Assembly: GCA_947594855.1 (NCBI GenBank)
Contig: CANQEL010000019.1
Location: 1 to 49,160, forward strand
Source: an uncultured Lachnospiraceae bacterium
GTDB taxonomy: Bacteria > Bacillota > Clostridia > Lachnospirales > Lachnospiraceae
Length of the DNA: 49,160 bases
Direction of reading: 5' to 3'
Below, in pieces: positions 1 to 49,160 of this stretch (position 1 is the first letter of the stretch; each line of letters starts with the position of its first letter). Under the pieces are notes generated by a model that was not told the origin of the DNA, did not search any database, and saw nothing but the letters and a program-made list of their open reading frames with translations. The position numbers and the translations under genes were made by a program.

Positions 1-1187
1 CTGTCATACCTGTTTGCAATAATCGCCATGCTCTGCTTCTTAAATTCTCCCAAATCATTAACAACCTTACTTCCAAAAAACGTTTCGCCATCTTTTAATG
101 AAGGTTCATATATAATGACTGTCGCCCCTTTTGCCTTTATCCTTTTCATTACTCCCTGTATGCTGCTCTGTCTGAAATTATCAGAACCTGTCTTCATTGT
201 CAGCCGGTATACGCCTATAATCGTTTCCTTCTCTTTTTTTGCATCCCAGCTGCTGTTGGCTTCATATGCCCCAGACATTTCAAGCACCCGGTCGGCTATG
301 AAGTCCTTCCTTGTCCTGTTGCTCTCAACTATCGCCTCTATCAAATTCTCCGGTACATCGGCATAGTTTGCCAGAAGCTGTTTAGTATCCTTAGGCAGAC
401 AGTAGCCTCCATATCCAAACGAAGGATTGTTGTAATGCATACCGATACGGGGGTCCAGACAGACCCCTTCTATAATCTTCCGTGTATCCAGTCCTTTCAT
501 CTCTGCGTATGTATCAAGCTCATTAAAATATGAAACCCTCAGAGCCAGATATGTATTTGCAAACAGTTTAACGGCCTCCGCCTCAGTAAAGCCCATGATA
601 AGCGTATCTATATCTTCTTTTAATGCGCCTTCCTTAAGAAGCCCTGCAAATGTATATGCAGATTCTTTCAGCCTTTCATTTTTCATATCCGTACCGACAA
701 TAATACGGCTCGGATAAAGGTTGTCATAAAGCGCTTTTGATTCCCTTAAAAACTCGGGACTGAAGATTATATTTTCCGTTCCCATCTTCTTACGTATTGA
801 TTCGGTATAACCGACAGGTACGGTACTCTTAATTACCATTACTGCATCCGGCGCATACTCCATTACGAGCTTTATAACTGCTTCTACAGCAGTGGTATCA
901 AAGAAATTCTGTCTGCTGTCATAGTTTGTAGGCGCTGCTATAACAACAAAATCAGCACCGGTATATGCTTCTTCTGCATCCAGTGTGGCTGTTAAATCAA
1001 GCTCCTTTTTCGCAAGGTATGTTTCTATATATTCATCCCGGATTGGCGATTTCCTCTTGTTGATCATATCAACCTTTTCAGGTACTATATCTACTGCCGG
1101 CACTTTATTATTCTGTGCCAGAAGCACTGCCATCGACATTCCTACATAACCTGTGCCGGCAACTGCAATCTTATATCTCTTATTCAT
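1..1187 (-). CDS. ugd: UDP-glucose 6-dehydrogenase (3' end cut by window edge)
   Basis: The gene starts at ATG 1187 and runs off the left edge after about 395 codons, so only a short C-terminal tail can be missing (E. coli Ugd is 388 aa). The family oxidises UDP-glucose to UDP-glucuronate in two NAD-dependent steps, giving a precursor for acidic capsule and exopolysaccharide sugars. The N-terminal Rossmann motif GTGYVGMS and the motif [12 protein letters not shown], which holds the catalytic cysteine, are both visible. The start has an AAGGA Shine-Dalgarno 9 nt upstream. It is the first polysaccharide gene downstream of loaP copy 1 and its leader element, but a plus-strand toxin-antitoxin pair separates them. 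The operon probably continues to the left. The enzyme call is firm; substrate preference is inferred from the family. Confidence 0.93.
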
Positions 1188-1253
1188 ATATATCTGTCCT
1201 TACAAGAGAAATCATTTCTCCTTATATCTTTTTCTCTTATTTTTAATCTCCTG

Positions 1254-1282
1254 TTGACATTTTGGACACTATTGTGTACACT
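1254..1282 (+). promoter_or_regulatory. Promoter and autoregulatory operator of the toxin-antitoxin pair
   Basis: A perfect -35 TTGACA (1254-1259) stands 17 nt from a -10-like TACACT (1277-1282), just upstream of the antitoxin start at 1302. The palindrome GTGTACAC (1274-1281) overlaps the -10. Its TGTACA core matches the operator core known for YefM-type antitoxins, which repress their own operons. The DNA elements are seen; the repression is inferred. Confidence 0.6.
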
Positions 1283-1301
1283 ATCGTTAAGAGGTGATTT
1301 T

Positions 1302-1577
1302 ATGAATTTCTATTCTGTTCGCGATCTTCGCACCGACACAAAGAACATGTGGGAAAAACTTTCTTCAGGTGACGAAATCGTCATTACCAACAACGGCAAA
1401 CCATCCGCACTTATGATCAGTATCCCTGACGGTGACTTTGATGAAACTGTACAAGCCGTCCGACAGGCAAAAGCAATGATTGCGCTCAATCGTATGCGCC
1501 GTAAAGCCGCAAAGGCAGGCTTCATGACAGATGAAGAAATTGAATCTGTAATTGCCGATGTGAGAAATGGGGGCTGA
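1302..1577 (+). CDS. Phd/YefM-family antitoxin
   Basis: 91-aa protein. The N-terminus (MNFYSVRDLRTDTKNMWEKL, then GDEIVITNNGKPSALMI) has the Phd/YefM antitoxin pattern: a dimeric DNA-binding fold followed by an extended toxin-neutralising tail rich in charged residues. I chose the ATG at 1302 because GAGGTGATTTT lies directly upstream; an in-frame start at 1254 would fall inside the promoter. The PIN toxin starts 5 nt after the stop, so the two are a bicistronic pair. Family assignment rests on pattern; pairing with a PIN toxin rather than a RelE/YoeB toxin is known in other operons. Confidence 0.85.
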   Translation: MNFYSVRDLRTDTKNMWEKLSSGDEIVITNNGKPSALMISIPDGDFDETVQAVRQAKAMIALNRMRRKAAKAGFMTDEEIESVIADVRNGG

Positions 1578-1582
1578 GCTGC

Positions 1583-1972
1583 ATGAACATTGTTCTGGAT
1601 ACCAATATTTTGGTTTCAGCCTTATGGTCACCCGGCAAAAGTGCCAGCGAGATCCTGAGCGCCGTCTTTGCCCGGAAATTCACTGTCTGCTATGACAACA
1701 GAATTCTTATCGAATATGACCGCGTACTCCATTACAAAAAGTTCCCATTCTCTGAACAGGAAATCTACTCCATTCTGGAGCCCATTGTAAAAATGGGAAT
1801 ATCAGTCATTGCAGACCCGTTGCCCGATATACCTTTCACCGACGAGTCTGACAGGAAATTTTATGAAGTCTCCAAATTTTGCAACGCTCTGCTCATCACA
1901 GGCAATCAAAAACATTATCCGATTGATCCGGATGTTATAACAATGGTTGACTTTTATAAAAAGTACCTATAA
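1583..1972 (+). CDS. PIN-domain toxin (putative endoribonuclease, COG1569-like)
   Basis: 129-aa protein that opens with MNIVLDTNILVSAL, in which the first acidic metal ligand of PIN nucleases sits in DTN. Further acidic residues follow near 44-46 (EYD) and 87-90 (DESD), and the late TGNQKH segment fits the usual TGD/TGN position. PIN toxins cleave RNA in a Mg- or Mn-dependent manner. The gene is coupled to the antitoxin with a 5-nt gap and is followed at once by a terminator hairpin. The length is typical. The target RNA cannot be deduced. Confidence 0.85.
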   Translation: MNIVLDTNILVSALWSPGKSASEILSAVFARKFTVCYDNRILIEYDRVLHYKKFPFSEQEIYSILEPIVKMGISVIADPLPDIPFTDESDRKFYEVSKFCNALLITGNQKHYPIDPDVITMVDFYKKYL

Positions 1973-1973
1973 A

Positions 1974-2008
1974 ATTCTCCCCTCTCGGACATTAGTCCGG
2001 GTGAGAAT
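1974..2008. terminator. Bidirectional hairpin after the toxin gene
   Basis: ATTCTC and CGGAC arms pair with GTCCG and GAGAAT arms around an ATTA loop. The hairpin begins one base after the PIN stop and is followed by CTTT on the plus strand. On the minus strand the same hairpin is followed by TTTTAT, so it may also stop transcription coming from loaP copy 1 towards ugd. Confidence 0.65.
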
Positions 2009-2063
2009 CTTTCATCAAAACAAGGTGCAAAACCCAACATCAGAAAATCTGTATTACTGCCAT

Positions 2064-2160
2064 AAAAAAGACCGTGCTTCGCCACTCCGGACCTCCGCCC
2101 GGATTCCACACGCCCTATATCCGCCATATCCCGGCAACGCGGCTCTCGACATCCCGGTCT
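2064..2160 (-). ncRNA. Structured leader RNA/terminator downstream of loaP copy 1
   Basis: Reading the minus strand, AGACCG (2160-2155) can pair with CGGTCT (2074-2069), which is followed directly by a run of T, so a closed multi-stem domain of about 90 nt ends in an intrinsic-terminator signature. Inside, TCCGG/CCGGA and CCGC/GCGG can pair. The element begins about 20 nt after the loaP stop. It recurs at 48090-48185 after loaP copy 2 with about four substitutions. LoaP antiterminators are reported to need a leader RNA hairpin; that this element is the target is inferred from position and conservation. Confidence 0.6.
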
Positions 2161-2181
2161 ACGGTTTCCTGTATCTGTCTT

Positions 2182-2925
2182 TCATCCCACTGTTTCAATC
2201 TCTTCTCTCGAAAAGACCACCTCAGTCGGATTCTCAAACAGCTCTATCCTCACACGCCATTCATCCTTTTTCTCATTTGTATTTATCAGCGTTCCCTGCA
2301 TCCCGGCAAATACCCCTGATTTTATCTTCACAAGTCTTTCTTCCGGATATCCTGCCCCTGCACTCTGCTTCTTATATGTTGCAAGCTTATCTTCCTTCAG
2401 TTTCTCGAACTGCTCCTTAGTAAGCCTTGCCAGTATCTCAAGACCTATTTCCACAGGAGTCATCCTTCCGAAGAAATTAATCTCAAGCTTTGCTGTCCTT
2501 CTGTGCCTGTCCACCTTTTTTATAATTCCGTAGTGGTTGCGTAGGGGTCCGTCAGTGATGCATATTCTGTCGCCTACTATGAATCCGGTGGAACATTCGA
2601 CTATGTGTTCCTCATTCATCATTCCCTTAAGGAATTTCTGTTCTTCCTCACTTATCGGCGATACCACATCCGCGCTTTTTAATACTTTTGTCAGGCGGCT
2701 TACCTGCCTCAGTTCCTTTAATACGGCGTCTATATCCTTTGTATCTACAAAAAAATATCCCGGGAACAATACCTTCTTTACATCATGCCATTGTTTCCGG
2801 AAGTGCATTTTGTCAATATACATTGGCACAAACATTTCTTTGTAAAGTAACGGATTCAGTCTGGCCCTGCATACATCCATCGTTGTCTGTTCCTCTCCGG
2901 ATGTTGTCTGAACCACATACCACAT
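2182..2925 (-). CDS. loaP: LoaP-type NusG paralogue (processive antiterminator), copy 1
   Basis: 247-aa NusG-like protein. Residues 1 to about 100 form the NusG N-terminal domain (start MWYVVQTTSGEE; FPGYFFVDT). A KOW segment follows at about 115-150 (GFIVGDRICITDGPLRNHYG). A second KOW-like segment lies near 195-240 (VKIKSGVFAGMQGTL), making the protein longer than ordinary NusG (about 175 aa). Such paralogues ride RNA polymerase and suppress termination in long polysaccharide or antibiotic operons. The start has a strong AGGAGGAAACGGAC. Downstream come the leader element and then ugd. It differs from copy 2 at only a few residues. RfaH/UpxY-like naming is possible, but the Firmicute setting and leader RNA favour LoaP. 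Confidence 0.88.
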   Translation of the reverse strand: MWYVVQTTSGEEQTTMDVCRARLNPLLYKEMFVPMYIDKMHFRKQWHDVKKVLFPGYFFVDTKDIDAVLKELRQVSRLTKVLKSADVVSPISEEEQKFLKGMMNEEHIVECSTGFIVGDRICITDGPLRNHYGIIKKVDRHRRTAKLEINFFGRMTPVEIGLEILARLTKEQFEKLKEDKLATYKKQSAGAGYPEERLVKIKSGVFAGMQGTLINTNEKKDEWRVRIELFENPTEVVFSREEIETVG

Positions 2926-3175
2926 GTCCGTTTCCTCCTGTTTTAACCAGTGATTATTTTTTTATACACAAAATCTGTAGTAATTTATCCAATATTTACC
3001 TTATATACTTATATATAAGGACTTATTTCCCTGCCACCCTATCAAAACTGCTTATTTTATGCAGACATGAAAAAGCTGTTTTCTGCCCGTATTTACTGCG
3101 TTTAGAGCATTTTGTCCATATTATTTCACGTAGTCCAATTTGTGTTATGTTAGGAGCAACTTTTTTGCGCAAAAA
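2926..3175 (-). promoter_or_regulatory. Upstream region of loaP copy 1 with perfect inverted repeat
   Basis: This non-coding stretch is conserved upstream of both loaP copies. It contains a perfect 9-bp inverted repeat with a 4-nt centre at 2999-3020 (CCTTATATA...TATATAAGG), suitable as an operator or small hairpin. AT-rich promoter-like stretches lie between it and the start, for example TTGGAT followed 18 nt later by TGTATA, but no clear consensus promoter can be fixed. Nothing coding is credible here. Confidence 0.45.
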
Positions 3176-3217
3176 AAGCATCACTCACCCCAGGTTTCCC
3201 TTTGGTTTGTGATGCTT
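3176..3217 (-). terminator. Terminator of the AlbA/Schlafen-type gene
   Basis: GCATCAC (3178-3184) pairs with GTGATGC (3209-3215). On the minus strand the hairpin is followed by seven T, about 45 nt after the stop of the gene at 3261. Confidence 0.8.
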
Positions 3218-3260
3218 ATTTATATATTATGAATATAGAGAAAACAGGTATTTCAGTAAA

Positions 3261-4718
3261 CTATTTTACCTGCCAATAGCCTCCTCTATCCGGTCCTATT
3301 CTTTCAATCTTATTTTCATTCTTTAATTTCGCCAGATGATATTTTACGCCGCTTATGGAAAGTCCGGTCATTTCTGCAAGCTCTTTTATCGATATCTGCG
3401 GATTTTTACGCAAATAACCACAAATTTTATTTGTAGATCCCTTAGTTTCTTTTCTTCTTTTCTGGCTAGTTTTCTGGTCAGTTTTCTGGTCAGTTTTCTG
3501 GCTAGTTTTATAACTGTTTTCTATATTTTCCATTACACGGGATGGATTATCCTGTGCCTGCTTATAATTTAAATTTTTTAATATAACCGTAAATTCCGCT
3601 CTGGACGATATGAATTGCGGCATCTTGCTTTCATCATAATTATTAGCATTGCGGTATGCATTTATAATCTTGGTCAATCCGCTGCCCTTACGTTCCATAT
3701 AGCCTAACCTCTGAAATATATCTGCTAAAATAGGGTTTCTTCTAGTTGACGGAATCAGATCAATAACCCGATCCTGCACCAAGGTGCCATCCATCATACC
3801 GCCAGGTGAATATATAACCATACGATCATCAAATATATCTATGTGGACTTCACTGCCATTAATCAGGTAATCCCTATGTACCAATGCATTAACTAATGCT
3901 TCAAAAAAACTTCTCTCACAGTATTCAGGCATCTCAATCCTTGAATCAGATGTCTTTTTCCACATTGTTTTCATATTACGTTTGATAAATGCTATACCTT
4001 CATTCAGAAGACTAATCAAACTACCTGAATACTCTGCATCATCAATAGCATCTAACACTCCACCGCCCTTATCTAAACCGTTCCATCTGGTGCAGAAAAT
4101 CCTTGACCATATGATAGGAGAATCGTCTGCCATCAATGCACCCGCATTTGTTAACATACCCTTATTGTCTATGAGTCCAAACGATATCAGCCCTTTTTCA
4201 TCCAGACTCTCCCCGGTCCATGCTTTATATCTTTCCCTCAATTTACTAAAAGCATAATCAGCCGCAACATAATTCGTACTCAACATATCATATGAAGAAT
4301 TTCTGCCTCGCAGCACAAGCCTGTTCAATTCTGTTGCTTCCGCTTTTACACTCTCATTTCCCAGACGAACATATGCTTCCAACACACCATCCGCAGAATA
4401 ATAGTATGGTGTTTCCCCACCTGCCATGACATTGAGCAGGAGCAACTTCTTGCCATCTTTCGTTCTATAAAACCTGAGATAAAACTCCGGGATTGGATCA
4501 AGACGTGTCTTTATCTGTTCGCTGATAATTTCCGCATCATTTTCCGCATCATCAAGGCCTACTATTTCACCATCATTTGACATACCAAAAATCAACCAGC
4601 CACCAACACCATTTGCAAATGCACTGACACTTTTACACCAACTTTTTGGTTTCTTTATCTCCAACGCAACCTTTTTATCATAATCAGTAGCTTCACCAAT
4701 AATATCCTCGATTTCCAT
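3261..4718 (-). CDS. AlbA_2/Schlafen-type ATP-binding putative transcriptional regulator
   Basis: 485-aa protein. The N-terminal AlbA_2 (Schlafen AAA-4-like) domain spans about 1-130 and includes EIKKPKSW, FANGVGGWLIFG and YVRLGNES. A middle GHKL-like ATPase fold follows at about 265-360, with the conserved block EALVNALVHRDY and then GSGLTKI. The C-terminus (about 425-485) is a winged helix (ISIKELAEMTGLSISGVKYH). A low-complexity linker at about 400-415 repeats K-T-(S/D)-Q-K. The start has AGAGGTG upstream. It stands alone, with its own promoter and terminator. The family is often annotated as a RecG-like helicase, but no helicase motifs are visible. Its role is unknown; regulation or defence is possible. 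Confidence 0.85.
   Translation of the reverse strand: MEIEDIIGEATDYDKKVALEIKKPKSWCKSVSAFANGVGGWLIFGMSNDGEIVGLDDAENDAEIISEQIKTRLDPIPEFYLRFYRTKDGKKLLLLNVMAGGETPYYYSADGVLEAYVRLGNESVKAEATELNRLVLRGRNSSYDMLSTNYVAADYAFSKLRERYKAWTGESLDEKGLISFGLIDNKGMLTNAGALMADDSPIIWSRIFCTRWNGLDKGGGVLDAIDDAEYSGSLISLLNEGIAFIKRNMKTMWKKTSDSRIEMPEYCERSFFEALVNALVHRDYLINGSEVHIDIFDDRMVIYSPGGMMDGTLVQDRVIDLIPSTRRNPILADIFQRLGYMERKGSGLTKIINAYRNANNYDESKMPQFISSRAEFTVILKNLNYKQAQDNPSRVMENIENSYKTSQKTDQKTDQKTSQKRRKETKGSTNKICGYLRKNPQISIKELAEMTGLSISGVKYHLAKLKNENKIERIGPDRGGYWQVK
3461..3508. repeat. Four tandem 12-bp repeats inside the AlbA-type gene
   Basis: Four perfect-length units, two TCTGGTCAGTTT flanked by two TCTGGCTAGTTT, encode the K-T-(S/D)-Q linker. 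As 12 bp is a multiple of three, copy-number change would alter linker length without a frameshift. Confidence 0.85.
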
Positions 4719-4763
4719 ATAACACCTCTAACCTGCAACGCCTCTGACACTGCTTTTGTTTAT

Positions 4764-4792
4764 AGTATGCCACGCAAAGACCAGAATATCAA
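4764..4792 (-). promoter_or_regulatory. Promoter of the AlbA/Schlafen-type gene
   Basis: On the minus strand a -35 TTGATA (4792-4787) is 17 nt from a -10-like CATACT (4769-4764), about 45 nt upstream of the start at 4718. Confidence 0.5.
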
Positions 4793-4812
4793 GTTACGTT
4801 TTATTCAAAAAA

Positions 4813-4846
4813 ACTCCTGCAAACATATCTATATGTCCGCAGGAGT
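4813..4846 (-). terminator. Terminator after gdhA
   Basis: ACTCCTGC pairs with GCAGGAGT. On the minus strand the stem is followed by a run of T. It lies about 55 nt past the gdhA stop. Confidence 0.85.
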
Positions 4847-4901
4847 CTTTTCCTCTTTTTTACTTAAAACCTTATAATATTTTCTTACAATATTCCGTTT
4901 A

Positions 4902-6248
<1,347 letters not shown>

Positions 6249-6276
6249 CTAAAAATTTTTTTATAATAAGTAAATA

Positions 6277-7659
6277 TTACTTACTTTGCAGATATTCATG
6301 TATTCCGGCTGCTGCCGCTTTACCTGCGCCCATTGCAAGAATAACCGTTGCAGCGCCTGTTACGGCATCTCCGCCTGCAAATACGCCTTCCCTGGAAGTC
6401 TTTCCGTAATCCTCATCGGCAACTATACAGCCCTTCTTATTAATATCAAGGCCCTCCGTTGTTGAAGATATAAGCGGATTAGGCGACGTTCCAAGAGCCA
6501 TAATAACCATATCAGCGTCAATATCAAACTCTGAGCCTTCTATCTCTACCGGTCTGCGTCTTCCTGATGCATCAGGCTCGCCAAGCTCCATTTTAATACA
6601 TTTTATACCGCTTACCCAGCCTTCTTCATTAGTAAGAATCTCAACCGGATTAGTCAGAAGGTTAAATATAATTCCCTCTTCTTTTGCATGATGCACTTCC
6701 TCAGCCCTTGCGGGAAGCTCCTCCTCACTTCTTCTGTATACTATATGGGTTTCAGCGCCAAGCCTTAATGCAGTCCTTGCCGCATCCATTGCAACATTAC
6801 CGCCTCCCACAACAGCAACTTTCTTACCTCTCATAATCGGCGTATTTGACTCTTCATCAAAGGCCTTCATCAGGTTAGACCTCGTAAGATATTCATTTGC
6901 GGAAAATACTCCGTTTGCCTGTTCTCCCGGTATTCCCATGAACCTTGGAAGTCCTGCGCCTGAACCGATAAATACGGCGTCATATCCTTCGGCAAACAGC
7001 TCATCCACCGTTACGGATTTACCTACAATCACATTGGTTTCTATCTCAACGCCAAGCGCCTTTACATTCTCAATCTCTTTCTTAACCACTTCTGTCTTAG
7101 GAAGACGGAACTCAGGAATACCATATACAAGCACTCCGCCTGCCTCGTGCAGCGCTTCAAATATTTTCACCTGATATCCAAGCTTTGCAAGGTCTCCTGC
7201 GCATGTAAGTCCTGCAGGTCCTGAACCTATGACAGCAACCTTTTTATCAAGCTTTTCTTTACTCGGCTGCGGCTTAATACCATTGCCTTTTGCCCAGTCA
7301 GCAGTAAATCTTTCAAGTTTTCCTATAGATATAGGCTCGCCTTTAATGCCTCTTATGCATCTGCCCTCACACTGGCTTTCCTGCGGACATACCCTTCCGC
7401 ATATTGCAGGAAGCGCAGATGATTCGGATATGACGTCAAATGCTTCTTTTACATTTCCCTCTTTAAGATGTCCTATGAATCCCGGTATATTAATAGATAC
7501 AGGGCATCCCTCTATACATTTGGCATTTTTGCAGCCAAGGCATCTTGACGCCTCGCTTACTGCCTCTTCCATATTATAGCCAAGGCATACCTCGTCAAAA
7601 TTAGCTGCCCTTACTTTTGGCTCTTGTTCCCTTACGGGTACTCTCTTCATTACGTCCAT
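6277..7659 (-). CDS. nfnB: NfnB / glutamate-synthase small-subunit-like FAD oxidoreductase
   Basis: 460-aa protein. The N-terminus has cysteine-rich iron-sulphur motifs (CLGCKNAKCIEGCP at about 41-54 and CGRVCPQESQCEGRC at about 87-101), then an FAD site VIGSGPAGLTCAG and an NADPH site VVGGGNVAMDAA. These are shared by GltD and the large Nfn subunit. As the partner immediately upstream is an NfnA-like protein and no glutamate synthase large subunit is nearby, I call it NfnB. The complex links ferredoxin, NADH and NADP by electron bifurcation. The start codon overlaps the nfnA stop (TAATG). It is probably co-transcribed with gdhA. Confidence 0.88.
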   Translation of the reverse strand: MDVMKRVPVREQEPKVRAANFDEVCLGYNMEEAVSEASRCLGCKNAKCIEGCPVSINIPGFIGHLKEGNVKEAFDVISESSALPAICGRVCPQESQCEGRCIRGIKGEPISIGKLERFTADWAKGNGIKPQPSKEKLDKKVAVIGSGPAGLTCAGDLAKLGYQVKIFEALHEAGGVLVYGIPEFRLPKTEVVKKEIENVKALGVEIETNVIVGKSVTVDELFAEGYDAVFIGSGAGLPRFMGIPGEQANGVFSANEYLTRSNLMKAFDEESNTPIMRGKKVAVVGGGNVAMDAARTALRLGAETHIVYRRSEEELPARAEEVHHAKEEGIIFNLLTNPVEILTNEEGWVSGIKCIKMELGEPDASGRRRPVEIEGSEFDIDADMVIMALGTSPNPLISSTTEGLDINKKGCIVADEDYGKTSREGVFAGGDAVTGAATVILAMGAGKAAAAGIHEYLQSK

Positions 7660-8546
7660 TACCTGTCACCTCCGCAGTTACCGCAGCCACCGTGATGTGA
7701 ACTGCCTTCTTTTGCTTTAAGGTAAGCCCTTCCCTCTGCCGTCTTATACAGAAGCTGTCTCTTCATTGCCTGGTCAAAATCAACCTTGTGTCCGTCAAAT
7801 TCAGGACCGTCAACACACGCAAATTTAACTTCTCCGCCGACAGTAACCCGGCATGCCCCGCACATTCCGGTTCCGTCAACCATTATAGGATTAAGGCTTA
7901 CTACTGTAGGAATATCAAGTTCCTTAGTAAGCTTACATACAAACTTCATCATAATCATAGGTCCTATTGCTATACAGACATCATATTTTTTACCGGCATC
8001 CACAAGCTTTTTAATGGAATCAGTAACCATACCATGGTCTCCATACGAACCATCATCAGTAGTAATATACAGATTACCGGCAACTTCTTTCATCATATCT
8101 TCCAGAATAAGAAGGTCCTTTGTCTTAGCGCCGATTATAACATCTGCAGCCACGCCTTTTTCCTTTAACCATTTAACCTGCGGATATACAGGAGCTGTTC
8201 CAACTCCTCCGGCAACAAAAAGAATTTTCTTTTCCGCAAGTTCATCAGGCGCAAGCCCGGTAAGGTCTGAAGGTCTTCCAAGCGGTCCGACAAAATCTTT
8301 AATATACCCGCCTTCTTCCAGTTCTGCCAACATATATGTACCGGCACCTACTATCTGGAATACTATAGTAACAGTACCCTCTTCCCTGGAGTAATCACAG
8401 ATTGTAAGAGGTATCCTCTCCCCGTCTTCATCAGCCCTTACTATAACGAACTGACCGGGAAGACATGATTTAGCTACCCTGTCCGCTTTTACATCCATGA
8501 GAAAAATATTATCCGTCAATAACCTTTTCTTAAGAATCCTGTACAT
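7659..8546 (-). CDS. nfnA: NfnA / sulfide dehydrogenase-type FAD-NAD subunit
   Basis: 295-aa ferredoxin-NADP reductase-like protein related to PyrK and SudB. The FAD domain is followed by an NAD site (VAGGVGTAPVYPQ) and a C-terminal [2Fe-2S] region (MCGACRVTV, then FACVDGPEF). The tail ends in CGNCGG. The Nfn complex reversibly couples reduced ferredoxin plus NADH to two NADP, providing NADPH in anaerobes. The start has a GGGGAGAATAAGTC leader. It is first in an apparent nfnA-nfnB-gdhA operon with a clear promoter upstream. Confidence 0.88.
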   Translation of the reverse strand: MYRILKKRLLTDNIFLMDVKADRVAKSCLPGQFVIVRADEDGERIPLTICDYSREEGTVTIVFQIVGAGTYMLAELEEGGYIKDFVGPLGRPSDLTGLAPDELAEKKILFVAGGVGTAPVYPQVKWLKEKGVAADVIIGAKTKDLLILEDMMKEVAGNLYITTDDGSYGDHGMVTDSIKKLVDAGKKYDVCIAIGPMIMMKFVCKLTKELDIPTVVSLNPIMVDGTGMCGACRVTVGGEVKFACVDGPEFDGHKVDFDQAMKRQLLYKTAEGRAYLKAKEGSSHHGGCGNCGGDR

Positions 8547-8603
8547 GACTTATTCTCCCCTTTATTTATCACTGTTTGTCTGCATTTTTTCCCAACCTAT
8601 AAA

Positions 8604-8632
8604 AGTATAGCACAAACAGACTTTCTTTACAA
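8604..8632 (-). promoter_or_regulatory. Promoter of nfnA-nfnB-gdhA
   Basis: On the minus strand TTGTAA (8632-8627) is 17 nt from TATACT (8609-8604), and the -10 is preceded by an extended TGC. The -10 is about 60 nt upstream of nfnA. Confidence 0.7.
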
Positions 8633-8640
8633 GTTTGAAA

Positions 8641-8684
8641 AAGGAGTTGCGCAAAATAACCAATTATTTTACAACAACTCCCTT
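8641..8684 (-). terminator. Terminator of the fatty-acid operon
   Basis: GGAGTTG (8643-8649) pairs with CAACTCC (8675-8681), with an inner AAAATAA/TTATTTT stem. On the minus strand a run of T follows. It lies just past the acyl-CoA synthetase stop. Confidence 0.85.
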
Positions 8685-8688
8685 TAAA

Positions 8689-10359
8689 CTATTTTTTATT
8701 AAGTTTTGCCAAATCGTTCTGCCTTATCATCTCACGCTGGATTTTACCGCTTATCGTCTTAGGCAGTTCATCTGTAAATTCAATCATACGGGGATATTTG
8801 TACATTGCAGTCCTTGCTTTAACAAAATCCTGGATTTCCACCTTAAGCCTGTCTGAAGGTTCATAACCCTCATGAAGCACAATCGTGGCTTTAACAATAT
8901 TTCCCCTTGTTTTAGAAGGATATCCGGTAACGGCACACTCAAATACTGCCGGATGCTCCATTATAACATTTTCAACTTCGGCGGGTCCTACCCTGTATCC
9001 GCTTGACTTGATAACGTCGTCAGTACGGCTTACAAAATAGAAATATCCGTTTTTATCGCAGTATGCCTTATCGCTTGTATGGTATACCCCGCCTCTCCAG
9101 GCTTCTTTATATAACTCGTCATCATCATGATATCCGCAGAATATTCCTACCGGTACTGAACCATCTTCATACGGATAAAGCGCTATCTCTCCTACTTCAC
9201 CCGGCTCTACAGGTTTGCTGTCGTCATCAACTATACATATATTGTACATAGGTGAGGCTTTTCCTATAGTATCCTCATTCTGCCTGTCGCCTTTCATGAC
9301 ACCGATAAGCAGGGTAGTTTCAGTCTGGCCAAAACCGCTCCTGATTTCCATACCGGTCCTTTCCTTAAATTCCCTTACTGTCTCAACCGGCATCGGCTCT
9401 CCCGCTGTCGTCACCTGCACAAGGTTAGACAAATCATATTTTTCAACGTCTTCCCTCAAAATATATTTATATATCGTAGGAGGCGCGCAGAAAGTTGTAA
9501 CTTTACAATCCTCAAGTATTGCAAGAATTTCATTTGCATAAAACTGGTCGTAGTCATATACCATAAGCGCCGTTCCGCAGAACCACTGTCCGTATATTTT
9601 ACCCCACGCTGTCTTAGCCCATCCGGTATCGGCAACAGTAAAATGAAGCCCGTCTTCAACAACTCCATGCCAGTCTCTTGCCGTAACGATATGACCTATC
9701 GGATATGTGAAATCATGTACCACCGCTTTTGGCTCACCGGTCGTACCCGACGTAAAATACAAAAGCATCCTGTCCGACTTTTTGGTATCACATCTGTCCA
9801 TTTTATCAGATTCGGCCATAACCTCATCCTCAAAGCATATATAATTTTCCCTGTTTCCTGAAGTTATATATCTGAGTATATCATTCCGTTTCATTGAATT
9901 TATTGCTTTATCAACACAATCACATATACCTTTATCATCAGCGCATACTATAGCTCTGATATCTGCCTTTAAAACCCTGTAACTTATATCGCTGTCAGAG
10001 ACCATATGTGAAGTAGGGATTGCTACTGCCCCAAGTTTATGAAGCGCAAGCGTTGCAATCCAGAACTCATAACGCCTTTTAAGTATAAGCATTACGCTAT
10101 CTCCATGACCTATACCGGCTTTTGCAAATGCATTTGCCGCCTTTGTACTTAACCGGCTTATATCAGAAAAAGAAAATTCCCTTATATTACCCTTTATATC
10201 TTTATAAACAAGAGCCCGCTTATCAGGTTCTTCTTTTGCATACCTGTCAATTACATCATATGCAAAATTAAAATTATCAGGGATATTAAACTCTACTTTT
10301 ACAAGATTTCCACTCTCATCATATTTATCTATGACATAATCACCATACATTACAGACAT
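8689..10359 (-). CDS. Acyl-CoA synthetase (AMP-forming, medium-chain/AcsM type)
   Basis: ANL-superfamily enzyme of 556 aa that activates a carboxylic acid to acyl-AMP and then acyl-CoA. Motifs are YFTSGTTGEPKAV (AMP/phosphate loop), GFGQTE, the hinge region DDVIKSSGYRVGP and the C-terminal PKTISGKIQR with the catalytic lysine. I placed the start at 10359 because GGAGGA lies 6 nt upstream; an ATG 15 nt earlier sits inside that ribosome site and has only a weak GGGG of its own. It is last in the fab operon, 15 nt after fabZ. Substrate is unknown; it could supply acyl-CoA primers or recycle fatty acids. Confidence 0.88.
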   Translation of the reverse strand: MSVMYGDYVIDKYDESGNLVKVEFNIPDNFNFAYDVIDRYAKEEPDKRALVYKDIKGNIREFSFSDISRLSTKAANAFAKAGIGHGDSVMLILKRRYEFWIATLALHKLGAVAIPTSHMVSDSDISYRVLKADIRAIVCADDKGICDCVDKAINSMKRNDILRYITSGNRENYICFEDEVMAESDKMDRCDTKKSDRMLLYFTSGTTGEPKAVVHDFTYPIGHIVTARDWHGVVEDGLHFTVADTGWAKTAWGKIYGQWFCGTALMVYDYDQFYANEILAILEDCKVTTFCAPPTIYKYILREDVEKYDLSNLVQVTTAGEPMPVETVREFKERTGMEIRSGFGQTETTLLIGVMKGDRQNEDTIGKASPMYNICIVDDDSKPVEPGEVGEIALYPYEDGSVPVGIFCGYHDDDELYKEAWRGGVYHTSDKAYCDKNGYFYFVSRTDDVIKSSGYRVGPAEVENVIMEHPAVFECAVTGYPSKTRGNIVKATIVLHEGYEPSDRLKVEIQDFVKARTAMYKYPRMIEFTDELPKTISGKIQREMIRQNDLAKLNKK

Positions 10360-10374
10360 ATTACTATCCTCCAT

Positions 10375-10794
10375 TTACCCCTGCATAATCGCAAAAGAAA
10401 ATCTTCCGCTCATACATACTTTCCCATCTACACTGAGTTCTCCAGAAAGAAAATAAAAGGGCTCCATTTCTCTTTCAATTTTCGTATCTATCCTTATTTT
10501 ATCTCCGGGAAGAACTTTGTTTCTGAATTTTACCTTATCAAGTCCGGTATAAAAAGGAAGGACGCCTTCAGTCATTTTATCTTTGAACAGCAGACATGAC
10601 GCCTGCGCCATAATCTCACAAAGTATTACCCCCGGAACAACAGGATTTCCCGGAAAATGTCCCTTAAGGAAATATTCGTCTCCCTTAACGGTATAATACC
10701 CTGTTGCAGTACCATCCTCATTAAGATAAGCTTCATCCACAAGAAGCATAGGCTCCCTGTGGGGAAGAATCTGTTCTATCTCTTTTCTATCCAT
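10375..10794 (-). CDS. fabZ: 3-hydroxyacyl-ACP dehydratase FabZ
   Basis: 139-aa hot-dog-fold protein. It opens with the FabZ pattern ILPHREPMLLVD, then the catalytic His block KGHFPGNPVVPGV and the catalytic Glu block CEIMAQAS. It dehydrates 3-hydroxyacyl-ACP to trans-2-enoyl-ACP in type II fatty acid synthesis. It lies 24 nt after fabF in a tight operon. Confidence 0.95.
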   Translation of the reverse strand: MDRKEIEQILPHREPMLLVDEAYLNEDGTATGYYTVKGDEYFLKGHFPGNPVVPGVILCEIMAQASCLLFKDKMTEGVLPFYTGLDKVKFRNKVLPGDKIRIDTKIEREMEPFYFLSGELSVDGKVCMSGRFSFAIMQG

Positions 10795-10818
10795 GACAAC
10801 CTCATTTCAAATTTCAGA

Positions 10819-12057
10819 TTATATTTTCTTAATAGCCACACACGCATTATGTCCGCCAAATCCAAGCGAAGAAGACAGCGCATATTTAACATCTGCCTTA
10901 ACTGCTTTATTAGGAGTATAATCAAGATCACATTCCGGATCAGGCTCAACATAATTTATTGTAGGCGGAATAACGCCATCATTAAGCGCTTTAGCTGATG
11001 CAATAATCTCAACTGCGCCTGTCGCGCCTAACATATGTCCTGTCATTGATTTGGTAGAACTTATGTGAAGCCTGTAAGCATCCTCACCAAATACTTCCTT
11101 GAGCGCCTTTGTCTCCATAATATCATTAAGATGTGTTCCTGTTCCATGTGCATTGATATATACATTTTCACTATCGCTGCTTTCAATTCCGGCTTCGTCT
11201 TTAGCAGCGCGTACTGCGTTAATTGCTCCAACTCCTTCAGGATGCGGTGCGGTTATATGATATGCGTCACAGGTATTGCCATATCCTATAATCTCAGCAT
11301 ATATCTTTGCATTACGTTTTACTGCATGTTCATATTCTTCAACTATTACGATGCCTGCGCCTTCGCCCATTACAAATCCGCCGCGCCTTGCGTCAAACGG
11401 AATACTTCCCTCATCAGGATTATCGCTCTGTGAAAGCGCCTGGCAGTTTACGAAACCTGCCATTGCAAATTCATTTATGGCAGCCTCAGTTCCGCCTGCT
11501 ATTATCGCATCCGCATATCCATGCTTAACCGCGCGGTATGCTTCTCCAATTGTATTCGTAGATGTTGCACATGCTGTCATAACGGGAAGGGTAGGACCCA
11601 TTGCCCCATATCTTATAGCCACTGCTCCGGCCGCCATATTACCTATCATCATAGGTATGAAAAATGGTGAAACCCTCTCAGGCCCCTTTCCTGTAAGTTT
11701 ATCATGTTCTGTAATAAATGTATTTATTCCTCCGATACCTGAACCGATATACACGCCGAATCTGTTTTTGTCAAGCTCTGATTCGAGAATACCGCTGTCC
11801 GATACGGCTTCCTGTGAAGCGGCAATCGCATACTGTGTAAACAAATCCGACCTTCGCATTTCTACTACTGAAGGAAAATACTCTTTTGCATTGAAATCTT
11901 TTACCTCAGCATCAAGACTTACCGTAATACGTGAGTCATCAAATCTGTGTATTTTGTCAATACCGCATACGCCGTCTTTTATGTTTTTCCAAAATGTTTC
12001 CGTATCATTTCCTACAGGAGATATAACTCCCATACCTGTAATAACAACTCTGTTCAT
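10819..12057 (-). CDS. fabF: 3-oxoacyl-ACP synthase II FabF
   Basis: 412-aa condensing enzyme, standard length. The Cys-His-His triad is visible: TACATSTN (about residue 163), NAHGTGTHLND and SMTGHMLGATG. It elongates acyl-ACP with malonyl-ACP. The start at 12057 follows GGAGGAACCATT; an upstream in-frame ATG at 12075 overlaps the fabG stop and would add only six residues containing the ribosome site. No FabH is encoded in this operon, so initiation must come from elsewhere or by another route. Confidence 0.96.
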   Translation of the reverse strand: MNRVVITGMGVISPVGNDTETFWKNIKDGVCGIDKIHRFDDSRITVSLDAEVKDFNAKEYFPSVVEMRRSDLFTQYAIAASQEAVSDSGILESELDKNRFGVYIGSGIGGINTFITEHDKLTGKGPERVSPFFIPMMIGNMAAGAVAIRYGAMGPTLPVMTACATSTNTIGEAYRAVKHGYADAIIAGGTEAAINEFAMAGFVNCQALSQSDNPDEGSIPFDARRGGFVMGEGAGIVIVEEYEHAVKRNAKIYAEIIGYGNTCDAYHITAPHPEGVGAINAVRAAKDEAGIESSDSENVYINAHGTGTHLNDIMETKALKEVFGEDAYRLHISSTKSMTGHMLGATGAVEIIASAKALNDGVIPPTINYVEPDPECDLDYTPNKAVKADVKYALSSSLGFGGHNACVAIKKI

Positions 12058-12074
12058 AATGGTTCCTCCAAGCA

Positions 12075-12815
12075 TTAAATATACATACCACCGTCTATTT
12101 TAATAACCTCTCCGGTAATATAAGACGCCTCATCCGAAACCAGAAACGCTGCAAGTGAGGCAACCTCCTCCGGCTTGCCGTATCTTCCGCATGGAATATT
12201 ACCAAGCATGGCGTCTATAGCTTCTTTCGGCATCTGGTTTGTCATATCAGTACATATAAATCCCGGCGCTATGGCATTGCAGGTAATGCCCTTAGATGCA
12301 TACTCCCTTGCAACAGACTTGGTAAATCCTATTATTCCCGCCTTGGAAGCAGAATAATTTACCTGTCCGGCATTTCCCATGAGTCCGACCACAGAACTTA
12401 TATTAACTATACGCCCATGACGTTTCCTCACAAAATTTCTGAGACACGCCTTAGTTACATACATACTTCCCTTAAGATTAACATCTATTACATCTGATAT
12501 ATCATCTTCATTCATCTGCATAAGCAGTTTATCCTTTGTAATACCTGCATTATTAATAAGTATGTCAATTCCGCCAAAATCCGTAATAATCTGCGAAACT
12601 GCATTATTAACTGCTTCTATATTACTGATGTCGCACACATAAAGACGGGCTTTTCTTCCCATATCTTCTATAGTCTTTATTGTATCCTGCGCCTGGTCGC
12701 TGTCTCTCGTTGCAATAACGGCTATATCGGCGCCAAGCTCAGCAAGTTTTACAGCTATAGCCCTTCCGATTCCCCTTGAACCTCCGGTAACAACCGCTGT
12801 ATTATCATTCAGCAT
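12075..12815 (-). CDS. fabG: 3-oxoacyl-ACP reductase FabG
   Basis: 246-aa classical SDR. It has the NADP site GGSRGIGRAIA, the NNAG motif, catalytic Ser in NISSVVG, YSASK active-site Tyr/Lys and the C-terminal IDGGMYI typical of FabG. It reduces 3-oxoacyl-ACP to 3-hydroxyacyl-ACP with NADPH. It sits between fabD and fabF. Confidence 0.95.
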   Translation of the reverse strand: MLNDNTAVVTGGSRGIGRAIAVKLAELGADIAVIATRDSDQAQDTIKTIEDMGRKARLYVCDISNIEAVNNAVSQIITDFGGIDILINNAGITKDKLLMQMNEDDISDVIDVNLKGSMYVTKACLRNFVRKRHGRIVNISSVVGLMGNAGQVNYSASKAGIIGFTKSVAREYASKGITCNAIAPGFICTDMTNQMPKEAIDAMLGNIPCGRYGKPEEVASLAAFLVSDEASYITGEVIKIDGGMYI

Positions 12816-12827
12816 ACCATAAACCTC

Positions 12828-13748
12828 CTATATGTTCAGTTTACTGCATGTATCTTTTAAAGATTCCACACTGTTTACGTTATAAATATTAACGTCTTTT
12901 AATGTCTTTTTAACAAGCCCGGACAATGTCTGACCCGGTCCACATTCTATAAAAGTATCGCAGCCACGCCTGTACATATTTCTGATTGTATCTTCCCATC
13001 TGACACTATGTGATACCTGCATACATATAAGCCTTCGTATATCGCTAACATTATCAGGATAATATTCTGCAGTATAATTAGAATATACTGGTATGTCAGA
13101 AGCCTTGATATCTATTGCTTCTACAGCTGTCTTGAGCCCTTCTGACGCATCTGCCATATATGGAGTATGGAAGGAACCGCTTACAGGCAGTTTAACATAT
13201 CTTATACCGTCTTCTTTAAGCCTTGCCATAAAATTATCCATCTTATCAACATTACCCGAAACCGTAGTCTGTCCCGGACAGTTATAATTTACCGCATATA
13301 CCCCATATTCTGAGCAAAGTTCCGAAAGCACTTCCGGCTCAGCTCTAAGTACTGCTGCCATTGAGCCAGGATATTTTCTGTTACATTCTCCCATGTACTC
13401 CGCTCTCTTACACACAAGTTCAAACCCATCTTCTTCAGAAAAAACTCCTGCATATGTGAGGGCTACAATCTCTCCAAGAGAAAATCCCGCCGTTTCATCC
13501 GCATGTATACCATACTCCTCAAGCGCCCTGGCACATGCCAAATCCGTAAGGAACATACATGGCTGAGTATTCTCAGTCAGTTTCAACGTCTCCTCATCAG
13601 AATCAAAGCACTGCATACAGGTACCGGGTCTTTTTGCCTCTGCTGAATCATAAAGCTTTTTTACAGCTTCTATATTATCATACAGATCCTTACCCATTCC
13701 TGAATACTGTGCTCCCTGTCCCGAAAATAAAAAAGCTATTTTACCCAT
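12828..13748 (-). CDS. fabD: Malonyl-CoA:ACP transacylase FabD
   Basis: 306-aa acyltransferase with an N-terminal FLFSGQGAQY block, nucleophile elbow GFSLGE (Ser; most homologues have GHSLGE) and the His in GSFHTPYM. It loads malonyl groups from malonyl-CoA to ACP. Its 5' end overlaps the fabK 3' end by 13 bp, so translation is likely coupled. Confidence 0.95.
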   Translation of the reverse strand: MGKIAFLFSGQGAQYSGMGKDLYDNIEAVKKLYDSAEAKRPGTCMQCFDSDEETLKLTENTQPCMFLTDLACARALEEYGIHADETAGFSLGEIVALTYAGVFSEEDGFELVCKRAEYMGECNRKYPGSMAAVLRAEPEVLSELCSEYGVYAVNYNCPGQTTVSGNVDKMDNFMARLKEDGIRYVKLPVSGSFHTPYMADASEGLKTAVEAIDIKASDIPVYSNYTAEYYPDNVSDIRRLICMQVSHSVRWEDTIRNMYRRGCDTFIECGPGQTLSGLVKKTLKDVNIYNVNSVESLKDTCSKLNI

Positions 13749-14683
13749 TTTCCAACTCCTGCTAACAATTGTTCTGTCTCATTACATATACCTGTAACAA
13801 TCTCCTTACAGGTTAATCTGTCTTTTATCATTCCGGCAATCTGTCCGCACATGCACGAACCTTTAACCATATCGCCTTCAACTGCTGCAAGCCTTAAACC
13901 GCCTGCGCCCATAGCTTCCAGTTCTTCATTTGTTACCGTACTGTCATACTCTTTTTTGAAAAACTCACGCGACATAGGATTCTTAAGGGTACGCACAGGA
14001 TGTCCAAGCCTCTTGCCCGTAACAATCGTATCAATATCCTTTGCCTTTATAACTTTTTCTTTATAATTTTCATGTACATTACATTCATCAGCTGTAAGAA
14101 AACGTGTTCCCATCTGTATACCGCATGCGCCAAGCATAAGCGCTGCAGCCATTCCCCTTGCATCTGCAATGCCGCCTGCTGCAATAACAGGAATATTAAC
14201 CGCATCAGCAACCTGTGGAACAAGCGCCATTGTAGTACTTTCACCTACATGTCCGCCTGATTCACACCCTTCGGCTATCACGGCCGTCACACCCATTCTT
14301 TCAGTCATCTTTGCAAGAGCCACGCTCGGTACTACAGGAATAATCTTTATTCCTGCCTCCTTAAGCTGAGCGATATACTCTGAAGGATTACCTGCTCCTG
14401 TAGTTACTACCTGAACTTTTTCTTCGCATACCACATCCACAGCCTCACGTATATAAGGACTCATCAGCATAAGATTGACGCCAAACGGTTTATCCGTCAG
14501 CTGTTTTGCCTTTACTATCTGTTCTCTCAGCTGCTCACCGTTAGAATTCATGGCAGCAATAATACCGAGGCCGCCCGCCTCGGAAACAGCAGCCGCAAGC
14601 TGATAATCCGCTATCCACGCCATTCCGCCCTGGAATACCGGATACTCAATACCAAGCAGCTCACATATTGGACTGTTAATCAT
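13736..14683 (-). CDS. fabK: Enoyl-ACP reductase II (FMN, FabK)
   Basis: 315-aa FMN-dependent TIM-barrel protein of the nitronate monooxygenase/FabK family. Motifs include FQGGMAWIAD near the N-terminus, EGCESGGHVGE, IAAGGIADARG and a GTRFL segment. FabK performs the last reduction in each fatty-acid elongation round and replaces FabI in many Firmicutes; no FabI is seen here. The setting between acpP and fabD is the classic FabK context, so I prefer it over nitronate monooxygenase. Confidence 0.94.
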   Translation of the reverse strand: MINSPICELLGIEYPVFQGGMAWIADYQLAAAVSEAGGLGIIAAMNSNGEQLREQIVKAKQLTDKPFGVNLMLMSPYIREAVDVVCEEKVQVVTTGAGNPSEYIAQLKEAGIKIIPVVPSVALAKMTERMGVTAVIAEGCESGGHVGESTTMALVPQVADAVNIPVIAAGGIADARGMAAALMLGACGIQMGTRFLTADECNVHENYKEKVIKAKDIDTIVTGKRLGHPVRTLKNPMSREFFKKEYDSTVTNEELEAMGAGGLRLAAVEGDMVKGSCMCGQIAGMIKDRLTCKEIVTGICNETEQLLAGVGKWVK

Positions 14684-14698
14684 CTCTATCCCTCCGGA

Positions 14699-14914
14699 TT
14701 ATTTTGATGCTTCAATATAGTCACAAAGTTTTTCAATATTATCAATATCCTGTGACAATTCAATCTTTACGTCAACTTCTTCCTCAATCTGCATAACAAG
14801 TTCCATAACATCAAGGGAGTCAAGACCTATTTCCTTAAATGTATCTGTCGCTGAAATCTCAGATGCATCTTTTCCTAAATACTCCGCAATAATATTGGTA
14901 ATTGTTTCTTTCAT
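14699..14914 (-). CDS. acpP: Acyl carrier protein
   Basis: 71-aa acidic protein with the phosphopantetheine attachment serine in LDSLD (Ser33). It carries acyl chains for the Fab enzymes downstream. AAGGAG lies upstream of the ATG, and it is first in the operon, preceded by a promoter with a large palindrome. Confidence 0.95.
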   Translation of the reverse strand: MKETITNIIAEYLGKDASEISATDTFKEIGLDSLDVMELVMQIEEEVDVKIELSQDIDNIEKLCDYIEASK

Positions 14915-14946
14915 AGTAAAAAAACTCCTTTTTCATTTTTTACAAT

Positions 14947-14975
14947 AATAAACCTGGGTGTTACACCCAGGTCAA
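14947..14975 (-). promoter_or_regulatory. Promoter/operator of the fatty-acid operon
   Basis: On the minus strand -35 TTGACC (14975-14970) is 17 nt from a -10-like TTTATT (14952-14947). The spacer is filled by a perfect palindrome at 14952-14972, with 10-nt arms (ACCTGGGTGT) around one central base. A repressor site placed like this would block polymerase. It does not resemble the FapR or FabT sites I know. The alternative is that it acts as an RNA hairpin or terminator. Confidence 0.55.
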
Positions 14976-15089
14976 GTTTTTTTTATTTACAATGGTCGCA
15001 AGGTCATACAGGCACAGATTTTCTGATTTTTTGGCCTCGTTTATTACCTGTTCATCAAAACCTTTTGTCAGGATAAAAGCAAGGGGATT
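14961..15089 (-). pseudogene. Possible 3' remnant of an ATPase-like gene
   Basis: An open stretch of 42 codons has no start and is preceded by an in-frame stop. It reads ILTKGFDEQVINEAKKSE followed by LCLYDLATIV, which vaguely resembles the C-terminal nuclease-like tail of archaeal-type AAA ATPases (DUF234-like). Its end overlaps the fatty-acid promoter. The resemblance is from memory and weak; otherwise this 205-bp gap holds nothing. Confidence 0.25.
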
Positions 15090-15119
15090 TTATTCTGTGT
15101 CTGCTTATAATTGAAGATT

Positions 15120-16397
15120 TCAACGTTCCAGCATATTCTCAATAAATATCCCGTACCCCTTTGCCGCATCCTGCACAAATACATGTGTTACTGCACCTAT
15201 GAGTTTTCCATTCTGAAGTATTGGAGCTCCGCTCATACCCTGTATGATGCCGCCGGTTTTCTCCAGAAGCCTTTCATCAGTTATCTGTAGAACAATACCT
15301 TTATTATCGGTACTGCCCTTATCAATATCAATGATTTCTACATTATATTCTTCTATCTCATCACCAAGCTGACACAATATAACTGCAGGACCCTTCTTTA
15401 TCTCCTGTCTGAGCCCCACAGGTATACTTCCGTATTTATATTCCGATATATCTACATTGTCACTTATCGTTCCGCTTATTCCAAGTTCTGTATTATTTTC
15501 TACTGTACCCACAACCTCTGAGTCTGATTCCAGTATCATTCCCATAATTTCTCCGGGGCTTCCTGAACTTCCTTTTATAATTTTTATTATCTCGGTATTG
15601 TACAGCTTTCCTGATTTGATTCCCATTAAAATTCCTGTATCAGAATCAGTAATTCCATGTCCCAGGGCTCCAAAATGTCCATCACCTGATATATAAGTAA
15701 GAGTTCCTATACCCTGGGTATCCTCCCTGACCCATACACCTATTTTAACACTGCCGTCTTCACATTCAACTGTCTGGAGTTTAACACTGCTTTCCTTATT
15801 ATTTCTCCTTATGTCAAGCGTGACATAATCATCATCACTGTTATTCAAATACTTTTCCAGTTTTTTTATTGATGACACCTTGTTTCCGTTAATGCCTGTA
15901 ATATAATCACCCGTTTGCAGAATCTGATAAGCAGGTTCATATTCCAGTCCTGAAACCGTTTTAACCGCACCTGTTCCAAGTACAAGCAGTCCATCTGTCT
16001 GTACCTGTATTCCTATCGTATTTCCACATGGTATAAGTTCAAGATTATCTATGACATCAAGAGATACGCTTTTCAGATTAAATAATCCAAAAAGCTTAAG
16101 ATTCATCCTGTAACGCCCTTTTTGTGATGATTGAACTGTAAAAGGCTGCTGCATGGAAAAATGAATCTGTCCATTATCCCTTTTCGTTGCATTGCTTATA
16201 TTAAGTGCCTCTACCGAGCCCTGCAGGTTGGCTTCTACAGGCATAGAAAAATCAAAACTGCTGTTATCACCGACATATACTTTAATAGAATCAGGTATAC
16301 CCGCATTTATCTGATATATATAGAAATAACCTGTAAATAGCAACTCAACTGCAAGTACAACAATAAGCACAATGCGGTATTTTCTAAGTCGGTTCAC
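15120..16397 (-). CDS. spoIVB: SpoIVB sporulation signalling serine protease
   Basis: 425-aa protein. An N-terminal membrane anchor (about 7-27), a PDZ domain (about 150-205, with AYQILQTGDYITGINGNKV) and an S55 peptidase domain follow in order. The catalytic His lies in GALGHGITD and the nucleophile Ser in GMSGAPILQNG. In Bacillus, SpoIVB is secreted from the forespore and cleaves SpoIVFA to activate pro-sigma-K processing. The start is GTG with AAGGGTGAG upstream. The neighbour recN is the usual one. It indicates a sporulation-capable ancestor. Confidence 0.95.
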   Translation of the reverse strand: MNRLRKYRIVLIVVLAVELLFTGYFYIYQINAGIPDSIKVYVGDNSSFDFSMPVEANLQGSVEALNISNATKRDNGQIHFSMQQPFTVQSSQKGRYRMNLKLFGLFNLKSVSLDVIDNLELIPCGNTIGIQVQTDGLLVLGTGAVKTVSGLEYEPAYQILQTGDYITGINGNKVSSIKKLEKYLNNSDDDYVTLDIRRNNKESSVKLQTVECEDGSVKIGVWVREDTQGIGTLTYISGDGHFGALGHGITDSDTGILMGIKSGKLYNTEIIKIIKGSSGSPGEIMGMILESDSEVVGTVENNTELGISGTISDNVDISEYKYGSIPVGLRQEIKKGPAVILCQLGDEIEEYNVEIIDIDKGSTDNKGIVLQITDERLLEKTGGIIQGMSGAPILQNGKLIGAVTHVFVQDAAKGYGIFIENMLER

Positions 16398-16433
16398 CTG
16401 AATCTCACCCTTTCGGACATTATAATACTTCTC

Positions 16434-16440
16434 TAGTATG
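16434..16440 (-). promoter_or_regulatory. Sigma-G-like -10 element of spoIVB
   Basis: On the minus strand CATACTA matches the forespore sigma-G -10 consensus and would give a leader of about 30 nt to spoIVB. The -35 position is only weakly matched. It lies inside an inverted repeat (CGGACAT...ATGTCCG) that may also serve as the recN terminator, although no T-run follows. Confidence 0.4.
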
Positions 16441-16457
16441 TCCGGAAAAGGCCAAAA

Positions 16458-18140
16458 TTATAAAATATTTTCTTTCCACTTACGTGCAAGCTCTTTCATC
16501 TCTTCTGCGCTATTCATAACTGCCTCAGTTATTCTTGTTCCGCCGAGAATCCTTGCAAGCTCTTCCTTTGACTCAACATCGTTCAACTCGCGTATATCTG
16601 TCCTAGTTCTGTCATTATATACATTTTTTTCAATAACAAAATGCCTGTCCGCCATCGAAGCAATCTGCGCAAGATGTGTTATGCATATAACCTGATGTTC
16701 CCTTGCAATACATGCAAGCTTTTCAGATACCTTCTGTGCGGTACGTCCACTTATTCCGGCATCTATCTCGTCAAATACAAGAGTATGTATTCCATCTGTG
16801 TCACTAAGCACCGACTTGACTCCAAGCATGATTCTTGATAATTCTCCGCCGGATGCCACTTTGGCAAGAGGTTTAATCTCTTCACCATGATTCGTTGATA
16901 TCATAAACTCTATATTATCCATTCCATCAGAGGAATAAGCAGATTTTTTTTCAAATATAATATCAAAAACCACTTCATTAAAATTAAGATCCGATAAAGC
17001 CCTGGTAATATCCTTTTTCAACCCCTCTGCTGCTTTAAGCCTGATTTCCGTAAGCACCTCATATTCCTTTTCAAGCTTCTCCTTAATATCAGAAAGCTTT
17101 TCATCAAGCTCTTTTTTTCTCTGCTCATAAAACCTCATATCTTCAAGGTCTTTTTTTAGTTTATTATAATATTCTGCTACTCCCTCAGTGCTTCCGCCAT
17201 ATTTTGCAAATATTTTTCTTATAAAATCAAGTCTGTCAGAAACCTCCTTAAATCTCTGTTCATCAAATCCATATTCATCCATATATGACGACATATCTCT
17301 GTTTAGTTCGGATATAATATTATCAGCGTCAGAAAGGGCATCCGCATAATTTCTTACATTTTCATCATACTTTTCTACATCCCTTAACATCATAAGCGCC
17401 TTGCTGATAAGTGACGACACATTTATATTGCCCGTGCCTGTCATTTCATATGCGCCGTTTACCGATTCTGCAATCTTTTCCGAATTGGCAAGCCGCCTGT
17501 ATTCACTTTCCAGTTCAGCCTCTTCGTCATCTCCGATATTCGCCGTCTCAATCTCATTTTTTTCAAATTCCATAAATGATATCTTACGTATCCTCTCCTC
17601 TTCGGAAACCGACATACTGTCCCATTCTTTTTTTATATCAGTATACTGACTGTATAGCTCATTCACACTCTGCCTTACAGGATATATTTCATTCTTATTA
17701 TACCTGTCAAGAATCTTAAGATGTTCTTCAGGATACAAGAGCGACTGATGTTCGTTCTGCCCATGTATATCTATAAGCAGCGAAGAAATATCTCTGAGTG
17801 TGGAAAGTGTTACTGTTTCACCGTTTACCTTGCTAACGCTTTTTCCTTTCATTATTTTTCTTGAAATCACAAGCTGTCCGCCATCAGGGAAAATATCAAA
17901 ATCCCGAAGCCTGTCCCATATATAATCTTCCGGCTCAAATACCATCTCAACATATGCATATTCAGCACCGCTTCTTATTATGTCAGCAGAAACCCTTGCT
18001 CCAAGGGCAATATTAACAGACCCTATGATAATCGACTTTCCTGCACCTGTCTCACCGGTCAGTATATTAAGATTATCAAAAAAATCCACTTCCGCGTCTT
18101 CTACTATAGCCAGGTTCTTAACATGTAAATGAGCCAGCAT
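16458..18140 (-). CDS. recN: DNA repair ATPase RecN
   Basis: 560-aa SMC-like protein. Walker A GETGAGKS is at about 30-37, central coiled-coil arms span about 150-370, the ABC signature SGGELSRI and Walker B LVFDEIDAGISG lie near the C-terminus. RecN gathers broken DNA ends in recombinational repair. Length is typical. It has its own strong promoter and precedes spoIVB by 60 nt. Confidence 0.96.
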   Translation of the reverse strand: MLAHLHVKNLAIVEDAEVDFFDNLNILTGETGAGKSIIIGSVNIALGARVSADIIRSGAEYAYVEMVFEPEDYIWDRLRDFDIFPDGGQLVISRKIMKGKSVSKVNGETVTLSTLRDISSLLIDIHGQNEHQSLLYPEEHLKILDRYNKNEIYPVRQSVNELYSQYTDIKKEWDSMSVSEEERIRKISFMEFEKNEIETANIGDDEEAELESEYRRLANSEKIAESVNGAYEMTGTGNINVSSLISKALMMLRDVEKYDENVRNYADALSDADNIISELNRDMSSYMDEYGFDEQRFKEVSDRLDFIRKIFAKYGGSTEGVAEYYNKLKKDLEDMRFYEQRKKELDEKLSDIKEKLEKEYEVLTEIRLKAAEGLKKDITRALSDLNFNEVVFDIIFEKKSAYSSDGMDNIEFMISTNHGEEIKPLAKVASGGELSRIMLGVKSVLSDTDGIHTLVFDEIDAGISGRTAQKVSEKLACIAREHQVICITHLAQIASMADRHFVIEKNVYNDRTRTDIRELNDVESKEELARILGGTRITEAVMNSAEEMKELARKWKENIL

Positions 18141-18183
18141 CTTAACTTCGCCCCTCTTTCGTCATAATACGTCTGGTAAGTTT

Positions 18184-18212
18184 ATTGTAATACGTTTAAG
18201 TGAGTTTGTCAA
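18184..18212 (-). promoter_or_regulatory. recN promoter
   Basis: On the minus strand a perfect -35 TTGACA (18212-18207) is 17 nt from TACAAT (18189-18184). It starts immediately after the T-run of the tRNA-Gln terminator. Confidence 0.75.
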
Positions 18213-18222
18213 CAAAAAAATA

Positions 18223-18246
18223 ACCCGGAAAGAAATTCTTCCGGGT
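18223..18246 (-). terminator. Terminator of tRNA-Gln
   Basis: ACCCGGAA arms pair across a short loop with TTCCGGGT. A run of seven T follows on the minus strand. It lies 7 nt past the tRNA 3' end. Confidence 0.85.
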
Positions 18247-18253
18247 ATATAAG

Positions 18254-18325
18254 CTGGGCTACAAGGATTCGAACCTTGAAATGCTGGAGTCAGAGTCCAG
18301 TGCCTTACCGTTTGGCGATAGCCCA
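18254..18325 (-). tRNA. tRNA-Gln (anticodon CTG)
   Basis: 72 nt fold as a full cloverleaf: acceptor TGGGCTA/TAGCCCA, anticodon stem CTGGA/TCCAG with loop CTCTGAC (anticodon CTG), and T-loop TTCGAATC. The discriminator base is G, as in tRNA-Gln. The CCA end is not encoded. Confidence 0.93.
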
Positions 18326-18343
18326 ATATTCTCAACGAGTGCT

Positions 18344-18372
18344 ATTATAACAGAGTACGTGAGGTATTGCAA
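18344..18372 (-). promoter_or_regulatory. tRNA-Gln promoter
   Basis: On the minus strand TTGCAA (18372-18367) is 17 nt from a consensus TATAAT (18349-18344), about 19 nt upstream of the tRNA. Confidence 0.8.
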
Positions 18373-18500
18373 GACCTTTTTTTATTTTTTTGAGATTCCA
18401 ACAGATTTTTGACGCACTATAAACACTGTAATCTTATACTTTCATATTTGTTATAAGACACATTCTCATTCCGATGCCCACGTAACAGTACATACGTGTC

Positions 18501-19310
18501 TCATGACGGATATTTTTCCTTTACTTCAAGCACCTGTTCAATAGGCAGTCCTGAATACAAGGCAGTTTCTTCAAGAGAAAACTTGCCCGATTTCAACATT
18601 CTTATTGCTGATTTACATTTTTCATTATGTGCGCCCTGCTCCAATCCTTGTTCCAGGCCTTCCTCATATTTTTCCTGATACCGCATCTGTAATGTCATAT
18701 AACTCACTCTCCATTTGTCATCCTTCTTTACGGACTCTACTTCCTTTTCCAGTTCTCTTGTATAATCATCTTCCGGCTCGCTGCTGTCTATGTAATCAAG
18801 CAGCCTTTTTAACTCCGGTGTCACATCATCCATTGTTCCTTTAGTGTTTAATATAATCTTTACCGTATCATCACCAAGTACCAGTCCGGGATTCTGTAAA
18901 CACCTGTTTTCAAAAGTATATATATGTCTTCCTTCTTCAAATACATCAAAGGTACATACAAAGATTATAAAGCTGTGCTTCAGCCTCTTATAGTCCTCGC
19001 CCTTTTTCAGTATGTTAAGGTCTACCATTCCCTGATAGTATCTTGTCCTTTTCGGTATGTTTTTATTTTCAGATGCCTGCATATCTATATCATATATGTT
19101 TCCCTCTTCATCCCATACATATATGTCCAGACGTATGCCTTTTGCATCTGCCTTAAGGTCTATTGTTTTCTGGTAATCGGGATAATTGATGCGTGATATT
19201 CTTACGCCGAGCACCCGTTCCAGAAACTGTCTGCAGAATCCGGGTTCCCTCATGACAGCTCCGAACATGAAATCATCCTTTATCTGCAGTTCTTCAAAAG
19301 CTTTCTCCAT
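18501..19310 (-). CDS. Rpn family nuclease / putative transposase, copy 1
   Basis: 269-aa protein of the Rpn (recombination-promoting nuclease) PD-(D/E)XK family. It opens MEKAFEELQIKDDFMFGAVM. The nuclease core shows RLDIYVWDEEG followed by YDIDMQ, then KRTRYYQGMVDL. A charged repeat-like tail (EEGLEQGLEQG) and a small C-terminal helical domain follow. The start at 19310 follows AAAGGA; upstream in-frame codons to 19397 lack a convincing site. Rpn proteins promote RecA-independent recombination in E. coli. It is a diverged paralogue of the copies at 21147 and 23495 and probably mobile. Confidence 0.85.
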   Translation of the reverse strand: MEKAFEELQIKDDFMFGAVMREPGFCRQFLERVLGVRISRINYPDYQKTIDLKADAKGIRLDIYVWDEEGNIYDIDMQASENKNIPKRTRYYQGMVDLNILKKGEDYKRLKHSFIIFVCTFDVFEEGRHIYTFENRCLQNPGLVLGDDTVKIILNTKGTMDDVTPELKRLLDYIDSSEPEDDYTRELEKEVESVKKDDKWRVSYMTLQMRYQEKYEEGLEQGLEQGAHNEKCKSAIRMLKSGKFSLEETALYSGLPIEQVLEVKEKYPS

Positions 19311-19545
19311 ATAGTGATTCCTTTCTTTTATTATATTACATTTATATGCATATGGCAAGCATGATTTTTTGTAAACACATATCCTGCGCTCCTGCAAATC
19401 ATCATCCTGACTGCGACCGATATGGTCATGTTATTTATCTTTGAAAGGCACTGGTATGCCTTATTTGAAAAAACTGAAATTTCAGATTGTTTATTTATTG
19501 TAGCACATCATTTTGTGTAATGCAAGAAGTTTTTTGTTATTAATA
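19311..19545. repeat. Conserved 5' flank of Rpn copy 1
   Basis: About 235 bp, non-coding, repeated upstream of all three Rpn copies (also 21500-21785 and 24323-24614). It contains a small hairpin AAGGCA...TGCCTT and a palindrome CTGAAATTTCAG. The remainder to 19629 is AT-rich with nothing else recognised. Confidence 0.75.
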
Positions 19546-19629
19546 CTCTTAGGATATAAATAATTTTACCGAAAAATCCGATGCAGCTTTGGGATTTGCA
19601 AGTTCTGCAACAATTATTCATTATAACCA

Positions 19630-19659
19630 TTAGCAAATAAGATATTAATATGCTATACT
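19630..19659 (+). promoter_or_regulatory. Promoter of the alpha/beta hydrolase
   Basis: TTAGCA (19630-19635) is 18 nt from TATACT (19654-19659), with an extended TGC before the -10. The -10 is about 45 nt upstream of the start. Confidence 0.55.
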
Positions 19660-19702
19660 ATAAATACCATAAAATGCTAGACGCAGAAGGGATGACAAAA
19701 CC

Positions 19703-20704
19703 ATGATAAAAAAAGAAAACCTGAAACTAACCGATGTATGGGACAAAACCTTTCCAAAGAGCGAGAAGACAGACCACAGCAAGGTAACCTTTGTAAACCG
19801 CTACGGGATTATGCTGGCGGCTGATTTATATGAACCGAAGACGAAGGCAGAAAAACTTCCTGCAATTGCCGTATGCGGACCGTTTGGCGCAGTAAAAGAA
19901 CAATGTGCCGGACTCTATGCACAAACAATGGCAGAGAAAGGATTTTTGACGATTGCATTTGACCCTTCTTTTACGGGAGAAAGTGGCGGCAATGTCCGCT
20001 ATATGGCGTCACCCGACATCAATACTGAAGACTTTATGGCTGCGGTAGATTTCCTGTCGCTGCATGAGAAAGTAAACCCAAACCGTATAGGCATTATCGG
20101 AATTTGCGGCTGGGGCGGCATGGCACTAAACGCAGCTGCGCTTGATACGAGGATAAAAGCAACCGTGGCATCTACTATGTACGACATGACCAGGGTAAAC
20201 GCAAACGGTTATTTTGACAGCGAAGACAGTGAAGAAGCCCGCTATCAGAAAAAGACGGCAATGTGTGAACAGCGGCTTAAGGACTTAAAATCAGATGAAT
20301 ATGCCCTTGGCGGTGGAGTAGTTGATCCGCTGCCGGATGATGCACCATTCTTCGTAAGGGACTATTATGATTATTATAAGACAGAGCGAGGATACCATCC
20401 CCGTTCACTCAATTCCAACGGAGGCTGGAATGTAATCGGCTGCGAATCCTTTATGAATCAGCCGATTCTCAAATATTCGAATGAAATCCGCAGCGCTGTT
20501 TTGATTATGCATGGAGAAAAAGCACACTCCTGCTATTTTGGAAAAGACGCCTACGCCGCTATGACAAAGGGCAGTAAATATACAAACAACAAGGAACTTC
20601 TGATTATTCCGGATGCCGTTCACACCGACCTGTACGACGGCGATGGCAAAAACGCCATACCGTTTGACAAACTGGTATGTTTCTTTAATGAATACCTGAA
20701 ATAA
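19703..20704 (+). CDS. Alpha/beta hydrolase with cysteine nucleophile motif
   Basis: 333-aa protein. The nucleophile elbow reads GICGWGG (about 132-138), with Cys in place of the usual Ser as in dienelactone-hydrolase-like enzymes. An oxyanion-side segment CGPFGAVKEQ is at about 58-67 and the catalytic His probably lies in PDAVHTDLYD near 311. There is no signal peptide, so it is likely cytoplasmic. It resembles the COG1073/YcjY group; the substrate is unknown. It is the only large plus-strand gene between 2 and 49 kb, and it stands between repeated Rpn elements, which suggests acquisition by transfer. Confidence 0.8.
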   Translation: MIKKENLKLTDVWDKTFPKSEKTDHSKVTFVNRYGIMLAADLYEPKTKAEKLPAIAVCGPFGAVKEQCAGLYAQTMAEKGFLTIAFDPSFTGESGGNVRYMASPDINTEDFMAAVDFLSLHEKVNPNRIGIIGICGWGGMALNAAALDTRIKATVASTMYDMTRVNANGYFDSEDSEEARYQKKTAMCEQRLKDLKSDEYALGGGVVDPLPDDAPFFVRDYYDYYKTERGYHPRSLNSNGGWNVIGCESFMNQPILKYSNEIRSAVLIMHGEKAHSCYFGKDAYAAMTKGSKYTNNKELLIIPDAVHTDLYDGDGKNAIPFDKLVCFFNEYLK

Positions 20705-20905
20705 AACCGTGTCAGACGGGGATCGCTTGGCACGGCAGTATGATACCGGTATACTGAATACTTACACAGTACATTATAGGGAGATTGGGTAAGGCTCTCA
20801 TAGCATAACATCAACTATTATCCGGAATAAACCATGTTTTCTTATAAAATTTCATAGTCGCTAATAAGATTAAAAAACCTGAAAAACAGAGAGGAGGAGT
20901 GTCTG

Positions 20906-21061
20906 ATGGACCCAATGGATCTGATCCGGGATAAGTTTTCGCAGGACTGCACTGTGGAAACCGTCCTGCATCTGCTCATGTCGCATTTTTCCCTGTCGGA
21001 GCAGGAGGCTCAGGCGGAGATTGACGAATATTTTGAGATTGTGGAAGAAATGCAGAAATAA
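20906..21061 (+). CDS. Unrecognised 51-aa protein, copy A
   Basis: A short frame beginning MDPMDLIRDKFSQDC and ending EIVEEMQK, with GAGGAGGAG about 8 nt upstream. The sequence is acidic and helical-looking. A paralogue at 23149-23304 has the same length and differs at about nine residues, which supports real coding. Both copies lie just beyond the 3' end of an Rpn gene and point towards it. I do not recognise the family. Confidence 0.6.
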   Translation: MDPMDLIRDKFSQDCTVETVLHLLMSHFSLSEQEAQAEIDEYFEIVEEMQK

Positions 21062-21146
21062 TTATCCTTCCGGTGTCACACGCAACAGTATATATGTGTC
21101 TTATAACAGATATGGAGCATAGGTTAGAGTATACATCTATTCTAAA

Positions 21147-21485
21147 CTATTCATAGTTAGTTATGTCTTCTTTTATTTCAAGAACCTGCTCAAGCGTAAG
21201 CCCGGAATAAGCGGCAACTTCCTCATTAGACAACTTTCCTGAACTTAACATTCTTATTGCTGATTGTTTAATGCCCTCTTGCCGTCCAATTTTTTCGCCC
21301 TGCTCCAGGCCTTCCTCATATTTTTCCTGATACCGCATCTGTAATGTCATATAACTCACTCTCCATTTGTCGTTTTTCTTTACGGATTCTACTTCCCTTT
21401 CCAGCTCCCTTGTATACTCATCTTCCGGTTCGCTGCTGTCTATATAATCAAGCAGCCTTTTTAACTCCGGCGTCACATCATCCAT
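21147..21485 (-). pseudogene. Rpn family gene copy 3, 5' two-thirds deleted
   Basis: Encodes only the last 112 residues of an Rpn protein, matching residues 160-275 of the copy at 23495 apart from a few residues. The start codon and the whole nuclease core are missing. The 5' flank is kept, joined at TAGTGTT (21494-21500). The same 7-mer occurs at both matching points in the intact copy (23854-23860 and 24324-24330), so a 470-bp deletion between short direct repeats explains it. Confidence 0.88.
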
Positions 21486-21785
21486 TGTTCCTTTAGTGTT
21501 TTTTCTCTTTTATTGTATTGCATTTATATGCATATGACAAGCATGATTTTTTGTAAACGCATATCCTGCGCTCCTGTAAATTATCATCCTGACTGCGACC
21601 GATACGACCATGTAGTTTTGCTTTTGAAAGGCACTGTTATGCCTTATTTGAAAAAGCTGAAATTTCAGATTGTTTATTTATTGTAACACATCGTTTTGTG
21701 TAATGCAAGAAGTTTTTTGTTATTAATTAAAATTTTTAACACTACACTGTCACAGCGCCGGTTATCTCTAAAAATGCGCCAAAAA
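21486..21785. repeat. 5' flank of Rpn copy 3
   Basis: Non-coding. From about 21500 it matches the flank of copy 2 (24331-24614) up to the terminator hairpin, including AAGGCA...TGCCTT and a shared AT-rich tract. No gene is present. Confidence 0.75.
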
Positions 21786-21817
21786 AGACGTATGTTATAT
21801 TTCTTTTCCATACGTCT
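21786..21817 (-). terminator. Terminator downstream of the RhuM gene
   Basis: AGACGTATG pairs with CATACGTCT across a 14-nt loop. A T-run follows on the minus strand. It lies about 125 nt after the residual end of rhuM. Confidence 0.75.
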
Positions 21818-21972
21818 CTACAATTAATATTAAATTTGTATCCAAATAAGTTTCAAGTTCTTGAAAACAATTGATCTATTACATATTATAACCTGACAAA
21901 ATCTCGCGCTCCCGGTTTTTTATTGCCAACGTGCGAAATTTGTTCACCCTTTTTCGGAATCTGTTTCCGCCA

Positions 21973-22908
21973 TCAAGCGGTCAAAGTCGCTTTGCCTTTA
22001 TCCTGTAGTATTTCAGCATCATTGAATTGCAGAAATGCATCCAGTTTTGACGCCCAATCCGCCATTGTCATGGGGATATGCCGCCGTGCCTGACGTGTGG
22101 CGTAGTCCAAATACATCGTGACAATCTCATTCAATTCCTGCATTTCTTCCGGTAATAAATAGTTCTTGGCAATTGAAACGTCAGCTTTTACGATCTTGCC
22201 ATCCGGGGCATTGCGCCAAGTGGTCAACCCCATGTGCTCTTTTGTATGGTCAGCTCTCGCCACAACTACTTCAGCTGCGGTATTTCCGTGAATTGCATAG
22301 TGCATTTTATTCTGTACAGTTGCAAAGAAATCTTTGGTGATTTGGCTGTCCGGCGAATAGTCTGCTGCGGTAGCATAAATATCCGTGATCTTTTGGTAGA
22401 ACCGACGTTCACTGGCTCGTATCTCCTGAATCTCAGAAACTAAATGTTCAAAATAGTCCTCATCAAAAATTTGCCCGTTAATCAGCCTGTTCTTGTCCAA
22501 AACATACCCCTGTTTTGTAAAAGTGTCCAAAACCTTTGTTGCCCATTGTCGGAACTGAACCGCTCTGACTGAATTTATTCGATAACCTACGGCGATAATA
22601 GCAGACAATGAATAAAATTTATATTGGTAGGTTTTTCCGTTGTCTGCAACTTGTGCAAAATTTGCACAAGTTGCGGCTTTATCCAATTCGCCGCTCTCAT
22701 ATATGTTCTTCAAATGCTTCGTAACAACGCTTCTGTCTACATCAAAAAGCTGTCCAATCGCCTTTTGCGTAAGCCATACATCATGATCCTGTACCCGAAC
22801 TTCGATGCCATCCTCAAGGGCATCCTTTGTAAAAACAAGAAAATCAACCGTGCTGTTTCTGATTTGCAGCTTATTCCCACCTGTTAAGGTTTTACTATTC
22901 TCAGCCAT
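21973..22908 (-). CDS. rhuM: RhuM family protein with disrupted 3' end
   Basis: 311-aa protein of the RhuM (virulence RhuM/Fic-associated) family. It has an N-terminal winged-helix-like part (VWLTQKAIGQLFDVDRSVVTKH) and the family block AVGYRINSVRAVQFRQWAT. The frame ends ILQDKGKATLTA. The expected C-terminus (SDFDRLMAETDSEKG, stop at 21944) lies in another frame directly after, overlapping the stop. A small non-triplet deletion has probably removed about 25 codons and shifted the frame. Function of RhuM is unclear; it is common on Salmonella islands and mobile DNA. Confidence 0.8.
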   Translation of the reverse strand: MAENSKTLTGGNKLQIRNSTVDFLVFTKDALEDGIEVRVQDHDVWLTQKAIGQLFDVDRSVVTKHLKNIYESGELDKAATCANFAQVADNGKTYQYKFYSLSAIIAVGYRINSVRAVQFRQWATKVLDTFTKQGYVLDKNRLINGQIFDEDYFEHLVSEIQEIRASERRFYQKITDIYATAADYSPDSQITKDFFATVQNKMHYAIHGNTAAEVVVARADHTKEHMGLTTWRNAPDGKIVKADVSIAKNYLLPEEMQELNEIVTMYLDYATRQARRHIPMTMADWASKLDAFLQFNDAEILQDKGKATLTA

Positions 22909-23148
22909 TATACATCCCCGTCCTCTTATTTACCAAATTTTTCGTCATCATTCTCATTCTTCAAGCAACTCTTTCCCTTATTCTAATCATTTTACCAGGG
23001 ATTACAAAAACATAATATTACTGCTCACTTTTTGTATATATTAATTATACTTTAAATCAAATCCGTTTGCAATACATTTTCGAACTAATGTTCTTGCAAA
23101 ATAAAGGGAAGAAGTAAAAACCTGAGAAACAGGGATGAGTAATACCTG

Positions 23149-23304
23149 ATGGACCCAATGAATCTGATCCAGGATAAGTTTTCGCAAGACTGCACGGTGG
23201 AAACCGTCCTGCATCTGCTCCTGTCGCATTTTTCCCTGTCGGAGCAGGAGGCTCAGGCGAAGATTGACGAATACTTTGAGATTATAGATGGAACGCAAAA
23301 ATAA
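23149..23304 (+). CDS. Unrecognised 51-aa protein, copy B
   Basis: Paralogue of the protein at 20906, beginning MDPMNLIQDKFSQDC and ending FEIIDGTQK. No strong ribosome site is seen (AGGGATGAG is about 10 nt upstream). The DNA is more GC-rich than its surroundings. It is again followed by an Rpn gene on the opposite strand, 190 bp away. Confidence 0.5.
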   Translation: MDPMNLIQDKFSQDCTVETVLHLLLSHFSLSEQEAQAKIDEYFEIIDGTQK

Positions 23305-23494
23305 ATGGCTACTGTTATCAGCTGAGCATTATTTGGAACACGTACAATCTCATCAAATATTAGCTACCTTTATTGTTGTACAACGAATTCGTTTTTTGTC
23401 AATGTGCTAATTATTAGAATATTAAATTGAATTACATTTTATAGAGTATAATAACAGATATGGAGCATAGGTTGGAGTATACATCTATTCTAAA

Positions 23495-24322
23495 CTATTC
23501 ATAGTTAGTTATGTCTTCTTTTATTTCAAGAACCTGCTCAAGCGTAAGCCCGGAATAAGCTGCAACTTCCTCATTAGACAACTTCCCTGAACTTAACATT
23601 CTTATTGCTGATTGTTTAATGCCCTCTTCCCGTCCAATTTGCCGTCCAACTTTTTCGCCCTGCTCCAAGCCTTCATCATATTTTTCCTGATACCGCATCT
23701 GTAATGTCATATAACTCACTCTCCACTTGTCGTTTTTCTTTACGGATTCTACTTCCCTTTCCAGTTCCCTTGTATACTCATCTTCCGGCTCGCTGCTGTC
23801 TATGTAATCAAGCAGCCTTTTTAATTCCGGCGTCACATCATCCATTGTTCCTTTAGTGTTCAGGATAATCTTTACCGTATCATCTCCAAGGACCAGTCCG
23901 GGATTCTGCAGACACCTGTTTTCAAAAGTATATATATGTCTTCCTTCTTCAAATACATCAAATGTACATACAAAGATTATGAAGCTTCTCTTCAGCCTCT
24001 TATAGTCCTCGCCCTTTTTCAGTATGTTAAGGTCTACCATTCCCTGATAGTACCTTGTCCTTTTCGGTATGTTTTTCGTTTCAGATGCCTGCATGTCTAT
24101 ATCATATATATTTCCCTCTTCATCCCATACATATATGTCCAGTCTTATGCCTTTTGCATCTGCCTTAAGGTCTATTGTTTTCTGGTAATCGGGATAATTG
24201 ATGCGCGATATTCTTACGCCGAGTACCCGTTCCAGAAACTGCTTGCAGAATCCGGGTTCCCTCATGACAGCTCCGAACATGAAATCATCCTTTATCTGCA
24301 GTTCTTCAAAAGCTTTCTCCAT
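23495..24322 (-). CDS. Rpn family nuclease / putative transposase, copy 2
   Basis: 275-aa intact Rpn protein, near-identical over its N-terminal 200 residues to the copy at 18501. The core shows RLDIYVWDEEG and YDIDMQ, and the tail carries a glutamate/glycine-rich repeat (EGLEQGEKVGRQIGREEG). The start at 24322 was chosen by homology and by AAAGGA upstream. Its last 116 residues match the truncated copy 3. It is the likely parent or sister of that deleted copy. Confidence 0.86.
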   Translation of the reverse strand: MEKAFEELQIKDDFMFGAVMREPGFCKQFLERVLGVRISRINYPDYQKTIDLKADAKGIRLDIYVWDEEGNIYDIDMQASETKNIPKRTRYYQGMVDLNILKKGEDYKRLKRSFIIFVCTFDVFEEGRHIYTFENRCLQNPGLVLGDDTVKIILNTKGTMDDVTPELKRLLDYIDSSEPEDEYTRELEREVESVKKNDKWRVSYMTLQMRYQEKYDEGLEQGEKVGRQIGREEGIKQSAIRMLSSGKLSNEEVAAYSGLTLEQVLEIKEDITNYE

Positions 24323-24614
24323 ATAGTGTTTCCTTTCTTTTATTATATTACATTTATATGCATATGGCAAGCATGATTTTTTGTAAACACATATTCTGCG
24401 CTCCCGCAAATCATCATTCTGACTGCGACCGATACGGCCATGTTATTTACCTTTGAAAGGCACTGTCATGCCTTATTTGAAAAACTGAAATTTCAGAGTG
24501 TTTATTTATTGTAACACATTATTTTGTGTAATGCAATAAGTTTTTTGTTATTAATTAAAATTTTTTAACACCACACTATCACAGCGCCGATTATCTCTAA
24601 AAATGCGCAAAAAA
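24323..24614. repeat. 5' flank of Rpn copy 2
   Basis: Non-coding repeat matching 21494-21785 and partly 19311-19545. It ends at the terminator hairpin at 24615. No gene is present. Confidence 0.75.
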
Positions 24615-24660
24615 AGACCATCGCGCCATAAATGTTAATTCACCTATTTTGCAATGGTCT
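24615..24660 (-). terminator. Terminator of the large polysaccharide operon
   Basis: AGACCAT (24615-24621) pairs with ATGGTCT (24654-24660), followed on the minus strand by seven T. It is about 220 nt past the last operon gene; the stretch 24661-24881 between them is AT-rich and holds nothing I recognise. Confidence 0.7.
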
Positions 24661-24881
24661 CATTTATATTTTAAATATTCTTTTTACATACTTAATGACA
24701 GATCTTTTTCGGTAACCGAATCCTTATGCTGCTCCAAATAATGCCACCCTTTCATTGATTATATTAGAATATATCTATATCAGAAAATTCAATCAAAATA
24801 TAAATTACACATGATAATATAATAATGCGTAAAATTTAAAAAATCTGAGAAACTACGATATAAATATGCCATTGCAATATT

Positions 24882-26306
24882 TTATATAAGTCCCTTTGTT
24901 AACTTTGAAATCAGCTCATGGACATCTTTATTTCTTCCGATTGTAAACATAAATATACCATTTGGAACAACGACGCACATTATAACTCTGACCACAAACT
25001 TAACGAAGCTGTAACCTGTAATGATGTAACTGCAGAGGAAATACGTAATCAAACCTGCAGCAATCACTATTACACATTGCCTTGCCAGTTGCTTAAGATA
25101 ATCCCAGGGTTTATCTTTGAAATATCTTTTAAACAAACTGCCAAGCAACCAAGGATATGACATACATACAGATGTAAAAAGTGTAGCAAATACTACTCCG
25201 TCAAGTCCAAAAAAACGAACTAGAAAGATATCTCCTATTATATTCAAAATTGAAACAATATATGGTCTTGACTTACCATACCACCACATACCGGCAGCGT
25301 CTCTGTATAATGCAAGCACATCAAGCATCTTCCATCCAAAGAAATACACGCCAAACATTATAACCGTAACAGTTGAAAGAAGATATTCTTCACCAACCCA
25401 TATCCTCATAAACGGCTGGAACAGGCATATCATGGATATAGAACAAAATCCGAAAATCCATAAAAACAAAGCAGAAATTTTGCAAAAATCCCGATAGTTT
25501 TTCTCAATGCTTTCTGTTACCATACTGTTGCCAACGCTTGGGCGAATTGACTCAAATATTACCATTACTAAATTGCGCACTGCGCTGATTATCATATAAT
25601 AATTATTATAACAAGCAACGGCAGTAAGTCCTAAAGTTGAAGAAATCACAATAGTATCTGTTGAGAGCAAAACCGTAGCGCCTATTTTTTCCCCCATAAG
25701 CGCAAATACATTTTTATATATTTCTTTTAGTTCGCTCTTTTCAATAGTTCCGCGGCATTTATACTGAGGATATAGTTTGTCAACTACTACAGATTGTACA
25801 ATGTTTGTGAGCACTGTGAATGCGGGGCTTAAAACAACATATGCCATATAATCTTTTAAAAACCAAAGTACAGCAAGCTGTGTCCCATACATGGCAAGAT
25901 TAACATATATAATTATCTTGTTCGATATGTCTACTCGCTGAGATGCTGTCAGCAGAGCACTCTTGTAGGCAAACGCAAAATAACCTATAACTGTGTTTAA
26001 CAGAAAGACAAGATACAGCACATAAACATTTATATCAGTCGGCACTTCTCCGTTGATGAAAGACCTGATAAACGGCAAAATAGCAAGGCCGAGCGTAAGA
26101 ATGACACACCCTACTATGCGGTAAACCTTTTTATAGAAATTCAAAAGCGCGCAGACTTTCTCGTTATCTGCCTCAGCGATTGGCTTGTACATACTGTACA
26201 CGAGTGCAGAACCAAAGCCAAGTTCGCTGATACTGAGCATCATCAAAACGGAAGTAAACAGACCGTTAAGGCCTGCATAGTCCATTCCAATCTTTTTGAT
26301 GATCAC
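24882..26306 (-). CDS. Second polysaccharide flippase (MATE/Wzx-like), possible 5' frameshift
   Basis: 474 aa are open from a GTG at 26306. The protein is a polytopic membrane protein of the Wzx/PST flippase type (MDYAGLNGLFTSVL, then about 12 hydrophobic segments). The same frame continues upstream with typical flippase sequence (KKYLVGIICRVITILFPFII) to the dxs-like stop, but with no start codon. A good start, ATG 26409 overlapping that stop as ATGA and preceded by GGGAGGA, is out of frame by one A in a run of five (26400-26404). Removing one A gives a 508-aa protein. So this is either a frameshifted gene, a slippage site or a sequencing error. It presumably moves lipid-linked units across the membrane. 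Confidence 0.75.
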   Translation of the reverse strand: MIIKKIGMDYAGLNGLFTSVLMMLSISELGFGSALVYSMYKPIAEADNEKVCALLNFYKKVYRIVGCVILTLGLAILPFIRSFINGEVPTDINVYVLYLVFLLNTVIGYFAFAYKSALLTASQRVDISNKIIIYVNLAMYGTQLAVLWFLKDYMAYVVLSPAFTVLTNIVQSVVVDKLYPQYKCRGTIEKSELKEIYKNVFALMGEKIGATVLLSTDTIVISSTLGLTAVACYNNYYMIISAVRNLVMVIFESIRPSVGNSMVTESIEKNYRDFCKISALFLWIFGFCSISMICLFQPFMRIWVGEEYLLSTVTVIMFGVYFFGWKMLDVLALYRDAAGMWWYGKSRPYIVSILNIIGDIFLVRFFGLDGVVFATLFTSVCMSYPWLLGSLFKRYFKDKPWDYLKQLARQCVIVIAAGLITYFLCSYIITGYSFVKFVVRVIMCVVVPNGIFMFTIGRNKDVHELISKLTKGLI

Positions 26307-26405
26307 TGTCCTTATAATAAATGGGAAAAGTATCGTTATTACACGGCATATGATACCGACAAGGTATTTCTTATTGCATTTTTCAGTCTCCCGTCTAGCT
26401 TTTTG

Positions 26406-28169
26406 TCATTCCTCCCAATGAACTGCGACTATATCTTCGATAATCTGTCCTGCTGTCAATCTGTTTTCAACGAGGACCTGTGCAGGGTCATATCGGTCCA
26501 AAAATTCTTTTTTTAGACCGTAATTCAGAACTTTCATATCCGAATTTCCGTAATAGCTCGCTATCTTTTCGCCGAAGCCGCCACTGAGTATGCCGTCCTC
26601 AAGGGTTATAACAAGCTTATGATTAGATTTCAGTTCGTCAAGCAGCTGTCCATCAACTCCGGTAATATACCTTGGATTTATAAGCGTAGGATCCATTCCC
26701 TTTTTTTCAAGTGAATCAACCGTTTCTTCCCCAAGCTGAAAGAAATCCCCCAAGGCAATTATCGCAACTTGTCTGCCTTTTCTGCAAATCTGATACTTAT
26801 TCAATTCATCATAATTTGAATCTACAGGATAATTTGCGTTATGAACTCCATTTCTCGGTATCCTGATCGCAACAGGGTGATTTCTCTGTTCTATACTCCA
26901 TTCAAGCATCGCAATATATTCCTGCTTATTTGTCGGAGCGAGATAAACCATATTTGGAATATTTGAAATAAGCGGTATATCAAATATTCCAAGATGGGTT
27001 ATATCATTCATGCCCCATATTGAAGCATTTCTGACTAATAAAGTTGCAGGAAGATTGTTGATACAAAGCTCCTGGGATATCTGGTCATAGGCGCGCTGAT
27101 AGAAACTGCAATCAGTACAAAATACAGGTTTTCCTCCATTTTTTGAAATACCAGCAGTCATAGTAATAGCATGTTGCTCTGCAATACCTACATCTACAAA
27201 CTGTGAACCAGCATCAATTCTTTTCGATTCTATAAACCCAAGACTTCTTGGTACTCCTGCTGCAACTACAACAATGGAAGGATCACGTTTCATTTTCTTT
27301 AACAACAATTCTCTTGCTAAATTATCATAATTCTCACCCACATAAGAAAATCCAACAAACTCACCTGTCTTAATATCAAACGCTCGTCTCCAATGCCAGT
27401 CTTCTTTAGATTCTTCTGCAAATTTATATCCACAACCTTTTTGAGTGCATATATGAACAATGGTTGGTCTGTCACAGTCTTTTACATTCTTAAATGTTGA
27501 AATCAAATCTTCAATACAATTTCCTTTTTTCACAAAATAATATTCAAATCCTAATGCTCTGAATATATTGTTTTCAGATTTGCCATCTGAATTTCTCAAA
27601 CTTTCAAGATGTTTATATAGTCCTCCATGATTTTCAGCTATTGACATTTGATTGTCATTTACAAGCACAATCAAATTGCTATTAAGTTCATGAGCATAAT
27701 CCAGCCCTTCATACGCTTCGCCACCACTCAGTGCACCGTCTCCTATCACGGCAATTATGTTTTCTCTGCCCTTTAACAAATCCCTTGCCTTGGCCAAACC
27801 GCAAGCCAAGCTAATTGATGTCGAAGTATGACCAACATTAAAAAAATCATGCTCACTCTCATTAGGATTAGTATAACCCGAAACATCAACATATTTCTCA
27901 GGATTAATAAATGCTTCCTTGCGCCCGGTCAGTATTTTATGGGTATAACATTGGTGCGAAACATCAAAGACTATCTTGTCTTCCGGTGAATCGAAAACAT
28001 AGTGAAGTGCTATCGTGGCTTCGACCATTCCAAAATTTGATCCAAAATGCCCACCACGAACACTCATTTTCTGTAAAAGAATATCCCTTATCTCTGCAGC
28101 AAGCTCATTAAGCTGATGAATGTTAAATCCTTTTATATCTTTTGGAGTATTTATATAATTTATCAACAT
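26406..28169 (-). CDS. DXS-like transketolase-family TPP enzyme
   Basis: 587 aa, shorter than housekeeping 1-deoxyxylulose-5-phosphate synthase (about 620) but with its layout. Seen are DVSHQCYTHKILTGR (DXS usually DVGHQAYPHKILTGR), GDGALSGGEAYEGLDYA with the TPP-binding GDG, the catalytic Glu in GIAEQHAIT, and YQRAYDQ. DXS joins pyruvate-derived hydroxyethyl-TPP to an aldehyde. Its position between an SDR and a flippase in a polysaccharide operon suggests a sugar-modifying carboligase rather than isoprenoid supply. AAGGAG precedes the ATG. The substrate is unknown. Confidence 0.8.
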   Translation of the reverse strand: MLINYINTPKDIKGFNIHQLNELAAEIRDILLQKMSVRGGHFGSNFGMVEATIALHYVFDSPEDKIVFDVSHQCYTHKILTGRKEAFINPEKYVDVSGYTNPNESEHDFFNVGHTSTSISLACGLAKARDLLKGRENIIAVIGDGALSGGEAYEGLDYAHELNSNLIVLVNDNQMSIAENHGGLYKHLESLRNSDGKSENNIFRALGFEYYFVKKGNCIEDLISTFKNVKDCDRPTIVHICTQKGCGYKFAEESKEDWHWRRAFDIKTGEFVGFSYVGENYDNLARELLLKKMKRDPSIVVVAAGVPRSLGFIESKRIDAGSQFVDVGIAEQHAITMTAGISKNGGKPVFCTDCSFYQRAYDQISQELCINNLPATLLVRNASIWGMNDITHLGIFDIPLISNIPNMVYLAPTNKQEYIAMLEWSIEQRNHPVAIRIPRNGVHNANYPVDSNYDELNKYQICRKGRQVAIIALGDFFQLGEETVDSLEKKGMDPTLINPRYITGVDGQLLDELKSNHKLVITLEDGILSGGFGEKIASYYGNSDMKVLNYGLKKEFLDRYDPAQVLVENRLTAGQIIEDIVAVHWEE

Positions 28170-28204
28170 TGAAAATATCTCCTTTTCCTATTAAGCAAAA
28201 AACA

Positions 28205-28951
28205 TTATAATGATTGACCACCGTCTATTGTTATAACTGAACCATTTACAAAAGCTGCATCTTCTGAAGCCAAAAAGCTGACAACAGCCGCAACGTCTTC
28301 GGGCTTTCCCACCCGTTTCATAGGAATTTTTTCTTTAAATTTTTCTTCATTAAAAGATTTAAATATTGGTGTTTCAATAATTCCAGGGCAAATACAATTT
28401 GTCCTAAATTCAGCTCCGTACTGTTTGGCAAGCATTTTTGTAAACTTTATTACTGATGCTTTTGAAGCAGCATAAGCGTAGCTCTGTCCACTGGTAAATG
28501 ACTCAAGTCCTGCAACAGAAGCATTGTTTATAATCGTGCCATGATTTTTCTTAATCATCGGAAGTACTGCCTTAGTAAGCATAATCATACCCACAATATT
28601 AATATCGAAAATTTCAATCAATGAAGAATCCGTCAGACTTTCAAGTGGGTCAGAAACAGGATATATTCCAGCATTATTTACCAAAATATCCAAAGAACCG
28701 TATTTAGTATCTATAGTCTTTGCTGCTTCAATTATAGAATTGCGATCAGCCATATCCATATAGACATAACTGTTATACCTTTTGAATTGTGAAATGGAGT
28801 TCAGCTCTTCAACGATAGCCTTACCTCTTTCTTTATTCCTTCCGGCAATTATTACAGTGGCACCTCCTTGTGCAAATCGCTTTGCACAAGCCGTTCCAAT
28901 ACCTGAAGTTCCTCCTGTAACCAGTACTATTTTTCCATTAAAGTTGTTCAT
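28205..28951 (-). CDS. Short-chain dehydrogenase/reductase
   Basis: 248-aa classical SDR: cofactor site GGTSGIGTACA, NNAG, catalytic Ser in NNASVAG, YAASK and C-terminal ITIDGGQSL. It sits between the acetolactate-synthase-like and DXS-like genes, 12 nt after the former. It may reduce the keto group created by one of those carboligases, as YerF does in yersiniose synthesis; that role is inferred. AAAGGAGAATATAT precedes the ATG. Confidence 0.85.
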   Translation of the reverse strand: MNNFNGKIVLVTGGTSGIGTACAKRFAQGGATVIIAGRNKERGKAIVEELNSISQFKRYNSYVYMDMADRNSIIEAAKTIDTKYGSLDILVNNAGIYPVSDPLESLTDSSLIEIFDINIVGMIMLTKAVLPMIKKNHGTIINNASVAGLESFTSGQSYAYAASKASVIKFTKMLAKQYGAEFRTNCICPGIIETPIFKSFNEEKFKEKIPMKRVGKPEDVAAVVSFLASEDAAFVNGSVITIDGGQSL

Positions 28952-28963
28952 ATATATTCTCCT

Positions 28964-30628
28964 TTACAATATATCTAATACCTCAAATAATGTTTTATCC
29001 AACGCCGGAACAAGTTCCTGACACATGTTGCCCCTTGGAAGATTAGGCTCCATGTCAACAGTTTCATCAATTCCAACCTCAACTAAAATAGGTACGTCTA
29101 TTTTTTCAAAAACGCCGGGTATATATTCTTTATATTCAATGCCATAAGCCGCTGCTAGCTTTTTAAAATCAGGCGTTCCGTAACCGCTGTCGGAGGTAGT
29201 ATGTACAAATCTGCCATAACGCTGCCTTTCCCTGCTTCTTATCATTCCCGACGAATGATTGTTCAGGAGCAATATCGCTATCGGAAGCCTGTTCATACCT
29301 ATGAACTGCAGTTCCTGGCTGTTGAGCTGCAAACCCTGATCCCCAGTTACGCAAAACACGGGATGTCTGCTTTTGTAATATACCCCTATGCTTTTTCCAA
29401 GGGAACATCCCAAAGCTCCGAAACACTTAGAATAAAGCGCTCTGTTTGAGATGCCGGCGTAAATATATGCTCTTGACGACCAAAATTCATTGTTGCCTAC
29501 GTCGTTCACTATAATTACGTCACTGCCTATTGTCCTGAAAACTTCCGATAAAATCCCTGTCGGAAGATTTATGTCTGTCTCAAATAAACTATTTTTCAGT
29601 CGCTTGCACACGTCTAGCCATTTTTGAGGTTCAATATAACAGATACTATGCCTTAAAAGCTCATCCAGCGTATCAGAGGCATTTTCAATAAAATGTTTAC
29701 AGTTTGGTATATGCCTGTCCGCTTCACTTTCATCAGCTTCTATCCGGATTATCTCAGCATTTTCATATATTGGTCTGAAACTTTCCGAGTCTGTCGGAAA
29801 AGCAAGCCTGTTTCCAAGCGCTATTATCAGATCAGCCTTTGACAAAATAAAATTCGCATATCTGATACCGTGACTGCCTATATAGCCATAATACATCTCG
29901 GAAGCCGGCATGATGTCTCCGGCACAACGGCTTGAAAGGACAGGGATATCTGCTTTTTCGGCAAGTTCCCGCATTAAATTTTCTGAACACGACTGATGTA
30001 TGCCGTCTCCAATAAGAAATACAGGTCTGCGAGATATTTTCAGCCTGTCAATGATATAATCCGCTGATTTTGACGATGTTATCATATCAGTATTACTATA
30101 CATTCCGTTATCTGAAACTTTCTCTGAAAATATGCCTGAAAGCACATCTATAAGGACGGGACCTTTTCTGCCTTCAACGGCTATATCACAAGCCTTTTTT
30201 ATCTCAAATGGAAATACCTCAGGAGAATCTATCCTGACAGCATATTTTGTAACCGATTTAAATATATCAACTGTATCAAGCTCCTGCTCGCCCGTGAATC
30301 TCAAATTTTTATCAAGCTTTTTTTCTGAATGGGCTGTGACAATCAAAACGGGACTGCCATCACTGTATGCGTCTGCTACAGGAGTGAGTAAGTTAGTTAT
30401 TCCGGGACCTTTTGTAGCATATGCAACACAGAGCCTTCCCGAAAGCTGCGCATACCCGGATGCTGCGAAGCCCGCACACTGCTCATGAAAGCTCAAATGT
30501 ACAGATATATCGTCTTTTCGCCTGTCAAGCTCATAAAGAAAGTCAAGCACAACTCCCCCGGGAATTCCGAAAACATCAGTAACTCCGAGCTTTACAAGAT
30601 AATCAACCAAAAACTCTGCTCCAGTCAT
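28964..30628 (-). CDS. Acetolactate-synthase-like TPP enzyme (possible YerE-type carboligase)
   Basis: 554 aa with the three-domain layout of acetohydroxyacid synthase. The catalytic Glu lies in FHEQCAGFAA (about 49), and the TPP motif GDQGLQ...NN is at about 432-460. The family decarboxylates 2-keto acids and transfers the acyl unit. YerE of Yersinia is such an enzyme and attaches a two-carbon branch to a CDP-4-keto sugar. The nearby rfbF and rfbG genes make a CDP-4-keto sugar, which supports an analogous role. Housekeeping IlvB is less likely, as no ilvN or ilvC is near. Confidence 0.82.
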   Translation of the reverse strand: MTGAEFLVDYLVKLGVTDVFGIPGGVVLDFLYELDRRKDDISVHLSFHEQCAGFAASGYAQLSGRLCVAYATKGPGITNLLTPVADAYSDGSPVLIVTAHSEKKLDKNLRFTGEQELDTVDIFKSVTKYAVRIDSPEVFPFEIKKACDIAVEGRKGPVLIDVLSGIFSEKVSDNGMYSNTDMITSSKSADYIIDRLKISRRPVFLIGDGIHQSCSENLMRELAEKADIPVLSSRCAGDIMPASEMYYGYIGSHGIRYANFILSKADLIIALGNRLAFPTDSESFRPIYENAEIIRIEADESEADRHIPNCKHFIENASDTLDELLRHSICYIEPQKWLDVCKRLKNSLFETDINLPTGILSEVFRTIGSDVIIVNDVGNNEFWSSRAYIYAGISNRALYSKCFGALGCSLGKSIGVYYKSRHPVFCVTGDQGLQLNSQELQFIGMNRLPIAILLLNNHSSGMIRSRERQRYGRFVHTTSDSGYGTPDFKKLAAAYGIEYKEYIPGVFEKIDVPILVEVGIDETVDMEPNLPRGNMCQELVPALDKTLFEVLDIL

Positions 30629-30629
30629 T

Positions 30630-31697
30630 CTATCTCCTCATTAACTGCTCTGCGTCATAGCCGCAAAGCTCCAAAATCTTTTTTGTATTTTCAGGCGTAT
30701 ACCGATGGACCAGATCCGCAGGTATCTTCCCCAAAATATCATCAATCTTACTGTATGTAAGCCCATAGTGTTTTCTTAGTGAAATCGCGTATTTATATGC
30801 CACCTTATGTGTCGCAGGGAGAAGTCTTGTAACCGAATATCCCCACAGCATTTCGCCGCAATATTTTTCCACAATTTCACACACTTCAAGGATAGAACCA
30901 TAATCATATGACTTGCCGTAATTTTTGTTAAGATAATCTGCGATTATCTCAGTTTGAAGATTACCAGCCCCCTGACCCATTCCGAGTGCACAGGAATCAA
31001 TGATAAGCCGTCTGTCTGTTTCTCTGTTTATAAATGAGAGTGCGTTTGAAAACGCAAGGTTCATGTTATTGTGGGCATGGAACCCTACCGCAATATCTCT
31101 GTCAAGGCCTTTGTCGTATTTTATGAATAACCTTTTAATATCTTCAGGCATCATGTATCCGTAGCTGTCTACTATATACAATGCGTATGCGCCCATATCA
31201 TTTGCCGAATCAATTAATTGCCCAACTTCATCGTCAGTATACCGCATTGTAAGCATAGGCTGAACAAATACCTTATAACCCTTTTTTGCCAAGCCCGAAC
31301 AAAAGTCAAGGGATTTTCTGAGTTCCGAATAACGGATGATGACCCTTACGGCTTCGCATAAATCGGGATTCCATTCGGGTATATCTTCAAGCGGTGTATC
31401 CGGGCCACGGTATAAAGCTGCGTATATTTGACCGGCAGGCCTGTTTTCAGGCATGGTTTCGGAAATGGACTCTATGTCCCGGTAGATTGCAAATCCTGTT
31501 CGAGGAGTATCTGTTATTTCCACCGAGCCAAGTTCAACAATCTCAACCTTAGAGCTGCTAAGTTTTCCAGTCACATTAAAAATGTCCGCCTTTAAAAACT
31601 CTAAGTCCGATATCATATTTTTATTTGCATCTTCAAGCCCCAGCCCTCCGTCGCGCAGAGTACAGTCAAGAAGTATAATCTCTTTGATATCAGCCAT
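30630..31697 (-). CDS. DRE-TIM metallolyase (HMG-CoA lyase/4-hydroxy-2-oxovalerate aldolase-like)
   Basis: 355-aa TIM-barrel protein. LLDCTLRDGG near the N-terminus and GFHAHNNMNLA (about 203-213) give the metal-binding pattern of the DRE-TIM family, with GMGQGAGN following. The C-terminal part resembles the DmpG-type aldolase tail. Members split or form C-C bonds next to a keto acid. The gene overlaps the acyltransferase 3' end by 8 bp and the TPP enzyme starts 1 nt after its stop, so the set is translated together. It could make or consume the keto acid used by the TPP enzymes; this is inference. Confidence 0.82.
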   Translation of the reverse strand: MADIKEIILLDCTLRDGGLGLEDANKNMISDLEFLKADIFNVTGKLSSSKVEIVELGSVEITDTPRTGFAIYRDIESISETMPENRPAGQIYAALYRGPDTPLEDIPEWNPDLCEAVRVIIRYSELRKSLDFCSGLAKKGYKVFVQPMLTMRYTDDEVGQLIDSANDMGAYALYIVDSYGYMMPEDIKRLFIKYDKGLDRDIAVGFHAHNNMNLAFSNALSFINRETDRRLIIDSCALGMGQGAGNLQTEIIADYLNKNYGKSYDYGSILEVCEIVEKYCGEMLWGYSVTRLLPATHKVAYKYAISLRKHYGLTYSKIDDILGKIPADLVHRYTPENTKKILELCGYDAEQLMRR

Positions 31698-32841
31698 CCC
31701 CTTTACTGGATTGCAGTTTGAAACAGTTCTCCAAGCCGCTGCAAACTTTTATATATATTTTTGCTCTCTGCATCGGCTTTTCCAAAACATACTCCCGGGT
31801 CGCATCTACAATAATCCCGGCAGCAAATACTGCTAAAATAACTATCAATGTATATGCCATAAGAATCGGCAATTTAACATCGTAAAAACTTTCTACCAGA
31901 AAAACTCTTTTCCAAATAACATATCTAAAATAATTGTGATCGTGCAGCAACAGCATCCCAAAAGTATGGCTTGCAATAAAATTTATAAAACCGCTGTGCT
32001 TCATTTTATAATTTTTAAATATAAAAAACATACAGAATGCCGCTGCCATATTTAATGGTGAAACATCATCGTTGAATATCATAGTTGCCATTGAAAATAA
32101 CCTGGCTTCCGGGTATTTAACAGACAAAACATTAACTGACATATTGAAGATCCAGATACATACAAGCACAGTTACCAATATTCCTTTGCGGTCAAATACC
32201 TTAGCCGGATACCTTTTTATATATACAATGGAAAAATACAAAATAATAAACGTGAATAATCCGTTATCTAAATCTACAAATGGCGAAAAATCTATTATTT
32301 TACTAAAAACTTTTGCCCAAATCTGCATCAAAAAAGCCAACACTATAATTGCCTGGATATTTAATTTACTCATCCTTTCCGATACTGTATTAAGCATCGG
32401 AAGTATCATAAGAAAGATCATATAATATACTGCAAAACCGTGAGATATACCAAATATGGGAAATATACATCCAATCCAATTTCGTGGAGAAACAGGCGCA
32501 ATTATTCCATTATTTAATATTGTTGCTAAAGCCAATCCTACAATATTATAAAAAATAACTTCCAAGGCTATTTTTACAAGTCTGCTGCCTTTGAATTCTT
32601 TTCCTGTGCAAAACCAGGCCGTTATGATAATAAAACAATCATATCCAATTTTACCTCCGGGCAGCAGTACCCCCCCCCACAGCAAATTTGCTATATTGCC
32701 GCCAGACTGCTCAAATATGCCGCCATGCAGAAATAAATGGTGAGCAACAATCATTACCATGCACAGAATTCTTAGAAACTCTATATTGGAATCCCGTGAA
32801 GCGATACGCCCGGTTGTATTTACCAATTTGCTTTTTTCCAT
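31690..32841 (-). CDS. Membrane acyltransferase (acyltransferase-3 family), possibly phase-variable
   Basis: 383 aa with about ten hydrophobic segments. The N-terminal block NIEFLRILCMVMIVAHH fits the acyltransferase-3/OafA family, which adds acetyl or other acyl groups to surface polysaccharide. Codons for WGGV (about residues 55-58) contain an uninterrupted G9 tract (plus-strand C9 at 32670-32678), a classic slippage site. The gene begins 3 nt after the rfbG stop. Confidence 0.82.
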   Translation of the reverse strand: MEKSKLVNTTGRIASRDSNIEFLRILCMVMIVAHHLFLHGGIFEQSGGNIANLLWGGVLLPGGKIGYDCFIIITAWFCTGKEFKGSRLVKIALEVIFYNIVGLALATILNNGIIAPVSPRNWIGCIFPIFGISHGFAVYYMIFLMILPMLNTVSERMSKLNIQAIIVLAFLMQIWAKVFSKIIDFSPFVDLDNGLFTFIILYFSIVYIKRYPAKVFDRKGILVTVLVCIWIFNMSVNVLSVKYPEARLFSMATMIFNDDVSPLNMAAAFCMFFIFKNYKMKHSGFINFIASHTFGMLLLHDHNYFRYVIWKRVFLVESFYDVKLPILMAYTLIVILAVFAAGIIVDATREYVLEKPMQRAKIYIKVCSGLENCFKLQSSKGDG

Positions 32842-32844
32842 GCG

Positions 32845-33897
32845 CTATCCCTCCAAAAATTCCTTTATCTCATTATCCATCTCTGTGGGGATATCATCCC
32901 CCGCAAGCCACGCCTTATAAAAGCGTGTTGTGTATTTCATGCACTCGTCTATGTGCCAGCGCGGTCTCCAGTCAAATGTGCTTTTTAGCTTTGCGCAGTC
33001 AAGTTTCAGGAAATTCGCTTCGTGCGGCGCATCCTTTTCCGCTTGGTTGCTCCACTCCGCGCCGTCGCCCCAGTGTCTGCAGAAAAGAGCAGACAGATCA
33101 CCCGTGGTCACACAGTCACAGTCATCGGGCCCGACGTTGTAAAATCCCGCATAATGCTTGTCCGCATACTGCTTTGCAGCGATCATAAGATATACCGCAA
33201 GCGGTTCCAAAACGTGCTGGTAAGGTCTTGTTGAATACGGGTTCCTTACGCCTATCTTCTCTCTCGCTTTCATCGCGCGCACGCAGTCGGGGATTATCCT
33301 GTCGCTTGCAAAGTCACCGCCGCCGATAACATTTCCTGCCCTTGCAGTAGAAACGGCAATGTCCCTGTTATAAAAAAAGCTGTTCATGTAGCTGTGCGTC
33401 ACAAGCTCAGAACAGGATTTTGAATTTGAATACGGGTCAAATCCGTCAAGGGGCTCATCCTCCCGGTAACCCCAGCACCATTCATTATTTTTATATACCT
33501 TATCAGTCGTGACATTCAGCACACTTTTAACACACGGATTCAGCCGCACGCACTCCATTAGGTTGACTGTGCCCATGACATTTGTTTCATATGTATAATG
33601 TGGATCCCTGTAACTCTCGCGGACGATCGGCTGTGCAGCCAGATGCAGGACAATCTCCGGCTGGGTATCTGCAAAAACAGCTTTCAGCCTGTCAAGATCC
33701 CGGATGTCGGCAATGACGCTTTCCATCCTGCCATTAAGTCCCGAGATGCTGAACAGATTCGGATTTGTCGGTGGTTCAAGGCTGTAGCCTGTAACGGCTG
33801 CCCCGGCATTTATAAGCATCTTACACAGCCACGTTCCTTTGAAACCTGTATGGCCTGTAACAAGGACCTTTTTGTCTTTATAAAATGATAAATCCAT
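32845..33897 (-). CDS. rfbG: CDP-glucose 4,6-dehydratase
   Basis: 350-aa extended SDR. NAD site GHTGFKGTWL, TTDKVY (Thr-Asp-Lys in place of the usual TDE), and YSNSK catalytic Tyr/Lys are visible. It converts CDP-glucose to CDP-4-keto-6-deoxyglucose. It directly follows rfbF. No rfbH (3-dehydrase) is in the window, so the sugar may keep its 3-OH or be modified at C4. Base composition is more GC-rich than the genes on either side. Confidence 0.94.
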   Translation of the reverse strand: MDLSFYKDKKVLVTGHTGFKGTWLCKMLINAGAAVTGYSLEPPTNPNLFSISGLNGRMESVIADIRDLDRLKAVFADTQPEIVLHLAAQPIVRESYRDPHYTYETNVMGTVNLMECVRLNPCVKSVLNVTTDKVYKNNEWCWGYREDEPLDGFDPYSNSKSCSELVTHSYMNSFFYNRDIAVSTARAGNVIGGGDFASDRIIPDCVRAMKAREKIGVRNPYSTRPYQHVLEPLAVYLMIAAKQYADKHYAGFYNVGPDDCDCVTTGDLSALFCRHWGDGAEWSNQAEKDAPHEANFLKLDCAKLKSTFDWRPRWHIDECMKYTTRFYKAWLAGDDIPTEMDNEIKEFLEG

Positions 33898-34677
33898 TTA
33901 ATCCTCCCATATTTTCCACGGTGCACGACCAGATGCCCATAGTTCCTCAAGCTTATCCTTCTCACGCTTGGTATCCATGCACTGCCAGAAGCCGTGGTGA
34001 TAATAGCTTTTAAGCTGTCCCTCAACAGCAAGACGTTTCATTGATTCCTGTTCAAAAACAGTGCCGTCATCATATATGTAATCAAATATTTCGGGGTTGC
34101 ATACCATAAATCCTCCGTTTATGAGCGAACCGTCCTCGTCATCTTTTTCGCGGAAAGCGGTGATTGTGCCGCTGTCGTCAACGTCTAAAACCCCCTTTTG
34201 CTGTGCGAGACTAATCGAAGTAATCGTCGCTACCTTGCCGTGCGACTGGTGATATTCAACTAACTTAGTAATGTCGACGTCCGATACAGCATCGCCGTAT
34301 GTAAGGCAGAACGGCTCGTCTCCAACATATTTCTGAACACGCTTGATTCGGCCGCCTGTCATGGTATTTAATCCTGTGTCAACGACAGTTACTTTCCACT
34401 GCTCAGCATGCTTGTCGTGAACAATTACCTCATCTCCATGAGTGAAATCAAAAGTAACATCTGAGGTATGCAGAAAATAATCCGCAAACCATTCCTTGAT
34501 AACGTGCTGTTTATATCCGGCACAGATGATGAATTCGTTTATTCCTTGTGCGGAGTAGCCTTTCATTATGTGCCATAGGATTGGCATTTCACCGATTTCA
34601 ATCATTGGTTTGGGTTTGAAGGCGGATTCTTCGGAGATGCGTGTTCCAAAGCCGCCGGCGAGAATGACTGATTTCAT
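33898..34677 (-). CDS. rfbF: Glucose-1-phosphate cytidylyltransferase
   Basis: 259-aa nucleotidyltransferase with MKSVILAGGFGTRISEES, KPKPMIEIG and LTYGDAVSDV (metal-binding Asp). It makes CDP-glucose from CTP and glucose-1-phosphate. It abuts rfbG with no gap, so the pair is a unit. Length matches the family (257-260). Confidence 0.95.
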   Translation of the reverse strand: MKSVILAGGFGTRISEESAFKPKPMIEIGEMPILWHIMKGYSAQGINEFIICAGYKQHVIKEWFADYFLHTSDVTFDFTHGDEVIVHDKHAEQWKVTVVDTGLNTMTGGRIKRVQKYVGDEPFCLTYGDAVSDVDITKLVEYHQSHGKVATITSISLAQQKGVLDVDDSGTITAFREKDDEDGSLINGGFMVCNPEIFDYIYDDGTVFEQESMKRLAVEGQLKSYYHHGFWQCMDTKREKDKLEELWASGRAPWKIWED

Positions 34678-34723
34678 AATTTTTCTCCTATTGTTTTTTA
34701 ATGTGAAGGATAATTAAAATATC

Positions 34724-35698
34724 CTAAAGATGTAACTTTTTTAGAATAATTTTTATCTTTTGTTTAATGATAAAAACTATTTTCTTCTTTTTATAAAACC
34801 TTACATAATCAGCCCAATATGGTTCATCCTTATATGCTTTAATTAACATCTCTTTAAGATTCTCCTTGGTATTATAAACTGCATCTCCATATTTCGTTTC
34901 CAACAAAATAATTTGATCTGTGAATAAATCATACAGAAGATCTTTACGGATTTTTTCATAAACTTTACAGGATAAAGTTCCAACGTCTACATATTTTTTT
35001 AATATGCCAAGAAAATTTATATAAAACACCTGATACAAACCATATGAAAAGTCTTTACCTCTCACCTTTTGAACATCTACCAATTTTCTGTTACATATCA
35101 ATGCCGATTTCTTTTCATTTATCATTTTACAAACTTTTACTGTATGCCAAAAATGCAGCTCACAACCAGCTAAATCCTTTTCTATTTCATCGCATTCTTT
35201 CCCCCAAATTCCAAATGTCCCGCTCCAGGTTAACCAATATCCCATGACGACCGTAGCCTGTTCAAAGTTGCTGCAATCAATTTGTTCGTCACTGTACTCT
35301 TTCCTGGTTTCGTTTAAAAATAAAATTTGCTTTTTTTCCAAGTAATATTTTTTAATCAAATCACAAATATACTTTAGGCTTCCATCTATATAAATAAACG
35401 TATCATTGCTAAGTTTTCTAAATACTCCTGATCCCCTGCTCAAAGCAAGAGGGAAATTCTTATCAACTATATTTTCAGTATTCTGATAATAGTGTATATT
35501 GGAATATTTAGATTCAAATTCTTTCCCTAATAAATCAGTTCCATCATTGGACGCATTGTCAGATATTACAATTTCAACTTCTCCATTTTGAAATTCCGGC
35601 TGACAAATAATTGACTCTATACTCTCTTTAAGATAGTTACATCGATTAAAAGTCGGTATACAAATACTGACTAACGGCTGTTGGTTTTCTCGATTCAT
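34724..35698 (-). CDS. GT2 family glycosyltransferase
   Basis: 324 aa. The N-terminus is a GT-A fold (VSICIPTFNRCNYLKESI, then VISDNASNDGT). The hydrophilic C-terminal half is basic (KKKIVFIIKQKIKII), likely contacting the membrane. The family adds one sugar from a nucleotide donor to a lipid-linked chain. Being directly upstream of rfbF-rfbG in the transcript, it may use the CDP-sugar, as the abequosyltransferase RfbV does; that link is inference. AT-rich. Confidence 0.8.
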   Translation of the reverse strand: MNRENQQPLVSICIPTFNRCNYLKESIESIICQPEFQNGEVEIVISDNASNDGTDLLGKEFESKYSNIHYYQNTENIVDKNFPLALSRGSGVFRKLSNDTFIYIDGSLKYICDLIKKYYLEKKQILFLNETRKEYSDEQIDCSNFEQATVVMGYWLTWSGTFGIWGKECDEIEKDLAGCELHFWHTVKVCKMINEKKSALICNRKLVDVQKVRGKDFSYGLYQVFYINFLGILKKYVDVGTLSCKVYEKIRKDLLYDLFTDQIILLETKYGDAVYNTKENLKEMLIKAYKDEPYWADYVRFYKKKKIVFIIKQKIKIILKKLHL

Positions 35699-35702
35699 TT
35701 TC

Positions 35703-37193
35703 TCACCTAAAATCTGATCTGTTATCGTTATTCCTATGTGAAAGATAATATTTTTTTAGTTTACTAACACAGCTTTGAACTGTATTTACTGTAAATTCGT
35801 CATGTAAAGTCATTAATATTACGAAGTAAACACCTGCGCCAAATAACACAGATACAATAACACGCATAATAGTGTTGTTTATAACGTATTTTAATATTAT
35901 TAATACAACTGCCATGATTACAGACGCAAAAACCGGTCGCAAAACCAGTTTTAAATTCTCTGCATCCTGATATTTTTTTTTCAAAAAAGGAATACATATG
36001 ATTGCAGCACAAAGCTGAGAAACTATTGTTGTAACTGCAGCAGCATTTATCCCAAACACAGGAATAAAAATAATATTTGTAATAATATTCAATACAGCAG
36101 ACATCGAACAGGCGAACAGACAAACCTTATCTTTACCGGCCGCCAATAGGTTAATATTAAAAATGTAGTTTCCTATTGTTGATATTGCCAACGTTAATGA
36201 TAGCAACCTCAAAGGTATTGTAGCCTCAATGTAACTTCGTCCTCCAAAGATTGATATTATTTCCGGACTTAAAATAAAAAGACCTACTATACAAGGTATT
36301 CCAAAGACCGCCGAGAACTGTATTACATATCTAAGAATCCTTTTGATATCCTCAATACTATCCTCTGCAAAAGCCACGCTCAACTGCGCCATAACTACCC
36401 AGGTTATAGATCCCAATATTTGATTTAATATATTATAAATTTTCACTGCTGTACTATATAATCCGACCTGATAATCCCCTAAAGTCAGTCCTATAATTGT
36501 AGTATCGCTCATTGTGAAAACCTGCTGAGCTAAAAGCATCGCAAACAATCCCAAAATAGGCGGCAAATGCTTTTTTAAACTACACTTTATCGTAAACTTC
36601 GTTTTACAGTATTTTCTGCGATAAATTATATTTAAAATACCGGCTCCACTTGATGACAAAACAGTAATTATTGCATAATTAATGTAATCATTAGGCTCCT
36701 TTACAAATATGAACATTAAGATTACAGATAATACTTGAAAAGCTATGGTTCTTATTGTAATGTATTTAAAATCCTCCATAGCTGTGTTAATCCAGTCTGC
36801 TCCCAAGGCAGTAAATATAACAGACAAACTTTGAATCAAAATCAGCAACCTGTAATCATGAAGTTTTCCATACACTAAAAGTATTATTGCTAAAACAATG
36901 TATGCAATAAAGGTTGTAAACAAATTGATTGATAATATTTCCCCGGAAAGCTTACTCAGCTCCTCTCTATTGTTTCTAACCTTTGAACATTCTCTTATTG
37001 CATATGTGGTAACGCCAAGAGTGGCAAGCAAGGATATATAACCTACTATCGAATTGCCAAAGTTTATCCTTCCTATGTTTTTCGGTTGCAGTACTCTTGA
37101 AATATACGGAAAAGTAATGATTGGAAACAGAATAGTGGATGCAGTTTTTATTATGTTATAGACTGTATTCTTTTTAATACTTATACTACCCAT
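35703..37193 (-). CDS. wzx: Polysaccharide flippase (Wzx, PST family)
   Basis: 496-aa membrane protein with about 12-14 hydrophobic helices. It opens SIKKNTVYNIIKTASTILFP, and FPYISRVLQPKNIG is a typical oligosaccharide-flippase block. It exports lipid-linked repeat units for polymerisation by Wzy. A second flippase lies at the operon end (24882). AT-rich, like wzy. Confidence 0.88.
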   Translation of the reverse strand: MGSISIKKNTVYNIIKTASTILFPIITFPYISRVLQPKNIGRINFGNSIVGYISLLATLGVTTYAIRECSKVRNNREELSKLSGEILSINLFTTFIAYIVLAIILLVYGKLHDYRLLILIQSLSVIFTALGADWINTAMEDFKYITIRTIAFQVLSVILMFIFVKEPNDYINYAIITVLSSSGAGILNIIYRRKYCKTKFTIKCSLKKHLPPILGLFAMLLAQQVFTMSDTTIIGLTLGDYQVGLYSTAVKIYNILNQILGSITWVVMAQLSVAFAEDSIEDIKRILRYVIQFSAVFGIPCIVGLFILSPEIISIFGGRSYIEATIPLRLLSLTLAISTIGNYIFNINLLAAGKDKVCLFACSMSAVLNIITNIIFIPVFGINAAAVTTIVSQLCAAIICIPFLKKKYQDAENLKLVLRPVFASVIMAVVLIILKYVINNTIMRVIVSVLFGAGVYFVILMTLHDEFTVNTVQSCVSKLKKYYLSHRNNDNRSDFR

Positions 37194-37327
37194 TTAATTA
37201 TCTCCAATATAATAATTTATAAATATCACCCAGTATATTCCTTCAATCCATCATCTCACACTGCAAATTATTTTTTATTTCCCATAGTGTCATTACAATC
37301 GTTCACAACACACATTTCTCTATTCCT

Positions 37328-37495
37328 TTATCTTTTAACATTACTAAATATCAGTTTACTATAATCAATTCTCAAAAGTTCCTTTATGATTTCTTCTTTA
37401 AAGCTGTATTTGATTACTTTTGCCGGTACTCCACCTACAATAGTATATGGAGGAAAATTTTTAGTTACAACTGATCCGGTTGCAATTACCTTGCC
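37328..37495 (-). pseudogene. C-terminal remnant of a hexapeptide acetyltransferase
   Basis: A 55-codon open stretch with no start reads [24 protein letters not shown] and ends in a stop. It closely parallels the intact acetyltransferase at 38805 ([16 protein letters not shown]). It overlaps the last 10 bases of wzy. It is probably what is left of a gene truncated by rearrangement. The rest of the gap 37194-37327 holds nothing recognised. Confidence 0.75.
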
Positions 37496-38808
37496 TTTTC
37501 TTCAACACTTAAGACGTTATCATAAGCTATTAGCAAACCAACTAAAACCCAAAACAATTTGTCTACTCCAACAGATGAAAGATAGCATAGGAAATATGCT
37601 AAAAAAGCATATTTAAACATCCGTCCCATAGGTTCTTTTCTTTTTTCTACTCTTTTAATTAATTTGACAATACTTACCATCAATACTAAATAACCTGTTG
37701 CACCAATTATTCCAAAATTGCAAATAATGGAAAAATATCCTACATCATATGAATTCGTTACATACCAGTTTCCAGAATCATTAAGATACTGTATTAGCCC
37801 TCTTCCATCTGCCGCTGGTCCCATTCCAATTAACGGGCTATGAGTCAAAACCCAATAAACTCCTGTTATCTGAAATGTCCTAGAGTGGAAACCATTAATA
37901 TTATAACCATAATCCTCAAATTCTCCAACTCCTCCAAAAATGGCAATTACCAAAGATTCTATAATATTACCCATCAGTTTCCAAATTCTAGGCATTACCA
38001 AAAATGCAACAACAAGTCCCAATATAATAATAAGAATTAACCCTGTGTGATTCTTAAAAAACTGTACAAGGTGTTTTCTTTCTTCCAACAGACGGATAAC
38101 AATCACCATGCCTAGAGCCAACATTGAACCTCTAGAATTTGCAAGAATGAATGCAAATATATCCACAATGAGAATCATCAAATACAAATTACGATATTTT
38201 GATTTCTTCTCATACAAATACATCACAATTGTTATAATAACACAGCCATATAAGCTATAGTGTACGGCATGTCCAAATCCAGCTTCTGCTCTCAAAAAAC
38301 CAAGCCTTGAAAAATTAGCGATTGCCACCTCTCGTGTTACAGTGTTTAAATAACTAAAATAATTAATTCCCTGTAGTGAACCTACTATTGAAATTATTGC
38401 TACTACAAAGGATCCCCAAGCCATAAACTTCAAAAACTGTTCTATCATGTTACGAGATCTTATAGTTTGAGATAAGAGCCACACAAGAAACAATTCTTCA
38501 ATATATATAACGAATATTTCCTTTATAGCTTCTGTTGTTTCAGCCAAGAAAAATAGATTTGGAATGGTTGCTAGAACAAAATATGTAATCAATCCTCTCT
38601 TCAATTGTCTATTATTTGTTATATGAATTTCTAATTTTCTATTATTATAAAATAGATATGATAATACCAAGAAAATCAGTAAAGCTCTGCTAGCTGTTAA
38701 TAATGGGAAAACAGTATTAATCTCATATGCAAAATAACTCGGAAGAGTTATATAGAACAAGGCAAACAAAGCTAGTGCAAACCTTAGCTGTACTGTTTTT
38801 TTTCTCAT
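37486..38808 (-). CDS. wzy: Wzy-like O-antigen/polysaccharide polymerase
   Basis: 440-aa polytopic membrane protein with about 10-12 hydrophobic segments and a large periplasmic loop (about 300-350, containing [12 protein letters not shown]), which fits the Wzy/O-antigen ligase superfamily. I chose ATG 38808 (MRKKTVQL) as it follows GAGG and overlaps the acetyltransferase stop as ATGA. Codons 2-4 hold an A8 run. It polymerises or ligates repeat units. Its 3' end abuts an acetyltransferase remnant, so the C-terminus may have been altered. Confidence 0.8.
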
Positions 38809-39431
38809 GACCATTCCTCGCAATATTTTTCATCTATCCATTCTAGTTGCTCTGGTTTAAGAATATCCTCGTAGAATCTTTCCAAATTCTTTGCAACAAA
38901 AGATTTACTAATGTGCTTAAAATCGACCTTCAACAAACAATCGACAATATCATCGTTAAATCTATACCTAATAATTCTTGCTGGAATTCCACCAACAATT
39001 GCATACGGCGGAACATCTTTAGTAACAACAGAACCTGCTGCAACTACAGCCCCCTGCCCGATTGAAACCCCAGACATAATTGTCGCTCCATACCCAATCC
39101 ATACATCATCGCAGATATTAATATCACCTTTTGAAGTAGCTTCAAATTCTTCTATCCCTAATAATTTTACCTTAAAAGGATACGTAGAAATAAAACTTGT
39201 TGGATGACTTGCATCCAAAATAAATGTAACACTCTCGCCGATTGAACAATAGTAACCAATATTAATTTTAGAGACATTGTTGTAATTGATAACTCGAATG
39301 TCACCATATGTATTATCTCCAATATTTATACATCCGATGTTAAAAAGATTTACTGGGCGAGTAAAATTGTTTTTATTCTTCTTTTTCCATTTACTTCTCA
39401 TTTTTTGAAATCTCAAATAGTTCCCAATCAT
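38805..39431 (-). CDS. Hexapeptide-repeat acetyltransferase
   Basis: 208 aa with left-handed beta-helix repeats ([37 protein letters not shown]) and the CatB-type closing motif [13 protein letters not shown] His in DASHPTSF is the likely catalytic base. It probably O- or N-acetylates a sugar using acetyl-CoA in the cytoplasm. Its start overlaps the preceding stop (TAATG). Confidence 0.87.
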
Positions 39432-40654
39432 TATTCGTCCCTACCAACAATCCATTTTTGATGATCCTCTCTTGAGTACAGCTTCATTGCTTTTAACAAT
39501 TTAGTATATTTGTCAAAGCCTAGAAATCTAAACAATATTTTATACATCTTTATCAATAATGAATAATACTTATTTTCTACAGTTGCTTTTTCTGATGTGT
39601 CATTTTTTAAAGTCGAATATATCAATAGTTTCCTTTTTTTCAATAGTTGATAATATTCATTCCTGATTTCAAAAGGCGAACCTATGATTGTATCTTTTAT
39701 AGCAGCATATAATCTTCTATGAAAAGGATTAATAAGTTCTCCATTAGAGTAATAATTGTATCTATACTTCTTTTCCAATCCATTAAGAACATCATGCTGC
39801 AAAAGATCTTTTCCATATTCATATAAAAGAAGTTTAATATCTTCAACGATTTTAATATTTCTAAAGTTATGCGAAATATTGTTTTCAACTAATTTCTTGT
39901 AATTAAAACCGCTAAAATGAACAAAGCACAGTAGATGCATTTCACCATACTGTTTATTTTCTCTTGGAATTACATAAAATGAACCATTATGAATAACTAT
40001 TTTCCTTTCAGAGAAATTCCATGGAGCAACATTACATCCTATATTCTTAATAATAAATAATTCCTCACGTTCAAAAAAAGCAGGTGCAAAATCCATCCAT
40101 TTTTGGTCTGTATAAATTCCCTTCTTGGAATCATCAAAACACTCCGTTTCGAGCATCTTACCCCACCACTTTATAAAAGCCACTACACGTTCAGATTTTT
40201 TGAACCCTACGAATCCACAATTGTATATGCCACAACGAAGATAGCTATCATAGTTTTCAATATCACTCCCCAAGTTAATAGAATGTGGTGTTAAAAAAAC
40301 TTTATATCCTTCTAAATCAAGTTCTTTAAATCTTGAATAAAATTTTATATCAGGATCAATATAAATCACGGTATCGTAATTATCAAAAAATGATAATATA
40401 CAATATGCCTTTATACTAGTACAATACTCAATCAAATCATACTGAAACTTCATTGTTGATATTTTGAGATCATCAATGTTCTTCTTTAGCAAATTATCTG
40501 CATCAATAATATAAGAATCGCCCCCTATATTGTAGTCCACAACTACAATATAGAAATCATAACCATCATGATAGCTCAAAAAAGAATCCCTAACAGTTTT
40601 TGCTATTCCTATATAACTATTAGTACAAATTGTAAAGGCACACTTTTTTCCCAT
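39431..40654 (-). CDS. GT8-like glycosyltransferase
   Basis: 407 aa. The N-terminal half has GT-A features ([25 protein letters not shown], a DxD-type metal site near 98-101). NPFHRR and a basic C-terminal part follow. The assignment to a GT8-like transferase rests on the DxD region and context. Very AT-rich. It lies between the dehydratase and acetyltransferase genes with tight spacing. Confidence 0.7.
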
Positions 40655-40671
40655 TGAAATACTCCTCTATT

Positions 40672-41703
40672 CTATCTCGTCAGGAATGTTTCTCCCTTAT
40701 TAACTCTAGCTCGCCAATAATCTAAAAGATCGTGCATCGTCTTTTCAAAAGAAATCTCTGGTTCCCAACCTGTGTGTACTTTAAACTTCCGACAATCCGG
40801 AACTTGCAAATCCGCATCAATAGGACGTAGACGTTCTATATCAGTAACAATTTGAATTTCATCTTTCTTAGTACTGTAGGAGATAAGAGTATTAAGTGTA
40901 TCACCAACTTCACAAGTGTATGATCCACCAATGTTATAGTATTCACCTGGAATCGGATTAACTGTTACCAGCATATAATAAGCACGTACTGCATCCCGAA
41001 CATCAGCATATGTTCTCAAGCTCTTCAAATTTCCCACCATGACTTTGGGTTCAATCATCCCAGCCTCAATCATCGCAATCTGCTTCGCAAATGTTGATTC
41101 ATGAAACACATCTCCACGACGTGGACCAGTATGTGTAAACATCCTCGTAGTCATAACTGTCATACCATATGCTTCTGCATAATACCGACCCAAAAGATCG
41201 GTGCCAACTTTTGAAATGGCATAAGGACTTGCTGGATGAAATGGACATTCCTCATTAATCCCAGTATCCGGTTTTTTCGCTGCCGGGATCTTACCAAACA
41301 CCTCAGAAGAGGCACAAACATGGATAATCGGTTTATATCCTTTATCCTCATCCATTGCCAAACGAAATGCCTCCAACAGACGACAAGTTCCAAGAATATT
41401 TGTGTTCAATGTATCAATCGGAGCAGTAAAAGAAGTAAGTGGATAAGATTGCGCCGCCAGATGGAATACATAGTCAGGCTTTATCTTGTTGACCACAGTG
41501 ATAAGACTCATCTCATCGTTCAGATCCGCATACTCAAAGAATATCCGATCCTTTTTATTCACACGATCAAGAAGGTGTGATACGTTATCTAACGGGCTAC
41601 GCCAACGGCAAACACCGTAAACATCCCAGTCTGTATTCGTAATCAGAAAATCAGCCAAATGAGATCCTACCATACCAGTAATTCCTGTAATCAATGCTTT
41701 CAT
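40672..41703 (-). CDS. GDP-mannose/GDP-heptose 4,6-dehydratase family protein
   Basis: 343-aa extended SDR with GITGMVGSHL, SSEVFG and YAISK. It resembles GDP-mannose 4,6-dehydratase (Gmd) and its GDP-heptose relatives (DmhA/WcbK, about 343 aa). Because gmhA and hddA are neighbours, a GDP-D-glycero-D-manno-heptose substrate, giving GDP-6-deoxy-4-keto-heptose, is as likely as GDP-mannose. It overlaps the next gene by 4 bp. Confidence 0.82.
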   Translation of the reverse strand: MKALITGITGMVGSHLADFLITNTDWDVYGVCRWRSPLDNVSHLLDRVNKKDRIFFEYADLNDEMSLITVVNKIKPDYVFHLAAQSYPLTSFTAPIDTLNTNILGTCRLLEAFRLAMDEDKGYKPIIHVCASSEVFGKIPAAKKPDTGINEECPFHPASPYAISKVGTDLLGRYYAEAYGMTVMTTRMFTHTGPRRGDVFHESTFAKQIAMIEAGMIEPKVMVGNLKSLRTYADVRDAVRAYYMLVTVNPIPGEYYNIGGSYTCEVGDTLNTLISYSTKKDEIQIVTDIERLRPIDADLQVPDCRKFKVHTGWEPEISFEKTMHDLLDYWRARVNKGETFLTR

Positions 41704-42563
41704 AATTTGATATCCTCCAACTCTTTTGCAATTTTTTCTGTAAATGTACTATCAGGGAGGATTCCGTATTTTTTCAAATACAGGCTCCTCATTTGTGTAA
41801 TTTGTGGTCGGTTCATAAAAAATTCTTTTTCTGGCATTGAAATTGTGTACTTAAGCTTATCACAAACAAACCTATTTAATTCATCAGCTATTCTTATGCG
41901 ACTAACAAGTTCCTTGCCAGCAACATTCAGATACTTGGGTTCGTACTCATCCCAGTGGAGCGCAAAGTATGTGACAACATCCACAACATCTGAAACAACT
42001 ATTACATTTCGATAAAAGGGATGAAAAATATCGGCAGTTTCCTCATTTCTAATACAATTCAGACAATAAGTAATGAAACGATCCTTTGCCGATGCTACAT
42101 ATGAAAGTCTTATTGCTTTAAACAGTGATTCATCAATAAATTCATCTTCTACTGCCTTTTTCATTTGTCCATATGCCGTCTGCGCAGCAGTGGCAGATTT
42201 TTCATCATAAATTGCCATTGGGATATCTCCAAACACAGCATCAGATGAAAAAAACAACACACGGCAATTTCGCTTAATTGCCTCTCGAATAAAATATATT
42301 GTTCCTGTCACATTAATCTTCCAACATTCTTCAAATTCCTGGGCGCATTTATCCGGTTCAGATATGGCTGCGGTAAATACAATATAGTCAATGCTTTCCA
42401 GCAAAGAATAATCAAACTCTGCAGGAATGGAAAGATCAAGATAAGCATCTGATTCGCTATTTTTGTCTAATGTCAGAACATATTCAATTTCTGGCTTTTT
42501 AGCAAATCTCTTTAAAATAAATTGTGCTATATACCCCGAACTTCCTACAAGTGCTGTTTTCAT
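41700..42563 (-). CDS. RmlD-like NAD(P)-dependent sugar reductase/epimerase
   Basis: 287-aa SDR with GSSGYIAQF, SSDAVFGD and YGQMKKA (Tyr/Lys pair). It resembles RmlD-type reductases. Its place between gmhA and the 4,6-dehydratase, with 4-bp overlaps on both sides, suggests it reduces the 4-keto-heptose made by the dehydratase, as DmhB does. The exact reaction is inferred. Confidence 0.78.
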   Translation of the reverse strand: MKTALVGSSGYIAQFILKRFAKKPEIEYVLTLDKNSESDAYLDLSIPAEFDYSLLESIDYIVFTAAISEPDKCAQEFEECWKINVTGTIYFIREAIKRNCRVLFFSSDAVFGDIPMAIYDEKSATAAQTAYGQMKKAVEDEFIDESLFKAIRLSYVASAKDRFITYCLNCIRNEETADIFHPFYRNVIVVSDVVDVVTYFALHWDEYEPKYLNVAGKELVSRIRIADELNRFVCDKLKYTISMPEKEFFMNRPQITQMRSLYLKKYGILPDSTFTEKIAKELEDIKL

Positions 42564-43237
42564 ATAACCACCTTCGTTTTTGAATCTCCAAAAAACTTAT
42601 CTTCCAACATCAGACACCAGCAGTGATACACTGGCAGATGCAACTCCTGAATCATATATGTTTCAATCTGCGGAACCTTAACAGCAACATCTGCCACCGA
42701 TGCTAGTTCGCCACCCTTTGCTCCTGTCAATCCGATAACCTTAATTTCCAACGCACGGGCAACTACAGTCGCACTCATAACATTCTTACTATTTCCACTC
42801 GTACTAATTCCAAGGAATACATCTCCTGGACGTCCAAACCCAAACAACTGCTGTGCAAATACTCCTAACCCATCTACATCATTTATATAAGCAGTAGACA
42901 AAGCATCATATGCAGCCAATGAGATTGCCATCAGACCACATTCCAGATTTTTGGCTAAATTAGCACCTCTTACAGAGTCAATTGCTCTCAACTTATTAGC
43001 CATATCAGATGGCACAGGTCTTGGCGTTTTGAACCGTTTCATAAGTTCGCCTGCTATATGTTCGGCATCTGCTGCTGACCCGCCATTACCAGCAATGAGC
43101 AGTTTTCCATCATGTTCATAGCATTCTTCCATAATAAGGTATGCTTCAACTATATCTTTCCGGCATGATTCCAAGACCGGATATCTATCCATCAAAAGGT
43201 CAATGTGCTTTTCAAGTCTCTTCTCTAGCAGTTTCAT
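42560..43237 (-). CDS. gmhA: Sedoheptulose-7-phosphate isomerase (GmhA-like, SIS domain)
   Basis: 225-aa SIS-fold protein with the GmhA signatures AGNGGSAADAEHIAGEL and ISTSGNSKNV. GmhA converts sedoheptulose-7-phosphate to D-glycero-D-manno-heptose-7-phosphate, the first step to ADP- or GDP-heptose. Length is slightly above the usual 190-200. It is linked by overlap to the reductase gene. Confidence 0.9.
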   Translation of the reverse strand: MKLLEKRLEKHIDLLMDRYPVLESCRKDIVEAYLIMEECYEHDGKLLIAGNGGSAADAEHIAGELMKRFKTPRPVPSDMANKLRAIDSVRGANLAKNLECGLMAISLAAYDALSTAYINDVDGLGVFAQQLFGFGRPGDVFLGISTSGNSKNVMSATVVARALEIKVIGLTGAKGGELASVADVAVKVPQIETYMIQELHLPVYHCWCLMLEDKFFGDSKTKVVI

Positions 43238-43377
43238 GATCTTTTAACCTCTCACTATTTTGTATGCGATTGTCACACCATTCGTTCAAAAACCCAATGG
43301 TCACAACCTACTCTTAATCTCTTTTACCAATCAACTTTGTCTTACATCCAATTTTCCACCCGATATGATTGCTATCT
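43238..43377 (-). other. Gap between hddA and gmhA
   Basis: Two short open stretches on the minus strand (IAIISGGKLDVRQS and IGFLNEWCDNRIQ) have stops between them. They may be traces of a lost gene, but neither can be assigned. No terminator or promoter is convincing. Confidence 0.25.
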
Positions 43378-44388
43378 TTATACCATTCCCTTTGGTGTAT
43401 AGCTTTCAGGAATATAATGAATCACTCGTGTTCCAGAATCCTCAAAACGAAACGGCACATACAAAAGGTCTTTCATCGCCTCCATTACCGCTTTCTGCTT
43501 TTCTGGCTGAACATAAAATAAAAGGAATCCGCCACCACCAGCACCCAAAAGCTTACCGCCCAATGCACCTGCTGCGATACCTTTCTCATAGAGAATATCT
43601 ATGCTGTTAGTCGTGATTGCACCACCTGTCTGCCTTTTCAACATCCATGTAACGTCAAGCAATCTGCCAAAATCATCAAGATCGGAATGATTGTCTTCTA
43701 GTATTTTTTCAGCCTCATCAACGAGACTGTATATTTCCTGTAACTGTTTCACCTTTTCTGTATACCCAACGGCATTCGCTTTTTGCATATCTGAAGAAAA
43801 CCTTGTAAAGCCTGTAAAAAATATAAGCAGATTATCGTTTAATTGCTGCTTACGCTCCGGATGTATAACGATCGGTCTAACATCATACGTACCGTCTTTA
43901 TAAAATTCAATACGATTCATCCCTCCAAAGGACGCAGCAATCTGATCCTGCCATCCACCAACTTCCTGACATAAAACGCGTTCCAAATAAATTGCTTTAT
44001 CCGCCAGCTTTCTCTTATCAACATATTTCCCCTTTAATGCATAAAATGCATTTAGCATACCAACAGCAAAAGAACTAGATGTACCAAGTCCTGATCGTGC
44101 TGGAAGATCCGCTTCATAAATGAGCCTGATTTCATGCATATCCAACATCTTCATTGCATTGCGGATTGCAGGATGTTTTATCTCCTCAACACTCTTTACA
44201 TATTCCATTTTTGAATATGTAAGATGCGTTGTAAAATCAAAAAATCTTGGCAGATGACGCACAGTCACATAACAATACTTGTCAAATGTGGTACTTAAAA
44301 CAGCTCCCCCATATTCTCTGAAAAAACTTTCCATATCAGTTCCGCCGCCAAAGAATGACATGCGAAAAGGCGTTTTTGTAATTATCAT
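43378..44388 (-). CDS. hddA: D-glycero-D-manno-heptose-7-phosphate kinase (HddA-like, GHMP)
   Basis: 336-aa GHMP kinase with ITKTPFRMSFFGGGTD at the start, the phosphate loop PARSGLGTSSSFAVG and the C-terminal LGAGGGGFLLF. HddA makes heptose-1,7-bisphosphate in the GDP-heptose pathway. The bisphosphatase GmhB and the guanylyltransferase HddC are not in the window. A 140-bp gap separates it from gmhA; most Gmh/Hdd genes are tighter. Confidence 0.88.
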   Translation of the reverse strand: MIITKTPFRMSFFGGGTDMESFFREYGGAVLSTTFDKYCYVTVRHLPRFFDFTTHLTYSKMEYVKSVEEIKHPAIRNAMKMLDMHEIRLIYEADLPARSGLGTSSSFAVGMLNAFYALKGKYVDKRKLADKAIYLERVLCQEVGGWQDQIAASFGGMNRIEFYKDGTYDVRPIVIHPERKQQLNDNLLIFFTGFTRFSSDMQKANAVGYTEKVKQLQEIYSLVDEAEKILEDNHSDLDDFGRLLDVTWMLKRQTGGAITTNSIDILYEKGIAAGALGGKLLGAGGGGFLLFYVQPEKQKAVMEAMKDLLYVPFRFEDSGTRVIHYIPESYTPKGMV

Positions 44389-44402
44389 CTCATGTCTCCT
44401 GC

Positions 44403-45533
44403 TTACTCACTGGTCGTTTCATAATATGCTTTTTTCACTCTAAAAGCTTTATTTTCTAGCGAGAAATCTGATTCACCAATTACTTTTGATTCATAAGAAA
44501 AACTCATTCGTTCAGTCTCATTTTCTGCCAATTTACAAATACATCTCATCAGTTCTTCAGAATTCCCTGCTTTGAAACGTAATGCATTTCTGCCTTCAAT
44601 TGCAATTTCATCCATGCAATAAATATCCGAAGCAATAAGCGGCAATTCATACATTAAACCCAGTTGAGCTACACCACTTTGAGTTCCTTCTTTATAAGGA
44701 AGTACCAATACATCGGAAGCAGAAAAATAGTATTTCTCCATTTCAAAAGGAAGAAAACCAAAATCCACTTTTGAACCAGTCTTAACAACGATCTCTGCAA
44801 GCGATCTGTACATTGCTTCATCAACCTTATGGAAAGCCCCAGCAGCAAGAAGGTAAATCTTTTTATTTTTCTTTTGAGCACTTGCAACAGCTTCTAATAG
44901 AGTATCCAGACCTTTCGAATGTCGAATTGTTCCATAGTATAAAAACACCACATTATCAAAAGAAATTCCTAGTTTTTTCCTTGCTTCTGCTTTATCTATT
45001 TGCACATAATCCGGCTTATAGCAAAAACCTTGCGTAGTAACAGAAATAGGTGTACTTGCTTTATAATTCTTTTTTAATTCCTCTCTAGCTCTTTCAGTGT
45101 GAACAAGCAAATGATCAGCATAACTGTAAATGCAATCCAAAGCCTGCAGTTCCAATGGTTTCCTATCGAATGGAATTACATCATGCACTGTGATAACCAC
45201 TTTGGCATACTTTTTAAGAGACTTAACATAAATCCATTCAATCCACGGAAGCGAAAACCATTGCAAATGAACAATATCAAAATGATTCAATCTAATATAT
45301 TGTTTCAGTTCTTTCAGTGCTTTTAAATAACATTTAACCTTGTTGATCACGTTTCCTTCATATGCTCCATGAAAACCTTTCTGAATACTAACATAATATT
45401 CCTTATTCGGAATCTCTGTAGTATCAGATAAATATACCGTCATTTTTATATCATCACAGCTAACAAGATTTGCTAGAGCCAATGTATCCCTTCCGGTTGT
45501 TTTGCCAAACTGGTCAACAAATAATACTTTCAT
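44403..45533 (-). CDS. GT4 family glycosyltransferase (second)
   Basis: 376 aa, GT-B fold. The N-terminal domain includes LNHFDIVHLQWFSLPWIEW and VVITVHDVIPFDRKP; the C-terminal domain has YYGTIRHSKGLDTLLEA and the GT4 nucleotide-sugar region GVAQLGLMYELPLIASD. It transfers a sugar from a nucleotide donor to the growing lipid-linked unit. It lies 2 nt after the radical-SAM gene. Confidence 0.87.
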   Translation of the reverse strand: MKVLFVDQFGKTTGRDTLALANLVSCDDIKMTVYLSDTTEIPNKEYYVSIQKGFHGAYEGNVINKVKCYLKALKELKQYIRLNHFDIVHLQWFSLPWIEWIYVKSLKKYAKVVITVHDVIPFDRKPLELQALDCIYSYADHLLVHTERAREELKKNYKASTPISVTTQGFCYKPDYVQIDKAEARKKLGISFDNVVFLYYGTIRHSKGLDTLLEAVASAQKKNKKIYLLAAGAFHKVDEAMYRSLAEIVVKTGSKVDFGFLPFEMEKYYFSASDVLVLPYKEGTQSGVAQLGLMYELPLIASDIYCMDEIAIEGRNALRFKAGNSEELMRCICKLAENETERMSFSYESKVIGESDFSLENKAFRVKKAYYETTSE

Positions 45534-45535
45534 CT

Positions 45536-46717
45536 TTATTTCTCCATCTGTTCAGCGATATCCTTGGCGACGATCTCCTCGCCAGTCTTATTTTTCAGCT
45601 GTTCCTGACTTGCAGCACTCAGTCCGTTATTGATTTGTGCACACATATCACAAGTGCTGCACCTGTCCAACTCTTCTTTTGTGACCCTGCCATCCTTGTA
45701 ATCACAGCAGATTTTATTTTCATACATACTGTAAGGCTTACTTGTGAATAGGCTTTTAATCTTATGTCTGATAACCCACCACGCCGGTTTCCATATATAC
45801 TTGTGCATTGCCGGACTTACTGAACCTATCATCCAACACTGGCGGTCGCAGTGACGTACCTTTGCCCTAACTTTTTTCGCCTCCGGACTGTTCCACAGCT
45901 CATCCCACGTCTGCTTATTTAGGTTACCCATGACTTCCTTGTCCTTTGTCCCATTGCAGGGCATCACGTCGCCATATGGGTCAATAAAAAATGTGTCGAA
46001 GCTCATGTCGCATGGTAGCAGTCTTGGCTGTCCATAGATATAGTTAATCAGCCCATGATTGAAGTAAGCTCTGAACCACTTTTTAGGGCTGCTGCTTTTC
46101 AAAAGTTTATTAATGAGTTTTTCAAAATTTTGCGCCACCATCGGGCGATCATGGATAATGTTCTTTGCTTCTACAAAATAGAAGCTGTTGTGCAGTGATG
46201 CCGTGGCAAATTCCATACCCATTTCATTGGAAATGTCGTACAGCGGCACGAGGTCAGGAGCATTTATGTCCTGCACAGTCATGCCGAAACCAACATCCTT
46301 CATCCCCATTTTACGCAGCGTTTTAAGTGTCTGATAACCGCGTTGATAGCCGTTTTCAAGTCCACGAATCTCATTGTTGGTCTGCTCTAAACCTTCAATA
46401 GAAATGCGGATTCCTATCTGTGGAAATTCCTTTGCAAGGTCAACAATGCGGTCAGTGAAATATCCGTTTGTTGAAATCACGATGCGGTCAGATTTTTTAT
46501 ATAACTCGCGCACAATGTCTTTGAGGTCAGTACGTATAAACGGTTCACCCCCTGTAATATTTGTGAAATACATCGGAGGCAGCTTGCGGATTGTTTCAAT
46601 GCTGATCTCTTCCTCCGGTCTTGACGGTGCCTTGTATCTGTTACACATTGTACACCGTGCATTACAGCGGTAAGTCACGATCACTGTGCCGTTTAATTTC
46701 TTCACTTTAGAAGCCAT
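45536..46717 (-). CDS. Radical SAM enzyme with SPASM-like C-terminus
   Basis: 393 aa. The [4Fe-4S]-SAM motif CX3CX2C is C18, C22, C25 (CNARCTMC); GGEP (TGGEPFIR) and STNGY follow. The C-terminal region has many cysteines (PCNG, HCDRQC, ICCDYKDG, RCSTCDMC), consistent with auxiliary clusters. I chose ATG 46717, which follows GGGAGGAAGTAAA; a TTG 15 nt earlier is inside that site. In this setting it probably modifies a sugar or its carrier (epimerisation or dehydrogenation), but the substrate is unknown. Confidence 0.87.
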   Translation of the reverse strand: MASKVKKLNGTVIVTYRCNARCTMCNRYKAPSRPEEEISIETIRKLPPMYFTNITGGEPFIRTDLKDIVRELYKKSDRIVISTNGYFTDRIVDLAKEFPQIGIRISIEGLEQTNNEIRGLENGYQRGYQTLKTLRKMGMKDVGFGMTVQDINAPDLVPLYDISNEMGMEFATASLHNSFYFVEAKNIIHDRPMVAQNFEKLINKLLKSSSPKKWFRAYFNHGLINYIYGQPRLLPCDMSFDTFFIDPYGDVMPCNGTKDKEVMGNLNKQTWDELWNSPEAKKVRAKVRHCDRQCWMIGSVSPAMHKYIWKPAWWVIRHKIKSLFTSKPYSMYENKICCDYKDGRVTKEELDRCSTCDMCAQINNGLSAASQEQLKNKTGEEIVAKDIAEQMEK

Positions 46718-46861
46718 TTTACTTCCTCCCAATTTGCCATTCCCTGATAACTAAACAGTAAGCTTTTTATAAATATATAATTTCTTAGACAGTAAATGTC
46801 TTATCCTCAAGTTTACATATCGCTTAGAACATTTAAAACTATTTTACAAAACAAATATTCC
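46718..46861 (-). other. Gap between GT4 and radical-SAM gene
   Basis: 144 bp, AT-rich. It contains a short inverted repeat AGACA...TGTCT near 46784-46800. It could be a weak internal terminator or nothing. No gene is seen. Confidence 0.3.
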
Positions 46862-47977
46862 TTACTTCCTGTATAAGTCCATCGTCTTCTCAACCACATC
46901 ATCCCAATTAAATTTTTCTACTATATAATCAACCGCGGCCGCCTTATATTCCTTTACTTCCTTGCCGTCATCTATAAGTTTCTGCAGTTTATTCCGAAGG
47001 TCTTCAATGTTGCCTTTTTCAAATGTTACGGCCTTATCTCTTACAACCTCTGTACATTCATCAATATCACTCGTCAGGCAGCAGTTGCCGTAACTCATTG
47101 CTTCAAGCAGGCTAAGCGGCATACCCTCGAGATCACTTGGAAGACAGTAAACATATGCATTGCTATAAAGTTCGTGTTTCAGTCTTCCCTGCACAAAATC
47201 TGTAAAAATGATCCTGTCATCATCCTGTGCAAGTGTTTTGATCTCATCTATATAACCATTTGAGTCTGAACTCCCTCCTGCAATTACAAGTTTCTTATCT
47301 GTTTTGATTTTCTTAAATGCTCTAATTAAATAATGTACGCCCTTTTCCGGCACAATTCTTCCGAGATACAGGATATAACTGTCTTTCTCCAATCCCCATT
47401 TTTCTTTTATCTGTCCGACAGGTCTAATTGGCTTTCTGTTCACTCCATTGGGAATGTACATAGTTTTCCTGCCATATGTATCTAAAAAATACTTTTGAAC
47501 CCCTCGGCTTAGAACAATTATTTCATCTGCATATCTGACCGCATTTTTTTCTCCCTGCATTATGTACCAGCTTGCAAAACGTCCCCATTTAGCACGCTGG
47601 TGATCCAAACCGTGTATGGTTACAACTACCCTTTTGCCGAACAACTTTGGCAACCAGCACATAAAAGCAGGTCCTTCAGCATGAAAATGCACAACATCAT
47701 TTTTCCCAAATGCCGCCCTTATCGCAGCTGATACAGATGCGCTCATTGCTGCATATCCTTTGTGGTTTATCGTAAAAACAGACTTCAGCTGCACTCCCTT
47801 GTACTCATCCAGTTTTTCTCCGTCAAATTCATTGCCGCTCACATGATGACCACGCCTGTTAAAGCAGGTCACGCGATTGCCCAACTGAACAAGCCGGGTG
47901 CTCAGTTCTTCTACAACAACCTCAATTCCGCCTTCGCGCGAAGGAATGCGCTTATGACCCAGCATTGCTATATTCAA
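46862..47977 (-). CDS. GT4 family glycosyltransferase (first gene after the leader)
   Basis: 371 aa, GT-B fold. It begins LNIAMLGHKRIPSREGG, a block common to GT4 (rhamnosyl/galactosyl-type) proteins of Firmicute polysaccharide loci. YLGRIVPEKGVHYLIRA and EGMPLSLLEAMSYG (GT4 E-x7-E region) follow. I placed the start at TTG 47977, with AAGGCGG just upstream. A longer reading to ATG 48136 would put the start inside the structured leader element and add 53 unlike residues. It may transfer the first or second sugar. Confidence 0.86.
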   Translation of the reverse strand: MNIAMLGHKRIPSREGGIEVVVEELSTRLVQLGNRVTCFNRRGHHVSGNEFDGEKLDEYKGVQLKSVFTINHKGYAAMSASVSAAIRAAFGKNDVVHFHAEGPAFMCWLPKLFGKRVVVTIHGLDHQRAKWGRFASWYIMQGEKNAVRYADEIIVLSRGVQKYFLDTYGRKTMYIPNGVNRKPIRPVGQIKEKWGLEKDSYILYLGRIVPEKGVHYLIRAFKKIKTDKKLVIAGGSSDSNGYIDEIKTLAQDDDRIIFTDFVQGRLKHELYSNAYVYCLPSDLEGMPLSLLEAMSYGNCCLTSDIDECTEVVRDKAVTFEKGNIEDLRNKLQKLIDDGKEVKEYKAAAVDYIVEKFNWDDVVEKTMDLYRK

Positions 47978-48089
47978 CTGTCCGCCTTGGTTATCCAACG
48001 CCCTGCACTTCCTCTTATTTTTTGACCAATACTTCCACAATAAAAAATGCAGAGAAAAATCACCTGCATGTTTTCTCTCCACACCCTGT

Positions 48090-48185
48090 AAAAAGACCGT
48101 GCTTCGCCACTCCGGACCCCTGCCCGGCTTCCACACGCTCTATATCCGCCATATCCCGGCAACGCGGCTCTCGACATCCCGGTCT
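48090..48185 (-). ncRNA. Structured leader RNA/terminator downstream of loaP copy 2
   Basis: Near-identical copy of 2064-2160. AGACCG (48185-48180) can pair with CGGTCT (48099-48094), followed by five T on the minus strand. It separates loaP from the GT4 gene and the ~23 kb behind it. As in copy 1, it is a strong candidate for a conditional terminator controlled by LoaP. Confidence 0.65.
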
Positions 48186-48206
48186 ACGGTTTCCTGTATC
48201 TATACC

Positions 48207-48950
48207 TCATCCCACATCCTCAATCTCTTCTCCCGAAAAGACCACCTCAGTCGGATTCTCAAACAGCTCTATCCTTACACGCCATTCATCCTTTTTCTCA
48301 TTTGTATCTATCAGCGTTCCCTGCATCCCGGCAAATACCCCTGACTTTATCTTCACAAGTCTCTCTTGCGGGTATCCTGCCCCTGCACTCCGCGTCTTAT
48401 ATGTTGCAAGCTTATCTTCCTTCAGTTTCTCGAACTGCTCCTCACTAAGCCTTGCAAGTATCTCAAGACCTATTTCCACAGGAGTCATCCTTCCGAAGAA
48501 ATTAATCTCAAGCTTTGCTGTCCTTCTGTGCCTGTCCACCTTTTTTATAATCCCGTAGTGGTTGCGTAAGGGTCCGTCAGTGATGCATATTCTGTCGCCT
48601 ACTATGAACCCTGTGGAACATTCAACTATGTGTTCCTCGTTCATCATTCCTTTAAGGAATTCCTGTTCTTCCTCACTTATTGGCGATACCACATCTGCGC
48701 TTTTTAATACTTTTGTCAGGCGGCTTACCTGCCTCAGTTCCTTTAATACGGAATCTATATCCTTTGTATCTACAAAAAAATATCCCGGGAACAATACCTT
48801 TTTTACATCATGCCATTGTTTCCGGAAGTGCATTTTGTCAATATACATTGGCACAAACATTTCTTTATAAAGTAACGGATTCAGTCTGGCCCTGCATACA
48901 TCCATTGTTATCTGTTCCTCACCGGATGTTGTCTGAACCACATACCACAT
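48207..48950 (-). CDS. loaP: LoaP-type NusG paralogue (processive antiterminator), copy 2
   Basis: 247-aa protein with the same domains as copy 1: NusG N-terminal domain, KOW segment (GFIVGDRICITDGPLRNHYG) and a second KOW-like tail. I chose ATG 48950, giving the same length as copy 1, with AGGAGGAAGCGGAC upstream; in-frame codons to 49016 are part of the conserved non-coding leader. It heads a co-directional operon of about 20 genes (about 23 kb), the kind of long transcription unit such factors serve. Confidence 0.88.
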   Translation of the reverse strand: MWYVVQTTSGEEQITMDVCRARLNPLLYKEMFVPMYIDKMHFRKQWHDVKKVLFPGYFFVDTKDIDSVLKELRQVSRLTKVLKSADVVSPISEEEQEFLKGMMNEEHIVECSTGFIVGDRICITDGPLRNHYGIIKKVDRHRRTAKLEINFFGRMTPVEIGLEILARLSEEQFEKLKEDKLATYKTRSAGAGYPQERLVKIKSGVFAGMQGTLIDTNEKKDEWRVRIELFENPTEVVFSGEEIEDVG

Positions 48951-49160
48951 GTCCGCTTCCTCCTGTTTTAACCAGTGATTATTTTTTATACACAAAATCT
49001 GTAGTAATTTATCCAATATTTACCTTATATACTTATATATAAGGACTTATTTTCCTGCCACCCTATCAAAACTGCTTATTTTATGCAGACATGAAAAAGC
49101 TGTTTTCTGCCCGTATTTACTGCATTTGGAGCATTTTGTCCATATTATTTCACGTAGTCC
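48951..49160 (-). promoter_or_regulatory. Upstream region of loaP copy 2
   Basis: Conserved non-coding region as for copy 1, with the perfect inverted repeat CCTTATATA...TATATAAGG at 49023-49044. The promoter of the large operon should lie here or just past the edge. Confidence 0.45.

Follow-up and report, generated by a model that had tools for sequence, protein, structure and literature searches.

A putative gene block for a CDP-activated sugar with a long carbon branch in an uncultured Lachnospiraceae bacterium

YerF is the named reductase partner of the carboligase YerE in the yersiniose route. Few groups of ThDP enzymes are known to accept ketones and give tertiary alcohols, and such enzymes are sought as biocatalysts (PMC12247030; papers with PMC numbers are cited here for the parts accessible). 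ErwE of the erwiniose route in Pectobacterium atrosepticum prefers 4-hydroxy-2-oxo acids, and a similar preference among donors is ascribed to MMAR_2332 of the caryophyllose route in Mycobacterium marinum (PMC12247030). JanthE, a YerE-like enzyme, accepts 4-hydroxy-2-oxovalerate (PMC12188165). The caryophyllose branch is a 1,3,4,5-tetrahydroxyhexyl chain with no hydroxyl at 2' (PMC5706390).

The gene block and its conservation

The window (the whole stretch of DNA analysed) was a 49,160-nt contig of an uncultured Lachnospiraceae bacterium, the genome of which was 97.6% complete. Seven consecutive genes were found on its minus strand:

33898-34677, minus strand: rfbF, glucose-1-phosphate cytidylyltransferase (TIGR02623, 376.7 bits; cut-off 300.25)
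32845-33897, minus strand: rfbG, CDP-glucose 4,6-dehydratase (TIGR02622, 438 bits; cut-off 278.45)
31690-32841, minus strand: acyltransferase (Acyl_transf_3), accessory (PF01757, 46 bits; cut-off 31)
30630-31697, minus strand: DRE-TIM aldolase (ALD; HMGL-like, PF00682), carrying an insert of nine residues immediately behind the TLRDGG motif
28964-30628, minus strand: ThDP carboligase of the GDQ clade, ALS/YerE-like, with three TPP-enzyme domains
28205-28951, minus strand: classical SDR reductase (PF13561/PF00106)
26406-28169, minus strand: DXS-like ThDP enzyme of the NF008968 lineage (879.1 bits; cut-off 510)

By ORF coordinates the gaps ranged from -8 to 35 bases (in reading order: rfbF-rfbG 0, rfbG-acyltransferase 3, acyltransferase-aldolase -8, aldolase-carboligase 1, carboligase-SDR 12 and SDR-DXS 35). 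An earlier note on this DNA had described the aldolase, ALS-like, SDR and DXS-like genes as tightly spaced, with rfbG and rfbF just upstream, and the ORFs bore this out; the acyltransferase gene between rfbG and the aldolase gene was absent from that note. Elsewhere in the window, an ORF at 39431-40654 had no family match in a profile scan.

Twenty-three relatives were chosen by the carboligase alone and its neighbours were then counted; most were MAGs with a patchy gene set, and the counts are not of independent events. One genome scan scored at most three candidates per genome, and its misses are soft. rfbF and rfbG, the setting of a YerE-like carboligase, were present in the window and in 20 (the contigs of the remaining three being cut) and 19 of the relatives, respectively. 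The aldolase gene adjoined the carboligase gene in 22/23 (in L083 the contig starts at the carboligase). A reductase was present in all 22 relatives that could be judged, an extended SDR in 21 plus one classical SDR; the classical SDR of the window stands where these 21 have the extended one, and a homologue of it was detected in two (L081, broken, and L095). No single reductase gene is conserved across the relatives. DXS was found in 13/23 and was replaced by a split transketolase in L088; it was absent from four relatives with long flanks (L085, L091, L096 and L101), placing it outside the invariant core. The acyltransferase was matched in two relatives (L080 and L081).

No match to the aldolase, rfbF or rfbG of the block was found in 4.5 kb around the genome's IlvB-like gene. 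Likewise, the surroundings of other NF008968 DXS genes (32 stretches of 4.9-17.7 kb: 23 from 22 other genomes of the window's taxonomic family, three from a single further family of its phylum and six from plasmid-collection records) held no ALS, ALD, rfbF or rfbG match, ruling out the whole NF008968 subfamily as part of the pathway. With the same neighbours in the carboligase-picked relatives and none around the IlvB-like or other NF008968 genes, gene co-occurrence exceeds chance. Thus the four genes grouped in the earlier note (aldolase, carboligase, SDR and DXS-like) do co-occur in other genomes, but the exact foursome with the window's own SDR is rare. Members of the carboligase clade were found in Phascolarctobacterium faecium DSM 14760, Acetobacterium tundrae DSM 9173, Butyrivibrio sp. 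AC2005 and Prevotella communis E15-14; DXS accompanies it in the last two, whereas the stretches covered from the first two showed none.

The extended SDRs of the relatives had best matches of 26-35% identity in the window's genome. rfbH was not found there, the best match to the RfbH-type protein of L094 being a 30% identical stretch on contig C1. This agrees with the earlier note, which had argued a different product from the absence of rfbH, but the gene is optional: an rfbH-like gene occurred in only 6/23 relatives (a 24% DegT match in L086 was excluded from the count).

Carboligase, aldolase and DXS-like enzyme

In a tree built without two short rows (L089 and A540_L052), the block carboligases (23 rows) formed one clade with support of 100/100, and the IlvB/IlvI/Gcl rows were supported at 100/99. 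The GDG of the ThDP motif was replaced by GDQ in all 24 block carboligases. The block fell on the side of JanthE (8rph), and 5ahk (which we take to be PpYerE) and the carboligase of G448 on the IlvB side (99/93), in an unrooted tree where 8rph and Gcl are long branches; 5ahk and G448 paired at 82/30 only, and neither lay inside the block clade. The window carboligase scored 279.3 bits against TIGR00118, below the cut-off of 538.35, and exceeded no family cut-off among the matches listed (25 of 51 families). JanthE was the nearest solved structure to its model (26-27% identity); by sequence score AHAS 6lpi (194.7 bits) was closer than JanthE (179.5). Matching plasmid records numbered 21, all at most 33.0% identical (15 annotated as acetolactate synthase, five with no feature, one unannotated), and matching phage records 45 (at most 30.7% identity among the 10 listed). 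Judged from its sequence, the carboligase is a ThDP decarboxylase-type enzyme outside the housekeeping AHAS, as the proposal in the earlier note required; the genome's IlvB-like gene is a separate one on contig C7.

The aldolase had the marks of the DRE-TIM (HMGL-like) group: a TIM fold, an RDG motif and an HxHNN metal motif; we take the two motifs to be those of DRE-TIM enzymes, HxHNN binding the metal. It scored 79.8 bits against TIGR03217 (4-hydroxy-2-oxovalerate aldolase; cut-off 286) and exceeded no aldolase family cut-off in a curated profile search. RDGGLG was found where MhpE has RDGMHA, so that the His of MhpE's DGMH motif was missing. Mostly ~540-aa aldolases of the same family (ALD-540) were compared, taking in 20 of 40 fetched loci. 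A carboligase was present in 15 of the 40, eight of which also held rfbF or rfbG; these carboligases fell in a JanthE-side clade of the tree, ruling out the ALD-540 loci as the same system.

The DXS-like protein passed two NCBI DXS equivalogs, NF003933 (620.2 bits; cut-off 395) and TIGR00204 (469.4; cut-off 465.95), and its nearest solved structure, 9kpq, was named DXS by the depositors. In a separate tree its NF008968 lineage was separated from two canonical Dxs rows (100/100). Fourteen block copies were compared (excluding L167, where the gene is broken in two, and the split transketolase of L088). His49, His80, His299, Glu370 and His431 (E. coli numbering), presumably the functional positions of E. 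coli Dxs, were kept in 14/14. Arg420 was replaced in all 14 (Asn in 13 and Ser in one), the window protein had Asn at this place and at that of Asp427, and Arg478 was kept in the window and in 12/14. Arg420 and Arg478 belong to the glyceraldehyde-phosphate site of DXP synthase (PMC11908136). A separate canonical dxs (768.1 bits) lay on contig C14. A non-housekeeping role for the DXS-like enzyme was thus favoured by its place outside the tested canonical pair and by the loss of Arg420, but the cut-offs passed, the naming of 9kpq and the retained Arg478 indicate that ordinary DXP synthase activity may remain.

Proposed pathway and alternatives

An unusual outer-coat sugar with a long carbon side chain is the probable product of the gene set. 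We favour, with fair confidence, a pathway whose product is a CDP-activated 6-deoxyhexose carrying a long carbon branch on C4 and destined for the surface polysaccharide of the surrounding cluster. This confidence applies to the aldolase-carboligase-reductase core, and is based on gene order and spacing, the conserved setting in the 23 relatives, the clade outside IlvB/IlvI, the JanthE structure and the precedents of ErwE and MMAR_2332. Against it count the missing DGMH His and sub-threshold profile scores of the aldolase, the higher sequence score of AHAS than of JanthE, the varying reductase and the patchiness of the gene set. From their families, RfbF and RfbG would supply CDP-4-keto-6-deoxy-D-glucose. 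The aldolase, from its fold, metal motif and precedent, may join pyruvate and an aldehyde into a 4-hydroxy-2-oxo acid. Clade, structure and neighbours suggest that the GDQ carboligase would decarboxylate this acid on ThDP and attach the resulting acyl carbanion at the C4 keto group, so that a tertiary alcohol bearing a 1'-keto branch is formed; the SDR would then reduce the 1'-ketone. Without rfbH, the sugar would retain its 3-OH.

The weakest step is that of the DXS-like enzyme, to which supply of the acetyl/methyl end of the branch is only tentatively assigned. In this step pyruvate would donate an acetyl unit and the acceptor would be some aldehyde that is not glyceraldehyde 3-phosphate; the transfer could precede or follow the aldolase reaction and would give CH3-CO- and then CH3-CHOH- as the methyl end. 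No isomerase able to convert a ketose formed by DXS to an aldehyde was seen. An equally speculative possibility is that gut Bacillota and Bacteroidota make C10-C12 branched 6-deoxy sugars by a new route: a DXS relative turned from glyceraldehyde 3-phosphate would build the 1-deoxy end, the insert-bearing pyruvate aldolase would extend it and the GDQ carboligase would attach the chain to CDP-4-keto-6-deoxyglucose with the 3-OH kept.

The DXS-like enzyme could instead carry out a second carboligation directly on the sugar, at the new 1'-ketone or at an aldehyde of the branch, or each TPP enzyme could make a branch of its own. For miharamycin and amipurimycin, addition to keto sugars by transketolases has been proposed (PMC12247030), and both the split transketolase of L088 and the Arg478 retained despite the loss of Arg420 fit such a role. 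The reductase in all judgeable relatives, however, indicates that the 1'-ketone is probably reduced, and we know of no ketone-accepting DXS; we consider this unlikely. A plain two-carbon branch as in yersiniose, with the carboligase taking pyruvate (as YerE does; PMC12247030), acetyl going to C4 and the aldolase and DXS serving other ends, seems rather less probable still. G448 (L168), of the same phylum, is an apparent case of this simple route: it holds rfbF, rfbG, rfbH (594.6 bits) and a carboligase with 42% identity to 5ahk, and 19 kb there gave no ALD match. Both 5ahk and G448, however, lie outside the block clade, in which the aldolase gene is a near-constant neighbour.

Little probability is given to the block making a free hydroxy-keto or acyl unit, put on the polysaccharide by the neighbouring acyltransferase, with the CDP genes separate. 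The acyltransferase gene does lie inside the operon, but it is far rarer among the relatives than rfbF, and the window ORFs scanned included no other evident user of CDP-4-keto-6-deoxyglucose. Housekeeping, with the DXS-like protein as a second DXP synthase and the ALS-like one feeding branched-chain amino acids, is very improbable: the equivalog cut-offs and the NCBI name of NF008968 (DXS) speak for it, and the trees, motifs, replaced Arg420, TIGR00118 score and separate dxs and IlvB-like genes against it.

Comparison with known systems

A carboligation on CDP-4-keto-6-deoxyglucose, similar to or more elaborate than that of YerE, had been suggested earlier; the gene content fits, with the aldolase and second TPP enzyme as extra steps, but aldolase-fed carboligation has precedent in ErwE and MMAR_2332 (PMC12247030). 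Carboligation of the YerE/ErwE type is a known kind; what looks new is the GDQ clade, the insert in the aldolase and the partnership with DXS. In the literature searched no aldolase-carboligase-DXS block was found, and the clade may already be in a survey of >200 YerE-like clusters (Krug 2024) or the ErwE paper (Steitz 2022); the accessible parts of PMC13354803 and PMC4403928 had no helpful enzyme list. With a distinctive ThDP motif and members in named strains, this deep clade offers new enzymes to try. If the proposals hold, the making of surface sugars by a DXS relative would be a new role for the fold, long-branched sugars would be unusual surface structures on gut bacteria, and two ThDP enzymes in series would give a monosaccharide not yet described.

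JanthE (Janthinobacterium sp. HH01) differs from the block enzyme in its low identity, its grouping with the ALD-540-linked carboligases and the lack of GDQ. DXP synthase resembles the block DXS in the profiles passed and in His49, Glu370, His431 and Arg478, and differs in lineage and at Arg420 and Asp427. The yersiniose route likewise has a reduction after the action of a ThDP carboligase on a CDP-4-keto deoxy sugar (PMC12247030), but its branch is a two-carbon one from pyruvate on a 3,6-dideoxy sugar. The erwiniose route, likened here by description, shares a YerE-like carboligase, a CDP-4-keto deoxyglucose acceptor and a 4-hydroxy-2-oxo acid donor; the acceptor of ErwE is CDP-4-keto-3,6-dideoxyglucose, unlike that expected in this genome, where rfbH was not found, and the accessible part of PMC12247030 mentions no DXS partner. 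The caryophyllose route, also on a 3,6-dideoxy sugar, is like the block, by description, in a long branch with a methyl end (PMC12247030, PMC5706390). By deduction, this branch is what a pyruvate aldolase, a carboligase, a reductase and an acetyl-transferring enzyme would leave.

The gene block and its surroundings

Consecutive, tightly spaced genes with rfbG and rfbF in the same run, as described in an earlier note, were borne out: a run of seven genes from rfbF to the DXS-like gene lies on the minus strand with intergenic gaps of −8 to 35 bases. It includes, between the rfbG and aldolase genes, an acyltransferase gene absent from that note's gene list. The ends of the run are:

33898-34677, minus strand: rfbF (curated family cut-off passed)
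26406-28169, minus strand: DXS-like gene (NF008968, NF003933 and TIGR00204 passed)

RfbG, like RfbF, scored above its curated family cut-off. Among curated family profiles, none of the 14 listed for the aldolase and none of the best 25 of 51 matches of the carboligase were above cut-off, and the SDR passed one broad subfamily (NF005559, 224.7 bits against a cut-off of 215) among the best 25 of 240 matches.

The block was embedded in a polysaccharide cluster that also encodes two flippase-like proteins and glycosyltransferases and has a Wzy_C match, which is weak and below cut-off. A row of genes for a GMD-like dehydratase, an RmlD-like protein, a GmhA-like isomerase and an HddA-like kinase (40672-44388; NCBIfam matches, where any, all below cut-offs) perhaps specifies a GDP-heptose route to a second unusual sugar of the same polysaccharide. 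A Radical SAM/SPASM protein gene (45536-46732) was flanked by glycosyltransferase genes, and a NusG-like protein (48207-49016) at the upstream end of the cluster is perhaps a specialised elongation factor for the polysaccharide operon. Downstream of the cluster, a RhuM-family protein and an Rpn-family nuclease/transposase (21973-24409) are a possible sign of mobility.

Conservation and distribution

One scan of a species-genome collection confirmed 23 relatives of the carboligase (40-78% identical), a lower bound because the query consisted of short peptides of the window protein. They were selected by carboligase alone, neighbour genes playing no part. Their record titles (Clostridia, Ruminococcus, Lachnospiraceae, Clostridiales, Coprococcus, Eubacterium, Phascolarctobacterium, Acetobacterium, Butyrivibrio, Prevotella, Bacteroidales, Campylobacteraceae, Elusimicrobiaceae, Spirochaetia and CSSED10-310) span six phyla, as read from record names.

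The carboligase was adjoined by rfbF in 20 of the 23 loci, the other three (L082, L083, L098) being cut contigs, and by rfbG in 19, with the same three cut and no rfbG within 21.7 kb in L096. An aldolase adjoined it in 22 (the exception, L083, is cut) and an extended SDR in 21 (two representatives tested were PF01370); in L095 its place was taken by a homologue of the window's SDR, and L089, a cut contig, was without one. In L081 (11672-13463), an SDR split over two frames was followed by an open extended SDR; either reductase may be able to stand in for the other, or faulty assembly may account for the break. RfbH-like genes were found in six relatives (L082, a fragment; L090, L094, L095, L099, L102), and both proteins tested exceeded the NF011936 cut-off of 423 (728.7 and 718.3 bits).

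DXS was present in 13 of the 23 and was replaced by a split transketolase in L088; four (L085, L091, L096, L101) had neither despite long flanks, and five (L080, L082, L084, L089, L098) end too soon for this count. Aldolase, carboligase, some reductase and DXS occurred together in 12 of the 23.

The distribution is patchy. A genus search (10 genomes, the window's included) found the carboligase at 1e-75 in the window's genome only, and a phylum scan of 398 genomes, with at most three candidates scored in each, gave a match in one other genome only, G448, whose carboligase fell outside the block clade in the tree.

The DXS-like enzyme

In the tree, 45 NF008968 proteins were separate from two canonical Dxs rows (support 100/100). 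A subclade (100/98) held 13 of the 14 block copies and one stand-alone copy, SOLO_L163; the block copy of L099 lay outside it on a long branch. The E. coli positions His49, His80, His299, Glu370 and His431 were conserved in all 14 block copies, while the Arg420 position was Asn in 13 and Ser in one, and the Asp427 position was Asn in 12. Arg478 was retained in 12 of the 14; of the 31 stand-alone copies, at least 25 had a different residue there. Arg420 and Arg478 are two residues reported, in the consulted part of PMC11908136, as important for glyceraldehyde-phosphate binding.

The protein scored 879.1 bits against NF008968 (cut-off 510). The enzyme may still have ordinary DXS activity, given the NCBI DXS cut-offs passed (equivalog NF003933, 620.2 bits against 395; TIGR00204, 469.4 bits, barely above 465.95), the match to 9kpq (804.6 bits), the nearest solved structure and one named DXS, and the retained Arg478. 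Judged from sequence, the acceptor may well be other than glyceraldehyde 3-phosphate, because Arg420 is replaced, the lineage is separate and the canonical dxs of this genome lies elsewhere, on contig C14.

The only stand-alone DXS of the block subclade (L163, 6649-11906) had as neighbours a TarI/IspD-like cytidylyltransferase (152.6 bits), a TarF-like transferase (127.1 bits) and an extended-SDR-like protein, all below cut-offs; this locus perhaps provides a teichoic-acid-like polymer with a 1-deoxy polyol unit. Stand-alone genes for NF008968-like DXS relatives, from records of Bacteroides, Cetobacterium, Enterococcus, Lactobacillus, Selenomonas and Collinsella (L136-L141), shared no neighbourhood.

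Proposed route and known carboligase systems

RfbF and RfbG would form CDP-4-keto-6-deoxyglucose, and the aldolase would join pyruvate and an aldehyde into a 4-hydroxy-2-oxo acid, which the carboligase would decarboxylate and add to C4 of the sugar before the SDR reduced the 1'-ketone. We consider this aldolase-carboligase-SDR route the most likely working; it is modelled on ErwE because ErwE favours donors of the 4-hydroxy-2-oxo acid type. The DXS-like enzyme may supply acetyl transfer, which with reduction would give a CHOH-CH3 branch end; the split transketolase of L088 fits C2-unit transfer at this step.

YerE-like carboligation leading to long-branched sugars is of a kind already known. 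More than 200 YerE-like clusters were surveyed by Krug 2024, as cited in the sections of PMC12247030 consulted, and that survey may already include the block's carboligase clade. Our literature search, whose coverage did not extend to the survey, found no paper on the DXS partner.

A second, separate carboligase lineage occurred near mostly ~540-aa aldolases in 15 of 40 fetched aldolase loci, with rfbF or rfbG also present in 8 of the 40:

Second-lineage carboligase loci: L041, L045, L050-L052, L055, L057-L060, L064-L066, L070, L072

The G448 locus (L168, 4319-12316) carried rfbF, rfbG, rfbH and a carboligase 42% identical to 5ahk, the PpYerE structure, with no aldolase match in this set, which is yersiniose-like and lies in another family of the phylum.

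ErwE, as described in the same portion of PMC12247030, does not take pyruvate as a donor; those it prefers are longer and functionalised, 4-hydroxy-2-oxo acids for example, the donor type that the block's route would share. Caryophyllose is given in an excerpt of PMC5706390 as 3,6-dideoxy-4-C-(1,3,4,5-tetrahydroxyhexyl)-hexose. In our own reading of its carbon skeleton, the 2'-CH2 would be where the methyl carbon of pyruvate ends up and the CHOH-CH3 end would be the product of acetyl transfer and reduction, a reading in which the DXS-like enzyme could have a part in the pathway; the branch pattern, as far as that excerpt describes it, fits the pyruvate aldolase and acetyl-transfer steps proposed for the block.
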